64,000 nt of DNA, from positions 1 to 64,000 of IMG/VR virus record IMGVR_UViG_3300050120_000213; one strand, written 5' to 3'. The translations under genes were made by a program, and so were the position numbers. Positions 1 to 64,000 of the stretch are shown here, one piece after another (positions within the stretch are counted from its first letter, which is position 1; each line of letters starts with the position of its first letter). A model generated the notes under the pieces. It did no database searches. It was given only the letters and a program-made list of their open reading frames with translations, and was not told where the DNA came from. Source of the DNA: a virus.

Positions 1-74
1 CGAGGCTGCTTGCCGGACTACTTTACCGCTGTTGCATAAGACAATGCTGACAGGTAATACGAAAATCATAAACT

Positions 75-190
75 GGGTCTTTCCACATTCGCATGTGGGC
101 CTGTATCCACTCGGCCACCGTCCCGTCAAATGCGCGATCCGCAATCAATTGCACACTTGGCGGGACGGGCTGGATTCGAACCAGCGTAAC
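75..190 (-). tRNA. Candidate circularly permuted tRNA-Ser-like gene
   Basis: On the minus strand a tRNA 3' half comes first: variable-arm strand GGGTT, T-stem GCTGG/CCAGC (181-185/169-173) with loop TTCGAAT, acceptor strand CCGTCCC (162-168), G discriminator and encoded CCA (158-160). After a 33-nt linker (125-157) comes a 5' half: acceptor GGGACGG (118-124), TG, class II D-arm GCC/GGC (113-115/99-101), then hairpin CCACAT-GCGA-ATGTGG (98-83) and GACCC (79-75). The acceptor strands pair 7/7, and GACCC pairs with GGGTT as a variable-arm stem. Neither half has a partner in the normal order. G73, the long variable arm and the D-arm favour Ser. The anticodon arm is abnormal: a 6-nt loop, or a 4-bp stem with an 8-nt loop containing CGA. 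Alternative: remnants of two tandem tRNAs. The sequence at 1-74 and 191-236 shows nothing else I recognise. Confidence 0.5.
141..153. repeat. Palindromic site, copy 1 (CA centre)
   Basis: GCAATCAATTGCA, one of 25 copies of the TTGCAAT-CA-ATTGCAA family. It lies in the linker between the two tRNA-like halves. Confidence 0.85.
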
Positions 191-236
191 CCGACGCCAA
201 CTATAACGACAACGCTACCTGTTTCACATTTACTGC

Positions 237-1034
237 CTATACCGCGTTGTTGACCGGCGCTGCAAGCAGCGGCTCCATCAACAGCTTTTTGATCGCGTCG
301 CCAATCGAGGCGGCCTTGCTGACTTCGACCGAGTTGGCGCGTACCCGAGCAGACTTGACCGCGATAATCAGATCGTCAATGACCGCCAGCAAGTTGGCCT
401 TCTGAATCGCTGCCACCGCGCCGCTGGTGTGTTGGGTCGTGAACGTACCGACCACCTTATCTGCCGAACTGATCTTGACCTGGGCCGGGTGGTGTTGGGT
501 CGGCTGGACCATAATCACCGGGACTTCGACCTTTTCGGTCTTGGTCGTAACCGTTGCCTTGACTGCCCGATAGGTGCCCGGTTGCTCAGCGCTGGCGTCA
601 TACTGCCATTCACGGCTGGCGTCGAGCGTGGGGATGCGGAGCGCCAGCTTACGAAAATCTGTCAGCCGCACTTCCAGGCCCATCAATTCGTCAACCGGTA
701 CATCGTTGGCAATCGTGGTACCACGAAATTCGAGGTCGGCCATCGCACGGGTGTTCGTAACGTTCTTTTGCGCCAGCAACGTCTCGGCCTTGGCCCAATA
801 CGTCAGGTAATAATCGAGCGTTGCCACCACCGTGGTAGCCAGTTCCTTGTCTGCCCGGGCTGCGGCTTCGATGGACTTGTTGGCTTGGTCGTCGCCCAAC
901 ATCTCAAGGGTTTTTGTGCCCCCGGTGAAGAACGACTCCTGCTTGCCGAACTTGTTGTCTGTGTCTTCGGTCAGTCGATCACGAGCACTGGTAACCGTCT
1001 TTTCTGCCGCAAGCAATTCGTGTAACAAGGTCAT
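237..1034 (-). CDS. Conserved phage protein, DUF7873-like
   Basis: 265 residues. The sequence resembles a conserved phage/bacterial family I recall as DUF7873: an N-terminal helical half, a central RIPTLDASREW motif, a HPAQVKIS motif, and a C-terminal KSARVRAN motif near the end. No catalytic motif is visible and the function is unknown. The start is set at the ATG at 1034 because GGAG (inside an upstream in-frame ATGGAG) lies 6 nt before it. The gene is preceded by a strong promoter (1189-1216) and a structured leader, so it is probably a highly expressed early gene. Confidence 0.85.
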   Translation of the reverse strand: MTLLHELLAAEKTVTSARDRLTEDTDNKFGKQESFFTGGTKTLEMLGDDQANKSIEAAARADKELATTVVATLDYYLTYWAKAETLLAQKNVTNTRAMADLEFRGTTIANDVPVDELMGLEVRLTDFRKLALRIPTLDASREWQYDASAEQPGTYRAVKATVTTKTEKVEVPVIMVQPTQHHPAQVKISSADKVVGTFTTQHTSGAVAAIQKANLLAVIDDLIIAVKSARVRANSVEVSKAASIGDAIKKLLMEPLLAAPVNNAV

Positions 1035-1060
1035 AAAGCACTCCATTGTGGTGAAATGTG

Positions 1061-1163
1061 GTTAAGTAGACAGATTCTGCCAGTCATACAGCCCCTGGGC
1101 ATCCCCCAGGTGGGTATGAGTCCAACGAATCTATCCGCTTAACAACCCCCAACTTCTTTGGGG
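1061..1163 (-). promoter_or_regulatory. Structured 5' leader of the 237-1034 gene
   Basis: Between the promoter and the start codon the minus-strand RNA can form a long arm: GTTAAG/CTTAAC (1138-1143/1061-1066), AGATTC/GAATCT (1127-1132/1072-1077), TCATAC/GTATGA (1114-1119/1084-1089) and CCTGGG/CCCAGG (1105-1110/1094-1099). A separate hairpin CCCCAA/TTGGGG lies at 1147-1163. It could be a translation switch, RNase III site or mRNA stabiliser. Confidence 0.6.
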
Positions 1164-1188
1164 CCGTCGAGTTCCGCAGTGAGATTCC

Positions 1189-1216
1189 ATTATAGCAGTT
1201 CACTGCGGTTTGTCAA
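1189..1216 (-). promoter_or_regulatory. Sigma-70 promoter P1
   Basis: Minus strand TTGACA (1211-1216), 16-nt spacer, TATAAT (1189-1194) preceded by TGC (extended -10). Drives the 237-1034 gene. Confidence 0.9.
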
Positions 1217-1221
1217 ACGGT

Positions 1222-2076
1222 TTATTTGCCGACCGGCTTCAAATTGCCTAAATCCTGCAAGCTATTGACTGATAGCTTTATACTCCCTTCCAGCCAGGAG
1301 GTCAACCAGCGTTTCAGCCCCGACACTCCGCCGTTCAAACGCACAAACGGGGCATTAAGTTTCTTGGCGCTATGCTCCACATCATGCCCGATGAACTTGG
1401 TGATAGCGATCACCACATCGGCTTTGTCACTCTTTGCCAGCATCCCGTGGCCGCCACCCCCACCACTTTGCTGGGATTTGACGAACACAAAATCGATCCG
1501 CCCATCAAACGCGTGCTCTACATCAGCGGCCTGCTGATTGATCAGCCCCACGATTACCACGCGGGGCAAGCGAGTTCGTTCCGGTGGGCGTACCTTCTCC
1601 ACCACGGTCCTAGTTTCAGTAACTGGCCCACCGAAAACTAAGGGGTCTTTGGGTAACAGCGCCAGCAATTGCTGTTTCACCGACTGTTGGATGTGTTCGG
1701 TCAACGAAGTCAGCAGCGCCTCACCCACCTTGACCGCGAACAACTTGATGATGTCTTCCAAGCCCAGGTCTTTAACGACTGGCGGTTCGGGGGGTGCTTG
1801 TGGCGGCAAAACCTCTGCTTCCGTCTCCACTTCGGGGGGCGTGGCTGGGGGTTCTTCCACCACAGGCGGGGGACTAAGTTCCCGCAGGGCTGCCAGCAAC
1901 CCCTTAACTGTGTCCGTACTCTTGATGAACTTATGTCGCGTGGGGGGCAGCACATCGTCTTGCAGCTTGTTGACCTTGGCGATAAACCCATACTCGCTAG
2001 GGTCTAACTTCGTCTTAATGACCATTTCAGCCATCAAACGCGTTTCAGCTTGAGTCCAAAAAACTTTCTTTTTCAT
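1222..2076 (-). CDS. DUF2325-like protein with proline-rich linker
   Basis: 284 residues. The N-terminal 60 residues are basic/helical, followed by a P/E/V-rich linker (about residues 70-105), a helical stretch, then an alpha/beta domain: RVVIVGLIN, a Gly-rich turn, KADVVIAITKFIGHD and NAPFVRLNGGVSGL. This layout resembles DUF2325-type domains (a Rossmann-like fold with a conserved D...H pair); assignment is by motif only. The ATG at 2076 is chosen because GGAG lies 6 nt upstream; two in-frame ATGs precede it. Function unknown. Confidence 0.75.
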   Translation of the reverse strand: MKKKVFWTQAETRLMAEMVIKTKLDPSEYGFIAKVNKLQDDVLPPTRHKFIKSTDTVKGLLAALRELSPPPVVEEPPATPPEVETEAEVLPPQAPPEPPVVKDLGLEDIIKLFAVKVGEALLTSLTEHIQQSVKQQLLALLPKDPLVFGGPVTETRTVVEKVRPPERTRLPRVVIVGLINQQAADVEHAFDGRIDFVFVKSQQSGGGGGHGMLAKSDKADVVIAITKFIGHDVEHSAKKLNAPFVRLNGGVSGLKRWLTSWLEGSIKLSVNSLQDLGNLKPVGK

Positions 2077-2110
2077 CATGAGCTCCATTTCGTTACAACC
2101 AGCCCCCCAA

Positions 2111-2126
2111 TTGCAATCAATTGCAA
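2111..2126. repeat. Palindromic site, copy 2 (CA centre)
   Basis: Full 16-bp TTGCAATCAATTGCAA between genes, 11 nt past the stop of the 2138-2785 gene. Confidence 0.9.
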
Positions 2127-2137
2127 CCCAGGGGAAT

Positions 2138-2785
2138 TCAATCTTTGGCGTTCTTTTCGATCAGTGCTGCGGCGTGCAGTTCGATATCCATGACTTTATC
2201 CGACACCTTGGGCGTCGCGGCCATCACGGGGGCGGCTTGAATCACCATGCCCGAGGTCACGGTCTGTCCCGTCATGGGGTCAACCATCGGCTCGCCCTTG
2301 GCTTCCCAATCTTTCTGGGACATAGGGCACCCGACACGTAGTACCGAGCCATCGCGTTGCTTGACCGGGTAGCCACCCGACACGGAAATAGCATAGCGCA
2401 TCTTGTTGTCGGTACAGAGCAGGGCAACCGCTGCCATCTGCTGACCCGAGTTACGCAGTGCCTGAGCATTTTCTCGCAAATCGCAACCGTCGTCTTTCCA
2501 GGTAGTGCCCAGGCTGAAGCCAAATTTTAAGGCTTCGACACCCCCAGTGCTGGATCCCATGCAAACGCCGGTCGCCAGCGGCGGCGCAATCGAAGACGAG
2601 GCGGGATACTTGACCGTGTTGGTGGATTCCGAAACCGGAGCAAACAACAACGCCCCGCCATTCGCTGACGAGGTAGATCCGACGCTTTGATTTTGCGTCG
2701 CTGCGGTACTAGCTGACTGCGCCATCGCGCTTGCAGCCACCAACATCACGGCAGATGCCAGCGACATCTTGAGACAGATATTCAT
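2138..2785 (-). CDS. Secreted Cys-containing phage protein
   Basis: 215 residues with a clear Sec signal peptide (residues 1-22, AMAQ cleavage). The mature part starts S/T/A/Q-rich, then has YPASSSIAPPLATGVCMGSS, GFSLGTTWKDDGCDLRENA and VALLCTDNKMRYA blocks. Spaced cysteines suggest disulfides in the periplasm. I recall similar exported proteins in other phages, often beside a Gly/Ser-rich secreted protein as here. Biochemical role unknown; a structural part of the particle or a periplasmic effector are both possible. AGGGG precedes the ATG. Confidence 0.8.
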   Translation of the reverse strand: MNICLKMSLASAVMLVAASAMAQSASTAATQNQSVGSTSSANGGALLFAPVSESTNTVKYPASSSIAPPLATGVCMGSSTGGVEALKFGFSLGTTWKDDGCDLRENAQALRNSGQQMAAVALLCTDNKMRYAISVSGGYPVKQRDGSVLRVGCPMSQKDWEAKGEPMVDPMTGQTVTSGMVIQAAPVMAATPKVSDKVMDIELHAAALIEKNAKD

Positions 2786-2811
2786 TGCAACCCCTTAGTT
2801 TTTTTATTGGT

Positions 2812-2833
2812 GGGTGGGAGTTTCCCCCCACCC
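2812..2833 (-). other. GC-rich stem-loop between the secreted-protein genes
   Basis: GGGTGGG/CCCACCC 7-bp stem with an 8-nt loop. The minus-strand RNA is followed by A-rich rather than U-rich sequence, so it is not a canonical terminator. It may set the relative levels of the two secreted proteins. Confidence 0.45.
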
Positions 2834-2871
2834 AAACTACTCAGCTACGCAACTACTCGACCGACCAGAAA

Positions 2872-3684
2872 TTACTGCGATACGGTCGGGTCGTTGAAGT
2901 TACCCGACACGTTCACGGTGTTGTTGGCCGAACCGTTTTCCGTCGCGTTGTTGGCGATGGTTTGGAACGTCAACGCGTTGCCATTCGCATCCGTGCCCAT
3001 GCCCACATTGAGCACCGCAGCAGTATCGACGCTCGATACCGACGTCTTGTTGTCGTTGACTTGACCGTTGACGTTCACGCCGCCCGAGCTATTGGTATCG
3101 GCTTCGACCGTGCCATTGGCCGTGAAGGTGCCTGCCGAGTTGGCGGCAATCGCACCGCCGCCGTTGGTCGTGGCATTGACGTTGATCGAGGTTCCGACGA
3201 CTGCGGGGCCACCGTTGCCACCATTGAGGCCGGTGCCGATGCTGCCTTCGACGTTGAGCGTTTGCTCGGTACCGTAACCGTTGCCAATCGAGGCGACGCC
3301 ATCGGTGCCGTACGAACCCGACACATCCAGCGAGGTGTTGGCCGAACCGCTGGTGTTGGCCGTGCCGCTACCCGAACCGGTCGATACGTTGAAGGCGTTG
3401 CCGCTGTTGGAGGTCGAGGCTTGACCGGAAACGGTCATGCTGGCGGCGACGCTGTTCGGCGTGGTGGTTTGCGAGCCAAAAGCTTGGCCATTCGATACAG
3501 CGCTGGCGATACCGGTAGCGGAACTGAACGACGAACCGCTGCCATTGACTTGCGCGGACGTGGACAACGTGTTGGAAATATTACCGATATTGGTAAGGTT
3601 GAAGCTGGGGCCGCCTGCAAAGGCCGAAGTCGAGATCAAACCTGCTGCCAGCATACCTGCTGCCAAAAGATTACGCGTTTTCAT
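2872..3684 (-). CDS. Secreted low-complexity G/S/T/N-rich protein
   Basis: 270 residues. Signal peptide (residues 1-23, SAFAGG), then a long Gly/Ser/Thr/Asn/Ala-rich repetitive sequence with alternating V/I and NVSG, NVNA and TANG blocks, as in beta-solenoid or adhesin-like proteins. No cysteines are seen in the mature part and no enzymatic motif. Lies directly upstream of the 2138-2785 secreted protein, so the two are likely co-expressed. Possible roles: virion-associated, periplasmic or biofilm-related; none can be chosen from sequence alone. Confidence 0.8.
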   Translation of the reverse strand: MKTRNLLAAGMLAAGLISTSAFAGGPSFNLTNIGNISNTLSTSAQVNGSGSSFSSATGIASAVSNGQAFGSQTTTPNSVAASMTVSGQASTSNSGNAFNVSTGSGSGTANTSGSANTSLDVSGSYGTDGVASIGNGYGTEQTLNVEGSIGTGLNGGNGGPAVVGTSINVNATTNGGGAIAANSAGTFTANGTVEADTNSSGGVNVNGQVNDNKTSVSSVDTAAVLNVGMGTDANGNALTFQTIANNATENGSANNTVNVSGNFNDPTVSQ

Positions 3685-3789
3685 ATTTCACACTCCTTGT
3701 ATTATCAGTGTCCGACTGATCGCGGGTTTTTACTTCTTATTTCTACCGGCCAACCCCAATTTGTGAGCGGAGTTATTTAGTATGGATGC

Positions 3790-3817
3790 AGTTTAAGTCA
3801 CTAGATATATTTGTCAA
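3790..3817 (-). promoter_or_regulatory. Possible sigma-70 promoter for the 2872-3684 gene
   Basis: TTGACA at 3812-3817, 16-nt spacer, weaker -10 TAAACT (3790-3795), without the TGC extension of the other promoters. Confidence 0.5.
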
Positions 3818-3841
3818 ATCATTTTTTATAAAGTGTGGTTT

Positions 3842-4240
3842 TCACTCCAATTTAGCCTGTTTATCGAGCGGGCAATGTCTTCCTGATCTCTCAGGCTCGC
3901 CGTCTGCCATTTGAGGACAACTCGTGTGAAAGCAGTCACCATCTTCCCCAGCCATGCAGTTGCTCAAGATTTTTACCACTACAGGAGGTTCTGATTTGGC
4001 AGTCAAATTCTCTAGCGCCACTTCCCCCCAAGTGCGAGGAATACTAGACAACCTACGTTGCTCCCGGCGCTCCATCGGCTCTCGTACTACCGTAGCGTCA
4101 AGATCTGCTTTAAAAAAAGCATCTCCGCGCTGAAAGCCAACTTTCCAGCCATTGATGGCGTCTCGGATATAGTCCTTGGTGTCAGTCACAGAAGCGCCGA
4201 CAGGGCGGCTTATTGTCACGTAATAACGTTCGCGTGGCAT
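3842..4240 (-). CDS. Hypothetical phage protein
   Basis: 132 residues. Charged, with RERYYVTISRPVG at the start and a Cys/His-rich tail (C, C, H, C, C near residues 105-125) that could bind metal. No family recognised. ATG at 4240 fits GGAG 7 nt upstream; a GTG directly before is less likely. Has its own promoter (4270-4297). Confidence 0.65.
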   Translation of the reverse strand: MPRERYYVTISRPVGASVTDTKDYIRDAINGWKVGFQRGDAFFKADLDATVVREPMERREQRRLSSIPRTWGEVALENLTAKSEPPVVVKILSNCMAGEDGDCFHTSCPQMADGEPERSGRHCPLDKQAKLE

Positions 4241-4269
4241 CACAGCACTCCATTGCGGTTAGTTGATAT

Positions 4270-4297
4270 ATCTTACCACTAATCCCCTGCTTGTCAA
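4270..4297 (-). promoter_or_regulatory. Sigma-70 promoter P2
   Basis: TTGACA (4292-4297), 16-nt spacer, TAAGAT (4270-4275). The -35 overlaps the stop codon of the 4294-4470 gene. Confidence 0.8.
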
Positions 4298-4470
4298 AGG
4301 GATTTACCACGGTACAAACCCCAGCGTTCTTTATGACTGGCACTACGTTTTAGAGTGCGAACGCCAATACATTTTTGCCCCACTTCTGCGCCACATTTAG
4401 GGCAAGACACGGTTCTCACAAGCTGACGTAACGCTCTAGCTTCTGTGGTTGAAGTGTGGGCGTGACTCAT
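4294..4470 (-). CDS. Small zinc-ribbon-like protein
   Basis: 58 residues. Contains CPKCGAEVGQKC followed by SHKERW near residues 45-50, a CxxC...C...H pattern like small phage zinc-binding proteins. The start overlaps the previous stop as ATGA, supporting translational coupling. Function unknown; nucleic-acid or protein binding is likely. Confidence 0.7.
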   Translation of the reverse strand: MSHAHTSTTEARALRQLVRTVSCPKCGAEVGQKCIGVRTLKRSASHKERWGLYRGKSL

Positions 4471-4682
4471 TTCTTAACCTTTTTCTTCAACTGTAGTTCT
4501 TCCAACAAACTCGCTGCCGCAATGCGCTGGCTGGCATTGGCGGATACGAGCCGTTCATAACGCTGTATCAGCAGCGTAAGGCCAGAAAACTCCCGGTTCA
4601 AGCGCTCGCCTTCTTGCTCCAGACGATCAAGTTCGGCGGTCAAACGGCCTTTCTTACCGTGCGGTGACTTGTTGGTGATCAT
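4467..4682 (-). CDS. Small coiled-coil protein
   Basis: 71 residues, highly charged, predicted helical (TAELDRLEQEGERLNREF), lysine-rich tail. ATGA overlap with the gene upstream at 4679 and with the gene downstream at 4470. Function unknown. Confidence 0.65.
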   Translation of the reverse strand: MITNKSPHGKKGRLTAELDRLEQEGERLNREFSGLTLLIQRYERLVSANASQRIAAASLLEELQLKKKVKK

Positions 4683-4867
4683 TTGTTACCCCCTAAGCCC
4701 CTCAGCGTTTGAATCGCCTTACGGCGGGACTTGATTTGTGCCAAACGTTTCTCGTGCTGGTCCATCAATCTACGTAGCACCTGACAGTTCTCGTTCAACG
4801 TGCGCTGCTCATTGATCAACCTAGCTTCCTCGTTATCTAGCTGGGCTAGACTTACCGTGCTGGTCAT
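4679..4867 (-). CDS. Small coiled-coil protein
   Basis: 62 residues starting MTSTVSLAQLDNEE. Strong AGGAGGAGGGG directly upstream decides this start over a longer in-frame form. Helical, charged, similar in style to its downstream neighbour (4467-4682), suggesting a pair. Function unknown. Confidence 0.65.
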   Translation of the reverse strand: MTSTVSLAQLDNEEARLINEQRTLNENCQVLRRLMDQHEKRLAQIKSRRKAIQTLRGLGGNK

Positions 4868-5084
4868 CCCCTCCTCCTGCAATTGATTGCAAAACCCCGT
4901 GTGGCATCCAGGCGTAAATCGGTGCGCCATTGACCGTGACTTCTTCGGTTAAGGCGTAGTGGCCTTGGACGTTGTAAAACTTACAATCCTCAGTGCAGTT
5001 AATCACTGCCGGGGGGTTGATCGTGTCGAGGCCCCTGGTCTTCTTGTCGCGGGGGCCGCCCGTGAACTTGACACGCAATCTCAT
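4833..5084 (-). CDS. Small hypothetical protein
   Basis: 83 residues. Contains a KFTGGPRDKK start and a CTEDC motif. The C-terminal codons run through palindromic site 3 and the ribosome site of the next gene, overlapping it by 35 nt. No family recognised. Confidence 0.55.
   Translation of the reverse strand: MRLRVKFTGGPRDKKTRGLDTINPPAVINCTEDCKFYNVQGHYALTEEVTVNGAPIYAWMPHGVLQSIAGGGDDQHGKSSPAR
4879..4892. repeat. Palindromic site, copy 3 (TG centre)
   Basis: TGCAATTGATTGCA inside the 3' end of the 4833-5084 gene, abutting the ribosome site of the next gene. Confidence 0.9.
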
Positions 5085-5158
5085 TCTAGTGCCCCTTTAA
5101 AACGATATTTTTTAATAAACCGCAGTCCTTCCTTAAAGGCCATCCAACAGCGTTTCAT
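5081..5158 (-). CDS. 25-residue basic peptide
   Basis: Short reading frame with a good ribosome site (GGAG about 9 nt before ATG). Lys/Arg/aromatic-rich. Its stop overlaps the next start as ATGA. Could be a leader peptide coupling translation of the 4833-5084 gene or a tiny effector. Confidence 0.45.
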   Translation of the reverse strand: MKRCWMAFKEGLRFIKKYRFKGALE

Positions 5159-5159
5159 A

Positions 5160-5525
5160 TCAACCTCTCCAATTCTTCATGGTTTCTGCACCCAACACGG
5201 GGTCGATCACTACACCGTCATCGACGGTCGTAAATCCTGGGAAAAGCTTTTCATAAGCCCTGTCCAACAGGGTAGCCTCTGCCCCGACTGCTTTAGTGTA
5301 GTCGTCGGAAGTCATCACGCCTTTTTCTATCAGAATGACTGCCATTGCATTAAGCTCCGCTCGCAGCAGCATCGACAACTCGCGGTGGTGCTTTACTGCG
5401 TCGCCTTCCGGGTCGCCTTTGGGGCGCAAGCCGAGTTGCCATCCCGCAAAGACTTGCCGCCACTTCGCCAGCTTGTTGACGGCGGCGTGAGTTATTTTTG
5501 CTATTTCATTGCTGTCCGCACTCAT
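5160..5525 (-). CDS. Conserved phage hypothetical protein
   Basis: 121 residues starting MSADSNEIAKITHAA, placed by an ATGA overlap with the upstream stop. Helical, with WRQVFAGWQLGLRPKGDPE and HHRELSMLLRAELNAMAVIL blocks that I have seen in other phage hypothetical proteins. Function unknown. Confidence 0.7.
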   Translation of the reverse strand: MSADSNEIAKITHAAVNKLAKWRQVFAGWQLGLRPKGDPEGDAVKHHRELSMLLRAELNAMAVILIEKGVMTSDDYTKAVGAEATLLDRAYEKLFPGFTTVDDGVVIDPVLGAETMKNWRG

Positions 5526-5722
5526 ATCTTGATTCTCCCCGTTAGTCTTTCGAATAAGTACCATAACAACTCTTTCATGCGATCCGGTTCGTCGCTGGCG
5601 CTGATCGCTTCGCTGACAATATCGCATTCAGCGCTTTCCATATACTCTGACCACCTACTTTCGTCGCCATCGCTATGGACCGCCATAACCCGCGCCCGCC
5701 GTTCGATTTCGCTCTGCATCAT
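5522..5722 (-). CDS. Small acidic protein
   Basis: 66 residues, acidic and helical. GAGG ribosome site; ATGA overlap at both ends in a chain of small coupled genes (5937 to 5160). Function unknown. Confidence 0.6.
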   Translation of the reverse strand: MMQSEIERRARVMAVHSDGDESRWSEYMESAECDIVSEAISASDEPDRMKELLWYLFERLTGRIKI

Positions 5723-5937
5723 GACCTCACTACTGGGTCGTACAATTCATCGACGCACCATACGGTAATCGTCGGTTTCTTCGGGTGGGGGCGGCGGGTG
5801 GCGCTGGCTTTCGCCGTGCGGGGGTCGCTCCACGTGTCATGCTTGACCCGGTACCGAAACACATCCCCCTTTACGATATCGCGCAGCCCCAGGAGGTACA
5901 CCCAACCCCCATTCCTCAATACTTGGATCGCGTGCAT
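5719..5937 (-). CDS. Small hypothetical protein
   Basis: 72 residues, beta-rich N-terminal half (WVYLLGLRDIVKGDVFRYR), resembling a small OB- or SH3-like strand pattern. ATGA coupling to the next gene. No family recognised. Confidence 0.6.
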   Translation of the reverse strand: MHAIQVLRNGGWVYLLGLRDIVKGDVFRYRVKHDTWSDPRTAKASATRRPHPKKPTITVWCVDELYDPVVRS

Positions 5938-5946
5938 CTAAACCCC

Positions 5947-6126
5947 TTATCTTAGCAACAGGTGCTGCAGGACCATGTAGAACAGTACGCCGACAAATAT
6001 GCCGGTGCCCAGGGAGATGATTTGACCACCCCAAAACATCTTGGTGCTGATCCCTAAGACTATCCCCAGGGGGAAGTAAGCATTAAAGCACACCAGCGCC
6101 AAGTAAGCGGCGAGTTTATCCCACAT
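5947..6126 (-). CDS. Small two-helix membrane protein
   Basis: 59 residues: two hydrophobic segments (about residues 6-27 and 36-56) split by a short polar loop STKMFWGG. Overlaps the stop of the ATP-grasp gene by 11 nt. A membrane partner for the neighbouring decarboxylase-like membrane enzyme is conceivable; this is inference only. Confidence 0.6.
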   Translation of the reverse strand: MWDKLAAYLALVCFNAYFPLGIVLGISTKMFWGGQIISLGTGIFVGVLFYMVLQHLLLR

Positions 6127-7036
6127 AGATCAGTGCCCCTAGTTGATCGGAAATTTGTACCCCAAGATTCAAGCGATGATAAGCTTGTACCAAAGCGTCT
6201 TCATGTACTTCTATCGGGCAATCCCAACCGGGGATGACTGTCCCCATCAGGTTACCAATGTTCGGGTGCACAATGCACGACCCCGACAACCGCGAGTCGA
6301 TCTCCATCACGCGGAGTTCGCCTCGGTAATAGCGCCACTGCACGTTGAAATGCAGTGGGTCTTCGATCTCGTGAAGCGTCCAGCTATTCAGTAGCTGTCT
6401 AATCTTCAGGTCTAGTTCGTGCCCCAGGGGGGTTTCATTGCCAAAAACATACACCTCGGTATCTCGGCCATCAACTCTAACCAAGGATTGCCGGTGGCAG
6501 CTTAAAAACACATCGCCACCCCCCATCACAAACACATCACTGATGTACTCCCTGGCATCGTCAGACCCCGCCTGAATCACATCGTCGTCAGCCATCGGGG
6601 GGGCTTCCTCCATCTTAGCGAAACGAATATTTTTCCCTCCTGACGAAACCGCAGGCTTAAGCACTACGCCGTGAAACGAATCAAAAATTGCCTTGTAGTA
6701 CTTAGCCAACATGTAGGGGATTTGTAGCCCAGCGGCTAGCTGGTTCAACTGGCGCTTATCATCGAAATAGCTCAGAACCAGCGGGTCCGTGGTCGGGGCG
6801 TAGCCATACCGCTGTAGGCGGGCTGCCGAACTACACGGCATTAGAATGGCGTCGCCGTACAAGGTCTTGGCTACGTGCAGTCCCATAGTACTGTATTCAG
6901 CGGCCACCCCTGGGTCGAAATCATCGACAACGAAAAACTGCACAGGTTGCTTAGTCATCTGCATCACGTGCTGAATGTACAGCGCCTTCAATTTGGCCGA
7001 ATAGCTTCCAGCATCGGGCATCAGAATTTGGATCAT
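6116..7036 (-). CDS. ATP-grasp family ligase
   Basis: 306 residues. ATP-grasp signatures: KPAVSSGGKN (127-136, phosphate loop), hinge EYISDVFV (163-170) and the metal-binding MEIDSRLSGS (244-253). ATP-grasp enzymes join a carboxylate to an amine, thiol or other nucleophile through an acyl phosphate. Overlaps the decarboxylase-like gene (ATGA at 7033), so the two probably act in one pathway. Substrate unknown: amino-acid ligation to a base, a lipid headgroup or a small metabolite are all possible. Confidence 0.8.
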   Translation of the reverse strand: MIQILMPDAGSYSAKLKALYIQHVMQMTKQPVQFFVVDDFDPGVAAEYSTMGLHVAKTLYGDAILMPCSSAARLQRYGYAPTTDPLVLSYFDDKRQLNQLAAGLQIPYMLAKYYKAIFDSFHGVVLKPAVSSGGKNIRFAKMEEAPPMADDDVIQAGSDDAREYISDVFVMGGGDVFLSCHRQSLVRVDGRDTEVYVFGNETPLGHELDLKIRQLLNSWTLHEIEDPLHFNVQWRYYRGELRVMEIDSRLSGSCIVHPNIGNLMGTVIPGWDCPIEVHEDALVQAYHRLNLGVQISDQLGALIYVG

Positions 7037-7701
7037 AGGTAAAACGCCAGTAAGCTGTCAAAGGTCACTCGATCCCCTACCCCCACTGTGACGTTGAGAT
7101 TATCGGCAGGGATAAACAAATCTACTTGGGAGCCGCGCTGCACAAACCCCAGCACCATACGCTCGCCATAGGGGTAAAACAGGCTACTAAGTCGATTAAC
7201 GTACTTATCATAGATCAGGTCTGCAACGACGCCGTGACTAAAAAAGAACCGGGTACGGCGGTTGCCAGCGATGTACTTACTGATCTTACGCTCCCACCAA
7301 TCCCCCCACCACCGACTCGTGACCATGCGCCAGTCATCTTGGGCTTCCCACATCTTGTCAAACTTACCACCAATATCCAGGGTCTTCCATAACGTGTAAC
7401 TTTTACCTGGGCTGATTAGGTGGTGGTTATTCAGCGGGGTCATAAACACCCCAATCTGAATATAATCTAACGCGGTGTCGAGGTGACTCGGAATTGGGAA
7501 GTGCCGCCCCCCCTTATCGATTAAGCCTTTACCCGCTGCAATTGATTGCACGTAGACCACCCGGCCTTCGACTAAGCTGTAGATCCACTCCTTCCCCTCC
7601 AAGGGCGTGCCGTTTGCCACAGGCTTACGGTAAAAGTACACCGAACGTAGCCAAAAAGCGTACACATGCGCTATTGCCAGCAAAGCGAAGAACAATATCA
7701 T
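7033..7701 (-). CDS. Phosphatidylserine-decarboxylase-like pyruvoyl enzyme
   Basis: 222 residues. N-terminal membrane segment (2-20) then YRKP, VEGRVVYVQ, IGVFMTPLNNHH (83-94), GGKF (111-114), and RGSQVDLFIP (189-198), the site matching the GS self-cleavage motif of phosphatidylserine/archaetidylserine decarboxylases, where Ser191 would become the pyruvoyl group. Known family members convert phosphatidylserine to phosphatidylethanolamine at the inner membrane. In a phage it may remodel host lipids or decarboxylate an amino acid attached by the neighbouring ATP-grasp ligase. Site 4 of the palindrome lies inside it. Confidence 0.82.
   Translation of the reverse strand: MILFFALLAIAHVYAFWLRSVYFYRKPVANGTPLEGKEWIYSLVEGRVVYVQSIAAGKGLIDKGGRHFPIPSHLDTALDYIQIGVFMTPLNNHHLISPGKSYTLWKTLDIGGKFDKMWEAQDDWRMVTSRWWGDWWERKISKYIAGNRRTRFFFSHGVVADLIYDKYVNRLSSLFYPYGERMVLGFVQRGSQVDLFIPADNLNVTVGVGDRVTFDSLLAFYL
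7537..7550. repeat. Palindromic site, copy 4 (TG centre)
   Basis: TGCAATTGATTGCA within the coding sequence of the decarboxylase-like gene, read as VQSIAA. Confidence 0.9.
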
Positions 7702-8730
7702 CTAATAACCCTGAGAATCTAAAACTTTCTCGCGTAGTTTGTTGATCGCGCCATCTTCGATTAAGTGGGAAATCAAAGCCCGGAACTCGTACCAACGATC
7801 TATCGGCCAGCCCAATTGTGCCGCTTCAAAACGCTGTTCCAACTTATAGAGATTGGGGTTACCCCACCCTCCCGCAATCAGCACCCCTTCTTCGTAAAAC
7901 ACCGCGTCCCCGATTACGTTGGCTTTCGGAATCAGCGTAGGGGTGGCGTCGAAAAAATCTTTGATGATTTTGAATCCGGTCAGGCGAATCATCACGCCCT
8001 TACCAACTCGCGTATGCGTGTCATAGCAGTAGTCGGGTAACCCTTTCATCATTTGCGGTTCTGGTGCTTGCCACATACTTTGCGTCATCAACATGCTAGC
8101 TATAGGGCCATCAAGCATCTGGAACTTTAACATGCCTTCGCCACGCCAATTATTCTTTACCGCCCAATCCGTAGGTGCGCCGCATTCTTTGATACCGCTA
8201 AGCATTACCCCTTCTAAGTCGGATAAATTGTGCGGTAAAACCCCGCTTTTAAGTGCGTGTTCAATCACTGCCATCGAGCAGTAATCGTGGCTGCGCTCGA
8301 CTGCACACATCAACTCGGTCAGAAAGCATAGCACTTTGTACTGAAAGTCCGGGGCTTTTTTCGGCGTATAGATCGTGCCAGCGCAAATGACAAAGTTCAT
8401 CGCTTCGCGGCATCCAGGGCCAATGTCTTCCGCTGCAATACAACAGACTCGTTTCCAGGCGTAACCGAGTTCGGCGGGCAACGAACACATCGCGCTCACC
8501 AATCGCAACGCCAGCGCGGTATCGCCGCGTCGAATCGTCTTCTGATAAGCGGACATCAATTCCCATTTCCGCTCGGCGTGGGCCAATTTTAACGACATTG
8601 GTGGGGGTTCGTAGATCCGCAGCGCTTCACAAGCGTCGGTCCACCACTCTATACCTGCCATCCCCTCCCACGCTAATCTGGCTTTATACATCTGTTCTAC
8701 TGGCATATCGGGAAAAAGCTGATCAGTCAT
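7702..8730 (-). CDS. Protein with RarA/MgsA C-terminal-like helical domain
   Basis: 342 residues. The block SAYQKTIRRGDTALALRLVS followed by YAWKRVCCIAAEDIG resembles the C-terminal domain of RarA/MgsA clamp-loader-like ATPases (SALHKSIRGSD..., IASEDIG). No Walker A or B motif, so the ATPase part is absent. A replication-fork or DNA-metabolism role is plausible by similarity only. Own promoter (8765-8792); the stop directly abuts the decarboxylase start. Confidence 0.65.
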   Translation of the reverse strand: MTDQLFPDMPVEQMYKARLAWEGMAGIEWWTDACEALRIYEPPPMSLKLAHAERKWELMSAYQKTIRRGDTALALRLVSAMCSLPAELGYAWKRVCCIAAEDIGPGCREAMNFVICAGTIYTPKKAPDFQYKVLCFLTELMCAVERSHDYCSMAVIEHALKSGVLPHNLSDLEGVMLSGIKECGAPTDWAVKNNWRGEGMLKFQMLDGPIASMLMTQSMWQAPEPQMMKGLPDYCYDTHTRVGKGVMIRLTGFKIIKDFFDATPTLIPKANVIGDAVFYEEGVLIAGGWGNPNLYKLEQRFEAAQLGWPIDRWYEFRALISHLIEDGAINKLREKVLDSQGY

Positions 8731-8764
8731 GCTGACTCCATTCGGCGTTTAAATGCGTAGGTTC

Positions 8765-8792
8765 ATTATAGCAGAATGCGGTGGTTTGTCAA
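8765..8792 (-). promoter_or_regulatory. Sigma-70 promoter P3
   Basis: TTGACA (8787-8792), 16 nt, TATAAT (8765-8770) with TGC extension; followed by an AATGGAGT ribosome site. Confidence 0.9.
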
Positions 8793-8793
8793 A

Positions 8794-9162
8794 TTAATGG
8801 TCTTGCCAAAACCCATCGTCTTTGCCAGCAATCTTCTTGAATTCCTCAATAAATTCGGCGTCTGTGCCGTGCAGCGCACGATCTACTGCCTTGGCGTACT
8901 TACGTCCAATCTCAAGAAGATCGTCATCGGAAACAATCTGGTAGGCAATTCCCTTGTCACGACTACAGTGGGCCGACCGATCCCAGGCATCTTGAAAAAC
9001 GTAGACGCCCGCATCCTCTATCTTAGTCGTGTAGCCACTACTATCGGGCCGCCACCATGCTTTATGTTCTCCCGACCAAATCACTACCAGATAGGGCTGA
9101 AAGAACTCCTTCAGCTTGGGGTTGGCCTTGAGATAGGTCAGGGTGCGTCCGAAGCGCTTCAC
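8794..9162 (-). CDS. Conserved phage hypothetical protein
   Basis: 122 residues from a GTG at 9162 that overlaps the previous stop (GTGA). Longer in-frame forms are rejected because they would overlay the 9159-9353 gene. Motif VVIWSGEHKAWWRP and GYTTKIEDAGVYVF are typical of a conserved phage family of unknown function. Confidence 0.7.
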   Translation of the reverse strand: MKRFGRTLTYLKANPKLKEFFQPYLVVIWSGEHKAWWRPDSSGYTTKIEDAGVYVFQDAWDRSAHCSRDKGIAYQIVSDDDLLEIGRKYAKAVDRALHGTDAEFIEEFKKIAGKDDGFWQDH

Positions 9163-9353
9163 GATATAAAATCCAGTAGCGCCAGCGTGACTTCCTTGAC
9201 CTCGGTGCCATGCTGCACAAACAAGGTGGCGGGGTTGCCGTCGCGGGAATCGAGTTCTTTGCACTGGGCCGTGTACGTGACGACGCCCAGGTAGGTGTGC
9301 TCTAGCTGAGCGCCAGCTTCGAGGAAGGCTTTGTGAATCGGAGTGGTTCTCAT
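9159..9353 (-). CDS. Small hypothetical protein
   Basis: 64 residues; beta-rich (YLGVVTYTAQCKELDSRDG). ATGA overlap with the gene before it and GTGA with the gene after it. Function unknown. Confidence 0.6.
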   Translation of the reverse strand: MRTTPIHKAFLEAGAQLEHTYLGVVTYTAQCKELDSRDGNPATLFVQHGTEVKEVTLALLDFIS

Positions 9354-9652
9354 AGGTGGGTATGAAGTCCGGTAACTTTTTCAAAAATGGATTGCAATTG
9401 ATTGCAACCGACTGCGTGCTTACTATTGATCAGTTTGATCGACGTACCGTATATCGAATAAAACGCCATGGTGTACAAGTCATCCCCGGTCAATAAAATT
9501 TGTACTCGACGGATGTTTTTACTACGCGGAATAAAAAATTGCAGGCCATTTTTTAATGCAATAAATTTACTGGCACCGGTCATGACCGCAAAACGATTAC
9601 CACCTAACTGACGTAGGATGGTGGCCCCTACTTCTTTATCAATTATTTCCAT
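9350..9652 (-). CDS. Conserved phage protein (ILRQLGGNRFAVMTGA family)
   Basis: 100 residues. Contains TILRQLGGNRFAVMTGASKF and ILLTGDDLYTMAF, matching a widespread phage/plasmid hypothetical family. Start ATG at 9652 is 9 nt after GGAG. The C-terminal codons include palindromic site 5. Function unknown. Confidence 0.78.
   Translation of the reverse strand: MEIIDKEVGATILRQLGGNRFAVMTGASKFIALKNGLQFFIPRSKNIRRVQILLTGDDLYTMAFYSIYGTSIKLINSKHAVGCNQLQSIFEKVTGLHTHL
9392..9407. repeat. Palindromic site, copy 5 (TG centre)
   Basis: TTGCAATTGATTGCAA in the 3' coding part of the 9350-9652 gene, read as CNQLQ. Confidence 0.9.
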
Positions 9653-9685
9653 GATTTCGGACTCCATTCCGTTGATTTAGATTTA

Positions 9686-9713
9686 AGTATAGCACTGTTT
9701 GCTGGATTGTCAA
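9686..9713 (-). promoter_or_regulatory. Sigma-70 promoter P4
   Basis: TTGACA (9708-9713), 16 nt, TATACT (9686-9691) with TGC extension; followed by CGGAATGGAGT leader. Confidence 0.9.
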
Positions 9714-9715
9714 AG

Positions 9716-9750
9716 GAAAAATGCAGCTAACCCCGAAAGATTAACTGCAT
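9716..9750 (-). terminator. Rho-independent terminator after array 1
   Basis: ATGCAG/CTGCAT stem extended by TAA/TTA, then a U run. It ends the transcript that carries the G-rich array, just before promoter P4. Confidence 0.75.
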
Positions 9751-9756
9751 CCCGTT

Positions 9757-10112
9757 CCCGTACCTCACCCTACCCGACCAAACCTCACCGCACCTGGCCT
9801 AACCCTACCGCACCTGCCTTACCGCACCCAACCTTACCGTGCCCAACCGTACCTTGCCCTGCCTGCCCAACCCTACCACACCTCACCCTACCGAACCCCA
9901 CCAAACCGCACCTGCCTAACCCTACCTTACCTAACCACACCAAACCGGACCATACCTGCCGTACCTGACCGGACCACACCTTACCTAACCATACCGGACC
10001 CTACCACACCTGCCATACCTAACCTCACCTCACCACACCGTACCAAGCCGCACCATACCTGCCATACCAGACCTCACCGCACCTCACCTCACCGGACCAC
10101 ACCTTACCTGCC
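9757..10112 (-). repeat. G-rich degenerate pentamer array 1 (TNNGG with CAGG punctuation)
   Basis: About 355 nt. Read on the transcribed minus strand, it is nearly unbroken TNNGG units with variable NN. A 4-nt CAGG unit interrupts every 5-10 pentamers. It starts at the stop codon of the 10113-10763 gene, so it is that gene's 3' untranslated region. The 5-nt period is out of phase with codons, and short open frames through it are by-products. GG every 5 nt could form two-tier G-quadruplexes or a regular RNA-protein binding array. Confidence 0.85.
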
Positions 10113-10763
10113 TCAATCTACCGCCACTTCTATTGCCTCGCTGATCAACCCTAACTTAATATTGATTAAGTCCAATAAATCTTGCAAAGGGATGTCCGTC
10201 AGCGGGAAAAACTTATTGCTGTTAATTGCGCTGGTGATGTTGCCGCGTGCTGATAGCAAACAGTGACGTAGATTTGAAAGGGACTGATACTCGCTCTTAG
10301 CGATTTCTTCCGATTCTTTCACCCCCATAGCTAGCCCAGTTTTACTAAAGGCGGGCATAAGCGCCGCTATTTCATCTTTAGAACCCAGCGGGGTTGATTT
10401 TACTGGGAAGCTCAAGGTGGTGATTTTAGACTCGTGTTTAATCACCGTTAGGTAAAGCACCTTAACTTCTTTATACAGCAAACTAACCTGCATAAGCAGG
10501 TACTTTTCTTGAGCGTAGTCCTTATTCCACGCCTCTTTAAACAAGTTGTGGAGGATGTCACTCGGGTTTCTAGCGGCGTCAATTAGCGCCTTTTTGTTTA
10601 GCAGTTTCGTCTGGGGGTCCACAAAGCCCATGAAATACAGGATCTGGGCTTTTGACATCTTTTTGCTCTTACTACGGTAGAGCTTTTCCAGTGCCATATA
10701 TTCCTCAGACAGATGCCCTGCTTCTGAGGATGAGTGGTCTATGGTCGTTCCTTCTTGCAACAT
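10113..10763 (-). CDS. Hypothetical phage protein
   Basis: 216 residues starting MLQEGTTIDH (AGGAG 7 nt upstream). Mostly helical, Lys/Leu-rich, no enzymatic motif. Its mRNA ends in G-rich array 1. Not recognised. Confidence 0.65.
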   Translation of the reverse strand: MLQEGTTIDHSSSEAGHLSEEYMALEKLYRSKSKKMSKAQILYFMGFVDPQTKLLNKKALIDAARNPSDILHNLFKEAWNKDYAQEKYLLMQVSLLYKEVKVLYLTVIKHESKITTLSFPVKSTPLGSKDEIAALMPAFSKTGLAMGVKESEEIAKSEYQSLSNLRHCLLSARGNITSAINSNKFFPLTDIPLQDLLDLINIKLGLISEAIEVAVD

Positions 10764-10776
10764 AGTAAGTCTCCTA

Positions 10777-10805
10777 AACAAAACACCGGGGGTGGGTGCC
10801 CCCGG
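10777..10805 (-). terminator. Weak terminator-like hairpin
   Basis: CCGGGGG/CCCCCGG 7-bp stem, 6-nt loop, then an interrupted U-rich tract, between the 10825-11625 and 10113-10763 genes. May only reduce read-through. Confidence 0.5.
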
Positions 10806-10824
10806 AGAGCGCCACGGCCAATTC

Positions 10825-11625
10825 TTACCCAGCCTTCATTGCCTTCAGACCCACGGGTTCCAAAGTCTGCCCGCGCTTCTTGATTTCTTCCTCAAACCAC
10901 TTGTTGATGTCCGCCGTGTCCCTGTCGAAATACGTGGGGTTATCAAAAGCGAGTTCTTGTGCGTGTCGCCCTTGCTTTTCGATTATTTCCAACACCCGTG
11001 GGTCATCGGGCTGTGCCACCAAAAACTTGCCGTAAGGGCCGCCTTTCTGGGGACGCCAATCACCAATCCCTACGATCCGCCCCGCCGCGTGGGCTAAGTT
11101 GGCAATCGAAGTATCATTGAGGGGGTTGGCCTTGTATGTAATGCGGACTCGTGGGATCACCCACTGGCGGAAAATGGGCCGAGTGCGGGGATCGGGCACG
11201 CTAGTCATGCCTGAATTCTTTGCCATCGTAGTATACAGTTCCGGCACGCCAAACAGGTTCAACTGCATGTCTTCATCCTGACTGGTTACGCTAATCCAGC
11301 GTTGGGCTTCGGACTTCCTGATCCCCGGCAAATCCAGCGCCACCGAGGACAAAGCCCCTTGAATCATTGCCACCGGCACATGAAACAACGTGGGTTCATC
11401 ATCGTTGCTGTTCATGTAAAAGCACTCTTGGTACTCCTTAAGCGGATAGTGCTTAATGTTCTCCGCTTTCGCCTGCTTGTTCATCGGTGCTTTGGGCAGC
11501 ATCAATTCCTGAAATGCCTTGCGTGCATAACGGTGCATGATGAAGGGGGATTGCCCAATCAAAGCCAAGTCGATACTCTCGACTTTAACTTCTTCAATAC
11601 TGATCTCTGCATTTTTAACGACCAT
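10825..11625 (-). CDS. Conserved phage protein (QSPFIMHRYARKA family)
   Basis: 266 residues. Contains LALIGQSPFIMHRYARKAFQE, a central HVPVAMIQGALSSVA helix and GIGDWRPQKGGPYGKF. Similar proteins are widespread in phages. The Gly-rich and beta-rich layout faintly recalls RAMP/Cas7-type RNA-binding proteins, but I would not assign that. It lies between the two G-rich arrays, making it a candidate for interacting with them (inference). Confidence 0.7.
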   Translation of the reverse strand: MVVKNAEISIEEVKVESIDLALIGQSPFIMHRYARKAFQELMLPKAPMNKQAKAENIKHYPLKEYQECFYMNSNDDEPTLFHVPVAMIQGALSSVALDLPGIRKSEAQRWISVTSQDEDMQLNLFGVPELYTTMAKNSGMTSVPDPRTRPIFRQWVIPRVRITYKANPLNDTSIANLAHAAGRIVGIGDWRPQKGGPYGKFLVAQPDDPRVLEIIEKQGRHAQELAFDNPTYFDRDTADINKWFEEEIKKRGQTLEPVGLKAMKAG

Positions 11626-11668
11626 CATATCACTCCATTGTTGATAACTGTAGCACCGATTGGTACTA

Positions 11669-11692
11669 GGAAGCCCACGTTAATAGGCTTCC
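11669..11692 (-). other. Stem-loop after array 2
   Basis: GGAAGCC/GGCTTCC 7-bp stem without U-tract, between array 2 and the 10825-11625 gene; parallels the terminator after array 1. Confidence 0.5.
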
Positions 11693-11696
11693 CACT

Positions 11697-11868
11697 ACTA
11701 ACCTTACCTGCCAAACCCGACCTTACCAAACCTAACCGTACCTTACCAAACCGCACCTGCCTTACCGCACCTTACCTAACCAAACCTCACCTGACCTCAC
11801 CGCACCATACCTCACCTGCCTAACCATACCCCACCCAGCCATACCTCACCTGACCATGCCTGCCACAC
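11697..11868 (-). repeat. G-rich degenerate pentamer array 2
   Basis: About 170 nt with the same grammar as array 1 on the minus strand: runs of 8, 11 and 9 TNNGG units separated by CAGG. It lies in the 3' untranslated region of the 11893-12360 gene, right after palindromic site 6. Confidence 0.85.
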
Positions 11869-11873
11869 AAAAA

Positions 11874-11889
11874 TTGCAATCAATTGCAA
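11874..11889. repeat. Palindromic site, copy 6 (CA centre)
   Basis: TTGCAATCAATTGCAA, 3 nt past the stop of the 11893-12360 gene and directly before array 2. Confidence 0.9.
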
Positions 11890-11892
11890 CGC

Positions 11893-12360
11893 TTACGCGC
11901 CCATGTCGTCACGACGGTTCTTGTACTCAGCAGCCAACTTGGCTTCGGCCAGTTCGCCTTGCCACACCATCGCGTTCATTTGCTGCTCATCCGACTCGGT
12001 AAAGTCATCCGGGGTCGTGGGTTGCTTCGGTTCTGCTGGCTCAATCGGACGGATTTCGCGGCCATTCTGTGCGGCAATTTCCGCTAGCTGAGCCCAGTAC
12101 TTCGGCATTTTTTTCCTGGCAATCACCATCTGTTTCGGTGTCAGCGAGCCGTACTTGAGGATGCCCTTGGCAAACGAGGTGAGTATTTCTGCGTCTGTGC
12201 TATTAAACCCAACTCCATTTGCATCATGGGTGGCCTCTGACGATTGCTCTGCTGCTGTCTGCCGTTCGTAGATCCGCAGCACCCCGCGAACTACGGCACG
12301 ATCATTTGTTTGCAAAAGGGCCTGAATCGACTCTTTAACTACTTGTTGGGCTTTGTTCAT
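11893..12360 (-). CDS. Conserved phage/plasmid hypothetical protein
   Basis: 155 residues. Motifs RAVVRGVLRIYERQTAAEQ, DANGVGFNSTDAEIL and LTPKQMVIARKKMPKY match a widespread small family in phages and mobile elements, of unknown function. Promoter P5 and an AATGGAGT ribosome site precede it. Confidence 0.8.
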   Translation of the reverse strand: MNKAQQVVKESIQALLQTNDRAVVRGVLRIYERQTAAEQSSEATHDANGVGFNSTDAEILTSFAKGILKYGSLTPKQMVIARKKMPKYWAQLAEIAAQNGREIRPIEPAEPKQPTTPDDFTESDEQQMNAMVWQGELAEAKLAAEYKNRRDDMGA

Positions 12361-12393
12361 TTTGCGGACTCCATTCCGGTTGGTAATGAATGT

Positions 12394-12421
12394 AGTATAG
12401 CAGCGTGACGCAGTTTGTCAA
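12394..12421 (-). promoter_or_regulatory. Sigma-70 promoter P5
   Basis: TTGACA (12416-12421), 16 nt, TATACT (12394-12399), TGC extension. Confidence 0.9.
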
Positions 12422-12427
12422 ATAAAA

Positions 12428-12940
12428 TCAGCCCTGTACGGCTTTTAGTTGCTCGGCCAGCGAGACGACTTCGGCGTGTACATACTGTTGATCGCGGTAG
12501 ACCCCTGTATCACCAAAAGACAGGTAGCTCGGGTTGTGGCACAACCCGGGCATAAAGTCGCCGTAGTGGGCGCAGTCGAAACCAAAGTACCAAAGAATAT
12601 TCTTATTTTTCTTGGTCAGCCATCCCGAGTACGTCAGGCCACCATGGACTTGGATCAGCGTGTCAATCGATTCTTCACCGTCTTTGCCGTCCGCCATCGC
12701 AATCTTAAACAACGACAGTATGCTGGTTTTATCCAGATCGATAGCTCGATCTTTCCAGTTACCCACGATGGTGGATGTGGGCACTGTCTCACCATAATCC
12801 TTTTTAAACCACGGATGGTCTTTCTGCACACCCACATAACCGCACCATGTGCCGGTTTCCATGTTACGTCGCATCACACACCCCATACGGCCCATGAGCC
12901 AGATCTGCACGTCGGGTTCGTTTTCCCAAGTCTTAATCAT
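12428..12940 (-). CDS. Conserved phage protein (GYVGVxxxHP / HGGLTYS family)
   Basis: 170 residues. WCGYVGVQKDHP, VHGGLTYSGW and YFGFDCAHYGD are signature blocks of a conserved phage and bacterial family of unknown function. ATGA overlap with the preceding 12937-13143 gene. Confidence 0.8.
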   Translation of the reverse strand: MIKTWENEPDVQIWLMGRMGCVMRRNMETGTWCGYVGVQKDHPWFKKDYGETVPTSTIVGNWKDRAIDLDKTSILSLFKIAMADGKDGEESIDTLIQVHGGLTYSGWLTKKNKNILWYFGFDCAHYGDFMPGLCHNPSYLSFGDTGVYRDQQYVHAEVVSLAEQLKAVQG

Positions 12941-13143
12941 GTTTTCTCCACGTTGCGATATTCCACGACAACTGGCACATCATGCCATGCGCCAATGGAT
13001 TCGTATTTGAATTGCAGCACAGGCCCAAACTCGTTGACAAGTTGCTTCTTGGCCGCTGCCATCGTGCAAGGCAAACTTGCCGCAAGTTCTACAACTTGTT
13101 CCGCTGTGACTTTATTCTTTCTAATAAGCCAGCGTAGTTCCAC
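12937..13143 (-). CDS. Small HTH-like protein
   Basis: 68 residues from GTG at 13143 (GGAG 7 nt upstream). VTAEQVVELAASLPCTMAAAKKQL resembles small phage proteins of unknown function. Both ends overlap or abut neighbours. Confidence 0.6.
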   Translation of the reverse strand: MELRWLIRKNKVTAEQVVELAASLPCTMAAAKKQLVNEFGPVLQFKYESIGAWHDVPVVVEYRNVEKT

Positions 13144-13145
13144 AA

Positions 13146-13382
13146 TCACACTCCATTGATAACAGGTAAGGATTTCAGCAGCGCCCAGGCGGACTCCACT
13201 GCTGCCTCGACGTCTACCTTCATTTGCCGGTACTGCTCCGGCCACACGATACACTCGTAGCCCTTTTTCAAAGCTTTGCGTTGTTCGGTGGTAATGCCGC
13301 CTCGAAAATCACTTGCCATCTTCAGAGCGCCCTTGCGGTCGCCAGCGGCAATTAGGGATTGGACTTGTGCGGTTTTGGTCAT
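13146..13382 (-). CDS. Conserved small phage protein (MTKTxQVxxLIAAG)
   Basis: 78 residues. KTAQVQSLIAAGDRKGALKMASDFR, then YECIVWPEQYRQM: a common short phage/plasmid family. Start overlaps the previous stop as TAATG. Function unknown. Confidence 0.75.
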   Translation of the reverse strand: MTKTAQVQSLIAAGDRKGALKMASDFRGGITTEQRKALKKGYECIVWPEQYRQMKVDVEAAVESAWALLKSLPVINGV

Positions 13383-13678
13383 TACATCATGCCCAATTCG
13401 CGGGCTTCGTTGAACAAACGGAACTGGTCGCGGGTGCGGTTGGTGGCCTGGAGTTCGGTAGCGCCGTTGGCGATCAATTCAGCGATTACATCAGCGCGGA
13501 ATTCAGCCGAGGTGAAGTATTCTGAATCAGCCTTGACTGATTTGGCGGTTTTGATTTCCGCCAGGGCGTTGATTGCCTTGCCGCTGTAAAGGGTGGTGCG
13601 CCCTTGGGTAGTCATGGGGGCGAGGTTAAACTCCTTGACCAGCTTAAGTTCGGTAGCAGTGAGAGGGCGGTTTGACAT
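13382..13678 (-). CDS. Small conserved phage protein
   Basis: 98 residues from MSNRPLTATELK (GGAG 6 nt upstream). Helical, Ala/Glu-rich; no recognised domain. First gene behind promoter P6. Confidence 0.65.
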   Translation of the reverse strand: MSNRPLTATELKLVKEFNLAPMTTQGRTTLYSGKAINALAEIKTAKSVKADSEYFTSAEFRADVIAELIANGATELQATNRTRDQFRLFNEARELGMM

Positions 13679-13714
13679 TTTGGACTCCATTCCGTGTGTC
13701 GTTTCAGTGATTCA

Positions 13715-13742
13715 AGTATAGCACTTGGCACTGATTTGTCAA
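13715..13742 (-). promoter_or_regulatory. Sigma-70 promoter P6
   Basis: TTGACA (13737-13742), 16 nt, TATACT (13715-13720), TGC extension, CGGAATGGAGT leader. Confidence 0.9.
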
Positions 13743-13758
13743 AGTATTTACTGATTTT

Positions 13759-13774
13759 TTGCAATCAATTGCAA
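13759..13774. repeat. Palindromic site, copy 7 (CA centre)
   Basis: TTGCAATCAATTGCAA immediately touching the stop codon of the 13775-13936 gene. Confidence 0.9.
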
Positions 13775-13936
13775 TTAGCGCTGTGATTTCCAAAGGGCCA
13801 CCAGGGCTTGCTTTAGCTGATCAGCGACTACTTTACCTCGTACTGCCTCAACTTCCTTGAGATAGCTATGCCGTTGCCAAGACGGTAGCACATAAATGGC
13901 AAGCAGTTCTTTATGTTGCGCTTCTTGTTCGGTCAT
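13775..13936 (-). CDS. Small hypothetical protein
   Basis: 53 residues, helical, with a GGGAGG ribosome site 5 nt before the ATG. Charged and Leu/Gln-rich. No family recognised. Confidence 0.6.
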   Translation of the reverse strand: MTEQEAQHKELLAIYVLPSWQRHSYLKEVEAVRGKVVADQLKQALVALWKSQR

Positions 13937-13976
13937 CATAGCCTCCCAGCGTTAGACTATTGTAACTAGCTAGAGG

Positions 13977-14537
13977 CTAACTGCCTACTGATAGTGCAGC
14001 ACCCATATACTGGGGTGTACGAACCTTAGAATTAAACAACATTCGCCCCGCGTTACAGCCATTACAAGACGGTACTACATTACTCCAGGCGTTGTTATGC
14101 CGGTCATGATCTAAGTGATCAACATGAATAGGCTCACACTTACCACTTTCTTCTGGAAACCACTCCAGTGGGGCTGCGCACCAAAAACAGGGCACTCTAG
14201 CATTACCAATTTGCTCATACAGAGCTACTCTGTGAGCGTATACACGTCCACGTACATCTGCTAAAAAATGCCCGTGTAACGTTAGCTGTTTGTATCTTTT
14301 TGGATTTAGGGTTCTTAGATTGCCATCAAGGGGCAGCCCTTTACGGAATCTTCGTAGATGGGTTTGGCATAAACCATTACTCTTATGCCTACTAGAACAG
14401 CCCTCTACAGAACATATAACTACAGGACGAGTGTAATTTACGTCACCGTAAAAACGTAAACGCCAACTATGCATTTGGCACAGCCCGCCTTTCCTACAAC
14501 TAGGCTTTACGCAACCATTAACCGAACAAGTTTTCAT
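13977..14537 (-). CDS. HNH endonuclease with zinc-knuckle N-terminus
   Basis: 186 residues. Two CSVxGC...LCQxH...RxR units in the N-terminal 70 residues (zinc-binding, DNA-contacting in related phage nucleases), then CFWCAAPLEWF, HVDHLDHDRHNN and VVPSCNGCNAGR, an HNH/endonuclease VII-like core with the catalytic HVDH. Starts within the previous stop (ATGA). Likely a free-standing homing endonuclease. Confidence 0.85.
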   Translation of the reverse strand: MKTCSVNGCVKPSCRKGGLCQMHSWRLRFYGDVNYTRPVVICSVEGCSSRHKSNGLCQTHLRRFRKGLPLDGNLRTLNPKRYKQLTLHGHFLADVRGRVYAHRVALYEQIGNARVPCFWCAAPLEWFPEESGKCEPIHVDHLDHDRHNNAWSNVVPSCNGCNAGRMLFNSKVRTPQYMGAALSVGS

Positions 14538-14848
14538 GTACCCAATACCGGTCCAATGCTACCATCCCGCTCAACCCAGTTAAACTCCACTACTGGATAG
14601 TGGCTATCGCATATACAACAAAACGTACCATCGTAAAACTGTATGTCGTGCGCCCAGGTTTCAGCCAAGTCTTGACCCATTCGAGTCTGTGACCCACATT
14701 TCGTGTGTATGTATGAGCGGCGCACCGGTCTAATGAATCCCTTAGCGCGTTCTTCTTCAGACAGTACAAGGTACTTGTTCTGCATACCCGGCTCGCCAAA
14801 ATCTTTGCGAACCAACTCAGGATCATTCGGGTCAGTAGTCAGGCTCAT
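14534..14848 (-). CDS. Conserved phage protein (GFxRPVRRSYxH family)
   Basis: 104 residues. GFIRPVRRSYIHTKCG, TRMGQDLAETWAHD and TFCCICDSHYPVVEF; the Cys residues look metal-binding. A widely conserved small phage family, function unknown. Confidence 0.8.
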   Translation of the reverse strand: MSLTTDPNDPELVRKDFGEPGMQNKYLVLSEEERAKGFIRPVRRSYIHTKCGSQTRMGQDLAETWAHDIQFYDGTFCCICDSHYPVVEFNWVERDGSIGPVLGT

Positions 14849-14857
14849 TTTCTTACC

Positions 14858-15364
14858 TTAGTCGTAATCACTGTTATTCATGGCGCGTTCCGACGCCCCG
14901 AGTGCTTCTTTGATACGCTTGGACAAACTACTAGTGGCCTTAGTCGCGCCACCCTGCGGGACTTTTTTAAGCTGGGCTGCGTCAAACTCGATCTGTGCTC
15001 GTTGCAGTGCTGCCAAGGTAGCCTGATACCCTTCGATCAGCTTGTTGGTGGCATCGAGCGGGATCGGCATGTCCTTCTCTTTTTCCATCGCCTTATCGAC
15101 GCGAGCTTTTTGCAGCCGCGCCAGCGCCAACAACTCGTCAAGAGGGCTGAATGGCGCTAAGACCAGATCATCCGGCGTAATCTTTTTTGGAATCAGACTT
15201 TTGCGGTATGCCGTAATCAATTGAGCCACTGAATCCCGCACCACATCGGTGAAGTGTCCTTCTTTCTGGAGGTGTTCTGCAATAGCCAACGAATCCAATT
15301 GGCTGGTCTTAATCACCAATAACGTGACTTCTGGAAGTTCTTCAATGCGGTTAAATTTCGACAT
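14858..15364 (-). CDS. Hypothetical phage protein
   Basis: 168 residues, helical, with LPEVTLLVIKTSQLDSLAIAEH and a basic C-terminal end. Start codon lies inside the 3' end of the HNH gene at 15351. No assignment. Confidence 0.65.
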   Translation of the reverse strand: MSKFNRIEELPEVTLLVIKTSQLDSLAIAEHLQKEGHFTDVVRDSVAQLITAYRKSLIPKKITPDDLVLAPFSPLDELLALARLQKARVDKAMEKEKDMPIPLDATNKLIEGYQATLAALQRAQIEFDAAQLKKVPQGGATKATSSLSKRIKEALGASERAMNNSDYD

Positions 15365-15860
15365 TTACATGCCCCCATGTAGCCCCACGCTTTATATCAC
15401 TAACCGTCATTACGTGAACGCCGAACTCTTTTGCTAACACGTTGCCACGTTCCCCGCCCAATAACCTAATTTTAATTTCTCTGACTTGGATTTCGGTCAA
15501 TTTAGACGGGCCTGCATCTTCTCCAATAGGGAGTCTTCCCCGAATAATTTTATCTTTGCAATTATCTCCGTGTGTCCCAGCAACTAAATGATTAGGGTTA
15601 CAACACGGAGGATTATCGCAAGTATGTCTAATTACTATCCCCTCAATATCTTCTAGTGATAATTTATGGGCCACTGCATAAGATAGTCGGTGAGATAAAG
15701 TGTTTCCAACCCCCTCCCATGAACACCTACCGTAGCCATTTCTATCTATTCGGCCAGGGTATAGCATACATTCTCCGTACCCTTCTGCAATCAATTGCAC
15801 GGATTTAATAACATTAAGCCAATACCTTACTTTCTTACCAGCATTTCTAATCATTCTCAT
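15351..15860 (-). CDS. HNH homing endonuclease with C-terminal HTH
   Basis: 169 residues. GYGRCSWEG, LSHRLSYAV, then HTCDNPPCCNPNHLVAGTHGDN (HNH_3-type core) and a C-terminal helix-turn-helix LAKEFGVHVMTVSDIKRGATW. Overlaps the ParB-fold gene upstream and the 14858 gene downstream. The Trp-Gly codons (TGGGGG) near its end supply the ribosome site of the next gene. Contains palindromic site 8. Confidence 0.88.
   Translation of the reverse strand: MRMIRNAGKKVRYWLNVIKSVQLIAEGYGECMLYPGRIDRNGYGRCSWEGVGNTLSHRLSYAVAHKLSLEDIEGIVIRHTCDNPPCCNPNHLVAGTHGDNCKDKIIRGRLPIGEDAGPSKLTEIQVREIKIRLLGGERGNVLAKEFGVHVMTVSDIKRGATWGHVNVEI
15786..15799. repeat. Palindromic site, copy 8 (CA centre)
   Basis: TGCAATCAATTGCA inside the HNH gene, read as VQLIA. 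Confidence 0.9.
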
Positions 15861-16689
15861 CTATACTCTCCAGAGTAGGCAATTCAATCCCCTCTGAAAT
15901 TATAACTTTCTCGCCATTCTCAATTAATTTATTCAGTATCTGACTACCTTTTTCTGATAGTGAGAAATCAATCAATCCGTTTAGAACAGCATCTAATGCC
16001 ACTGCTCCGTCGATGCACTTGTGCCCCAACGCGATTAACTTTTTCCTCTCAGCCGACGCCATCCTTATCCACACACTATCTCTGCCACCATAATCCAACA
16101 GCATGAAATTGTAGTCGAGGGTATTTCCGTATTTGCTGAACATCCCGTTAAGTAACTTGCTTAGGCCATCGATGGTTTTAAGTTCTTTGGCCGCCTTCTC
16201 GAAATCTGCCTGCAACTCCTTTGGCAAAGATTTCGACATTTGTTTAGTCAGTTTCTTAAAGGCTTCTTCGTCTGCGAAGCCGAAGGCTTCGGCCATGATC
16301 TCAGCTTCGTACTTCTTGTCCAGAGAGTTGTACAACGCCATGAACTTATCCGGCGACATCTTACCGCGTATCACATTCATCCTGACGACTTGGAATTTTT
16401 CTTGATCGTCGTCAAACTCGGGATCATCAATGATTGTGCAAGGCACTTCCTCAAAACCATGTAGCTTAGCCATTTCCCAACGATGGTGACCACCGACAAT
16501 CCGGTACACGTCTTCCGCGATACGCCGTACAAAAATCGGATCGGTTATCCCGATCTTGTCGAAATTGTCACTGAGCATATTAAACTCAGCGTCCGACATC
16601 GTGTTAGGGTTGTCTTTGTTCGCCACCAACTGACCAATAGGCAGGTTGCGGCGCTCTAAGGCGTTGGTCTTCGAAAGTGCGTCACTCAC
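15847..16689 (-). CDS. ParB/sulfiredoxin-fold protein
   Basis: 280 residues from a GTG overlapping the glycosyltransferase stop. N-terminal ParB/Srx domain: LPIGQLVANKDNPN, ITDPIFVRR, YRIVGGHHRWEMAKLHG (about 65-81, the ParB nucleotide-binding box region). The remainder is helical with no obvious helix-turn-helix. In phages such domains occur in partition, transcription-control or DNA-modifying proteins. A candidate, not demonstrated, reader of the palindromic sites. Confidence 0.8.
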   Translation of the reverse strand: MSDALSKTNALERRNLPIGQLVANKDNPNTMSDAEFNMLSDNFDKIGITDPIFVRRIAEDVYRIVGGHHRWEMAKLHGFEEVPCTIIDDPEFDDDQEKFQVVRMNVIRGKMSPDKFMALYNSLDKKYEAEIMAEAFGFADEEAFKKLTKQMSKSLPKELQADFEKAAKELKTIDGLSKLLNGMFSKYGNTLDYNFMLLDYGGRDSVWIRMASAERKKLIALGHKCIDGAVALDAVLNGLIDFSLSEKGSQILNKLIENGEKVIISEGIELPTLESIDEND

Positions 16690-18100
16690 GGATCATCACT
16701 CCTACATCCTTAGTGTCGGTCCAGCCTAACTGGGCGGCCACAATTTTCAACATGATCGTGCTGGGGGTGCGCCCTAATACCCGAGACTCAGTGTTCTCTA
16801 TGGTAGTCCCCATTTTGAACATTGTCTCATTTATTACCGCGTTGAGATCCAAGGTTGGCCCTGCAATTGATTGCAACCGTTCCCGATAGGTTTGGCCCAT
16901 GTCAGACGTAAGCACGTTGCGTCGTGCCTCAAAATCTGCCACCAACTCCACCAACTTATCGCCTGTGGTGACGTTCTTAGCCGGATCCGCCACATAGGCC
17001 GCCCAGTAATTTTCTTCCCAGGTTTTGAACTGCTCGTACATAAAAAAGTAGTCGTCGGCAAACTTCTTTAACAACGTATAGGCTTCGAGTTCGTTCTTGA
17101 CTCTAAACGGGTATTCTTTGCCCAAAAATGCATTCCAGGGCCGTTCATACAACACCATAGGCACGCCTGCCAACAACGTTTCCCAGGTAGACAACGAAAA
17201 ATCCTCGGTGTCTACCATGGACACCACTACGTGCTGGGTGTCTAGGTACTTCCAGAATTTCTCCCGGTCGTTTAGCTGAATGTCCATAAACGACATATCG
17301 AGCACTTCCGCCCCACCCGTCGAATTGGAGTTGGTGCTCACACTAAACTTCATAGACTTGTTCGGGCCGATGGGGTAGCTGAAATGCTTTTGAAAAAGCT
17401 CTACCACGTCATTGAAGTTGCGGCCCGAAGTCATACGCCCCACAAATCCCACGTTAAAATCAGCAGCGGTGACTGTGGGTACATTACGCATATTCAGCCG
17501 CGTCAGGCGCACCGGCACCACCTCATGGATCTTATCCAATACCTTTTTCTGCCATGCTGGCGACAACATCTCCTTCAACACCGGGCGTAGCGCGGTCTTA
17601 GTCCACTGATTATTAATCAGAGTGGCATCCACCAGCCCATACGTCGCCAACGTATCTGCCCACAAATGCTCGTGCCAAGGCACCGTATCCCTAAATGGCA
17701 GGATCGGCATTTCTTCCAGGCCGATATACAGACGCTGCCACGGCATCTTGTCGGACAGCGGGCGGGCTGCATGAACCGGAAAGTGCTTAAGCATCGGGAT
17801 GCGACTACTCACTACCACATCGACGTCCCAGGCCAGCCCGCACCACGGGTTGAGGTAGGTCCGCAACTCGTTGCGAATCATGTACAACTCGCTGAGTCGA
17901 TCCGTGGGATCGGACGGCAGATCTAGCAACGTGACGCGATCCGGGTGTCGGGAGAGAAAATCGAGATCTTCTGGCTCGCAGCGGTCTGCGGGGTAGGTCA
18001 GATAAATAAATACATCGTCGCGCCACGCGATTAACTGCTCTATCAGTTCCCAGGCAAGGTAGCTCGTGGAACATATCCGGGGCCGCTGGGTGTAAACCAC
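16682..18100 (-). CDS. GT-B fold glycosyltransferase
   Basis: 472 residues. Second-half motifs FNVGFVGRMTSGRNFNDVVELF, VVSMVDTEDFSLSTWETLLAGVPMVLYER fit the donor-binding E-x7-E region of GT4-like enzymes. It would transfer a sugar made by the upstream aminotransferase, epimerase and deacetylase. No ribosome site precedes the GTG at 18100, and an endonuclease gene sits directly before it, so the N-terminus may have been trimmed by that insertion. Acceptor unknown (DNA base, virion protein or host surface glycan). Contains site 9. Confidence 0.75.
   Translation of the reverse strand: MVYTQRPRICSTSYLAWELIEQLIAWRDDVFIYLTYPADRCEPEDLDFLSRHPDRVTLLDLPSDPTDRLSELYMIRNELRTYLNPWCGLAWDVDVVVSSRIPMLKHFPVHAARPLSDKMPWQRLYIGLEEMPILPFRDTVPWHEHLWADTLATYGLVDATLINNQWTKTALRPVLKEMLSPAWQKKVLDKIHEVVPVRLTRLNMRNVPTVTAADFNVGFVGRMTSGRNFNDVVELFQKHFSYPIGPNKSMKFSVSTNSNSTGGAEVLDMSFMDIQLNDREKFWKYLDTQHVVVSMVDTEDFSLSTWETLLAGVPMVLYERPWNAFLGKEYPFRVKNELEAYTLLKKFADDYFFMYEQFKTWEENYWAAYVADPAKNVTTGDKLVELVADFEARRNVLTSDMGQTYRERLQSIAGPTLDLNAVINETMFKMGTTIENTESRVLGRTPSTIMLKIVAAQLGWTDTKDVGVMIRE
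16862..16875. repeat. Palindromic site, copy 9 (TG centre)
   Basis: TGCAATTGATTGCA inside the glycosyltransferase gene, read as LQSIA. Confidence 0.9.
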
Positions 18101-18105
18101 GTCGA

Positions 18106-18723
18106 TTAAGCACTTAATTTTAGGGCCTCTCTTGGGTCAATTTTACGTTTAACGATACGTTGATAAGCGGTATTGTACTTGACACCAGTTTGCTCACACC
18201 ATTCACGTAATGTCTTAGTAACCCCATCAATTGTCACCTGATGTACATTACGTCGATTTATTCCTTGTTCTATCTTGGTGGCCCAACGCACGTTCCCTGG
18301 CTCGTAATTGCCATCGTTGTTTGGAAAACGGTCTAAAGTCATGCCATCTGGCGGCGAACCTACGTCCTCAAAGAAATTCTCAAATACCATCCACCTCTCA
18401 CAAACAGTTATACCTCTCCCACCGTAATCAGAATATGCGGGGCAATTAACATCAAAACATCTCTGTTTCATGCTCATCCACGTATTATGGATTGAGGTGT
18501 GGGACATACCATGCCGGTACTGAGAATTAACAATTCCCGTTACTCGACTACACCCACAAGATTTGTGGTAGCCAGCACGTACATACTTTGCTTCAATCCA
18601 TTTCTCTGCACCACATTCACAACGACACAACCACCAAAGCCAGCCAATGCCTTTCCTATTTTCATGCTGTCTACGTTCAGACTTTATTACGGTCAATTTA
18701 CCGTACACTGTCTCTGAAATCAT
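18106..18723 (-). CDS. Homing-endonuclease-like protein (YGGRGI/RWAT family)
   Basis: 205 residues. Cys-rich start (CRCECG...SCGCSR), TWMSMKQRCF, YSDYGGRGITVCERW..FENFFEDVG, LDRFPNNDGNYEPGNVRWAT, then a C-terminal helical DNA-binding region. Belongs to a phage family of HNH-like/AP2-associated mobile endonucleases. Its ATG overlaps the aminotransferase stop (ATGA), and its stop is 6 nt from the glycosyltransferase start. One of three such copies here. Confidence 0.82.
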   Translation of the reverse strand: MISETVYGKLTVIKSERRQHENRKGIGWLWWLCRCECGAEKWIEAKYVRAGYHKSCGCSRVTGIVNSQYRHGMSHTSIHNTWMSMKQRCFDVNCPAYSDYGGRGITVCERWMVFENFFEDVGSPPDGMTLDRFPNNDGNYEPGNVRWATKIEQGINRRNVHQVTIDGVTKTLREWCEQTGVKYNTAYQRIVKRKIDPREALKLSA

Positions 18724-19796
18724 TCTGCCCTCATCCAGTGACGGATTTCCTTGCTGGTCATGCCTTCAAAGGTCTTTTCCCCTATGGGCAAGCACATATG
18801 CCCTTGCGCCCAGGCTTGGCTGTTATGCAGCGGCACCGGGTATTCAACAAAATGGGCTTTAGCCGCGCATCGAACCTGATCAGTCAAACTGTAAACTTTA
18901 CCGGTTTGCTTGAAGCCACCTTCCGCCACGACGGGGTACTTGTAGTAATTCGAATGAGTATTGACTTCACCCATCAGGCAGAGGAACCCAGCGTCTTGTA
19001 ATTGGGTTGCAGCGACTAGCCGGTTCGCCAGTACCTCGTCTAAATAATTCATCTGTACGCCCAATACAGCGGCGTCGAACTCACTCATGCGCAAGTTAAA
19101 ACCCCGCCCATACCGAATTACGCCTTGGCTATCTTTAAACTTGCCATAACTACGAAACTCTAAGGAGAATTCTGGTATAGAACATTGCCAGTCGCGCCAG
19201 ATCAATACACCCCCCTCGCCACCCGGGACTGCCTTAGTAGGGTAAAAACTGAAACATGCAGCGGTAGAGAGATCTCCTGCAGCGTGGCCTTGCGCGTTGC
19301 GCACCCCAAACACATGAGCAGCGTCCTCAATCAACACTATTCTATGCTCATCGCACCACGTTGCAATCGCCTCATAGTCTTGGGCAACCCAGCCGCCAAC
19401 GTGGGTTAAGCACACCACGGTAGCCTTGCTGGCCGTAACGGCGGCAATCATGCTATCCACGCCCATACTAGGGTCAGTAGGGGAGGAATCACAGACCACG
19501 GGAGCTAGGCCAGCCTCTACCGCCATCGCCACAGTGGCGTAAAAAGTATTGTTCTGCAGCACAATCTTGTTGTGGCCCAGAGATTGCAACCAGCTAAATA
19601 TTGTATAAAGCGCTGCACCACAGTTGCTAAAGCTAACCGCCCCAGCAGAATGGTAGTGCTCACACACTTTAATCTCGAATTCCGAGGTATGTTCACCCTC
19701 GCTGTAGCACCCGCTACGCATGATACTGTCCACCGCGCCCATCACATCATGGATCTTACGCTCGTCGTTAAGACTATCAACTATGGGGCGGTTCAT
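18720..19796 (-). CDS. DegT/DnrJ/EryC1 family sugar aminotransferase
   Basis: 358 residues. PLP enzyme signatures: EDAAHVFG (157-164), SFYPTKAVPGGEGG with K188 as the probable Schiff-base lysine. The family transaminates NDP-keto-sugars. ATGA overlap with the epimerase gene (19793), so they act in one pathway that makes an amino-sugar for the downstream glycosyltransferase. Confidence 0.88.
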   Translation of the reverse strand: MNRPIVDSLNDERKIHDVMGAVDSIMRSGCYSEGEHTSEFEIKVCEHYHSAGAVSFSNCGAALYTIFSWLQSLGHNKIVLQNNTFYATVAMAVEAGLAPVVCDSSPTDPSMGVDSMIAAVTASKATVVCLTHVGGWVAQDYEAIATWCDEHRIVLIEDAAHVFGVRNAQGHAAGDLSTAACFSFYPTKAVPGGEGGVLIWRDWQCSIPEFSLEFRSYGKFKDSQGVIRYGRGFNLRMSEFDAAVLGVQMNYLDEVLANRLVAATQLQDAGFLCLMGEVNTHSNYYKYPVVAEGGFKQTGKVYSLTDQVRCAAKAHFVEYPVPLHNSQAWAQGHMCLPIGEKTFEGMTSKEIRHWMRAE

Positions 19797-20797
19797 GCAA
19801 CTTTACTCCGAATCTTCTGACGTAAGAGGTCCGTAAATGCGGGGGCGCTCTTGCCGTAAAAATGCAAGGCGTTCTGTCTGTGATATTCGGGCATACGCAT
19901 GATATACCTCACCGTATTTGCAATTGATTGCACAAACGGAACTTCAGTTTTCATCCCTACGGATTCCCAGTAGCTCATATCTGCTTTGAGCATGATGTCA
20001 TCGCCTTCTCCTTCCCGCATTTTTATATGCTGAATCTCACTAAATGACTTAGTACCCAAAGACGCCAATTCGTGGTCAACAGCATTCAAAATCAATGCAC
20101 AAGCATCATTGCAACTAATGTCGTTACCACTACCAAGATCAACGACAACAGGATGCTTGCCAAGATTACGGCAGGCGTGAAGGGTAAAGCGTGACATGTC
20201 TTCCACATCAATCGGGTCAATCGTTTGATTACCACTACCATAAATTTCAAGAGGGAAGTCATAGAGGGCTAGCAGAACCATCATAGGCAAGAACTTGCGT
20301 ACTGGGTACAAATGTTGGTGTGGCCCGACGGCATTCAGCCACCGCACCGTCGCCACGTTCATGTCGTACTTGTCACGGTACAGCAGCCCCAGCAACTCCC
20401 CGGCGTGTTTGGTCAGAGTGTATGCGTTCTCCGCGTAGCCTTCGAAATGGGGCTTCGCAACGTTATACACGCGTCTAACGCCTTGGATTCGGGCAGCGTC
20501 GAGCACATTTGCGCATCCAACCACATTCGTTTCAACGGCCAAACTGACGCAGGCCAATAGCTCGCTCGTACCGAGGACTCCAGCCAAGTTATAAACTTCA
20601 TCTACGTCCTCGAAGGCGTCAATCAACGATTTTAAGTTACGGATATCGGCGTACACGTACGTGGTTTTCGGCCCTAGTGGTATGCAGGGGGCCACCAAAT
20701 CAATCAGCACGATTTCCGTATCCGGCTCTTTGCGCTGCAGATAATCAGTTAGGTTACTTCCGATGAAGCCTGTACCACCCGTTATCGCTACGCGCAT
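19793..20797 (-). CDS. NAD-dependent sugar epimerase/dehydratase (SDR)
   Basis: 334 residues. GGTGFIG nucleotide-binding loop (7-13), YADIRN, and catalytic YTLTK (Y126, K130). Extended short-chain dehydrogenase of the NDP-sugar epimerase/dehydratase type. Preceded by an endonuclease gene (20806) and coupled to the DegT gene. Contains site 10. Confidence 0.9.
   Translation of the reverse strand: MRVAITGGTGFIGSNLTDYLQRKEPDTEIVLIDLVAPCIPLGPKTTYVYADIRNLKSLIDAFEDVDEVYNLAGVLGTSELLACVSLAVETNVVGCANVLDAARIQGVRRVYNVAKPHFEGYAENAYTLTKHAGELLGLLYRDKYDMNVATVRWLNAVGPHQHLYPVRKFLPMMVLLALYDFPLEIYGSGNQTIDPIDVEDMSRFTLHACRNLGKHPVVVDLGSGNDISCNDACALILNAVDHELASLGTKSFSEIQHIKMREGEGDDIMLKADMSYWESVGMKTEVPFVQSIANTVRYIMRMPEYHRQNALHFYGKSAPAFTDLLRQKIRSKVA
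19919..19932. repeat. Palindromic site, copy 10 (TG centre)
   Basis: TGCAATTGATTGCA inside the epimerase gene, read as VQSIAN. Confidence 0.9.
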
Positions 20798-20805
20798 AGA
20801 ACACC

Positions 20806-21405
20806 CTATTTTTCCAATTTATACAAAGTACCGCGTTGGTGACGATTGTACAACGCCGGGTAAGAGATTCCCAGCTTTTCTGCAAGCTCTACAAGAGCTA
20901 TTTTGTCTCTTTTGAAAATAACCATAACTGTATTTCTTCTATTTCTATTTTGCTCTGTATCCGTGGCCCACCGACAGTTGTGCGGTTCGTAATTCCCATT
21001 AACATCAGGGTATCGATCTAAAGACAATCCCTCCGGTACTTCTCCCATGTCGGCTAGGAAGTTCTCGAACTTTAGCCAGCGGTCGCAAACAATTATCCCT
21101 CTGTCACCATAGTCTTTATAGGATTTGTGCTTGGAGTTGTAGCACCGTTGCTTCATGTGGTCCCAGCAAAAATATGTTGGGGTTTTACTATACCCATGCT
21201 TCATTACTCCGGTTGCCAATTCTTTTTGAAGGCAACCACAAGATCGGGTATTCCCGCTTCTTAGCCCATTTGAACGTGCTGAAATCTCAGTCCCGCAAGA
21301 GCATTTACATCTATAGCGCACCCTACCCCCGGCGCCATTAGCTACTCGATGTAACACCAAAAGACGTCCATAGGTATGCCCAGTTAAATCGATAATCTTT
21401 GTCAT
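20806..21405 (-). CDS. Homing-endonuclease-like protein (YGGRGI/RWAT family)
   Basis: 199 residues from the ATG overlapping the deacetylase stop (ATGA). HTYGRLLVLHRV, CKCSCGTEISARSNGLRSG, WDHMKQRCYN, YKDYGDRGIIVCDRW, LDRYPDVNGNYEPHNCRWAT; C-terminal helix-turn-helix VELAEKLGISYPALYNR. Paralog of the 18106 and 32650 genes. Confidence 0.82.
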   Translation of the reverse strand: MTKIIDLTGHTYGRLLVLHRVANGAGGRVRYRCKCSCGTEISARSNGLRSGNTRSCGCLQKELATGVMKHGYSKTPTYFCWDHMKQRCYNSKHKSYKDYGDRGIIVCDRWLKFENFLADMGEVPEGLSLDRYPDVNGNYEPHNCRWATDTEQNRNRRNTVMVIFKRDKIALVELAEKLGISYPALYNRHQRGTLYKLEK

Positions 21406-22091
21406 TTTTGCAGCCACAAAGTATAAGGCTCCGCCAGAGCCTCCCCTATAACGCTACCACATTGCATAGCATGTGCTCTAATATTTTCAGGAGAACGTGG
21501 GTGTGGGTGCGCCCTTATTTCATCCACATATGTAGCAACAGCTTTTTGTTTCACTTCCAATTGGTCCTCAGTCATCAACTCAAACCAATTTGCCCCTGTA
21601 GGGGTGCCACCATCGTGTGCGTGAGCTATTAGTACTCTTTTTACGCACCTCAAATTTGCGGGCCGCAAAGCAATTTTGCATATCCGACTTAAGTGTTCGT
21701 GATCTTGATTCAAATCTGAGGGACTAGGGATTACCACTTCATCATAGAAGCCGCCGCCCAGCGCCAACGTACCTTCGATGTGGGATAGCAGCATGTAGTG
21801 GCCGTGCTGGTATGGCTCGCCTTCTGCCAAACCCAAATACGTGGATATGATTGGGCCGTTTTTACTGTCTTTCGCCAGCACGGCTAAACTTTCTGAGAAA
21901 TTCTCCTTTTGGCGTCTCGCTAGGGCCACCGAAATGATTGAGTCGGGGTCATACTCAGGGTAAGCCCTTCCATGCACCACTAGCACCGTAACCAGCCCCT
22001 CGGGGTTTTGTAAGCGGTTCTGGATTAACCCCCCGCAAGAAAGAGCCTCGTCATCCGGGTGTGCGGCGACGATAAGTGTTTGAAAAGACAT
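21402..22091 (-). CDS. PIG-L/LmbE-type deacetylase
   Basis: 229 residues. AHPDDEALSCGG (9-20) is the family zinc-binding AHPDDE motif; a later DQDHEH segment supplies His ligands. Known members remove acetyl groups from N-acetylglucosamine derivatives. First gene of the carbohydrate cluster, so it probably yields a free amino-sugar. Confidence 0.85.
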   Translation of the reverse strand: MSFQTLIVAAHPDDEALSCGGLIQNRLQNPEGLVTVLVVHGRAYPEYDPDSIISVALARRQKENFSESLAVLAKDSKNGPIISTYLGLAEGEPYQHGHYMLLSHIEGTLALGGGFYDEVVIPSPSDLNQDHEHLSRICKIALRPANLRCVKRVLIAHAHDGGTPTGANWFELMTEDQLEVKQKAVATYVDEIRAHPHPRSPENIRAHAMQCGSVIGEALAEPYTLWLQK

Positions 22092-22097
22092 AGTTTT

Positions 22098-22298
22098 CTA
22101 CCCCAATGTGGCGGTCGTTTTATTGCAATTGATTGCACCCGCCGTCAACGCTTTGTGCTTCTTTAACTCTGCCAACCGTTGTTCATTACGCTGGCGTAGA
22201 GCGCGAAGTTCTTCGTTTAATGGCGTGGTGTCTTTGCTAGCTGTGACGTCACGTAAGGCTGGAAAAAATGTGAAATCTGTTTCTAGTTCTGTTCCCAT
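22098..22298 (-). CDS. Small hypothetical protein
   Basis: 66 residues, charged helix (EELRALRQRNEQRLAELKKH). GGGAG 6 nt before ATG. C-terminal codons carry palindromic site 11. Function unknown. Confidence 0.6.
   Translation of the reverse strand: MGTELETDFTFFPALRDVTASKDTTPLNEELRALRQRNEQRLAELKKHKALTAGAINCNKTTATLG
22124..22137. repeat. Palindromic site, copy 11 (TG centre)
   Basis: TGCAATTGATTGCA in the 3' coding end of the 22098-22298 gene. Confidence 0.9.
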
Positions 22299-22318
22299 TT
22301 ATAACTCCCAGCACCCAA

Positions 22319-22582
22319 TTATCGCCACACAGGGGTGTAGTAAGCACATTCCCGTGCGCCAACTTTGGGATGCAATAATTGGCCGTGATTCCCTTTTAAT
22401 TTTACTTTTCCACTAACTGGGTCATACGACAACACTCTATACCCCTCCCCAGTTTCTCTATGTACCAACATCAATGTTTCTTTACGGGTATGCAATTCGG
22501 CCAATGCCGACAGAATCGTGTATTCAGCAGGGTCTACCGGCACTGCTACAGCTACACTTTTTTTGATAAAAACGACTGCCAT
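22319..22582 (-). CDS. Small hypothetical protein
   Basis: 87 residues, beta-rich (TGEGYRVLSYDPVSGKVKLKG). GGAG in an ATGGAG leader 8 nt before ATG. Sits just below tandem terminators, so it may have its own unseen promoter or rely on read-through. Confidence 0.6.
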   Translation of the reverse strand: MAVVFIKKSVAVAVPVDPAEYTILSALAELHTRKETLMLVHRETGEGYRVLSYDPVSGKVKLKGNHGQLLHPKVGARECAYYTPVWR

Positions 22583-22608
22583 ACTTTCTTACTCCATTAG
22601 CAGTAGGC

Positions 22609-22639
22609 AAAAAAAGGCAGAGACAGTTAGTACTCTGCC
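22609..22639 (-). terminator. Rho-independent terminator (second of a tandem pair)
   Basis: GGCAGAG/CTCTGCC 7-bp stem and U7 tract on the minus strand. Confidence 0.9.
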
Positions 22640-22640
22640 C

Positions 22641-22675
22641 AAAAAAACCACGCGGCGAATGGGGGATAAGCCGCG
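22641..22675 (-). terminator. Rho-independent terminator (first of a tandem pair)
   Basis: CGCGGC/GCCGCG 6-bp stem, loop, then TGG and U7, right after the 22686-23489 gene. Confidence 0.85.
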
Positions 22676-22685
22676 CTTGATGCTC

Positions 22686-23489
22686 TTACGCTTCAGGCGT
22701 TTCCGGCATGGTGACTTGAAGATCGATCGTCGGGTACAACTCGCCAAACAACGTCAGGACCGCTTCCCAGCCGCTTTCTGCCATCGCCGCTTTGAGGTCA
22801 CCCCCCGTGCCAGCCGCGCCCATATTGCCGCTCAGATACAGCGCGCAAATGTTTTCCAGCGCCACGGTGTCGAATTCGGTCTGACATTCGCCCTTGGCCT
22901 TTGCCAACGCGTGGTTGATGGTTTCCGCCTGATCGTTCTTGACCTTGTACTTCAGGGTCACGATTTCGTCGGTGGTGGGCGTCGAGGATGCATTGTCGGG
23001 CTTGGCCTTGAGTGCGGCTTGCAACTCCAACACCGTCATAATTTCGGCCTTCGCCACCCATTCTTCGAGGTTTTCCAGCGTCAAGATCGGCGCGAGATCC
23101 TTGAGTTTGGTCCAGCCGAGATGATGGACTTTTTCCCAGGGGATCTGCTTGGTGACGAGATCTTCATAGATCTGCATCAGGTAGCGGGCCTTGCGGCTTT
23201 GGAAGCCGAATTTTTCGAACACGAACACGTCGAAGGATTCGAAACCTTCGAACCAGCTATTGTCGCTGATCACCTTCAGCACGCCGCCGAGCTTGAAGTA
23301 ATTCGCTTCAATGTTTTCGCTCAAGCTGGCCGCCAAATTCAGCGCCTTGGTCTTGTTCAGGTGTTCGATCTCGAATGCGACATCGGCAATCAGGTCGCCC
23401 GTGGCCTTGGCTTTGCCCTTGACCTTTTCTTCTTGAACCGCTTCCGGTTTCGCTTCTTGTTCTTGCACTTCGTCTTGATCTTCGCTCAT
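22686..23489 (-). CDS. Conserved phage protein, probable DNA-binding
   Basis: 267 residues from MSEDQDEVQ (GGAG 7 nt upstream). Acidic start, then YFKLGGVLKVISDNSWFEGFESF, FVFEKFGFQSRKARYLMQIYEDL, VHHLGWTKLKDLAPIL, a block seen in other phage proteins and reminiscent of helix-turn-helix partition or regulatory proteins. Expressed from strong P7 and closed by two terminators, so a high-level monocistronic product. A candidate binder of the palindromic sites. Confidence 0.72.
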   Translation of the reverse strand: MSEDQDEVQEQEAKPEAVQEEKVKGKAKATGDLIADVAFEIEHLNKTKALNLAASLSENIEANYFKLGGVLKVISDNSWFEGFESFDVFVFEKFGFQSRKARYLMQIYEDLVTKQIPWEKVHHLGWTKLKDLAPILTLENLEEWVAKAEIMTVLELQAALKAKPDNASSTPTTDEIVTLKYKVKNDQAETINHALAKAKGECQTEFDTVALENICALYLSGNMGAAGTGGDLKAAMAESGWEAVLTLFGELYPTIDLQVTMPETPEA

Positions 23490-23532
23490 GTTCAACTCCA
23501 TATATTTCGTGATGTATGCGTTACGTGTATCC

Positions 23533-23560
23533 AGTATAGCGCATTCCGGGGGTTTGTCAA
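23533..23560 (-). promoter_or_regulatory. Sigma-70 promoter P7
   Basis: TTGACA (23555-23560), 16 nt, TATACT (23533-23538). Palindromic site 12 lies 8 nt upstream of the -35. Confidence 0.9.
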
Positions 23561-23567
23561 AGGGAAT

Positions 23568-23581
23568 TGCAATTGATTGCA
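23568..23581. repeat. Palindromic site, copy 12 (TG centre)
   Basis: TGCAATTGATTGCA between genes, adjacent to promoter P7. Confidence 0.9.
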
Positions 23582-23595
23582 CCCCTACCAACTTC

Positions 23596-24270
23596 CTACG
23601 ACTCCGCGTGCTCTGCGGCGGCGTCTTCCACTACGGGCGCTGTCTTGGCGTGTTTTTCAGCCAGCGCGGCAGCTTCCATCGCTTTCAACTGCTCAGCAGC
23701 GACCTTGTACGCGTCCTTGTCCGCCGAAAACAGTCCGGTCGGGTAGCCCGCTTCGAGGCGTGCGCTATAGCTTTCGAACACCACGGACGGGGTTACCGCC
23801 AATAGGTCGTACGTCAGCGGCCACAACACTTCGATCACTTGGTCGATCACCATCTTGATGGCTTCGGTGTCCCACACGCCACCGTTAAACACGCCCATGG
23901 CTTGGTACAACAGTTCCACGGACAGGCTGTTCAATTTCAGCAGCGCTTCGGTCTTGGTGTAGTGCTTCAAATGCACCTTCTTACCCGAGCCAGGGATCTT
24001 GACTTTCAAGGTCTTGGCGAGCATCACGGTGTAGTAGCTCACGCCGCCCAGCGAGGTGAAGGTGTTTTGCAGCAACGTATCGTTCAACTGCTCGCCCAGC
24101 AGGTAGGGGTTAAGCCCTTGCAACAGCCCGCCGACCTCCGTGTTGAACCCGATAATGCCGTGAAACAGGTTCGTGGTGGGACTGGTACGCGCAGTGTCCC
24201 GTAAGCCGACCTTAGCGGTCTTTACCAGCACCGTTCTAAAAACGTTACGTTTAAAAATTCCGGTGTCCAT
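23596..24270 (-). CDS. Conserved phage protein, unknown function
   Basis: 224 residues from MDTGIFKRNVF (AGAGG upstream). Helical; ends in an Ala/Glu-rich tail. NLFHGIIGFNTEVGGLL and WDTEAIKMVIDQV are notable blocks. Lies between ruvC and the 22686 gene. No assignment. Confidence 0.65.
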   Translation of the reverse strand: MDTGIFKRNVFRTVLVKTAKVGLRDTARTSPTTNLFHGIIGFNTEVGGLLQGLNPYLLGEQLNDTLLQNTFTSLGGVSYYTVMLAKTLKVKIPGSGKKVHLKHYTKTEALLKLNSLSVELLYQAMGVFNGGVWDTEAIKMVIDQVIEVLWPLTYDLLAVTPSVVFESYSARLEAGYPTGLFSADKDAYKVAAEQLKAMEAAALAEKHAKTAPVVEDAAAEHAES

Positions 24271-24304
24271 TTCTAACCTCTGCTGGTAATTGATAAGAAG
24301 GGCA

Positions 24305-24826
24305 TCATACCGCAATTTCACCCAAAGGGCCGTACCCATATGCAACACCCTTGGGGTATTTCTCTACTTCTACTGCTAACAAATGCTGGCCCATCCGTGC
24401 CAAAGCGTAAGCATCTACGATATCGTTGGACTTATTTTTAAAACCCCAGCGGGCCGCAACATATTCCGCCATCCCATCTTTGTTCATCCCTCCCTGACCA
24501 GGGCCGCCTACCCACAGCTTTAGGGTTGATGGTCGAATCATGCGCCAGGGGATACCGTGGTGGTGCAACCCTACCCGTAAAATCGTACCAATTTCAATCT
24601 GGGTGATAATTGTACTACCACTTTTCTGCAACCCCAAAGCGTATTCTTCGATAAACGCCACATCGGGCTTGCGGGCTTCTAAAAAGTGGTCGAAGTTCAC
24701 TGCAATCAATTGCAACCGCTCAAACCCCTCGATGCCTTCGATATGCAGCAGCTTCACAAAGGATTCGTCGCCATCCAGCACGGCTAGTCCGGTTTTCGTT
24801 GAAGCGTCGATCCCCAGCACCCTCAT
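24305..24826 (-). CDS. RuvC-like Holliday junction resolvase
   Basis: 173 residues. GIDASTKTG (5-13, first catalytic Asp7), FIEEYALG (E60/E61) and DIVDAYALA (D135/D138) give the RuvC acidic set. Cuts branched recombination intermediates before packaging. The start ATG (24826) lies in the end of the inserted HNH gene. A recoded copy of its first five codons remains at 25294-25308. Contains site 13. Confidence 0.88.
   Translation of the reverse strand: MRVLGIDASTKTGLAVLDGDESFVKLLHIEGIEGFERLQLIAVNFDHFLEARKPDVAFIEEYALGLQKSGSTIITQIEIGTILRVGLHHHGIPWRMIRPSTLKLWVGGPGQGGMNKDGMAEYVAARWGFKNKSNDIVDAYALARMGQHLLAVEVEKYPKGVAYGYGPLGEIAV
24701..24714. repeat. Palindromic site, copy 13 (CA centre)
   Basis: TGCAATCAATTGCA inside the resolvase gene, read as LQLIAV. 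Confidence 0.9.
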
Positions 24827-25287
24827 ACGTGACTCCACGCTTTTCCGTACTTTATATCTGTAACTATGTAATAACCCACTCCCAATTCCTTTGCTATATG
24901 AGTCATTTTCTCTTTCTGATTAAGAAGGGCTTTTATGCGTCTAGCAGTATCCTCATTGATTATCGCGTTACCGTGAGTCTCGCCGTGGCAATGCCGCCCT
25001 TTGGTAACTGCGTCTTGGACGTTTTCTTTTTGAGTTCCCGCCAATAGATGATCTGGTCTAACACATAAAGGAGTATCACAAATGTGGCGAATAACATACC
25101 CTTCAGGAACAGGGCCATTAACAAGTGTGTAGCTGTATATATGGGCACGGATGCCTTTTCGCTTCACAGCAAACTGCCCATAACCCTTACACTGGCCTGC
25201 TGTCCATAACCAACACTCACCAGTCTTGTCTACTTTAGTCCAAAACAATTCTTCTGGGGACATACGAAGGTAAACACCGCTAGGCAT
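24823..25287 (-). CDS. HNH homing endonuclease with C-terminal HTH
   Basis: 154 residues. GECWLWTAGQCKGYGQF, RAHIYSYTLVNG, HICDTPLCVRPDHLLAGTQKEN (HNH_3 core), and AKELGVGYYIVTDIKYGKAW HTH tail. Inserted at the ruvC start: its final codons TGG AGT CAC form the ribosome site of ruvC, and its stop overlaps ruvC's ATG. Same family as 15351-15860. Confidence 0.9.
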   Translation of the reverse strand: MPSGVYLRMSPEELFWTKVDKTGECWLWTAGQCKGYGQFAVKRKGIRAHIYSYTLVNGPVPEGYVIRHICDTPLCVRPDHLLAGTQKENVQDAVTKGRHCHGETHGNAIINEDTARRIKALLNQKEKMTHIAKELGVGYYIVTDIKYGKAWSHV

Positions 25288-25308
25288 ACTAATCTCCCAG
25301 TACGCGCA
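25288..25308 (-). pseudogene. Remnant of the original ruvC start (homing scar)
   Basis: Minus strand ATGCGCGTACTGGGAGATTA begins right at the stop of the exonuclease gene (TGATG). It encodes MRVLGD then stops, matching the MRVLGID start of the intact ruvC with synonymous differences. It marks where the endonuclease gene was inserted. Confidence 0.7.
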
Positions 25309-26217
25309 TCACAACTCCAACGCCGGTTGGGTCGCCGGGTAGTTGCCGCTGAAACAGGCGGCACACTCACCACAGTTCTTGGCGTATTTGTCAGTGGGTA
25401 GTTTGCAAATACCGGACGGCATATTGATTGCCCCGCTAGGCAAACTTTCCCGAAAGACTTTTACTTGCTTCGCCATATCCAACAGGGGCTGTATCCGTTT
25501 GTCATCGCGTTTAACAATAAATTCCCTAAATGGCAAAATTTCCCCGTCGTGGTCTAGGTTTTTCTTGCCGTAACCCCGGCTCACATACACCACCCGGGCT
25601 TCGTGCAGATTAATTCGGTCCTTATACACACTGGCGCTGTCAGCAATCAGCTTCAGGTAAAGCTGGGTTCTCTGGCTGTGCTCGGGCAGCGGGGTAGTGA
25701 TTTTCTCAAAATCTTCTACCCGGATGATTTTTAACTCCGTCACCGCCACCATCAGCACGCCTAGATCGACCATGACATCGATGCTGCCCGACACGCCGTA
25801 CTGCTGTGATTCGAAGACCACTTCGGCGTATTCCCAGTTGCACATACCTTGCTTCTTACAGCCGTTGGCTGGCTTGGAACAGAAGGTCCGCTGATCGCCA
25901 CAGCTACGGCACTTCCAGTTACCAACAGCCGCATCGCCCAGCCATTCATCGGTAACCAGCTTCGCGGTCGCATTGCCGATGTCAAACGTGGTTTGAAGCG
26001 CGGTGGCAATGTACTCATCTTTTTTCTTCTTTGCCAATAAATCGAGCAATGCCCATTGACGCGGGCAAAAATTGGGCTTGGTCACGTCTGAGGCGTGCAC
26101 CACATCCCGGGAGCGCGCAGGTTGATACCCCCCAACGTGCATCTTCAATCGCGTGATGATGGACATTGTGGGGGTTGCGCTGTCTAATACTGCATTTTTA
26201 AGCCATCCGGTCGCCAA
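25309..26217 (-). CDS. Cas4/RecB-like PD-(D/E)XK exonuclease
   Basis: 302 residues from a TTG start (GGAG 6 nt upstream). HASDVTKPNFCPRQW (41-55), VSGSIDVMVD (142-151), VTELKII (159-165) and HSQRTQLYLKL (180-190) give the nuclease core. Cys51 and C-terminal cysteines (CKLP...CGECAAC) suggest an iron-sulfur cluster as in Cas4/AddB. Zinc-type cysteines around 103-126 are an insertion. Works with RecA and the resolvases in phage recombination. Confidence 0.82.
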   Translation of the reverse strand: MATGWLKNAVLDSATPTMSIITRLKMHVGGYQPARSRDVVHASDVTKPNFCPRQWALLDLLAKKKKDEYIATALQTTFDIGNATAKLVTDEWLGDAAVGNWKCRSCGDQRTFCSKPANGCKKQGMCNWEYAEVVFESQQYGVSGSIDVMVDLGVLMVAVTELKIIRVEDFEKITTPLPEHSQRTQLYLKLIADSASVYKDRINLHEARVVYVSRGYGKKNLDHDGEILPFREFIVKRDDKRIQPLLDMAKQVKVFRESLPSGAINMPSGICKLPTDKYAKNCGECAACFSGNYPATQPALEL

Positions 26218-26228
26218 AATTCACTCCA

Positions 26229-26459
26229 TTAATGCAGCGTGCCATTATCGCGCATCACTTCAACTTCTTCGTGGTTGAGAATGTATTCAGTTAATACGGT
26301 GTTCACCGTAGGGTTATCGAGACTGCTTACATGTACCACTTTTGCGTGGGGGCCGTCTTGGGTCGCCAGCACTAGAATAAAGTCCCACGCGGGGTCCATC
26401 ACACCAGTAAGGGCTTCCACGCAAACTTGCAAATGTTTTAACGCTTGGTCCTTGTCCAT
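26229..26459 (-). CDS. Small hypothetical protein
   Basis: 76 residues from MDKDQALKHLQ. Beta-rich centre (DFILVLATQDGPHAKVVHVSS). Start sits 1 nt after the upstream nuclease stop. No family recognised. Confidence 0.6.
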   Translation of the reverse strand: MDKDQALKHLQVCVEALTGVMDPAWDFILVLATQDGPHAKVVHVSSLDNPTVNTVLTEYILNHEEVEVMRDNGTLH

Positions 26460-26460
26460 A

Positions 26461-26832
26461 TCAATCCCCGGTGAGTTCGTCAAAGGCGCTACGGGGTAGC
26501 ATAACCCAATCTTCCTTGATACCCCGTAACTTTCCTGCCGAATCAACAAAACTCACCGTCAGTAAGGGTTTGGCCCCTTGGCTAAGTGCTTCCGCCGTGA
26601 TTTTGGTCAGCCACCCTAAGTCTACCTTCAGGGTATCACCAGTAGTCGATTTAGCCTCCGCCAAAAACTTGGTGTTTCGCGCCAATTTAAAGTCGCCTTT
26701 GGCCGACGCTAGTGCCCCGCTGGCCGGTTGCAGACGCCCACCCATAGCCTTGGATAGACGCTTCTCCGAAGCCCGCCCTGAGTCGCCTATATTCGCGCCC
26801 TCTATCCGCTTCATGAATGGGTTATTGGGCAT
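26461..26832 (-). CDS. PD-(D/E)XK Holliday-junction resolvase-like nuclease
   Basis: 123 residues from MPNNPFMKR, overlapping the end of the RecA gene. SEKRLSKAMGGRLQPASGALASAKGDFKL and FLAEAKSTTGDTLKVDLGWL show the E...D...ExK nuclease pattern of RecU/Hjc-type enzymes. With RuvC this gives two potential junction resolvases. Confidence 0.72.
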   Translation of the reverse strand: MPNNPFMKRIEGANIGDSGRASEKRLSKAMGGRLQPASGALASAKGDFKLARNTKFLAEAKSTTGDTLKVDLGWLTKITAEALSQGAKPLLTVSFVDSAGKLRGIKEDWVMLPRSAFDELTGD

Positions 26833-28048
26833 CAGCTTGTTCTTCTTCCGACAACGAGGTTTTTTCGCTATGATCAAGTACCATCTTTTGCCCTGCATAG
26901 AGGGCAATCACTTGCGCCTGTAATTGCATGGCAAATTCCTTCTCAGCGGCGTAAGTGTCCCCGATGGTGGACAAGGTGCCGTAAGTCTTGCCATCCAGCA
27001 CCCAGCCCGTACCCTTCTGGGCTTTTACTAATTTCCCTGCCGCTTGTAGTTCATTCTTAACCAGCGTCCAGCTATCGCTTTCACCACACGACAAATCACC
27101 ATGCTCAACCAGGGCCATGTCGTAATTGAAGTTGGCGCGGATAATGCCCACTTTAGCTTTCTTGATTACCGCCACGGTTTCCTTCAGCATGGGGACATCG
27201 GGGCCGCATTCCTTAATATATTTCGGCTTACCGTAAACTCGTACCGTCAGGGAAGACAAGAATTTCATTGTCTGCCCCCCTGGCATCGTTTCAGGGTCGC
27301 CAAACATAACGCCAATTTTCATTCGGGTTTGATTGACGAAAATTACAGCCGGGTCGTGGTCCCGCTTGGCTTCTTCTGACAAAGCAATCGTCACCTTGTT
27401 GCACAGCCGCTTAACTAAAATTGAGGCTGTACCCACATCGAACTTTTCGACAGATTGCTCAACTTCTTTGCTCGATACCACCATCGCCAATGAGTCCACT
27501 ACAATCAACGCCACATCATCAGCGTGAATTAGCCCATCGATAATATCGACCGCTTCTTCGCCATAGCCGGGTTTAACTACCACCAGCCGGTCAACATCTA
27601 CTCCCATACGGGCTGCCCACTTCGGATCGAAAGTGTGCTCAAGGTCGACCCAAATAACCACATTACATTCTTCTGGGCCTTTCTGCGCGGTGGCTGCCGC
27701 CAGATAGCACATATTTGATTTACCCGACGATTCGGGGCCGTAAATAATCGAGTACCTCCCACGTGGAAAACCACCCCCGGTTGCAAAATCAAACTCAAAT
27801 AGCCCCGTGGCAATCCGCCGAACATCTGGCACTTGATTGCCCATAATAATGGTCTTTTCCCCTTTGGCTTTCTTAATAGCCGCGATCACCGCCGCCACCT
27901 CAGAGCCCTTCTTCTTTATCACTACTGTCTCTGCCACCACGGCTTTGACAGGGGCGGGCTTAGCCACCGCAGGGGCAGTAGGCGCTGCTGGGGTCTTGAG
28001 TGAGGGTGACCCCGTGGTCGCTGCGTGATTAGCTATTTGGACGGCCAT
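26822..28048 (-). CDS. RecA/UvsX-type recombinase
   Basis: 408 residues from MAVQIANHA. A/P/V-rich N-terminal tail (1-60), then RecA core: GPESSGKS (104-111, Walker A), VIWVDLEHTFD, VALIVVDSLAMV (Walker B), FVNQTRMKIG, GGQTMKF. Performs strand exchange, probably for recombination-dependent replication and repair. Confidence 0.93.
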   Translation of the reverse strand: MAVQIANHAATTGSPSLKTPAAPTAPAVAKPAPVKAVVAETVVIKKKGSEVAAVIAAIKKAKGEKTIIMGNQVPDVRRIATGLFEFDFATGGGFPRGRYSIIYGPESSGKSNMCYLAAATAQKGPEECNVVIWVDLEHTFDPKWAARMGVDVDRLVVVKPGYGEEAVDIIDGLIHADDVALIVVDSLAMVVSSKEVEQSVEKFDVGTASILVKRLCNKVTIALSEEAKRDHDPAVIFVNQTRMKIGVMFGDPETMPGGQTMKFLSSLTVRVYGKPKYIKECGPDVPMLKETVAVIKKAKVGIIRANFNYDMALVEHGDLSCGESDSWTLVKNELQAAGKLVKAQKGTGWVLDGKTYGTLSTIGDTYAAEKEFAMQLQAQVIALYAGQKMVLDHSEKTSLSEEEQADAQ

Positions 28049-28049
28049 A

Positions 28050-28415
28050 TCAATTTTGTCCTTTGGCGTCTTTGACTGCTTTCTGAATGCGCTCTGACAC
28101 CCAATCAGATGCCCAATCATAAGCCTCCGTCAATTCTTCCTTGGTGCAAGGCACGGTCAGGCGCACATCGATTCGTGCACTCTCATAGTTGCCCAGGTTG
28201 ATCGTCATCCCGCCGCCGACTTCTACCTTGTGCAACTCTTTGGTTGCCACCACCAAGCCCTTGCTCAGTTGCTCGTCTACCGACGACATCAGTTTTTCTT
28301 CTTTCACCCCTGCCCCCTTGCTGGTCACTTTCGTGGTGGTAGTTGTCGCATTGACTGCCGTGCTCGACAAATGTTCGGCGTAGGGGTTTGGTTTGTTCTT
28401 AATACTGATTGCCAT
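28050..28415 (-). CDS. Conserved phage protein upstream of recA
   Basis: 121 residues from MAISIKNKPNP. VEVGGGMTINLGNYESARIDVRLTV is a recognisable block shared by many phages beside RecA-type genes. Possibly a single-strand or recombination accessory factor; unproven. Confidence 0.72.
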   Translation of the reverse strand: MAISIKNKPNPYAEHLSSTAVNATTTTTKVTSKGAGVKEEKLMSSVDEQLSKGLVVATKELHKVEVGGGMTINLGNYESARIDVRLTVPCTKEELTEAYDWASDWVSERIQKAVKDAKGQN

Positions 28416-28417
28416 GA

Positions 28418-28837
28418 TTAGCCCCACTCTGCGTAGATTTGCTTAACGATAATTTGGAGTTCAGCGCGTTGAACTGCGCTAAGCCGTTTGATGCTGTTGC
28501 TGTCTAGGTAGTGCTGAATACGGGCCAACAATCGCACTTGGGCTTCGGTGAACCACAACTCCCAGTGATCAAACTTATTCGGCTCGGGGAAGTACTCCAT
28601 TTTTCGCCAGTTACGCAGCGTCCAAATCGTCACCCCTAATTCTTCCGCCGCCGCCACAAGACTGACGTTGTAACCAGGGGGCTTGGGGTTTTGTTTGCGT
28701 CGGTCATCACGGGCCTTGCGTGCCGATGCCAGCACCCGGGCCTTATACTTGGGATCGTTTTGGTAGCGCTTACGCCGTTGGGAGTTGAAATCTTCCTTAT
28801 GGGTCTTGTACCACTTATCAAACGCTTCGTTAGCCAT
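28418..28837 (-). CDS. MerR-like HTH DNA-binding protein
   Basis: 139 residues from MANEAFDKW, start overlapping the endonuclease stop (TAATG). Basic N-terminal half, then VAAAEELGVTIWTLRNWRK...FPEP, a MerR/excisionase-type winged helix. Could regulate phage transcription or bind replication DNA. Confidence 0.72.
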   Translation of the reverse strand: MANEAFDKWYKTHKEDFNSQRRKRYQNDPKYKARVLASARKARDDRRKQNPKPPGYNVSLVAAAEELGVTIWTLRNWRKMEYFPEPNKFDHWELWFTEAQVRLLARIQHYLDSNSIKRLSAVQRAELQIIVKQIYAEWG

Positions 28838-29337
28838 TACAACCACCTCCAAATGCGCCCTGTATTTATATCTGAAACTGTCATTTGGTGAATTCCGAAT
28901 AAACTCGCTATCTTTGTCTGTGGTATTTTTTGTCTTAGTAGCTCTCGTATTTCTAATACTTGAGATTCTTTGAGTTTGCACTGGGAATTTTTCTTCCCAC
29001 GGGTGGAATTTCCATTCCTAACCATATCGGACCCATTCTCTTTTGAAGTGCCATAGCGCAAATTACTTAAACAATCATTACTACCAATGTCATCCCAATG
29101 TAAGACCATCCTACCTTCTGCAGGGCCTAAGAAGGCTTCAGCTACCAACTTATACGGGTAGCGTTTGTAGCCTACCCCGTTAACAAAAAGTCGAACAAAT
29201 TTACGACCATTTCCATTATCTTGCGGGGTTAAAATATTTCCACCTAGACGCACCACTTTCGTGGATCTAACCCTACCTAGGCTAGAAATTTGATAGCGTC
29301 CTTCAAAACCAACAACAGGCTTCCATAATTCAATCAT
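28837..29337 (-). CDS. NUMOD4-HNH homing endonuclease
   Basis: 166 residues. WKPVVGFEGRYQISSLGRVRS (NUMOD4), LVAEAFLGP...VLHWDDIGSNDCLSNLRYG (HNH core), C-terminal HTH TKIASLFGIHQMTVSDINTGRIW. ATGA overlap with the helicase stop. Its last codons TGG AGG form the ribosome site of the 28418 gene. Confidence 0.92.
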   Translation of the reverse strand: MIELWKPVVGFEGRYQISSLGRVRSTKVVRLGGNILTPQDNGNGRKFVRLFVNGVGYKRYPYKLVAEAFLGPAEGRMVLHWDDIGSNDCLSNLRYGTSKENGSDMVRNGNSTRGKKNSQCKLKESQVLEIRELLRQKIPQTKIASLFGIHQMTVSDINTGRIWRWL

Positions 29338-30671
29338 TTTAACCTCACAATCTCCGCACCGACCCCGTAGTACTGAGTTAAGCGTGACATGTGGAACCCA
29401 GCGTATATCTTATCCCAGTCCACTAAATCAAGAGCAACTGGCTGTTTCTTTCCTTCCATCGCCCTCAATATTCTACCCAGTGATTGCCTTATATCCGACC
29501 TGGGAGTAGCAAAAACTAGAGAATTCCAATGCGGGACATTTGTTCCGGTTGAAACCATAGCATACGTCGCCAGCACCACCTTGGCTTTCTTAGTGGTTTC
29601 GTACTCGTGCTTCTTCATGCCGCCAATGTAGTAGCCAATTTGCTCCCCAGGCACGCCATTTTCAGTCAGCAGCAGAAACAACCGCTTGAGGTGATTATCG
29701 ATCAGGTCGCTGAGAACGAGGGTAGTCCGACCGGCTTTATAAGCCGCCTGGACAAACTCCACTATCTGCATGTTGCGGGAGTTGCTGGCACACATAGCGC
29801 GGGTAACCAGCGTCATATTGCCGGGGGTGTAGGGTATCGGCGTTTCTATCAAATCACCATTCAGATACTGCTTACGCCGTGGGATTTTCCAGCCGGTCTG
29901 CTTGACCAGAATCTTTGGGGTCATTGGCACCATTACACCGTGAATCAGCACGGGGCCAATGTTGCAGGTCACGATCTTCCACTTACCATCTTTGCGGTCG
30001 GTGGTGGCCGAGAAACCCAAGCGGTACTTAGCTGGAAATAACTTGAATACCACCGAGAAAAAATCGGGGGCCATCTGATGGACTTCATCCACGATCAAGA
30101 GGCCAAAATGTCGAAACATCTCTGGGGGGTAGCGATCCGGGATACACACGCTATGCGCCATCCCAATCACAATGCGCTTACCCTGCCAGTCACAAGTGTC
30201 TTGTTGTACTTTACCTACCAGATGCGGGGGCACGCCCAGTACATTAACGATAGCGTCGTACCAACTGTCCATCAGGTCAGTTTTATTGACAATAATCATT
30301 GTCGGCTGACCCAATGCACAGGCAATCACTCCGCCCGCTATCGACTTACCCCAGCCCGTGGGGGCATTAAAAATGTGGTTCTGCCCACTTTTTAATAACT
30401 CCAAGGATTTAAACGGTAGGATCTCTTGTTCTTTGTGCCGGGGGACAAAATTGCAATTGATTGCAACGGGGGGATAAGACTTCCGGTAGTCTACTTTCCC
30501 CAGGGGGACGCATTCACGTGGCACATACAAATTCCCGCCATCCCGGTACGACATATTCACGGGGTCGCCATACTTACTTATGAACTTGAATTCTTTTTCC
30601 AGCGTCGCACTCCACGGGTACGCTGCCATGGCTGCGGTAAATTCAGGTTGGGTATTTACGAGATAAACCAC
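29334..30671 (-). CDS. SF2 (UvsW/XPB-like) DNA helicase
   Basis: 445 residues from GTG at 30671 (GGAG 5 nt upstream). NAPTGWGKS Walker A, LLIVDEVHQM (DEVH), LGFSATTDR, and QSLGRILRAMEGK (motif VI). Probably processes branched replication and recombination intermediates. Contains site 14. Confidence 0.9.
   Translation of the reverse strand: MVYLVNTQPEFTAAMAAYPWSATLEKEFKFISKYGDPVNMSYRDGGNLYVPRECVPLGKVDYRKSYPPVAINCNFVPRHKEQEILPFKSLELLKSGQNHIFNAPTGWGKSIAGGVIACALGQPTMIIVNKTDLMDSWYDAIVNVLGVPPHLVGKVQQDTCDWQGKRIVIGMAHSVCIPDRYPPEMFRHFGLLIVDEVHQMAPDFFSVVFKLFPAKYRLGFSATTDRKDGKWKIVTCNIGPVLIHGVMVPMTPKILVKQTGWKIPRRKQYLNGDLIETPIPYTPGNMTLVTRAMCASNSRNMQIVEFVQAAYKAGRTTLVLSDLIDNHLKRLFLLLTENGVPGEQIGYYIGGMKKHEYETTKKAKVVLATYAMVSTGTNVPHWNSLVFATPRSDIRQSLGRILRAMEGKKQPVALDLVDWDKIYAGFHMSRLTQYYGVGAEIVRLK
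30451..30466. repeat. Palindromic site, copy 14 (TG centre)
   Basis: TTGCAATTGATTGCAA inside the SF2 helicase gene, read as AINCNF. Confidence 0.9.
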
Positions 30672-30689
30672 ATGCACTCCATTGAAGGT

Positions 30690-30800
30690 AAAGGGGGCTG
30701 GGCGGTGTCGAATCTATTTAAGCACACACCCACTCGACTTAGGTGCTGAACCCATCGCGGGCAGTTACGCCCACGATGTCTGCTCTATTGCCCAGCCCTT
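30690..30800 (-). ncRNA. Structured intergenic RNA C (multi-branch)
   Basis: Minus-strand RNA between the ssDNA-binding protein and helicase genes: outer stem GGGCTGGGC/GCCCAGCCC (30790-30798/30695-30703, 9 bp) encloses hairpin CATCG/CGATG plus GGGC/GCCC (30753-30778) and hairpin GTCGA/TCGAC (30707-30738). A short GGT/ACC hairpin lies between them. Followed by CCTTT. No separate promoter seen, so probably an attenuator or RNase III site setting helicase levels. Confidence 0.55.
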
Positions 30801-30804
30801 GATC

Positions 30805-31572
30805 TTACAACTCGGCTGAGTAATCCGTAGCCGTACCTTGACTTGCTGCAGCCGGGGTGCTGTAGCCGCTGACGTTAGGGCTACCCAGGCCCATCTTGGT
30901 CAATTCTTCGCCCGTGCGGAATACGATTTCCACCTCGTAATTGGCTGGGACGAAAATCGACTTGCTGGACTTGACGTTGGTTTTCGGATCAGTGTACTCG
31001 CGCATGTATTGCTGCACCAATTCTTCCACCGGGGTCTTCTTCACGAAGTCAAACATCGACCCGACTGCCGGTGATTTATCGCCGCTCCGCGTCACATCGA
31101 AGGTTGCCCCCGCCAGCCCGCCGCGCTTAATGGCGATCTTGTTCAAGATCTCCATGGTGCCTTTCTTGGCAACGAACAACTTTTGAGTGTCCTTGTACTT
31201 CTTGGACGGATCTTTAACCCCCGTGAATTCGCGGTGATCGATAATGGTGAACAGCGATACCAAGGTCGGGTTATCGCCACTCGCACAAATCGGGCAAGTG
31301 TCATTCAGGTGTGGCGTGGTCTTTTGCGGGCAGACAAACGTATTACCCCAACGGCCATTCAGGTACAAATTATGCTCATAATACCGGGGCGGGACCAAAA
31401 ACCCGTCTTTGGACAACTCGCCGTCCACAAAGGTGACTGCAGCTTCCTCACCTTCCTTGATGAAGAACCGGAACATCTTGCCCTGTTCTTCTTTACGTAA
31501 TTCGGCTTCAACTTGTTCTTGCTTAGCGATAGCGGCAGAATCAGCGCCTTGTTTGAGCCAACTGACGGACAT
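30805..31572 (-). CDS. Zinc-containing ssDNA-binding protein (gp32-like)
   Basis: 255 residues. Centre has FVCPQKTTPHLNDTCPICAS (C...H...CxxC zinc site), OB-like surrounding strands, and an acidic/flexible C-terminal tail. Fits phage single-stranded DNA-binding proteins that coat replication forks. Strong promoter (31637-31664). Confidence 0.8.
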   Translation of the reverse strand: MSVSWLKQGADSAAIAKQEQVEAELRKEEQGKMFRFFIKEGEEAAVTFVDGELSKDGFLVPPRYYEHNLYLNGRWGNTFVCPQKTTPHLNDTCPICASGDNPTLVSLFTIIDHREFTGVKDPSKKYKDTQKLFVAKKGTMEILNKIAIKRGGLAGATFDVTRSGDKSPAVGSMFDFVKKTPVEELVQQYMREYTDPKTNVKSSKSIFVPANYEVEIVFRTGEELTKMGLGSPNVSGYSTPAAASQGTATDYSAEL

Positions 31573-31636
31573 GGTGGACCCCTGAGTAATAATGTGGACT
31601 AAACCACGGTTGAGTACCTCATACGGTACTGCTTCT

Positions 31637-31664
31637 ATAGTATAGCAACGGGGGAATTTGTCAA
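31637..31664 (-). promoter_or_regulatory. Sigma-70 promoter P8
   Basis: TTGACA (31659-31664). Overlapping -10 candidates TACTAT (16-nt spacer) and TATACT (14-nt spacer, TGC extension). Confidence 0.75.
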
Positions 31665-31670
31665 ATGGAA

Positions 31671-32669
31671 TTAATCGAACAACGCGGTAATTTGATCGTA
31701 CAAATACGCGGAGCAGGCTTCGTCTGCGTCCTTGACGGTATCGGGCAGACGCAAGACTTTGAGGGGGTGGGAGTGTTTGTCGTGAAACGCCCGATACTTA
31801 GTGATACTAGCTTCTCCCGTGGCGTCATTATCGGGAATGAGTATCGTGCCTTCGGCTTGCAAAAGCTTATTCAGCTTAACTAACGAGGGCTTGGCCGTCA
31901 GGTTCGCCACAACTTTGGGCCACATTTCCGCCACACGCATACAATCCATCTGCCCTTCTACCACCACGACCCAGCCGGGTAGCTGCAGAGCTTCTTCGTT
32001 GAACCAAACTAATGATGCGTTATTGATGCCATTCCATGTGTAATCATAGTGGCTCTTGCTAGTAATGGACCGGCCACGCATTCCGGCAAGGCGGCCATAA
32101 GCATCACGATATGGGAATACAACCATCCCTTTGCCGTGGTCGTATCTAAGATCAAAATTGTGTGCCGATTTAGGCGTATGCCCACGACAACTTTGCCCAA
32201 ACTCGTTGTGGTGTTCCCGGTCACTAAGTAAGTACTCGTTCGCCAAGAAGACATTGGTGGCCTTTACAAAAGAGGACAGATATTCTTCGGGCCAAGGCTT
32301 AAACGTCTTGGTGTCCACGTGTCCAAATTCTTGGTACTCGGGCAATTCCAGCATCACCAGTTCTTGACCGGCGAGGATCTCATGGGCTTGCTTGAAATTG
32401 TAGGCAGGGGCGTTGGGGGTTTGGCTGGCGTACAGTTCTAGGATCTGCAGTAGCTCGGCAGCGGTACCGCTACGGCAACTAAAACAATGAAAAAAGGGCT
32501 CGTCATGAACCCCTAATGCCAAGGCAAAAGACGGGTTAGCGTCCTTGTGGTTTTGATGCGTCCAAAACGCTAAAGGACAACTGCAGCGTAGCCACTTATT
32601 ATCAGCTTTTATATTTGAGCTTTTAACACCCAAGCACTCTAAAAATAATTTACTTTGTTCCGGAGTCAC
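31671..32669 (-). CDS. DNA primase (zinc finger + Toprim)
   Basis: 332 residues. N-terminal CHC2-type zinc finger (LRCSCPLAFWTH...FFHCFSCRSG), Toprim domain with VVVEGQMDCMRVAE and LIPDNDATGEAS. Makes RNA primers with the DnaB-type helicase. Starts at a GTG buried in the 3' end of an endonuclease gene, with no visible ribosome site. Confidence 0.88.
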   Translation of the reverse strand: MTPEQSKLFLECLGVKSSNIKADNKWLRCSCPLAFWTHQNHKDANPSFALALGVHDEPFFHCFSCRSGTAAELLQILELYASQTPNAPAYNFKQAHEILAGQELVMLELPEYQEFGHVDTKTFKPWPEEYLSSFVKATNVFLANEYLLSDREHHNEFGQSCRGHTPKSAHNFDLRYDHGKGMVVFPYRDAYGRLAGMRGRSITSKSHYDYTWNGINNASLVWFNEEALQLPGWVVVVEGQMDCMRVAEMWPKVVANLTAKPSLVKLNKLLQAEGTILIPDNDATGEASITKYRAFHDKHSHPLKVLRLPDTVKDADEACSAYLYDQITALFD

Positions 32670-33099
32670 GTATGAGCCTGTGTACGTAAGATTTTGAAAC
32701 GCCAGTTAAAGCAGCAATTTTTCTAGTTGTTAGACCTGTCTGACTAAGTTGTTTAATTTTATCTCTAAATGCATCAGCAATTGGGGTTGGCTGCACTCCG
32801 ACACGCTTATTTTCATTTTGTTCTTTAGGAGTGGCCCACCGGCAGTTACCCGGTTCGTAATTACCATCTTGGTTTGGGTAACGGTCTAATGACTTACCTT
32901 TAGGGCACTCGCCCATATCGGCATAGAAATTTTCAAATACCCACCACCGGTCACAAACTTTGACCCCTCTACCCCCGTAATGTACGTATTCTGGATCTTT
33001 CCTGTTATAACACCGTTGTTTCATTCTGGACCATCTACCATAAGTCTTAGACTGAATACCATCAGCGGTGCGTGTCATTCCATGGGTTCGATGTGCCAT
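32650..33099 (-). CDS. Homing-endonuclease-like protein (YGGRGI/RWAT family)
   Basis: 149 residues. GRWSRMKQRCYN, VHYGGRGVKVCDRW, LDRYPNQDGNYEPGNCRWAT, C-terminal HTH TTRKIAALTGVSKSYVHRL. Shorter than its paralogs (no Cys-rich N-terminus). Overlaps the primase start by 20 nt. Confidence 0.8.
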   Translation of the reverse strand: MAHRTHGMTRTADGIQSKTYGRWSRMKQRCYNRKDPEYVHYGGRGVKVCDRWWVFENFYADMGECPKGKSLDRYPNQDGNYEPGNCRWATPKEQNENKRVGVQPTPIADAFRDKIKQLSQTGLTTRKIAALTGVSKSYVHRLIRDSGTK

Positions 33100-33101
33100 G
33101 T

Positions 33102-33359
33102 CTACATCCAAGTCTCGACTATCACGGGGTCATCGTCGGGGTGGCGGGGGAAATAGCTTAGGTCTGGGTAGTTAAATGCCAGCAACACCCGCAAACCCCC
33201 CAGCGTCTCGGCTTTCAGAATCACTTCAGTGGGCGCTCCGTTATCAAACCGGCGTGCCACGTAATCTTCGGGGAAGTCGCTGGGGCACTTGTACACCACC
33301 CACAGGTGGAGAATACGCCGCTGGTATTCTGCCACCACCTGTTTAAGATTGTCTTTCAA
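33102..33359 (-). CDS. Conserved small phage protein
   Basis: 85 residues from a TTG start that overlaps the upstream stop (TTGA). DYVARRF and FPRHPDDDPVIVETW match a widespread phage family. Function unknown. Confidence 0.75.
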   Translation of the reverse strand: MKDNLKQVVAEYQRRILHLWVVYKCPSDFPEDYVARRFDNGAPTEVILKAETLGGLRVLLAFNYPDLSYFPRHPDDDPVIVETWM

Positions 33360-33688
33360 AAGTTGATATACTCCTGCGCCTTATCACCATTGGGACGCCT
33401 ACGGCCCGTGCTGGGGTGGCGGTGCCAGCCCTCGGGTTCGGTGTCGTCCTCGCCACTCCAGGCCATCAGCGCCCGCTTAGCCGTCGCGTAGTCACAGAAG
33501 CACCACCGGTCCCCATACCCACAGTTCGACAACTCGCTAAGGATCGCATAGGTAAAAGCGAACTTGTGAATACAGGCTTCTCCCCCACTAGGGAACTCGG
33601 TGTAATCGCTATAGCCCCAGTGTTCGCTGTACAACTCTTGCAGTTCCGGGTGGCGTAGCGTGCCTTCTACGGTAGCTTCTTCACTCAT
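33356..33688 (-). CDS. Conserved phage protein (GYGDRWCF / GWHRHPSTGRRRP)
   Basis: 110 residues with FAFTYAILSELSNCGYGDRWCF and EGWHRHPSTGRRRPNGD. Common in phages and mobile elements, function unknown. Coupled to the next gene. Confidence 0.78.
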   Translation of the reverse strand: MSEEATVEGTLRHPELQELYSEHWGYSDYTEFPSGGEACIHKFAFTYAILSELSNCGYGDRWCFCDYATAKRALMAWSGEDDTEPEGWHRHPSTGRRRPNGDKAQEYINF

Positions 33689-33712
33689 TTTGGCCTCGTG
33701 CGGTTAACGATA

Positions 33713-34585
33713 TCAATCTTCCGTCGAGACAGGATCGGTACCAAGTACGACGGCCTTCATCGTGCGGGCACCCGGCACCGTCGCCGTGAAGTGGCTCAGT
33801 TCATTTTCCGACAATAGCTTCTTCGCTTCGGTCAGCGTGATTGAAGCCACGACGTTAAATATTTCTTGGCCCACCGCCGCAATCAAACCGTTTTTATCGA
33901 CAATCTTAGTCGAATTGACTTGCGGAGAGAACTCCACATAGTTCTGGTGGGTGCCCCACAACTGCACCGATTTGTTCGAAGGGAAGTGGTCAGATTTTGC
34001 AATCAATTGCAATTTCTTCTTCAATTCCTCCTGGCGCTTGAGCAACGGTGTTACGTCCACCTTATTGAGTTCGCGCTGAATTTCCACGTACTCGTCTACC
34101 AACGTTAAAACCTCGCTGCTGGCTTCTTCGGTAGCAATCAGCGATTGTGGCTCTTGCTGCTGCGAGACCTGTGCAGGTGACAGTTCCTGCACTTGGCTGC
34201 CGCCCTGCTGAGCAGTTTGATGCAATTCGTCAATGACGGCGTGAGTAAACGTGTTGCCCTGGATCTTGACAGACACAATAGGCTTCTTTTTTACACCATC
34301 GGCATGGGTCACATGCATCACTGTACCGTCTACCCCATATAGAGTTTCAAACGAACTTGAAAGTGCCTGTATCGGCATCTTTGCGGTATCGCTAGGAATG
34401 GGAGCCACGGTTTGGTCTACTGCGACCTTAACTTTGGCTTCTACATCCTTTTTCATTTTTAGGAGATAGTCTGCATTTTGTTTTTCAAAAGCGGCATTTT
34501 CTGCAGGGGTAGAACTCGGTACCGGCTTATCAATCGTGGGTTCCACGACCTTCACCGGCTTACCTTTTACGAATGATAAAGCCAT
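33713..34585 (-). CDS. Hypothetical protein with coiled coil
   Basis: 290 residues from MALSFVKGK (GGAG 8 nt upstream). Disordered Pro-rich start, Q-rich middle, a coiled coil EYVEIQRELNKVDVTPLLKRQ, then a small alpha/beta end. Strong promoter P9. Contains site 15. No assignment. Confidence 0.65.
   Translation of the reverse strand: MALSFVKGKPVKVVEPTIDKPVPSSTPAENAAFEKQNADYLLKMKKDVEAKVKVAVDQTVAPIPSDTAKMPIQALSSSFETLYGVDGTVMHVTHADGVKKKPIVSVKIQGNTFTHAVIDELHQTAQQGGSQVQELSPAQVSQQQEPQSLIATEEASSEVLTLVDEYVEIQRELNKVDVTPLLKRQEELKKKLQLIAKSDHFPSNKSVQLWGTHQNYVEFSPQVNSTKIVDKNGLIAAVGQEIFNVVASITLTEAKKLLSENELSHFTATVPGARTMKAVVLGTDPVSTED
33997..34012. repeat. Palindromic site, copy 15 (CA centre)
   Basis: TTGCAATCAATTGCAA inside the 33713-34585 gene, read as LQLIAK. 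Confidence 0.9.
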
Positions 34586-34613
34586 TTTGCACACTCCTTG
34601 TGGTCCTGAATTG

Positions 34614-34641
34614 AGTATAGCACTAATATATGTACTGTCAA
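34614..34641 (-). promoter_or_regulatory. Sigma-70 promoter P9
   Basis: TTGACA (34636-34641), 16 nt, TATACT (34614-34619), TGC extension. A 10-bp direct repeat CTATAGCAAT (twice, 34648-34667) sits just upstream. Confidence 0.88.
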
Positions 34642-34661
34642 ATATATATTGCTATAGATTG

Positions 34662-35954
34662 CTATAGAAATTCCTCAGACAGCTTATCGACGGGCTGTTC
34701 TTCCCCGTCTATGGTGATCTGGTTGAAATTCATATTCAGGAAGTTCCACTCAATCTCGAACTCCCCTACCTCGCCGCCCCGGCCCTTCAAGACCCGTATC
34801 CGTTTGCGGTTCATTGTCTCGACGCCATCCTCTTGAAAGAGGCCCAGCACGATACTACTAATCTGACCAATCGCATCCGAGTAACCGATGTCATCTAGGG
34901 TGCCACCCGCTGGCTCGCCCTTGGCCTTCTTCTTCGACGCCTCACGGTTAAACTGCCAGCTACTGAATGTCCCTACCTGAAGATCTTCACTAAAGCGCTT
35001 CATCAGTTCGCAATTTTCCGCAGCGCGGGTAAATCGATCTAACCGAGTGTTCTTGTGCCGTGCCAGATACGCACCATCAATGATAATCGATGCACATTTC
35101 AACTGGTCAGCCAGGGTGTACATATCTTCCACATCAGCGGCCAAATTGCCATTCACGATGTAGAGTTTCGGTCCAGGGCTATCGCTAGGGGCCGCAACAC
35201 TAAACATGGAACTGGCGAACTTATCGTAGGTCTTACTTGCGTAGGCCCCTTGTTTCAATTGGGTCAGGTTGGTCCCGGCAATCATTGCTGCTGCGCGTTG
35301 GGCCATCGGCAAATGGCTCATCTCCATACTGACCACCAATACGCTTTGCTGACGCACCCGCCAATTATGCAACGCGGTATATAACGATAAAAAGCTCTTG
35401 CCCGCTTGTGGCCGCCCAATAAAACTTGCTACGTCCCCTGGCATCACCCCACCCATCTTGTCCATGTACGGCCAGCCAAACTCACTGACATTCTCCAGGG
35501 AATGGATATTGTGATACGCCTGTAACAGCATCGGGCCTGCTTCCGCGCCAAAGTCCATAATCTTGGTGCGATAATTCTGCAAGGTAATCCGATTAATTGT
35601 CCCCCGCAAGATATTAACAGCCGGTTCCCAGGCATTTTGATCGGCCTTTAGTACCTTGGTGGATTCAACATTCGCGTAGTTGATCTGGCTGTAAAAATAT
35701 GCGTTCTCCAAAATCTGCACATAGTAGCTAGCAGGTTCCGGGGTGGGTGCATCCATAACTTCAGGAAACATCTGGGAAAGCGTCTCAATCTGAGGCAAAT
35801 TATGGTGCTTTCGGACATGCTCATCCACCCACTGAAACACTGGGAGTTCGTTAGGTTTGAATAGTGCTGGTGTTAGCTTTGCTCTAAACCATTCTATTGA
35901 TTGCTGTTGTTCGCATAGGCGACGGATCGCCTTAAGGCCGCTGTTATACGACAT
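34662..35954 (-). CDS. DnaB-type replicative helicase
   Basis: 430 residues from MSYNSGLKAIR. GRPQAGKS (180-187, Walker A), SVLVVSMEM (Walker A-following strand), CASIIIDGAYL, a DIGYSDAIGQISS motif and VLKGRGGEVG. Unwinds the fork and pairs with the primase and the genes just upstream. Confidence 0.9.
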   Translation of the reverse strand: MSYNSGLKAIRRLCEQQQSIEWFRAKLTPALFKPNELPVFQWVDEHVRKHHNLPQIETLSQMFPEVMDAPTPEPASYYVQILENAYFYSQINYANVESTKVLKADQNAWEPAVNILRGTINRITLQNYRTKIMDFGAEAGPMLLQAYHNIHSLENVSEFGWPYMDKMGGVMPGDVASFIGRPQAGKSFLSLYTALHNWRVRQQSVLVVSMEMSHLPMAQRAAAMIAGTNLTQLKQGAYASKTYDKFASSMFSVAAPSDSPGPKLYIVNGNLAADVEDMYTLADQLKCASIIIDGAYLARHKNTRLDRFTRAAENCELMKRFSEDLQVGTFSSWQFNREASKKKAKGEPAGGTLDDIGYSDAIGQISSIVLGLFQEDGVETMNRKRIRVLKGRGGEVGEFEIEWNFLNMNFNQITIDGEEQPVDKLSEEFL

Positions 35955-35974
35955 GTTCTTATTGCCCCGGTTTT

Positions 35975-36526
35975 TCAGGCTATGGTCTGAAAATGTTCTT
36001 TTATGTGTTCCGCAAACACTGGCCCATATGCAAGCTTCAGCCCCTCCAGGGACTCCACACACACCACCGTGGGCTTGTTAGCGGTTAACCGATTTAATAA
36101 AACGTCATATACCGACTGCACTTGCCATGCGGTCAGTTGTTTACCAAAGCTATTCAGATACAAGTTAGGTACCACTAATACGGTCGGCTCCATGGCTTCG
36201 ACAGGGTGACTGACTATGGTATTCAACGAGATCACCCGGGCATCAATAAAATTGCGAACCAATGTCCCGGCAATCGCCATGCACCGGGTTTCTGCGTGAT
36301 CAGCCCCGACGAGCGCCAGCCCGCCCAAGCCGTCTTTACGGCTGACATTAAAACTACGGACCCACTCAATTTCGCCGTCTTGGCAAAAACTTTTCATAGA
36401 ATGACGGATGAACGAAGCGGGGACATTGGCGATCTCGCAGACGCGTTCCATATCTGCAATGATTCGCCCATGCACCACTGGGTCTAACACCACCACCGGT
36501 GCGGTCGCTTTCACGGTCGCATTCAC
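35975..36526 (-). CDS. Probable helicase-loading or replication accessory protein
   Basis: 183 residues from GTG. Alpha/beta pattern with TVLVVPNLYLNSFGKQLTAWQ and PTVVCVES, resembling the core of a DnaC-like protein, but no Walker A motif. Assigned mainly from position between initiator and helicase. Confidence 0.5.
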   Translation of the reverse strand: MNATVKATAPVVVLDPVVHGRIIADMERVCEIANVPASFIRHSMKSFCQDGEIEWVRSFNVSRKDGLGGLALVGADHAETRCMAIAGTLVRNFIDARVISLNTIVSHPVEAMEPTVLVVPNLYLNSFGKQLTAWQVQSVYDVLLNRLTANKPTVVCVESLEGLKLAYGPVFAEHIKEHFQTIA

Positions 36527-36529
36527 GAT

Positions 36530-37627
36530 TTATCCTTTTGACTTCACTAAAGCCATCATCTGCTCAAGGGCCGTCTGTTGTTGGGCTTCAGAAGCCAGAT
36601 CAGGCGGGTGGGCAACAAGCTCCTTAATAGGATTATTAGAAGCTTGTGGCACTGTACCTGATTTAATCGGTTTCAGCGAGGTAGGTATGTTCGGTGGCGC
36701 ACCATGTTTCTCTTTCTGCTCTGCAATCAATTGCAAAAGGATAGGGTAGTGGTTCCTGAAAAATTTCAAGGTGGGTTGGGTAGGGGGCTCCGCTACAGAC
36801 TTTCTAATCTTGCACTCCCAGATAAACGTGCCCCAATCAGACAGGGCAAACAGCATACACTCTCGCGTTTTTTCTTCACCAATGTCCGCTTGAATATCTT
36901 TCAGCCAGCGCTGCTCTAATCTACTCATGGAGAGCTGCCTTACCCCAGTGAGTGCAGACATCTCATTCAACCAAGTAAATTGTAGAGGCTTACCCTGTTT
37001 TTTCTTCTCTGTAAGTCGCTTTAACACTTCTACGAGGTTTGTCATAGCTACATCAGAGGGTGTTGCCTCTGCCTCATTTTCATTCTGCCCTGAAAGCATT
37101 ACCAGGGGTGGGGGGGTTTGTATTTCTGTGGCTGGTTTTTCAGCCACCAAAGAATCTTCTTTTAAATCTTTTCTTTTAATTAGGCATGTGGTCGTTATGC
37201 CCGAATCCATCTGGGCGTTATGCCCGGTTGCAGCCGTACCAAGGGCGGCCATGAGTTCTTCTTTGATATCCTTTTCAATGATGCGTTCGATCACTGCTAG
37301 TACATCTATCCGAAGATGGGTCACCGGCTTACCCCGACTATTTTGATAAATAGCTTTGTGCAATAGCCCTTCGTCAGCGAGGCGTTTCATCGCGGTGCGA
37401 AGACTGCGCTCGGAGAGTCCGGTTTCCTCACACCACTCTTGGCGTGAACGCCCTACCCATTGTTGCCCATCGCGTTCAATCCATGCCCGCGTCTTACCGG
37501 CTTTAGATTGGGTGCCGTAATAGAGCAGTTGGGAAGCCAGCCGCCCTCCTTGCAGCCCAAACAGGGTATTGAGTTCGGAAAGAACGTAGCCGCCCCGGCG
37601 CTTACTTATTTCTGTCCAAGGGGTCAT
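36530..37627 (-). CDS. Winged-helix replication initiator-like protein
   Basis: 365 residues. SRQEWCEETGLSERSLRTAMKRLADEGLL is a winged helix like phage O/DnaD-type initiators; the rest is a linker and a C-terminal helical region. Start overlaps the nuclease-like gene stop (ATGA). An origin may lie nearby; none was recognised. Contains site 16. Confidence 0.75.
   Translation of the reverse strand: MTPWTEISKRRGGYVLSELNTLFGLQGGRLASQLLYYGTQSKAGKTRAWIERDGQQWVGRSRQEWCEETGLSERSLRTAMKRLADEGLLHKAIYQNSRGKPVTHLRIDVLAVIERIIEKDIKEELMAALGTAATGHNAQMDSGITTTCLIKRKDLKEDSLVAEKPATEIQTPPPLVMLSGQNENEAEATPSDVAMTNLVEVLKRLTEKKKQGKPLQFTWLNEMSALTGVRQLSMSRLEQRWLKDIQADIGEEKTRECMLFALSDWGTFIWECKIRKSVAEPPTQPTLKFFRNHYPILLQLIAEQKEKHGAPPNIPTSLKPIKSGTVPQASNNPIKELVAHPPDLASEAQQQTALEQMMALVKSKG
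36722..36735. repeat. Palindromic site, copy 16 (CA centre)
   Basis: TGCAATCAATTGCA inside the initiator gene, read as LQLIAE. Confidence 0.9.
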
Positions 37628-38247
37628 TCTGCTTCCTCGTCAGCCATCTCGGCGTAGAGTTCTTCTATCAGGGTATTTTTTGGCACCTCTCCAAATTCGA
37701 ACCTAGCTTCGGTCGCATCTTTGATAGCTGCGCTTATCCACTCTTTATCAAATTCCGTAAGCCCACCATCTAGTAAAGCCATAGCGTCCCCCATAATATG
37801 GGCTACTAATTCCTCAAACATTGACCCATTCTTGCCCTCAACTGCCCCAAATTCTGGGTGCACCATATAAACGGTATGCTTGCCGGGAGTGCCACATAGA
37901 AAGTAAGCGTGTGGGAATTTGCCTAGTGCTGCGATGGCTTGTAATTTTTTTATTTCTTCATCGGATGGGGGGGCAGGCTTTATTTCTACAAATAAAAAAT
38001 CCCAACACCCTAAAGGAATCTGTGCCTTGTACACCCAACCAACACTCCAAGTCTCTGTGTACTCCGGTGGATACCTATTTGATATTTTAAAGTCAGGCAG
38101 ATAGCAACTACTATCAGATAGTTTGTATCCTTCGTCTTCGTACACCCATTTGATGTCGCCTAGCGACTCAAAAAACACAGCCCAACGGGCTTCGAGCCGT
38201 GAGCGGAAACGGTAACCTTTATATTTAGTTTCTATGGCTGTGACCAC
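37624..38247 (-). CDS. PD-(D/E)XK-like phage nuclease family protein
   Basis: 207 residues from GTG at 38247 (AGGAG 7 nt upstream). KYKGYRFRSRLEARWAVFFESLGDIKWVYEDEGY and YLPDFKI with FLFVEIKP fit the E...D...ExK layout of a widespread phage nuclease-like family. Lies just below structured RNA B, which may gate its expression. Confidence 0.72.
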   Translation of the reverse strand: MVTAIETKYKGYRFRSRLEARWAVFFESLGDIKWVYEDEGYKLSDSSCYLPDFKISNRYPPEYTETWSVGWVYKAQIPLGCWDFLFVEIKPAPPSDEEIKKLQAIAALGKFPHAYFLCGTPGKHTVYMVHPEFGAVEGKNGSMFEELVAHIMGDAMALLDGGLTEFDKEWISAAIKDATEARFEFGEVPKNTLIEELYAEMADEEAE

Positions 38248-38263
38248 AACAAGACTCCTAACG

Positions 38264-38393
38264 AAAAAAGTCCCACCTGCTCGCTCCCTCTCATTGTTTA
38301 GAGAGGGTTGGCCGACACGGACCAAAGAACCGTGCAGCGAGCATGTGGGACTTCCTTTGGGTTTTCCTAACGGCCAAGCTAGGCTGTACTGAG
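38264..38393 (-). ncRNA. Structured RNA B with terminator-like end
   Basis: From promoter P10 the minus-strand RNA forms AAGTCCCAC/GTGGGACTT (38345-38353/38268-38276) plus TGCTCGCT/AGCGAGCA (38336-38343/38278-38285). This encloses hairpins CACGG/CCGTG (38316-38334) and CCCTCTC/GAGAGGG (38286-38307), and is followed by U6. It can act as an independent ~130-nt RNA or as an attenuator of the 37624-38247 gene. Confidence 0.65.
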
Positions 38394-38399
38394 GTTTCC

Positions 38400-38427
38400 A
38401 GTATAGCACACCCGTTAAGGAATGCAA
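38400..38427 (-). promoter_or_regulatory. Sigma-70 promoter P10
   Basis: TTGCAT (38422-38427), 16 nt, TATACT (38400-38405), TGC extension. Confidence 0.8.
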
Positions 38428-38436
38428 TAGGGTTGT

Positions 38437-38964
38437 TTAGGCTGCAACAGCCCCGGCAGTGAAGTTCGGCAGTGCTACAGGCGGCGTAAACGGCAGTTGC
38501 GGGCGCTTGCCGCCCCGAGTCGGGTGTAGCGCACTGGCGACCTTAGCGCGCAGCGCACGCGGCATTTCGAAGGCGGACTGTACACCTTCAGCGGGGCATA
38601 CCGTGACGTTGCGGGTTTGCTCCAGCGCGGCCAGCAATTTTTCCACGCCCTTACGGGAGGTGTAATAGCGCTGGTACCCCGCCGATTCCTTGTGGCGCGA
38701 AAGGAAGTCCCTGGCGTCGTACTTGTCTTCCAGACCGGCCTTGGTAAAACCCCAGTCTTCGAACTTGCCGTACATCTTGACCTTGTAACTATCCTGGCCG
38801 AACTTGCCGATCACGATGGCTTGGTAGTCATCAGCGCTGGTTTTCGTGGCCGCGATCAGGTAGAACAATTCGTGTGATAGCCCGTCGATAAATACCGGGT
38901 GAGTTGACAGCCCCGCCGCCCATGCGCCCTGTTTTTCGAACAAGGGCTTTTTTGCTTTTGCCAT
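38437..38964 (-). CDS. Hypothetical phage protein
   Basis: 175 residues. Lys-rich start, KVKMYGKFEDWGF, a basic C-terminal part with PRALRAKVASALHP and a Pro-rich tail. Possibly nucleic-acid binding; unassigned. Preceded by hairpins (ACTGCCCT/AGGGCAGT around 39010-39030). Confidence 0.65.
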   Translation of the reverse strand: MAKAKKPLFEKQGAWAAGLSTHPVFIDGLSHELFYLIAATKTSADDYQAIVIGKFGQDSYKVKMYGKFEDWGFTKAGLEDKYDARDFLSRHKESAGYQRYYTSRKGVEKLLAALEQTRNVTVCPAEGVQSAFEMPRALRAKVASALHPTRGGKRPQLPFTPPVALPNFTAGAVAA

Positions 38965-39039
38965 GTCGTTCTCTCTTGTTAGGTAATGACGGAAAGCCCG
39001 TCCTACTGCCCTCTACAAGAAAGGGCAGTGAGCCGAGTC

Positions 39040-39225
39040 CTACCGGAAGTGCTTCTCGTAAATCTGGTCAAGTACGTCTAGTTGCTTATCGGTCAAGTCA
39101 CCGATCTTTTCAGCCAGCGCCGCCCGCTCTACCGATTCCATGAACTGCTTTTCCCAGTTCGTCAGATCGTGGGGCGTGAGCGACCGGCACTTTTCGACTT
39201 TTTTGTTGGTCGATAGCAACTCCAT
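39040..39225 (-). CDS. Small hypothetical protein
   Basis: 61 residues, helical, acidic (LTDKQLDVLDQIYEKHF). Starts 1 nt after the preceding stop. Unknown. Confidence 0.6.
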   Translation of the reverse strand: MELLSTNKKVEKCRSLTPHDLTNWEKQFMESVERAALAEKIGDLTDKQLDVLDQIYEKHFR

Positions 39226-39226
39226 T

Positions 39227-39808
39227 TCAGGCCCCTTCCTCGTCGTCGGATTCGCTGGGCGGCGTGGGGTTCTGGCCGTACTTGGAGTAGTCGATCTGCG
39301 TTTCTTTGGCGGCGTACTCGCCCAGGGGTTTCAACGCCAGCGGGTAGTACTTGGCGTCTGCAGTGGCCGTGTTACCAAAGAACTGGTTGAATATGTCCGA
39401 CGAGTTATTGAAGGTCGGCACAATTGCGGCGGCCTCCAGCGTTTCATCGAGCCACTTTTGCAAGACCGGGAGTTGAGTCTCCAAATAGGCCGACAGTTCG
39501 AAGCTGGACAAATTTTCACCCAGCACAACCATGATTTTGTTCAAACGGTGGCCGGGATGTATCGGCAACTTGCCGGTGGGCTTTTCGTTGAAGGCCACCA
39601 GGAAACTACCGCCGTGCCGTGATTTGAACGGGCTACCTTCCGGGGGATCATTCAAGCAGGCCAGCGCCAAAATCAACGACACTTTATTTTCCTTGCCGCT
39701 GATTTCAACGTTCAGGCCATAAATCGTTTCGCCCTGTACGCCGACCACGCTATAGATGCGGCTTTCGCCTCGGAACATGTACGGAATTGCGTTTTGTGCA
39801 TCAGACAT
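39227..39808 (-). CDS. Hypothetical phage protein
   Basis: 193 residues from MSDAQNAIPYMF (GGAG 8 nt upstream). Beta-rich N-terminal half (YSVVGVQGETIYGLNVEISG), acidic C-terminal tail (SESDDEEGA) like ssDNA-binding or replication accessory proteins. Strong promoter P11. Unassigned. Confidence 0.65.
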   Translation of the reverse strand: MSDAQNAIPYMFRGESRIYSVVGVQGETIYGLNVEISGKENKVSLILALACLNDPPEGSPFKSRHGGSFLVAFNEKPTGKLPIHPGHRLNKIMVVLGENLSSFELSAYLETQLPVLQKWLDETLEAAAIVPTFNNSSDIFNQFFGNTATADAKYYPLALKPLGEYAAKETQIDYSKYGQNPTPPSESDDEEGA

Positions 39809-39847
39809 TTTAAACACTCCATTGAGTAAAAAGATGTTTCAGGGGTA

Positions 39848-39875
39848 AGAATAGCACTTATTGCTAGTTTGTCAA
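39848..39875 (-). promoter_or_regulatory. Sigma-70 promoter P11
   Basis: TTGACA (39870-39875), 16 nt, TATTCT (39848-39853), TGC extension. Palindromic site 17 lies 8 nt upstream of the -35, as at P7. Confidence 0.88.
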
Positions 39876-39883
39876 AGATATTT

Positions 39884-39899
39884 TTGCAATCAATTGCAA
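39884..39899. repeat. Palindromic site, copy 17 (CA centre)
   Basis: TTGCAATCAATTGCAA between genes, adjacent to promoter P11. Confidence 0.9.
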
Positions 39900-39936
39900 T
39901 TTCTTCTTCAAGGGGCTAGGGGCCAATCCTCTGGTT

Positions 39937-40440
39937 TTATTTTAACCACCCCCAGTTCTTTTTTAGGTGTATGCCAAGTACAGTACTACGTGTCACACCG
40001 TATATTTCTGCAATTTTTGACTGTGGCATTTTTGTAAGTAGTAGCTTACGGATTTCTACCACATCTTTAGGAGAAAGTTTTGCCATACCATGCCTAGCGC
40101 CCCTACGTATTCTGCCATTTCTAATGGCGTCATCTAAGTTATCTTTCCTGCCACCATACCGTAAATTACCAGGGGTGTTATTAGTGGGGGTGTCATCCCA
40201 ATGCAGAACCATTCTGCCATTCCTAGGGCCAATAAAAGCCTCCGCCACCAAAACCGAAACAAGCTTATGCCTACGCTTATTATGTTTGTACAAACTTACT
40301 TGTGGGCGTCCCCCATCTTTTATACTCGTGGCTATTATTCCTCCTGGGGTACAGGGGCGTGGAAGTGAACGAACTCGACCCTGGTTAGACACCTCATATA
40401 GCCCTTCATAACCCTCTATAGGCAACCAATTTTCAATCAT
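39937..40440 (-). CDS. NUMOD4-HNH homing endonuclease
   Basis: 167 residues. WLPIEGYEGLYEVSNQGRVRS, LVAEAFIGP...VLHWDDTPTNNTPGNLRYGG, HTH SKIAEIYGVTRSTVLGIHLKKNW. ATGA overlap with the upstream gene. Ends in TGG GGG TGG codons, but no gene start follows closely, unlike its relatives. Confidence 0.92.
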   Translation of the reverse strand: MIENWLPIEGYEGLYEVSNQGRVRSLPRPCTPGGIIATSIKDGGRPQVSLYKHNKRRHKLVSVLVAEAFIGPRNGRMVLHWDDTPTNNTPGNLRYGGRKDNLDDAIRNGRIRRGARHGMAKLSPKDVVEIRKLLLTKMPQSKIAEIYGVTRSTVLGIHLKKNWGWLK

Positions 40441-40766
40441 ATGCCGAGCGCCACACAGCGTTTATGGAAGTTAACCAAAAGTGACCTAATACCGAACCAC
40501 CCAGAGCCTTTGTAGGTGTCAGCGGCTGCGCCAGCTTCTTCTAACAATTGCTGATCGTTGCCAGGGTATTGGTACTTCTTGGGGTCGCGCTTCATCAGCG
40601 TCATAAGGGCTTCCCTCAGATAGAACGGGTCAGGGTTTCTCTTGACTAAAAAAAGTCGTTCTTCGTGTGGCAAGCGCACAAAAAAATCCCAACAGTCTTG
40701 AGATTCCTTAAGGTCTGTCACCTTCTGCTCTAACTCTCGCAGACGTAGTTCTTGTTCGGGGGTCAT
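40437..40766 (-). CDS. Hypothetical phage protein
   Basis: 109 residues from MTPEQELRLRELEQK (coiled coil), then FFVRLPHEERLFLVKRNPDPFYLREAL. Coupled to the AAA+ gene by ATGA. Possibly its partner; unassigned. Confidence 0.6.
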   Translation of the reverse strand: MTPEQELRLRELEQKVTDLKESQDCWDFFVRLPHEERLFLVKRNPDPFYLREALMTLMKRDPKKYQYPGNDQQLLEEAGAAADTYKGSGWFGIRSLLVNFHKRCVALGI

Positions 40767-41944
40767 AATTTTAACCAATTACCTTTTTTGATCGCATCGT
40801 ACACGATATCGGCCACTTCACTATGGGCCAACTCCGCCTTGCCCGTGGCTTCAATTGCCTCACGCAATTTATTCTGTACCGCCATGGCGGGGGCGTGGCC
40901 CGAAATGTCTTTGAACACTTCCAAACAAAATTGCTTGGCGTCTTTCAACGACAGTTTGGGTAAGTGCAATACCATATCCAAGCGCCCCGCCCGATACAGT
41001 TCCGGGGGAATTTTTTCTATGGCGTTGGTGGTCATGACAGTAAGTACCCGACTACGGTGCTCATTAAGCCACCACAGCAACGTGCTGAGTATCCGGGTAA
41101 TCACCCCCGTGTCATCAGAGTGATTGAAGATCTTTTCGATCTCATCCAGCAGAATCACGCACGGACTTTCCTGTTCGGCCAGGATTAGGCTGCGCTGCAC
41201 GCGGTTTTCTGATTCACCGATGTAGCGGTTGAGCGCTTGAGAAATATCAAGACGGTAAAGTGGGGTGCCTAAGCGCCGCGCTACCGCACGGGCCGCCATC
41301 GTCTTACCTACTCCCGGGGGGCCAGCCAGCATCACGCCGCGTGGCACCAGCTTATGGGGAGTGTTTTCAGATTCGAAGAATTTCTGATTCACCGTGAGCC
41401 ATTCTTCTAGCTTAGGCGGCCACACGTAAAAATCGTCGGAATCGGTGTCTAACGGAATTAACCCCTGAATTCCCCCCGTCAACGACAGGCGGGTTTTACG
41501 CACTTCGTGCGGGAGTAGTCCACTGGTGCGGGCAATCGTCAGATCCACCACTTCACTGGCAGTCTTTAGCGATAGCCCCTTCAGAATCTTTATTAGCGCT
41601 TCACGCTGGCTGGCCTGTGTGAAGGGCTTCAGGTAGTCATGCAGCATGTCGGGTGGCGCTGGCAACATACCACCATCAAACATCAGGCTGGAGGGCTTGG
41701 AGGGATTGATCACCACCAAACTAGCTTGGGCCTTCTTGAGCCTCTGATAGCTGTGTAGGGTTGCTACCTTTTCATCCAGCGTCCAGTAGACGTTGGGAAG
41801 TACCACGCCCTTGTCACCAACGTTGCCCCAGTCGTGAACTTTCTTGGGGCCTGCAATTGATTGCAAAACTTCCTCGCAATGCACCAGATCATCGGTAGTG
41901 CAGGAGATGAGGGGGATACGGGCTTTTATCGCGTCGTGAAGCAT
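40763..41944 (-). CDS. AAA+ ATPase (FtsH/Cdc48-like module)
   Basis: 393 residues. N-terminal 180-residue unknown domain, then GPPGVGKT (208-215, Walker A), CVILLDEIEKIF (Walker B), TTNAIEKIPPELYRAGRLD (sensor and arginine finger region). No protease or DNA-binding motif seen, so likely a protein-remodelling ATPase. Contains site 18. Confidence 0.88.
   Translation of the reverse strand: MLHDAIKARIPLISCTTDDLVHCEEVLQSIAGPKKVHDWGNVGDKGVVLPNVYWTLDEKVATLHSYQRLKKAQASLVVINPSKPSSLMFDGGMLPAPPDMLHDYLKPFTQASQREALIKILKGLSLKTASEVVDLTIARTSGLLPHEVRKTRLSLTGGIQGLIPLDTDSDDFYVWPPKLEEWLTVNQKFFESENTPHKLVPRGVMLAGPPGVGKTMAARAVARRLGTPLYRLDISQALNRYIGESENRVQRSLILAEQESPCVILLDEIEKIFNHSDDTGVITRILSTLLWWLNEHRSRVLTVMTTNAIEKIPPELYRAGRLDMVLHLPKLSLKDAKQFCLEVFKDISGHAPAMAVQNKLREAIEATGKAELAHSEVADIVYDAIKKGNWLKL
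41852..41865. repeat. Palindromic site, copy 18 (TG centre)
   Basis: TGCAATTGATTGCA inside the AAA+ gene, read as LQSIAG. Confidence 0.9.
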
Positions 41945-41957
41945 GGGTATCCATGTA

Positions 41958-41976
41958 AAAGCCCCTTGCGGGGCAG
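41958..41976 (-). terminator. Rho-independent terminator
   Basis: GCCCC/GGGGC stem, GCAA loop, U4, between the 41980-42156 and AAA+ genes. Confidence 0.75.
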
Positions 41977-41979
41977 AAA

Positions 41980-42156
41980 TTACTTCGCTTTACGACGATA
42001 CAACTCGGTCGCGGCGTCGTTGATTTGGTCAAGGTATTTGCACTCAGCTTGCTCGTTGCCTAGCTCGCGTGCGCAGGTTGCGGCCTCGTGGGCATCGCTC
42101 ATGATATAGCGAAGCTCGGCTTCTGATTTGGCACGCATCATTTGAAGGTTGGTCAT
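41980..42156 (-). CDS. Small hypothetical protein
   Basis: 58 residues from MTNLQMMRAKSEAEL (GGAG 6 nt upstream), helical. Monocistronic between promoter P12 and a terminator. Function unknown. Confidence 0.65.
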   Translation of the reverse strand: MTNLQMMRAKSEAELRYIMSDAHEAATCARELGNEQAECKYLDQINDAATELYRRKAK

Positions 42157-42188
42157 GTCGCACTCCATTGCGGTTTGGGTATGAGTTA

Positions 42189-42216
42189 ATTATAACCCAT
42201 TTTATCGCTTTGTCAA
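42189..42216 (-). promoter_or_regulatory. Sigma-70 promoter P12
   Basis: TTGACA (42211-42216), 16 nt, TATAAT (42189-42194). Confidence 0.9.
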
Positions 42217-42220
42217 AGGA

Positions 42221-42301
42221 TTAATACGGCCACAGCACAATAAAAGCCGCCCCACAGAGCGTAACCGCGAATCCTATGGTCATCCAAAAGAGCTTATCCA
42301 T
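42221..42301 (-). CDS. 26-residue single-span membrane peptide
   Basis: Short frame MDKLFWMTIG... with one hydrophobic span and a WPY end. Directly after structured RNA A. Toxin-like or holin-like size; ribosome site weak (CTGAGG). Confidence 0.45.
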   Translation of the reverse strand: MDKLFWMTIGFAVTLCGAAFIVLWPY

Positions 42302-42448
42302 GCTGAGACCTCAGAGGATTTCCCTTCATGGAGGGGCGCAGACTAAAGCTGTCAACTCGTGATGGAGCACGAGGATCGCTCTATACCGTTGCGGCGAGCG
42401 CCGCAGGGTGTCTACGCCCTTTCACGAAGGGGCTGGGATTGCCCCAAC
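42302..42448 (-). ncRNA. Structured RNA A with its own promoter
   Basis: Starting about 42448 below promoter P13, the RNA folds as a long stem: CCCTTCGTG/CATGAAGGG (42423-42431/42322-42330, 9 bp with one G-U), 3-nt internal loop, GGGCGTAGAC/GTCTGCGCCC (42410-42419/42334-42343, 10 bp with one G-U). It encloses two hairpins TGCGGC/GCCGCA (42390-42405) and CTCGTG/CACGAG (42356-42373): a three-way junction. No long frame runs through it. A regulatory RNA or the leader of the tiny membrane peptide. Confidence 0.7.
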
Positions 42449-42454
42449 AAATTC

Positions 42455-42482
42455 AGTATATCGCATTTGCGGCAATTGTCAA
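42455..42482 (-). promoter_or_regulatory. Sigma-70 promoter P13 for structured RNA A
   Basis: TTGACA (42477-42482), 16 nt, TATACT (42455-42460). Confidence 0.88.
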
Positions 42483-42488
42483 AAGAAT

Positions 42489-42962
42489 TTACACCGTTGC
42501 TGGGGGAATTACGTCAAGAGCCTGTAGGCCGTGTTGCGCAATGATCTCACCGATCTTCTGCCCATATAGCGGGTCCGTCGCGTAATTAGCAGCGGCCACC
42601 GCGTTGGCGAAGCTAGGACCATCTGTACAAGCGAAGGCCGGGGCATAACGTGGGTTGGTAATCAGGAACTGTGCGTGATCATTCAGGCTGGCGAGCCACG
42701 TGCTGTACTTACGAAACAGCGCTGGCTCCATCACCCAATGGCCTTTAAGAAACTCCCGAGTTTGGATCGCATACGTAGGTCCGGTCCAACTCGGGTCCGC
42801 CTTTACCCCAAACAAGTTCATTGCAGCTTGGGTCAGTTGCGAACCCCCCCACCCGCTCTCTAGCGCAGCATCAGCAATAACAAAACTGGCCGGGATGTTG
42901 GTGGCGGCCATGGACTGCTGAGCCGGGGCCGTCAACATCTGAATGAAAAATTGCGGGGTCAT
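42489..42962 (-). CDS. Endolysin, FlgJ-like glucosaminidase
   Basis: 157 residues from MTPQFFIQM (AGGAG 5 nt upstream). IPASFVIADAALESGWGGSQL with catalytic-type E35, then MNLFGVKAD and YSTWLASLNDHAQFL: peptidoglycan N-acetylglucosaminidase domain. No signal peptide, so release needs a holin. Confidence 0.9.
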   Translation of the reverse strand: MTPQFFIQMLTAPAQQSMAATNIPASFVIADAALESGWGGSQLTQAAMNLFGVKADPSWTGPTYAIQTREFLKGHWVMEPALFRKYSTWLASLNDHAQFLITNPRYAPAFACTDGPSFANAVAAANYATDPLYGQKIGEIIAQHGLQALDVIPPATV

Positions 42963-42976
42963 CGCCACTCCTAGTT

Positions 42977-42992
42977 TTGCAATCAATTGCAA
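42977..42992. repeat. Palindromic site, copy 19 (CA centre)
   Basis: TTGCAATCAATTGCAA touching the stop of the spanin-like gene and just before the endolysin ribosome site. Confidence 0.9.
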
Positions 42993-43481
42993 TTAGCGCT
43001 TGGTGCTGCCGCTCCACCACAGCCATTTGTCTTGTGTTGGGGTAGGCACAACGGGGGGTGCTTTTACTGTTGAGGCAGTTTCTGCTACTTTTGCAGACAA
43101 ATAATCAGTTTTTGCTGAATTGATCTTAGCTTCCTTTAAAGCGTCTTGAGCAACAGCCTGGGCCTTATCTACAGTAGCGGCGTGCTTATCAACCTTACTC
43201 GATAAGCCACCAACCTTTTCCGTTAGGGCTGTCACAGCTAGACTTAGGGTATCCAGTTCCCTATCGGACCTCGATAATTCTTGCTGGCTATGGGCATCCT
43301 GATCACTCAAACGCTTCTCATAATCTGAGCGTAAATCTGAAATCGTCTTGGCATTGTGTTGTTCTGTTATAGACGCTCCTGTGTATAGGCCGGTGATACC
43401 GCTACACAGACCAGACATCACGATCACAGTAACCCATAGCCATGGGCGGCAATCCAGAGTCTTAGTGGAAGGGGTAGACAT
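42993..43481 (-). CDS. Inner-membrane spanin-like (Rz-like) protein
   Basis: 162 residues. One N-terminal membrane segment (about 13-35), long periplasmic coiled coil, Pro-rich end. Fits an i-spanin by architecture and lysis-cassette position; no separate o-spanin lipoprotein was seen. Confidence 0.65.
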   Translation of the reverse strand: MSTPSTKTLDCRPWLWVTVIVMSGLCSGITGLYTGASITEQHNAKTISDLRSDYEKRLSDQDAHSQQELSRSDRELDTLSLAVTALTEKVGGLSSKVDKHAATVDKAQAVAQDALKEAKINSAKTDYLSAKVAETASTVKAPPVVPTPTQDKWLWWSGSTKR

Positions 43482-43494
43482 AGGGGGTTCCTTG

Positions 43495-43650
43495 TTACCG
43501 AAGCACGTCTAACAAACGAAGTATCATCGGCAAATTAAAATTATGGGTTTCAGCAGCGAAAAATAAATGTAGCCCATTCGCTGCAAAGAGAAACAGTATA
43601 AATAGGGTTACCACCCAGCATTCTTTACACTCACGTATAAATTGTCTCAT
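43495..43650 (-). CDS. Small membrane protein in lysis cassette
   Basis: 51 residues, charged N-terminus, one hydrophobic span (about 12-32). ATGA overlap with the XhlA-like gene. Possible second holin or antiholin. Confidence 0.6.
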   Translation of the reverse strand: MRQFIRECKECWVVTLFILFLFAANGLHLFFAAETHNFNLPMILRLLDVLR

Positions 43651-43853
43651 TTCAAACCCAAATGGCCGATTAAGGAAATGATTACCGAAGTCAAGATGAT
43701 TCCGGTTAATCCGTATGTAATAAGCTTTACGGGGATGAATTCTTCGCGGGTGACTAGCGTATCAACGGTATTGGACAAATTCTCATAATTCGCTTCCAAC
43801 GTTGCTAGTCTTTCTCGCTCGCTCGGTTGCTGCTGGTACCCAGGCACGGTCAA
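43647..43853 (-). CDS. XhlA-like holin component
   Basis: 68 residues: coiled N-terminal half (ERLATLEANYENLSNTVDTL) and C-terminal membrane span (about 43-65). Matches the XhlA haemolysin/holin layout. Confidence 0.7.
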   Translation of the reverse strand: MTVPGYQQQPSERERLATLEANYENLSNTVDTLVTREEFIPVKLITYGLTGIILTSVIISLIGHLGLK

Positions 43854-43899
43854 ACCCCTATAAAAATAATGAATTCTTTTGCAAAAAACTCCCTTCTAA

Positions 43900-45249
43900 T
43901 TACGCACCAATTCCCGTGTACTCGATGAAATACAAGGCATAAAAAGGCGGAAGAATGCTAAAAGGGGTACCAGAACCTACTGCCCCTGAACTAGCAGTTA
44001 TCCCTGTCCCAGAAAACGTAGTTTGGGTACCCCCCGCGCTTTGCTGAACGGCATTCGGCCCTGGGGAACCTTGCCCGATACCCGCCGCACCTGCCGATAA
44101 GTGAGCGTGTGTAGGGTCAGAAATAAAAATTGGGTGATTATGCGACGCCATATTCGCTAAACTCAGCGCTGCTGTGCTAGATCCCCCCGTCTGATTAAGG
44201 GTAAAGGTTGTGCCAGCCCCAATCGGCACCTTACCACGGTAATCCCCCGTACCATTGGTCCCGTCAGCAAGTTGCCAACCCGGTCCCCATACCGCTGCAA
44301 TGTTAGCGATAATGCCGTGCCACAGCTTTACTTCACCCACCTTGTACACATTCTGCAATTGCTGTCCGGTCACGACTTGGGTACTGGCGCTGTTCACTGC
44401 CCCATTTGCCGCCGTAACCGTTTCTAGCGCAGAACCCCCCACGTTTGTAACCTTGACCCCACCATTGGCTTCCAAGGTCAATGTAGCTGCCCCAGAAGTC
44501 GGGGACGCCACAACGGGGGTATTCAACTGTGATGCGGCAAACGCTTGGGTTGATAATCCGGCTAGCTGAGCGTAGTTGGTATTGGCTTGGCCCAGTGTGA
44601 TGGCCTGATTGCTGGCAGTGGCCGCCGCTGTTTGCGTTGCGCCGCCCGAACTATACAACAACACGTAGCTAGCCAGTGCCGCATCAAAAGTCATACAGCT
44701 AAACGCGACAACCTCCCCGCCTTGCAAAGCGCTACGGGCTTTACCCAGCAGTGGGTAAGTAGAGCCACCATTAACCACCACCGTGGAAAACGTGGTGTTG
44801 GGGTTAGCCGCCAGAAAGTAGATCAATGCCCCAGGCACCGGAGTGGACAACGAGGTGGGGTTTAGCGTAATGGCGTACGCGTTAGCTGAACCCGTATCCA
44901 CGGCGTAATTAAGCGTGTTTTGCTGAACTTGCTGCTGCTGAGTCAAGTTAGCCATAGCCCCACCAGTTGGGCCGCAAAATACCCTATCCCCGGACGCCCA
45001 TGCCAACGCGGTCGTATTTTCCTGCCCACGCAAAATCGTGCACACGTCCCCCCCGCGGGAGGTCACATAAACAATCTCGAATTCCAACCCCGTCAACACG
45101 TCGTTGAACGTCATACGGAAAAACTGCCCTGCAGCGGGGTTAGGAAAGGTTGCCCCTGTGCCGGATAACAGTGTTACGGACACCGCAGTTGGGCTAATAC
45201 CCGAGGCAATTGTCGTTTGATCATTATTGCCATAGATCTCCAAAGCCAT
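43900..45249 (-). CDS. Tail fibre/collar protein
   Basis: 449 residues. N-terminal attachment-like part (ALEIYGNNDQTTIASG), repetitive A/S/T-rich middle, C-terminal tail-collar features: VGEVKLWHG, GTGDYRGKVPIG, ASHNHPIFI, and ILPPFYALYFIEYTG. Probably involved in host recognition. Confidence 0.82.
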   Translation of the reverse strand: MALEIYGNNDQTTIASGISPTAVSVTLLSGTGATFPNPAAGQFFRMTFNDVLTGLEFEIVYVTSRGGDVCTILRGQENTTALAWASGDRVFCGPTGGAMANLTQQQQVQQNTLNYAVDTGSANAYAITLNPTSLSTPVPGALIYFLAANPNTTFSTVVVNGGSTYPLLGKARSALQGGEVVAFSCMTFDAALASYVLLYSSGGATQTAAATASNQAITLGQANTNYAQLAGLSTQAFAASQLNTPVVASPTSGAATLTLEANGGVKVTNVGGSALETVTAANGAVNSASTQVVTGQQLQNVYKVGEVKLWHGIIANIAAVWGPGWQLADGTNGTGDYRGKVPIGAGTTFTLNQTGGSSTAALSLANMASHNHPIFISDPTHAHLSAGAAGIGQGSPGPNAVQQSAGGTQTTFSGTGITASSGAVGSGTPFSILPPFYALYFIEYTGIGA

Positions 45250-45271
45250 CACAACCCCCTAGTATCTTTAT

Positions 45272-45307
45272 AAAAACCCTGCATTACCATTTCTAAAAAA
45301 TGCAGGG
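45272..45307 (-). terminator. Rho-independent terminator
   Basis: CCCTGCATT/AATGCAGGG 9-bp stem and U5, between the baseplate and tail fibre genes. Confidence 0.88.
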
Positions 45308-45338
45308 GGTGCCTATTATTTTTTCGGCGGTTGGAATC

Positions 45339-45989
45339 TTAAAGTGTAACGGTGTACGTGTATTGAAAGGGCAAATTCAACGCCTGAGATTGCAGGGCGG
45401 CTTGAAAAATGGTGGGCAACTGAGACGAAGGCTGTGAAGCAATATACGCGGTTAAATCAATCGTGATCGCCCTAGACCCACCATAAGTGACGCTAATCAA
45501 ATACGTCTGATCAATACCCGGGTCGGTGCCATTTAGTCCATTTAAAAACCGCAACACCCGGCGCTTTAACCACGCGGGATTGAAAATCCTCCCATCGCCT
45601 TTGTACAAGTTCCACGTCAAAATACGCTTAAAAATATCATCTGATGTGGCGATTGTGGTAACAGACCCGAGAGACTTCAGCGTGTCATACGGCACGGTGT
45701 CGTAAGGGGTGCTGTCATACCCCCCAACCACCTTCAAATTGCTAAACGACAGTACAGGCCGGTCTACCCCGTAGATCCCCTTAGCCACCCAATCTAACAC
45801 CGGGCCAACGATTAAGTCGCTGGTGTATATCGGTAAATTGAGCGCATTAAACGTGTTGAGAATCTGCTGGGCCAGGGTGTTGTACGATGCCACAAATGCC
45901 TGCAAATCCACATCATCGTTGTACTGCCAGTACAGATAGCTGGGGATGACCTGCTGCACAGTAGTCGGAGCGGTCGGCAAGCTGGTCAT
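45339..45989 (-). CDS. Baseplate wedge/tail protein (gpI-like)
   Basis: 216 residues. PSYLYWQYNDDVDLQAFV start, then RPVLSFSNLKVV, a Gly-rich turn and IFKRILTWNLYKGDGR. Follows the J-like gene with an ATGA overlap, the usual place for gpI/DUF2612-type proteins. Confidence 0.75.
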   Translation of the reverse strand: MTSLPTAPTTVQQVIPSYLYWQYNDDVDLQAFVASYNTLAQQILNTFNALNLPIYTSDLIVGPVLDWVAKGIYGVDRPVLSFSNLKVVGGYDSTPYDTVPYDTLKSLGSVTTIATSDDIFKRILTWNLYKGDGRIFNPAWLKRRVLRFLNGLNGTDPGIDQTYLISVTYGGSRAITIDLTAYIASQPSSQLPTIFQAALQSQALNLPFQYTYTVTL

Positions 45990-47410
45990 AGCTGCACCAC
46001 GCTAATAGCTGCAGCCGTGGTAGAAAACGAGGATTCTAGGTCACCCACAATAATGTCGGTACCAGATTCCGGGGCCGTGATAACACCATTGACCGTTACA
46101 AGGAAGGTCAAGCTGATCAACAGTTGGGCTGGCAGAATGCTCGCCACCGCCGTCTGGAATATGCCCTGCAAATCCAACAAGTTTAGCGGCTGGCCCACCG
46201 TGATGTTATTGATATACGCAACCATCGCGGGCTGAGCTAACGAGGCCACCGCAGCAGGGGCCACAAAATTACTGGAAATAGTGTTCCACGTCGCAGTCAA
46301 TCCCACGACTTGCTGGGGTGGATTAACAAACGGCACGGTGTAGGTGTTGGGGTAATCGTTTATGCTGACAGTGATATTCCGCAAGTTCGGGGTTACAACC
46401 CCACCACTCACATACGCCCCGAAACTTGTAGTGTTCTCCCCAACGCTAAAGGACGTCAGAGACAACACAGTGATTGTCAGATTGACGCCATTCAAGGCGG
46501 TCATACCAACAATGCCGTTGATTTGAATCACCTGACCGGTAGCGAACCCGTGGGTTATGTTGGTGGTCACCACCCCAGGGTTTGCTTGGGTGATGTTAGA
46601 CACCGTGAGGGTGGATCCCACCAAATTCGAGATGTCACCTATCCCCGTAAATATGGCGAACGCCACCTGATAGGGATCCCCACCACCGACAATCACTTCC
46701 CACTGACCAGTCTTCTGTAAGACTGACACAAGGTTAGGTTGCACTCCAGGCACGGCCTGAATGGCGGTACGTAGGGTCGTAGCCATGCCTTGGCATTGAG
46801 CTAACCCGGCTTGTACCACTCGGGCTTGGTAGGCTTCAATACTTTCCCCACTTGACCCAGGTACCCCAGCAATCGGGTTGGTTACCGTCAACGTGATGCC
46901 AGCAGGCACCGAACTTTTGATTTGTACCACAGTGTTGGCGGGAACCGCGAATGACCCGGACAAGATAGCTAAGCAAAAAACTGCCCCAGTTTGCCCAGAA
47001 CTCGCAATAATGGCCGCATCCTGCACAACGTACTGGTAAGAGCCGTCACTAACGGTAAAACCTTTTGATATAACAAAGCCAGCGGGGCCAGTAAAAATGA
47101 CGTTCACGCCGGTATTAAACCCAACCCCCTGGGGGATTCCTGCCTGTTGACCGAGCTGAGTCAGGATAAACGGGTTAGCCGAGGTGGGGGAGACCGAATT
47201 AATTGTCTCAACAAACGCAGCATCACAGAGCGCAAGCGCCCCTACATCGGTGCTGCTGATGTCTTCGATCAGCGTACCCGGTAAATTGGCGGTGTATCCA
47301 GGGTTAGAAGCGGCAACGTTAGCCAACAGTTGTGCCAACAAACTGGTCGGACTCTGGGGTTGCACACCAGCAGGTGTCATTACGATAGGGATCGTGCTCG
47401 GTGTGCTCAT
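45986..47410 (-). CDS. Baseplate J-like protein with inserted small beta domain
   Basis: 474 residues. LLAQLLANVAASNPGYTANLPGTLIEDISSTDVGALAL start and AGVPGSSGESIEAYQARVVQAG are baseplate J signatures. A small inserted domain HGFATGQVIQINGIVGMTAL...FSVGENTT, shared with three other virion proteins here, sits in the middle. No clear ribosome site: ATG at 47410 or an earlier TTG. Confidence 0.85.
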   Translation of the reverse strand: MSTPSTIPIVMTPAGVQPQSPTSLLAQLLANVAASNPGYTANLPGTLIEDISSTDVGALALCDAAFVETINSVSPTSANPFILTQLGQQAGIPQGVGFNTGVNVIFTGPAGFVISKGFTVSDGSYQYVVQDAAIIASSGQTGAVFCLAILSGSFAVPANTVVQIKSSVPAGITLTVTNPIAGVPGSSGESIEAYQARVVQAGLAQCQGMATTLRTAIQAVPGVQPNLVSVLQKTGQWEVIVGGGDPYQVAFAIFTGIGDISNLVGSTLTVSNITQANPGVVTTNITHGFATGQVIQINGIVGMTALNGVNLTITVLSLTSFSVGENTTSFGAYVSGGVVTPNLRNITVSINDYPNTYTVPFVNPPQQVVGLTATWNTISSNFVAPAAVASLAQPAMVAYINNITVGQPLNLLDLQGIFQTAVASILPAQLLISLTFLVTVNGVITAPESGTDIIVGDLESSFSTTAAAISVVQL

Positions 47411-47485
47411 TAAGATGGCCCGATAGTTATGGTCTTCCAAGTGTTAGGAGCATAACATTTACGGCATCTCGTCTGGAAGCCCCGC

Positions 47486-47499
47486 TGCAATTGATTGCA
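47486..47499. repeat. Palindromic site, copy 20 (TG centre)
   Basis: TGCAATTGATTGCA between genes, 5 nt past the stop of the 47505-47846 gene. Confidence 0.9.
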
Positions 47500-47504
47500 A
47501 ACGC

Positions 47505-47846
47505 CTATCCCGGAATAACGGCGTTGAACGTAGTACCGTTAAACATCAATATTTGGATGTTATACGTGGGAGTTGGGGACGCCACTTTGCTAATGATCAA
47601 GCTGGCGAAGTACTGTTGAAATTGTGCCTGTACTTGGGACACGTACCAATCGGGAAATATTTGCTGAATTACGGACTGGACTGCGGGGATGCCCCAGTTG
47701 GCGTAGAACGGGCTTTCCCCCGTCACCAGCTTAAGGACTTGGATAAGCTGGGTGATGTACACGTACTCATTGCTGCCCTGGGCGTCCGTTTGGACTATTT
47801 GCCACGTGGGCACGCCATTCACAAGGGATCTTCCATATACGCGCAT
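47505..47846 (-). CDS. Baseplate protein (gp25/gpW-like region)
   Basis: 113 residues. YITQLIQVLKLVTGESPFYANWGIPAVQSVIQQIFPDWYV is a conserved block of small baseplate proteins in myoviruses of this type. Confidence 0.75.
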   Translation of the reverse strand: MRVYGRSLVNGVPTWQIVQTDAQGSNEYVYITQLIQVLKLVTGESPFYANWGIPAVQSVIQQIFPDWYVSQVQAQFQQYFASLIISKVASPTPTYNIQILMFNGTTFNAVIPG

Positions 47847-47876
47847 AGTGGCTCACCAAATCTTGGTTAGGTACTT

Positions 47877-47892
47877 TTGCAATCAATTGCAA
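47877..47892. repeat. Palindromic site, copy 21 (CA centre)
   Basis: TTGCAATCAATTGCAA touching the stop of the 47893-48381 gene. Confidence 0.9.
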
Positions 47893-48381
47893 TCAGGGGT
47901 TGACGGCGAACATACCACTGTCAGGCAAGTAGATAAAAGTGCTATTAAAGTACCCTGCTGTCATGCTCTGGTTATAAATCACCGACCCACCCACAGAAGA
48001 CGGGTCCAATTCCGCTGGAAGTTGATAGCTGAATTGCGTGTTAGTTAGGATCGAGCAATTAAACGCCCCGTTGTACCCAGAAGGAGTTGCCCCAGAAATC
48101 ACCAGGGGCACAATAGTACCGATCCTAAACGTGTGGGGCACAGTCGTAGTCGCCACCGCAATATTAGCGTTAGCTGTAATCGAGCTTATAACATACCCTA
48201 GGGTGGACCCAATCAATGGCCTGCTGACTATTAGCGTTCCCGCCACAGAGTAAATATTGACGTAATATCGCGCCCCAAACAAATTCCAGGTAACCACCAC
48301 GTTATAAAGCTGGTTGTCGAACGTGGCTGGAAACTGAAAATTCTGGTTTACCGAGGGAGTAAAAGGCGTGAAAGTAGTCAT
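47893..48381 (-). CDS. Tail/baseplate protein with inserted small beta domain
   Basis: 162 residues. Flanks resemble short phage tail proteins (NQLYNVVVTWNLFGARYYVNIY). The middle holds the shared insert FRIGTIVPLVISGATPSGYN. Confidence 0.65.
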   Translation of the reverse strand: MTTFTPFTPSVNQNFQFPATFDNQLYNVVVTWNLFGARYYVNIYSVAGTLIVSRPLIGSTLGYVISSITANANIAVATTTVPHTFRIGTIVPLVISGATPSGYNGAFNCSILTNTQFSYQLPAELDPSSVGGSVIYNQSMTAGYFNSTFIYLPDSGMFAVNP

Positions 48382-49130
48382 ATTATGCTGCTCACTGAAC
48401 CAATAGCTGACGACACAGTTGAACTCGCGGACCCAACCAAACCACTCACAGTGGAGGTGATGCTACCCGCCGCGCCTGTTACGGCGCTAGTGACTGTCGA
48501 AGCCAGCCCAGACCACGAGGGGGTTAGGGACGTCGGCAGACCGCCAGCAATCTTATTCATTAACGAATTATAGACTTGCTGGGCTTGATTAAGCGTCACC
48601 AGGGGTTGCACAAAATCAAACTGCCACGTGTGCTGTACCTGTTTCGAATCGCCGCCCGACACGTCGCGCACGCTCACCAACAAGCAGTTGGTCCAAATCT
48701 GTGACGGGGTAGCAATCGTATATGTTCCACCAGCGGCGTTATGTTGCAACAACGTTTGTTGCAGGACGGTCAGGGTGGCGAGCTTCGTTGTGTAACCCCC
48801 GCTAGCTTGCACGGGGCAGTCCATCAACATGGAAACCGTCAAAGGCTGGGCAATGATCGCGTTGCCAGCCACCGCCTGATTAGCAAACGGGTACGTGGCA
48901 ACTTGATTTGATATCAAAGTCGTGCCCGGTAGTGGTTTCCAGTGTGCAAAAAACTGATCTAAGTCAGGCACGCCATTACCACTGAGTAGCCCCAACGTGA
49001 AATTGGCGGCCTCGGTAATAGCTACGATAGGCAGCATTTGCCCCGGGATCTGCGACGCAATCCCATTCACCATGATAATTGGGGAAATCTGATACCCCAA
49101 CTTGAAGATTTCCATCCCTAGTGAACTCAT
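48378..49130 (-). CDS. Tail/baseplate protein
   Basis: 250 residues. Starts MSSLGMEIFKLGYQISPIIM, Q/T/S-rich core and a long flexible A/S/T/G/V-rich end. Commonly seen between tail hub and baseplate genes. No precise family. Confidence 0.6.
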   Translation of the reverse strand: MSSLGMEIFKLGYQISPIIMVNGIASQIPGQMLPIVAITEAANFTLGLLSGNGVPDLDQFFAHWKPLPGTTLISNQVATYPFANQAVAGNAIIAQPLTVSMLMDCPVQASGGYTTKLATLTVLQQTLLQHNAAGGTYTIATPSQIWTNCLLVSVRDVSGGDSKQVQHTWQFDFVQPLVTLNQAQQVYNSLMNKIAGGLPTSLTPSWSGLASTVTSAVTGAAGSITSTVSGLVGSASSTVSSAIGSVSSII

Positions 49131-49148
49131 TCCTGCCCCTAGCTAAAT

Positions 49149-49162
49149 TGCAATTGATTGCA
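49149..49162. repeat. Palindromic site, copy 22 (TG centre)
   Basis: TGCAATTGATTGCA touching the stop of the spike gene. Confidence 0.9.
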
Positions 49163-49894
49163 CTACGTTCCTGCTACTGGTGCACTGGTATCTGTACCCG
49201 GTGCCGAGGAAACATGTACGTGATCGATTAGGGAAATCCCCCCAGCAATCACATCTCCTATCACCGTAAGTGGGCCATTTAATGAGGCGTTATAGGCGGT
49301 TGCCCCTTCGCCTTGACTAAGCTGCCCATCTAAAACAATGGAGGGCACTTTAAGCGTAACGGTAGAGGGGGCAGTCATCGTAATACTACTCCCGTCCATT
49401 GCTACCGAGGTACTACCAATCGTCGCCACAATCGAAGTCGGGTGTAGCACCACTGTAGCCCCACTCCCAGTATCACGAATCGTCACCCCATTAGGGGCAT
49501 AGATTGTTACTTGAGCCGGATCGACCGCTACCCAATTCTTATTGCCTAGGGGCATAAAGAAAATCGATTCTAAATTCCCAGGGGTGGAGAGATCAGGAAT
49601 ACCGCCACCTTGTCCACTGGTATATCCGAGTCGCGCATCACAGGGAATAACAACCCCGAGATCGGTAGCTTTAATCGGGTAGCGAACGTACTCAGGCCCA
49701 AACAGGGGAATCGTCACGGTGGGCAGGGTATAAAGCCCACTAACATCAAAGGCCACTGTGATTAGAGCACCCTCTACTGCTATGACGTGGCAAGGCAGTG
49801 CTTTCCCCGTCAACTGCACGGCGTCCATAATCTGGGCCGTTACGCCTGCTGGCAAACTGCGAGCAAGCGGGGTTTTTAGATGGTCGGTTGCCAT
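49163..49894 (-). CDS. Baseplate spike protein (gpV-like)
   Basis: 243 residues. OB-like N-terminal part, beta-helix repeats (VTIYAPNGVTIRD, SIVATIGSTSV), then a C-terminal DHVHVSS, the HxH iron-binding tip typical of phage membrane-puncturing spikes. Confidence 0.82.
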   Translation of the reverse strand: MATDHLKTPLARSLPAGVTAQIMDAVQLTGKALPCHVIAVEGALITVAFDVSGLYTLPTVTIPLFGPEYVRYPIKATDLGVVIPCDARLGYTSGQGGGIPDLSTPGNLESIFFMPLGNKNWVAVDPAQVTIYAPNGVTIRDTGSGATVVLHPTSIVATIGSTSVAMDGSSITMTAPSTVTLKVPSIVLDGQLSQGEGATAYNASLNGPLTVIGDVIAGGISLIDHVHVSSAPGTDTSAPVAGT

Positions 49895-51117
49895 TATTGA
49901 GTAAACCCATAAATGTTATTGCTGGCGTTCTTATAAACAAAAGGCAGCGCCGCCACGGGAGAAGTCGAAGCCTGCAAAAAAATTAAATCATACAATGTGC
50001 ACCACGCAGTACCGGAGGCATTACGACTGTCGCCAACGTGCCGCACGCTTTTTACAAAGAAAACCCCAGAAAACACGGACCCGTCTTTCTGGGTGCTGTT
50101 AAACGGGTTCGTGCCCGCCTGAGAAGCCGCGCCACCTGTAATGGTGCCTTGTGCTGGCGGTAGCTTGATGTAATCCCCAGCTTGAATATCAGCCCTTAAC
50201 ACCGTTGTAACTTGTACCTCCCCTGGGGAATTCCAAGTCGGCTGCCCGATCATGTCTTGGAACGCAATGGGGATTGGCGTTGTCTGGGTGCTGTTATCAT
50301 TAACGTAAAGAACCCCACCTTGTAGGAGGATACTTATCCCACCATACGTGGAATTCTGTGCCGTGAAATAGATGTTATTCGCTGGGGTAGGGCCAGCAAT
50401 AATGGAAACGCTCACGTCGTTAATAAACTGTGCGAACTGCTGCAACGTCTGGAAATACCCGACCTTCGCAGCGCCTGAATTCCAAACCAGATTTGCATTT
50501 ACTTCCCCCGCCACATTCAGTTGGGGAAATGCAGTGCTCAAAGTCGTGGTGATAGCCTGCATGATGGGCTGGCCTTGCTGCCAATTGAAAATCAAATTGG
50601 CCGGGGTATCGCCAGTTACCGGGATCAGACCAGCAGCCCCACCAGCAGCTTGGCTATAGGCTGTAGCTGATCCCCCCGGGATGATGTACGCACATAACGA
50701 TTGCTCGGTGCCGATCCAGTTACCAAAAGCCCGTAAGATCTGCCCGCTAGTAATCAACCCTGTTTGTTGCGGGTTCGCCAACGGCAGGCCCTTCGCCATA
50801 CCGGCTTCTACCGATATAAATTTTCCATTCAGGTACGAAGCTTGATTGATCTGAGCCAGCGGCACGCCGTAAATCTTAACGTATGGGCTAGCCTTAGTAT
50901 AAGGAATGTGCATAGCGGTTGTGGATATATCCACCTCCACACGCTGCGCAGCCAAGTTACTACCACCCACGGAAAACACCGTGGCTTGAGGATTTAGCGT
51001 GGTCCAAGTACTAGCGTTTGGGTCGGAGCTAAGAGAGAACCCCACGTTTTGCACAGGGCTAGGCACCAGAATTTTTCCGGTGGAGGGGTCAACAACCTTG
51101 ATTCGATAATAACGCAT
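49894..51117 (-). CDS. Baseplate hub protein
   Basis: 407 residues, beta-rich with GDYIKLPPAQ near the end. Lies between tape measure and spike with TAATG overlap, the usual hub position. Family by context. Confidence 0.65.
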   Translation of the reverse strand: MRYYRIKVVDPSTGKILVPSPVQNVGFSLSSDPNASTWTTLNPQATVFSVGGSNLAAQRVEVDISTTAMHIPYTKASPYVKIYGVPLAQINQASYLNGKFISVEAGMAKGLPLANPQQTGLITSGQILRAFGNWIGTEQSLCAYIIPGGSATAYSQAAGGAAGLIPVTGDTPANLIFNWQQGQPIMQAITTTLSTAFPQLNVAGEVNANLVWNSGAAKVGYFQTLQQFAQFINDVSVSIIAGPTPANNIYFTAQNSTYGGISILLQGGVLYVNDNSTQTTPIPIAFQDMIGQPTWNSPGEVQVTTVLRADIQAGDYIKLPPAQGTITGGAASQAGTNPFNSTQKDGSVFSGVFFVKSVRHVGDSRNASGTAWCTLYDLIFLQASTSPVAALPFVYKNASNNIYGFTQ

Positions 51118-51124
51118 AGTGTTT

Positions 51125-53023
51125 TTATTGAACTAGGCTTGCGCCAGTCACAGAAACATCGGCACCAGGGGCGGTGTTTACCGTTACCCCGATGTTTTGC
51201 TGGGGTGTAACGGTGTTATTTGCTTTTCTAGGGGCGTCTTGGTCATTGTTCATACGCGGGCCGAAAATCTGATTGCCACCCCCCTCACGGAACAGGCTCT
51301 TGATGTAGTTGGCGTATTCCGTCATCTTTACGGACGCGGCACTAGGTGGCACTCCGGTGTGGTTGGGAGTTTGCGTAGCTGGCTGCACTCCGGTAGGAGT
51401 GGGAGTTTGCGTAGCTGGCTGGGCGGCAGAATTAGAGGGATCGTAATCCGCTAAGTTTAAGTCCACCCCATACGCGTCATACTTATTCAAATAATCTGAG
51501 GTTTCTTTCGGCAAAAACTGATCCCACTGGTCGCCATGCCCAGCGTGCCACACACCTTTCTTATCCTTGTACCCGTTGATATCCTTGTCGAGATTGCCCT
51601 CACCCCAATCGTAAGCGGCGAGAGCTTTTCTCATATCCCCGAACTTGGCAAGATCGTGCTGCAACAACTTTTGGGCAGCACCCCGTGAAGCCTTTTCATC
51701 AAATGGGTCAACTCCGTACTGCTTAGCAGTATCGTCCATTAACTGATAGGCCCCCTTAGCATGGCTATTGGGGTTTTCTGCGTTGGGATTATTGTCACTC
51801 TCAATGCCCTTGACCGAATCGAGCAGTGCGTTCCAGCTACTAGTAGCCCCACCAGCCGAGGGGGCAAGCCCTTCTGGTTGTCCCGCTTCAGTGTGATTTT
51901 TCTTCCATCCACCCAATACGTTATCCCAGATCCAGTCCCCAGCTTTTTGAAATCCACCCACTACGCCAGGGGCGTAAGGCTCGCCCTCTTTGTGGGGTGG
52001 AGACGCAACGGCATCAACTAAATTTGCAGCGCCTGCTATCAAGCTGACGCTAAGTTTAGTGGCAGCATCAGACCAGCGATCTAATGCGGGGGTGAGCTTA
52101 ATAACAGCAGCATCAAACGCGGTTTCGATTTCTTTGAAATTGGCAGCTTGGTGCGTGTCAAACGCGCTAGCTTCGTCAGCCTGTGATTGGCTAACCCCCA
52201 TTTCTTTCCAATGCGAATTGAATTGATCTTGCGCTTTGTCAAGTTCGCCGCTATTAGCGTACGAACCCAGGTTCCGCATTTGGTCGGGGCTGTAGAAATT
52301 CGTGTAGCCGAACGCCTGCGCTTGTGTCAGCGCAAAAGCAGGGCTGGTCTTTTCCCATTCGGAATACTGCTTGCCTACGCGCTTAGCGAAGTCAAACTGT
52401 AATTCTTCAGCGTCTTCGCTGTTGATTTGCTTGCTGGTGATGCCAGCATTCAAGAGTGGAGTTTGCTGAGTAACGTCTTCCTTAGCGTTTTCCATTGACT
52501 CTAGATCATTGGAATTTAAGCCAAATCTCTTGAAAAATGTGTTGAAAGCGGATTCTTTGCCGAGTTCGAGACCTAGACCACGACTGGAGGAATTCTGGGC
52601 GGCCACGCTACTGGCGGAAAGTAACGTGCTGCCGAATATCGTCGCGCCCAGCCCACCAATAGCCCCGGCCAAACCACCAAACGCCGAGAAATTGATCGAG
52701 CCGCGCACCAGACCTTGCATGAATTTGGAGCTTTTCTCGATTTCTTTCGAGATATTGCCCCACGACTTCTCGCTGGCCTTAGCGTTCTTGGTGATGAGAT
52801 CGAAAGCACGGGGTACAGCAGGGTCTTTCGCACCCTTTTGTACCCTATCAAAAGCAGTCCCCGCCGACTCAAACGCGTTCTTAACCCCGCCGATTTCTTT
52901 ATTGACGGATGCCCAGGCTTCGGGGTTGTTCTTTAAATGTTCGCGGTAGGCGTTGAATTTATCCGCAAACACGTCAAAGTCTTCGCTATCGACTTCGATC
53001 TTGATAATTGGTTTATCAGCCAC
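51125..53023 (-). CDS. Tape measure protein with lytic transglycosylase domain
   Basis: 632 residues. N-terminal helical region, hydrophobic Gly/Ala stretch (about 115-140), then a soluble-lytic-transglycosylase-like domain SVKGIESDNNPNAENPNSHA...AYQLMDDTA...LAAYDWGEGNL (about 405-490). A duplicated Pro/Thr linker QPATQTPxxTGV follows. Sets tail length and probably opens peptidoglycan at infection. Confidence 0.8.
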   Translation of the reverse strand: MADKPIIKIEVDSEDFDVFADKFNAYREHLKNNPEAWASVNKEIGGVKNAFESAGTAFDRVQKGAKDPAVPRAFDLITKNAKASEKSWGNISKEIEKSSKFMQGLVRGSINFSAFGGLAGAIGGLGATIFGSTLLSASSVAAQNSSSRGLGLELGKESAFNTFFKRFGLNSNDLESMENAKEDVTQQTPLLNAGITSKQINSEDAEELQFDFAKRVGKQYSEWEKTSPAFALTQAQAFGYTNFYSPDQMRNLGSYANSGELDKAQDQFNSHWKEMGVSQSQADEASAFDTHQAANFKEIETAFDAAVIKLTPALDRWSDAATKLSVSLIAGAANLVDAVASPPHKEGEPYAPGVVGGFQKAGDWIWDNVLGGWKKNHTEAGQPEGLAPSAGGATSSWNALLDSVKGIESDNNPNAENPNSHAKGAYQLMDDTAKQYGVDPFDEKASRGAAQKLLQHDLAKFGDMRKALAAYDWGEGNLDKDINGYKDKKGVWHAGHGDQWDQFLPKETSDYLNKYDAYGVDLNLADYDPSNSAAQPATQTPTPTGVQPATQTPNHTGVPPSAASVKMTEYANYIKSLFREGGGNQIFGPRMNNDQDAPRKANNTVTPQQNIGVTVNTAPGADVSVTGASLVQ

Positions 53024-53039
53024 GGCGGTTTCCTATTCG

Positions 53040-53053
53040 TGCAATCAATTGCA
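53040..53053. repeat. Palindromic site, copy 23 (CA centre)
   Basis: TGCAATCAATTGCA, 4 nt past the stop of the frameshift extension. Confidence 0.9.
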
Positions 53054-53057
53054 AAAC

Positions 53058-53746
53058 TTAGCGCCCCCGCTTAGACTTCAACGCCGCCAAAATGTAACGC
53101 TGTCGGTACTGCTGGGCCTCTATAAAACCAAAATCATAAATGGACTGGCCGAAGAACTGTTCGAATCCTTCCTCACTTACCCATGTCAGGATGGTACTGA
53201 CGAGACTATCGGCGTCACGCCAGTACTGTCTACTGGTGTCAAGGTCGGCAAGGAAGCTTTGTACGCGGTACAGTCCAACGACGTAGTTTGCCCATCCCAG
53301 AATTTCGTCATCCCAGCTAAAGCTTTTACCTTTTCTGGCGTTCTGTGCATGACAGAAGCCAAAGTAAAAAAAACTAACGCATTAGTGACCTCCGACACTT
53401 CGCTATCGTTCAACAGGTTTTGCCGGGTAGCCTCGTACATGGGCAATGTGTTCCACCCGTTATCGCTGGGTAGCATCACGTTAGTCAGGCGATAAATTTC
53501 ATTCATCAAACCCTTCTCGACACCCTCGGGGCCTCCCCACAAACCGTCTTCGATGGAGACTTGCTTTAAGATCATGTACGCCACGCGGGGGCCAGCCAAC
53601 GAACCCAGCCCCTCGGCGTACACGCGCGCAAAGGCTTTCGAGATTGGCAGAAAGTACTTTTCGAAAATCGCATACGAAATCGGGGTTGCGTGTACCCAAC
53701 CGCTCTCTAGCGGGATAACGAGATTCAGGGCTTTGTCGATTTTCAT
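53058..53746 (-). CDS. Tail assembly chaperone, -1 frameshift fusion
   Basis: At U8 (53366-53373, codons GTT TTT TTT) a -1 shift joins the first 127 residues to a 102-residue extension ending at 53058. The extension is strongly protein-like (SFSWDDEILGWANYV, FFGQSIYDFGFIEAQQYR). The arrangement is known for tail chaperones such as lambda G-GT. Product 229 residues. Confidence 0.75.
53186..53746 (-). CDS. Tail assembly chaperone, unshifted form
   Basis: 186 residues in the zero frame. Residues 1-127 (WGGPEGVEKGLMNEI, NGWNTLPMYEATRQNLL) are well formed. The last 59 residues overlap the alternate frame and look poorer in composition. The U8 run could also be a plain indel. Confidence 0.7.
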   Translation of the reverse strand: MKIDKALNLVIPLESGWVHATPISYAIFEKYFLPISKAFARVYAEGLGSLAGPRVAYMILKQVSIEDGLWGGPEGVEKGLMNEIYRLTNVMLPSDNGWNTLPMYEATRQNLLNDSEVSEVTNALVFFTLASVMHRTPEKVKALAGMTKFWDGQTTSLDCTAYKASLPTLTPVDSTGVTPIVSSVPS

Positions 53747-53772
53747 TTGGTCTCACTCATTGAGTACGAAGT

Positions 53773-53791
53773 AAAAACCCCCGTTAGGGGG
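53773..53791 (-). terminator. Rho-independent terminator
   Basis: CCCCC/GGGGG stem, TAAC loop, U5; after the tail tube gene. Confidence 0.88.
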
Positions 53792-53822
53792 CTTATGGAC
53801 TGCTGCCCAACTGCAGGCTATG

Positions 53823-54269
53823 TTACAGCAAATTCCAGAGCGCGTTATTCACCAGCCAGTAGCCGCGAATCGTGACGGCAAACCCCGCATCTTCACCGCT
53901 AAGATTCAATTCACGAACCCCTTCGAGGGCGCAGTTCACAATCGGAAACACCGGTAGCGAGGTGGTGTCGGTAATCACCGTACCATTGCCCAGAACCGTG
54001 GTGTCCTGCATCTGGGATTGGTACTGTGCGGCGAGACCATTGGTTTTCAAGATGTTCATGGTGAGCGTGATCATCTGATACGGCTCGGGGGACGTGACCG
54101 CCCCCGTCATCGTCTGCACAAAGGTCGTCGCCTCACCGTCAAGGGCCAACCGGATGCCTTCTTTATTCAAGAATGGCGCGGTGACGTTGAGGTTTGGAAA
54201 ATCAGTCCAAACCACACTCGCCCGCAACCGGTTAAGCGTGCCCTGGGGGATAAGAGGATTCGTAGCCAT
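53823..54269 (-). CDS. Tail tube protein
   Basis: 148 residues, beta-rich, with LTMNILKTNGLAAQYQSQMQ and ELNLSGEDAGFAVTIRGYW. Small and directly after the sheath, as for contractile tail tubes. Confidence 0.75.
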   Translation of the reverse strand: MATNPLIPQGTLNRLRASVVWTDFPNLNVTAPFLNKEGIRLALDGEATTFVQTMTGAVTSPEPYQMITLTMNILKTNGLAAQYQSQMQDTTVLGNGTVITDTTSLPVFPIVNCALEGVRELNLSGEDAGFAVTIRGYWLVNNALWNLL

Positions 54270-54283
54270 GATCTAGTTACCCT

Positions 54284-55663
54284 TTAAGCGATGTTCGAAA
54301 CATTCAGGTTGAACAAGATCTGTTCAAATCCGCGAGCAGGCGTGTACAGGGCAGCCATACCCCCGTAGATACCCTCAGAGAACGTGCTGGGGTTAGCCGC
54401 CGTCCACGTTGCAAACGGTATCGCATTGACCACCACGTTACCGACGTACAACCCTGCCGACACGTTGTTAGCAAACGTGGTCGGGTCAAGCTGGGTTTGT
54501 ATCAACTGACCCAGTGCCAGCCCGAACGAAATGGCTTGCTGCATAGTCTGCACCGCCGACGCCTGCAAGCGATTCACGCCTTGCTGGTCGTAGTACAGCG
54601 GGTTGATCGTGGTATTCGAACCGTTAATGATCGTGTTCGAAATATTCAGGTCAAGGTTAATCTGTGTCCAATCAGCCGAATACCAGTAGTTCCACGGGTT
54701 GCCGTCAGGCATATTGCCCCACTGCAACATGGTATTGCTGATACCCCCTTCGGCACCGGTCGCCACGAAGTTGACGTTGCTCGACTTGAACGAGGTCAAT
54801 TGCGGCCCAGTCCACGTACCAGCAGTCACACCCACGAGGAACGTGAAGCACAGCGGCGGTACTTTGTTCGAAGACGAGGGATTCGCATTCAGCGTGGCCC
54901 AAAACATCGCCGCCATACTGTACTCATCAGCGGGCAGTGCCGGGGTCACCGATTCGATCATGACCGGGCAGCACTTGTTCAAGCCGTTGCTGGTCAGGCT
55001 GGCGAAAGTGCTGAGCGTCACCGTGGTGTAGAAATACACCTTGGCGGTGGTGGAATTGAAGTTAGCCACGAACGGGGCGTACGTCGCATCGGCATCCCAA
55101 CCACGCGGGATTAGATACGAGTAGAAGAAACCCGGATTTGCGATGATGTACGCGTCGAGCGCGGCAATACCAGCGGCGGCAGTGTTCGGACCCAACTCCA
55201 GCACATACACCGAAAGCTGCCCCGGCTGGTCATAAAACGTGTTGACCATCGCGCTCAGCACCGAAGTGTTCGTCGCTACCACCGTGCCTGCAACAGTCTG
55301 CGTGCCCGGGTTAGCCACCAACGCGTAGGTGAAGGTCGTCGTGCTGGCAATCGTACACGCGAACGTGCCGTTATAACCAGCAGGGGTTACACCAGCGACC
55401 GTAAGGTTGATAGTCTCCCCGACAGGGTATCCGTGGGCCACCGCGCACGTGGCCGTCACCACAGACGAGAGCCACGTCAAACTGGTAATCGCCTGTGGTG
55501 TAGGTAACAGCGGCGTCAGGTCGCCTTGTGCGGTTAGCAGGCTGTACGTGCCCGTGGGCAGATTAGTACCCCCCTGCGAGATCAACGCGCCTGTGCGCTG
55601 CAGCTTATTCGGAGCAGGCGCAATCGTCTGTGATACGTTAACTTGTACGATGGCGTTAGTCAT
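54284..55663 (-). CDS. Tail sheath protein with inserted small beta domain
   Basis: 459 residues. GFFYSYLIPRGWDAD, DWTQINLDLNISNTIINGSN and a C-terminal GFEQILFNLNVSNI fit sheath proteins. Residues about 70-130 contain the shared insert HGYPVGETINLTVAGVTPAG. Confidence 0.82.
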   Translation of the reverse strand: MTNAIVQVNVSQTIAPAPNKLQRTGALISQGGTNLPTGTYSLLTAQGDLTPLLPTPQAITSLTWLSSVVTATCAVAHGYPVGETINLTVAGVTPAGYNGTFACTIASTTTFTYALVANPGTQTVAGTVVATNTSVLSAMVNTFYDQPGQLSVYVLELGPNTAAAGIAALDAYIIANPGFFYSYLIPRGWDADATYAPFVANFNSTTAKVYFYTTVTLSTFASLTSNGLNKCCPVMIESVTPALPADEYSMAAMFWATLNANPSSSNKVPPLCFTFLVGVTAGTWTGPQLTSFKSSNVNFVATGAEGGISNTMLQWGNMPDGNPWNYWYSADWTQINLDLNISNTIINGSNTTINPLYYDQQGVNRLQASAVQTMQQAISFGLALGQLIQTQLDPTTFANNVSAGLYVGNVVVNAIPFATWTAANPSTFSEGIYGGMAALYTPARGFEQILFNLNVSNIA

Positions 55664-55701
55664 TGCCGATCCTTATATAGTGGGGGGTTCTAAGCTGGGG
55701 C

Positions 55702-56067
55702 TTAAGCAAACGAAACTGAAGCCACGCCCGCCGTACCGACCACAACCACAATACCGTTTGCGCACGGCCAGTCGAGATCAACGATCTGTCCTTCGGTGGT
55801 GGTAGCTGCTTGCCAAATCAGCGTGGCGGCACCAATACCTCCCACAGTGGCGGTGTCATAAACACCACACACACCGGTAGCAGCGGTGGTAAAACTCACA
55901 CGCGCTACACGACCAGCAGCGGCCTTGACCACGTTGTTGCCAGCGGCAAGATTAAGCTTTGAGCTAGTACCACCACGGGTCACGCGAAGATCACCAGCCG
56001 CGCCAACATTGGTGGTAACCAGTGCGCCAGCGGGATTCTTGGAATTCAGATTCAACGGGGTTTGCAT
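55702..56067 (-). CDS. Small structural protein
   Basis: 121 residues, beta-rich and Ala/Gly/Val/Thr-rich (RVARVSFTTAATGVCGVYDT). Could be a decoration or fibre-like virion protein. Family not certain. Confidence 0.6.
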   Translation of the reverse strand: MQTPLNLNSKNPAGALVTTNVGAAGDLRVTRGGTSSKLNLAAGNNVVKAAAGRVARVSFTTAATGVCGVYDTATVGGIGAATLIWQAATTTEGQIVDLDWPCANGIVVVVGTAGVASVSFA

Positions 56068-56100
56068 TTTGTGGCTCCTAAGAAAATACTAATGAAATTA

Positions 56101-57087
56101 CTAGTCAGCGAAACCGAAGGTCGGGATGCACTTTAAGATCAGTTGCCGAGCGATGTTACGTGCCCGAACCTGATAGTAATTGATCTCCAACTCAAACACC
56201 TTTTTCTGCGCCAGGATGGTTAGCTCGGACTGCGTTCGCTTCTCATCCTGCATCACTGGGGTGTTGCACAGACCCCAAACACTGGGGTTATCAAGACTGT
56301 TCTGAAACAGGTAGTCTTGAAAGTCCAAGGCGTTGTAGTTCCTTAAACCGTACAGCGTGATCTTAACCTTTTCACGTACTAACTGGGAATGCGTACCTGT
56401 GCGATCCCAAAATGGGGCTGCGCCGATTGCTCGTGTGCTATCAGGGGGAATATGCACCGAGGCATAGGGCGGTTCTAGGTTTTCTTGCACTAAAAATGAC
56501 GGATACATCGGCATGAACTTATTCAGTGCCAGCCAAATCGGCAAGCTATTACTCACCACCACATTGGTGGCATCAAAATCTTCTAGGCAATCGACCAGTT
56601 GGGAAGCCAGCGCGGGGTAAACAGCGTCCCCTGTGTAGTGGAACAGGCCCGCTTGCTGGTAGAACGACTCACGGCGATTGAAGGCAAAACGTAGCCCTTC
56701 AAACTCACCGATATACATCACGCAGGGGCCTACCTTATTGAAGTCTTGTACCTCGCTTTCAGCGGTAAAGGTCACGCTTCTTACGGCGATGCTCTCATCC
56801 TCATTCTGCTTGACTTGAGTGGCGTAGTGCAGCGACCCAGGCACGCAGATAACTGGCGCGGGGGGCGGGCCACCCCCATCCGGCACAGAGTAGGAATACG
56901 CGCCACCCAGCGCCATGTCACTCACTAAGTCCGAGCGCACCCAGAATACATAGCGGTCTAGCGGTAGAATCAGCTTCACATACAACGTGAATGTGATTTG
57001 TTGGCTAGCAGAAAGCGTATCCAGCCCCTCTTTTAGCGGGCCTTGGAGAGGGTTGGCACTATTGATACTTTCTGCTATGGAGGGCAT
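56101..57087 (-). CDS. Virion protein, neck/tail completion
   Basis: 328 residues, mixed alpha/beta, EVQDFNKVGPCVMYIGEFEGLRF and AFNRRESFYQQ. Position between the connector set and sheath suggests a tail-terminator or neck role. Confidence 0.55.
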   Translation of the reverse strand: MPSIAESINSANPLQGPLKEGLDTLSASQQITFTLYVKLILPLDRYVFWVRSDLVSDMALGGAYSYSVPDGGGPPPAPVICVPGSLHYATQVKQNEDESIAVRSVTFTAESEVQDFNKVGPCVMYIGEFEGLRFAFNRRESFYQQAGLFHYTGDAVYPALASQLVDCLEDFDATNVVVSNSLPIWLALNKFMPMYPSFLVQENLEPPYASVHIPPDSTRAIGAAPFWDRTGTHSQLVREKVKITLYGLRNYNALDFQDYLFQNSLDNPSVWGLCNTPVMQDEKRTQSELTILAQKKVFELEINYYQVRARNIARQLILKCIPTFGFAD

Positions 57088-57097
57088 GTTAGCTCAC

Positions 57098-57111
57098 TGC
57101 AATTGATTGCA
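57098..57111. repeat. Palindromic site, copy 24 (TG centre)
   Basis: TGCAATTGATTGCA between genes, 4 nt past the stop of the 57116-57616 gene. Confidence 0.9.
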
Positions 57112-57115
57112 AAAT

Positions 57116-57616
57116 TTAGTCGTCTTCAATCCACGCTTTCATGGAATTCTGATATAGCCCTGTATCGATAAAAGACGGACGTGGCGAGCCACGACTGATC
57201 TTGAGGCGGTGATTGACCCCCCGCTGGGCGGCCTTGGTTGGGACGCCTGCCACCCCAGCAGCCTCGACTTCGTTCTCATCTAGGAAGGTGCGGAATTCCT
57301 GCTGCAAATTTTCCATTGCAGACTCAAGCGGGAAAGCGGTAGGGGGAGCGCCCAAACTGAGATTAACAATCGCCCCCGAGATCGCCTTCTCAAACTCCAT
57401 GGTAATCACCGGCATCTGTTGCTCTACGAAGGTATCCATGATGTGGTACTCATCTTCGAGCCACTCTGCTACATCCCCGGTGGTTACTTGCTTGTCACTG
57501 CCAAAACTTTTGGCCTTGTGGGGCTTGTTACGCTTTCCAGGCTTAGCATGGGAAACTTTCTGCGTAGGTGTGTCGTGAGCGTAGGGCAGTACCACCACCC
57601 CCAGAACGAGCTTCAT
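57116..57616 (-). CDS. Head-tail connector/completion protein
   Basis: 166 residues. Basic start, helical centre, and RGSPRPSFIDTGLYQNSMKAWI, an end seen in gpG/HK97 gp10-type completion proteins. Confidence 0.65.
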   Translation of the reverse strand: MKLVLGVVVLPYAHDTPTQKVSHAKPGKRNKPHKAKSFGSDKQVTTGDVAEWLEDEYHIMDTFVEQQMPVITMEFEKAISGAIVNLSLGAPPTAFPLESAMENLQQEFRTFLDENEVEAAGVAGVPTKAAQRGVNHRLKISRGSPRPSFIDTGLYQNSMKAWIEDD

Positions 57617-58068
57617 TACGAGAGACCCCAGACCGCGCCAAACTTTTGCGCTATCGATAGGTACGTCCGCCCGTAGGGGGTCTTCAGCAATTGCAGGTCG
57701 AACAGCGTCAAGTCGCCCAGCGAATCGGGTACTTTAAGTGAGGTGGAAGTCGATACGTCTGCCGTAGAGGCCACCACCCCTGAGACGAACCCGGTGATGT
57801 TGAACTTCTTACGTAGATCTTCAAAATAGGTGCTACACATCTGGTCATTAGCCCAGTTGATCAGGTAGTCACCCGCGAAGTTATACACCGCGAGGTTGTA
57901 ATACGTGAGGCTGTGGATCTTGATTAACGGGTTCACCGTGTCCAGCGCTATGCAAAATGCCGTGGTGATATCGGGGGACGTCAAAGGCAAAGCTGCTACC
58001 GGTACCCCCATCACACTCTGGATGAAGTACTCAAAGTCTGTAATGTTGGCAAAGGTAGCAGGGTACAT
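57616..58068 (-). CDS. Head-tail connector protein
   Basis: 150 residues, helical with DFEYFIQSVMGVP and YNLAVYNFAGDYLINW, the layout of gp6-like connectors. TAATG overlap with the next gene. Confidence 0.65.
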   Translation of the reverse strand: MYPATFANITDFEYFIQSVMGVPVAALPLTSPDITTAFCIALDTVNPLIKIHSLTYYNLAVYNFAGDYLINWANDQMCSTYFEDLRKKFNITGFVSGVVASTADVSTSTSLKVPDSLGDLTLFDLQLLKTPYGRTYLSIAQKFGAVWGLS

Positions 58069-58077
58069 GATGAGCCT

Positions 58078-58599
58078 TTAAGCGTTAGCCGCACGTTCGG
58101 CACCGCGAGCAGCGGCCTTGCTACCGGGCTTAGCCACTTGGATGGTTTCAACCATCTTGGGATCATTGTTGCCCACCTTTTGCTGCTCTTGGATTTCAAC
58201 TTCCATGCCCTGCAGCTTGCTTTCCGAACCCATCAGATTGTTGTCGATCTTGTCGCTCAAGCTGGCCGCCTGATACTTGCGTAGTTCATGGCCGCGTAGT
58301 TCCAGTGCTTCGTCGTTATGCTGGATCGCGTTCATCATCTTTTCGACGTTGATTGGGGTATCGAAGCTATAGCACAGACCGAAAAAACCTTTGGTGCGGT
58401 CGATCTCGCTAACGGGGATCAACCCATACTTGAGGTGCTGGTCAACAATCGCCTCCAGAATCTCGCGGCTGGTGTCTTTGTACACCTGATTTTGCCCACC
58501 CACGGCAATCGTGGTTTTGAACAGTTGCTGCACTTCCGGCACGCGAAAGATGAAATCTTGGACAAACTTAGAGCAGTTCGCAATATACAGCTTGGTCAT
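58078..58599 (-). CDS. Virion-associated protein
   Basis: 173 residues. DTSREILEAIVDQHLKYGLIPVSEI and a Gln/Glu/Ala-rich end. Sits next to the capsid gene, downstream of a terminator. Probably structural. Confidence 0.55.
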   Translation of the reverse strand: MTKLYIANCSKFVQDFIFRVPEVQQLFKTTIAVGGQNQVYKDTSREILEAIVDQHLKYGLIPVSEIDRTKGFFGLCYSFDTPINVEKMMNAIQHNDEALELRGHELRKYQAASLSDKIDNNLMGSESKLQGMEVEIQEQQKVGNNDPKMVETIQVAKPGSKAAARGAERAANA

Positions 58600-58639
58600 G
58601 TTATGTACTCCGTTGTTTATAAAGGTGCGGTTTTAAATG

Positions 58640-58675
58640 CAAAAGCCCGACGCCCATAACGGGAACCGGGCTTTC
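58640..58675 (-). terminator. Rho-independent terminator after the capsid gene
   Basis: AAAGCCCG/CGGGCTTT 8-bp stem, followed by a short U run. Confidence 0.8.
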
Positions 58676-58700
58676 ACATTGTACAGCTACTTTTGGTAGC

Positions 58701-64000: not shown

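Follow-up and report, generated by a model that had tools for sequence, protein, structure and literature searches.

A phage locus with two CAGG-punctuated YNNGG arrays, a RAMP-like protein gene and an accessory gene: a probable VIPR system

Why would a phage keep the first base and the last two bases of a pentamer nearly constant over dozens of units, and leave the two bases between them free? The question is raised by two G-rich arrays in the window analysed here, a 64-kb stretch of a virus record. Read on the minus strand, array 1 (9758-10115) comprises about 66 YNNGG-type units and seven CAGG tetramers, and array 2 (11702-11867) comprises 29-30 YNNGG units and four CAGG. A preliminary description had placed the arrays at 9757-10112 and 11697-11868, a shift of only a few bases. 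Its grammar of TNNGG and CAGG stands as a frame with free NN, with the amendment that about 7% of the pentamers start with C. Across both arrays together there are 96 YNNGG pentamers (first base T in 89 and C in 7, terminal GG fixed) and 11 CAGG tetramers. All 16 dinucleotides occur at NN, and the entropy of NN is 1.89 and 1.93 of a maximum of 2 bits. The longest perfect run of TNNGG and CAGG counts 38 units in array 1 and 27 in array 2, compared with three units outside the arrays on either strand of the 64 kb and with six and five units in resampled arrays (2000 first-order Markov resamples each). CAGG recurs in the window after every 8-11 pentamers, rather than after every 5-11 units as had been described. 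Array 1 divides into six or seven blocks, each 8-11 units long and one of them degenerate (about 9819-9872), and array 2 has three full blocks, of 8, 11 and 9 units.

All genes neighbouring the arrays are coded on the minus strand, which is the reading strand of the arrays. As first described, each array follows a gene stop and leads into a strong hairpin. The stop codon of the ORF at 10113-10781 contains the start of array 1 (TGA-GG-CAGG), and this array is directly followed by a hairpin with a T run that resembles an intrinsic terminator (9714-9759, minus strand, fold z -3.55). Directly after array 2, before the start of the gene that we call vipr, lies a second hairpin (11658-11703, minus strand, fold z -3.35). 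Open frames exist within the arrays, yet we rejected a reading as coding sequence because CAGG changes the frame in every block. Neither an Rfam scan of the region nor a blastn search of the array against plasmids gave a match.

Just before array 2 is a further hairpin, TTGCAATTGATTGCAA followed by T5 (11874-11889, minus strand). Positions 9392-9407 are the reverse complement of this sequence, and the two copies form a perfect 16-nt inverted pair that flanks the locus; each copy is a possible small terminator. Upstream of array 2 and of the gene at 11893-12360 lies a promoter-like TTGACA-16-TATACT (12394-12421, minus strand). Nine near-identical minus-strand sites of the form TTGACA-16-TATA(A/C)T occur in the window (1216, 8792, 9713, 12421, 13742, 23560, 34641, 42216 and 42482), several of them upstream of a small gene, and they are probably early host-type promoters of the phage. 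Array 2, vipr, the accessory gene vap and array 1 run in the same direction and probably form one operon.

The vipr gene (10825-11628, minus strand) encodes a putative guide-RNA-binding protein of the RAMP (Cas7-like) type, of 267 amino acids and with a C-terminal extension that is common to its nearest relatives. Against Pfam, the protein gave nothing over the cut-off. Its sole notable sequence match in the PDB is 36pp, 'SUSP1 Vipr protein' (phmmer E 0.0063), and a profile (A1) of the window protein plus 16 proteins from array loci, with SUSP1 and Felix sequences left out, reaches the same entry at E 9.5e-14. An AlphaFold model of the protein (pLDDT 86, pTM 0.83) has as its top Foldseek matches Cas7-family subunits of CRISPR types III and VII (E down to 4.3e-6), in a library of structures for which 36pp is probably too recent. 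A Vipr is expected to be a RAMP homologue that combines an RRM core with a glycine-rich loop and a thumb, and the sequence includes a stretch that resembles a glycine-rich loop, GIGDWRPQKGGPYGKF, with invariant G183, G187, R192 and G200. On homology and modelling, this ORF encodes a Vipr with a predicted CRISPR-like RAMP/Cas7-type fold. A tree of 31 Viprs places the window protein in a nine-member clade (support 100/99) and the Viprs of SUSP1 and LESphi2 in a separate group (100/100). As a sequence grouping, the clade that holds the window Vipr is itself firm; the mutual relation of the two groups is uncertain because, as the tree program warned, long branches meet between them.

The preliminary description had proposed looking for the TNNGG(n)CAGG pattern in other phages. 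We scanned IMG/VR with a 28-base degenerate pattern of the array grammar that is blind to protein, and matched 19 viral contigs, in each of which the arrays are built of the same units plus CAGG; the grammar scan of bacterial and archaeal genomes added four matches. A Vipr homologue lies near the array in 16 of the 19 contigs, which is 16 of the 16 with enough flanking DNA. In the remaining three the array is at or near the end of the examined DNA, and one of these (L014) retains the end of the accessory gene. The converse search, by the window Vipr alone, returned 15 viral contigs, 14 of them with an array; the exception (L064) has a weaker array that is visible under looser scoring. Over all loci, the array is on the vipr strand in 64 of 64 arrays. 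The Viprs of the grammar-bearing viral and bacterial loci are only about 20-40% identical to that of the window. Many phages with no more than a distant relationship have retained the grammar, and this bears out the suggestion that selection acts on a fixed frame with free NN. The preliminary description had also held that the arrays would probably be neutral if they were absent or scrambled in relatives and their RNA were not made, and at the sequence level the opposite is found. Its proposal that the two genes between the arrays are their partners is strengthened, both by the Vipr homologue in every testable locus and by a vap family in the same position.

A blastn search of the array against named phages led to Felix O1-type phages and SUSP1. 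There the arrays occupy stretches without annotation that surround a pair of genes, and in the Felix type the neighbouring gene encodes the protein of the solved structure 'SUSP1 Vipr protein'. Direct repeats are listed in the Felix O1 genome paper, and its accessible part does not name these arrays (PMC3185647). Unannotated arrays of the CAGG type, together with Viprs, were also seen in Mycobacterium phage Quico (L050, 2065-2309) and in Gordonia phages Pipp and ODay and cyanophage Cy-LDV1 (L048 3068-3296, L052 3080-3245 and L051 3071-4018, entries and phages being given in the same order).

The second gene between the arrays, vap (10113-10781, minus strand, 222 amino acids), encodes an accessory protein that is a divergent member of a family. 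The family adjoins vipr at about 30 loci, whose carriers range from phages of Gordonia and Mycobacterium to a planctomycete MAG. A profile of this family built without the window matches the window protein at E 1.2e-7, and hhalign gives 95%. By hhalign, the family has no sequence relation to vap1 of SUSP1. The window vap gave nothing over the cut-off in Pfam, and blastn of the window gene region against known phages gave no match.

We consider it very probable that the arrays and the two genes together make up a VIPR (Viral Interference Programmable Repeat) locus, with the arrays serving as guide RNAs (vrRNAs) and with Vipr and vap encoded between them; membership in the VIPR system is well supported. 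VIPR was first described in a bioRxiv preprint of April 2026. According to the accessible text of that source, Vipr is an ancestral RAMP, vrRNAs consist of 9-16 YNNGG repeats, a vap gene lies alongside, and the NN pairs of the vrRNA recognise double-stranded DNA with one skipped base (PMC13142463). The same text finds VIPR chiefly in phages and prophages and describes it as directed against competing mobile elements; it also names seven types whose array architectures vary and include 'staggered arrays with overlapping vrRNAs' (PMC13142463). The source record of the window (99.5 kb, with tail and capsid genes) is likewise a phage location. The sequence places the window locus outside the experimentally studied type II (SUSP1) clade.

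What is known of guide binding, of the 1-nt skip code and of repression comes from the preprint and concerns type II relatives only (PMC13142463). By analogy, the window arrays would be transcribed into a GGY/NN guide RNA, on which Vipr protomers, probably one per pentamer, would grip the invariant GG-Y. This would leave the NN pairs free to pair with double-stranded DNA, one base of the target being skipped between each pair and the next (NN-x-NN-x), if the skip code is also valid in the window clade. One guide most likely corresponds to the 8-11 pentamers that separate two CAGG tetramers; on this reading, the phage would carry about ten guides of 16-22 informative bases. The guides may be directed at competing phages or prophages, whose transcription would be blocked. 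The NN composition in the window is closest to codon positions 1-2 (-3.93 bits per NN, compared with -4.02 for the next frame), and the same holds over 42 loci (-3.935 compared with -4.024), a fit to which base composition alone could contribute. Such a resemblance is expected if the skipped base sits on the wobble position.

Searches for targets gave matches at about the level of chance. Six 1-nt-skip NN-x-NN patterns, five of them from window guides, had one single match in IMG/VR, and as these patterns included possibly non-pairing pentamers beside CAGG, true matches may have been lost. The lone match (L069, 7127-7152) falls in a gene that resembles T4-type baseplate genes, and its skip base coincides with the wobble position. 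We did not accept it as a target because an 18-base pattern is expected about once or more in so large a collection, the wobble placement has odds of 1 in 3, and the match ends at block ends. When guides were compared with all DNA collected in the study at skips of 0-4, skip 1 had no excess over the other skips. For one guide of L041 in three host genomes (MAGs), control matches were as many as real ones, and part of one window guide had no match in the phage's own genome.

How the arrays are divided into guides can be addressed by comparing loci. Blocks between CAGG are mostly 8-12 units long. CAGG-punctuated arrays occur in all tree relatives outside the SUSP1/LESphi2 group whose array lies within the examined DNA (L064 scored weakly), and CAGG is absent from the arrays of that group and of L065-L068, the latter outside the tree. 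The NN of the pentamer before CAGG is identical in 21.5% of within-locus pairs, compared with 7.6-9.7% at the three pentamer positions upstream of it and with 13.6% directly after CAGG. Because the NN before CAGG repeats within a locus, we suggest that CAGG and the neighbouring pentamer form a guide boundary, most likely as a limit or processing point; the CAGG-adjacent pentamers may then take no part in target pairing. Alternatively, this could be a VIPR locus in which a long RNA scaffolds Vipr across CAGG, or in which guides overlap in a staggered way, and blocks would not be single guides. Arguing for this alternative, staggered arrays in which vrRNAs overlap are among the architectures of the preprint (PMC13142463) and the blocks have no individual tail: an invariant structured 3' tail per guide is absent from the window, where blocks are contiguous and the two array-end hairpins differ. 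Counter to this, block lengths cluster at 9-12 units across loci, near the 9-16 repeats of known vrRNAs (in the window a guide would have 8-11 units, should each block be a single guide), and the repetition of NN before CAGG is boundary-like. We judge the alternative to be possible but rather unlikely. Returning to CAGG as a boundary, we would extend the idea only tentatively, and with more doubt than conviction, to a class of VIPR, widespread among phages of multiple host groups, to which the window would belong. Here tail-less concatenated guides would be delimited by CAGG plus a locus-conserved neighbouring pentamer. This would make CAGG a boundary or processing signal of a new kind, with expanded arrays as heritable multi-target arsenals.

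Three readings would place the arrays outside VIPR altogether. Slippage can create tandem 5-mers, and the arrays might be neutral low-complexity DNA; slippage, however, would not hold T and GG while NN vary, and the grammar is common to loci with Viprs about 20-40% identical, always on the vipr strand, so that we assign this explanation a negligible probability. With GG every 5 nt, two-tetrad quadruplexes are possible in principle, and the arrays could act alone as two-tier G-quadruplexes, in RNA or DNA, during replication, termination or packaging. The T/C first base, the strict 5-nt spacing and CAGG would all be needless for such a role and the constant same-strand Vipr would be left unexplained, which makes it very improbable. 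The preliminary description had likened the arrays, as 3' UTR elements, to the RNA targets of ring proteins such as TRAP. On this third reading a TRAP-like ring would bind the spaced motifs and control the operon or its mRNA 3' ends, and NN would be idle spacers. The short period of the motif, its mix of fixed and free bases and the placement of the arrays at gene ends before hairpins fit this proposal, and an oligomerising RNA-binding reader most likely survives from it. A TRAP ring on a 3' UTR does not: the array-adjacent protein is a RAMP (Cas7-like) in every testable viral locus, arrays reach about 160 units (L057), far beyond the need of a ring, and NN usage is skewed to codon positions 1-2. 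In the accessible preprint text, moreover, the SUSP1 experiments show NN base-pairing, and NN carry targeting information in the characterised relatives (PMC13142463). We regard the TRAP-like reading as highly unlikely.

Array size and architecture vary among the Vipr loci collected. The largest array seen is in L057 (7361-9232), a guide array of 1.87 kb with about 30 CAGG blocks that follows vipr and vap, contains a run of up to about 160 units and ends in a strong terminator hairpin. Another architecture is found in L065, L066, L067 and L068, Vipr loci with arrays of up to 33 units without CAGG.

Elsewhere in the window, inspection of translations by eye revealed at least eight ORFs resembling HNH-type (homing) endonucleases, scattered between genes (13977-14537, 15351-15860, 18106-18723, 20806-21417, 24823-25287, 28837-29337, 32650-33111 and 39937-40440). 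HNH-like ORFs also interrupt a cluster at 16682-22091 that, again by eye, resembles sugar-modification genes: a glycosyltransferase, a DegT-like aminotransferase, an NAD-dependent epimerase and a PIG-L deacetylase.

VIPR has been proposed as the ancestor of CRISPR RAMPs and is a case of RNA-guided DNA recognition with a noncontiguous code; it has been in print only since April 2026, and few systems have been tested. The locus described here is a further member, from outside the tested clade, and contributes two arrays, about ten putative guides, a divergent vap and a candidate guide delimiter. It opens questions as to what bounds a guide, how general the 1-nt skip code is and by what route phages come to accumulate guides.

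Set against known systems, the window shares with TRAP targets a short periodic motif, most likely read by an oligomer, whereas the partner protein is unrelated and the free positions would carry information. With the Cas7-family RAMPs of CRISPR types III and VII (Csm3, Cmr, type VII Cas7) the window Vipr shares its predicted fold and, by analogy, may share the formation of a filament on guide RNA. Unlike in those systems, the guide would be noncontiguous and no Cas1, CRISPR repeats or nuclease subunit were seen (no CRISPR repeats by TRF; no match to a cas family among the genes in 7702-12940). The VIPR loci of the Gordonia and Mycobacterium phages, of cyanophage Cy-LDV1 and of the viral contigs L054-L063, all of them unannotated, combine Vipr with CAGG arrays as in the window and mostly have the same vap family. 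In higher-GC relatives a pentamer may start with C, T or A, whereas in the window it starts almost only with T. With the type II system of SUSP1 (Vipr, vap1 and four vrRNAs; PDB 36pp; PMC13142463), the window has in common a Vipr homologue, same-strand YNNGG arrays on both sides of the vipr-vap pair, long intergenic regions with hairpins, and a phage genome as carrier. In contrast to SUSP1, the window Vipr belongs to another clade and has a C-terminal extension, and its vap is without sequence relation to vap1. SUSP1 has a tail on every vrRNA, whereas the putative guides of the window are concatenated, delimited by CAGG and followed by one hairpin per array.
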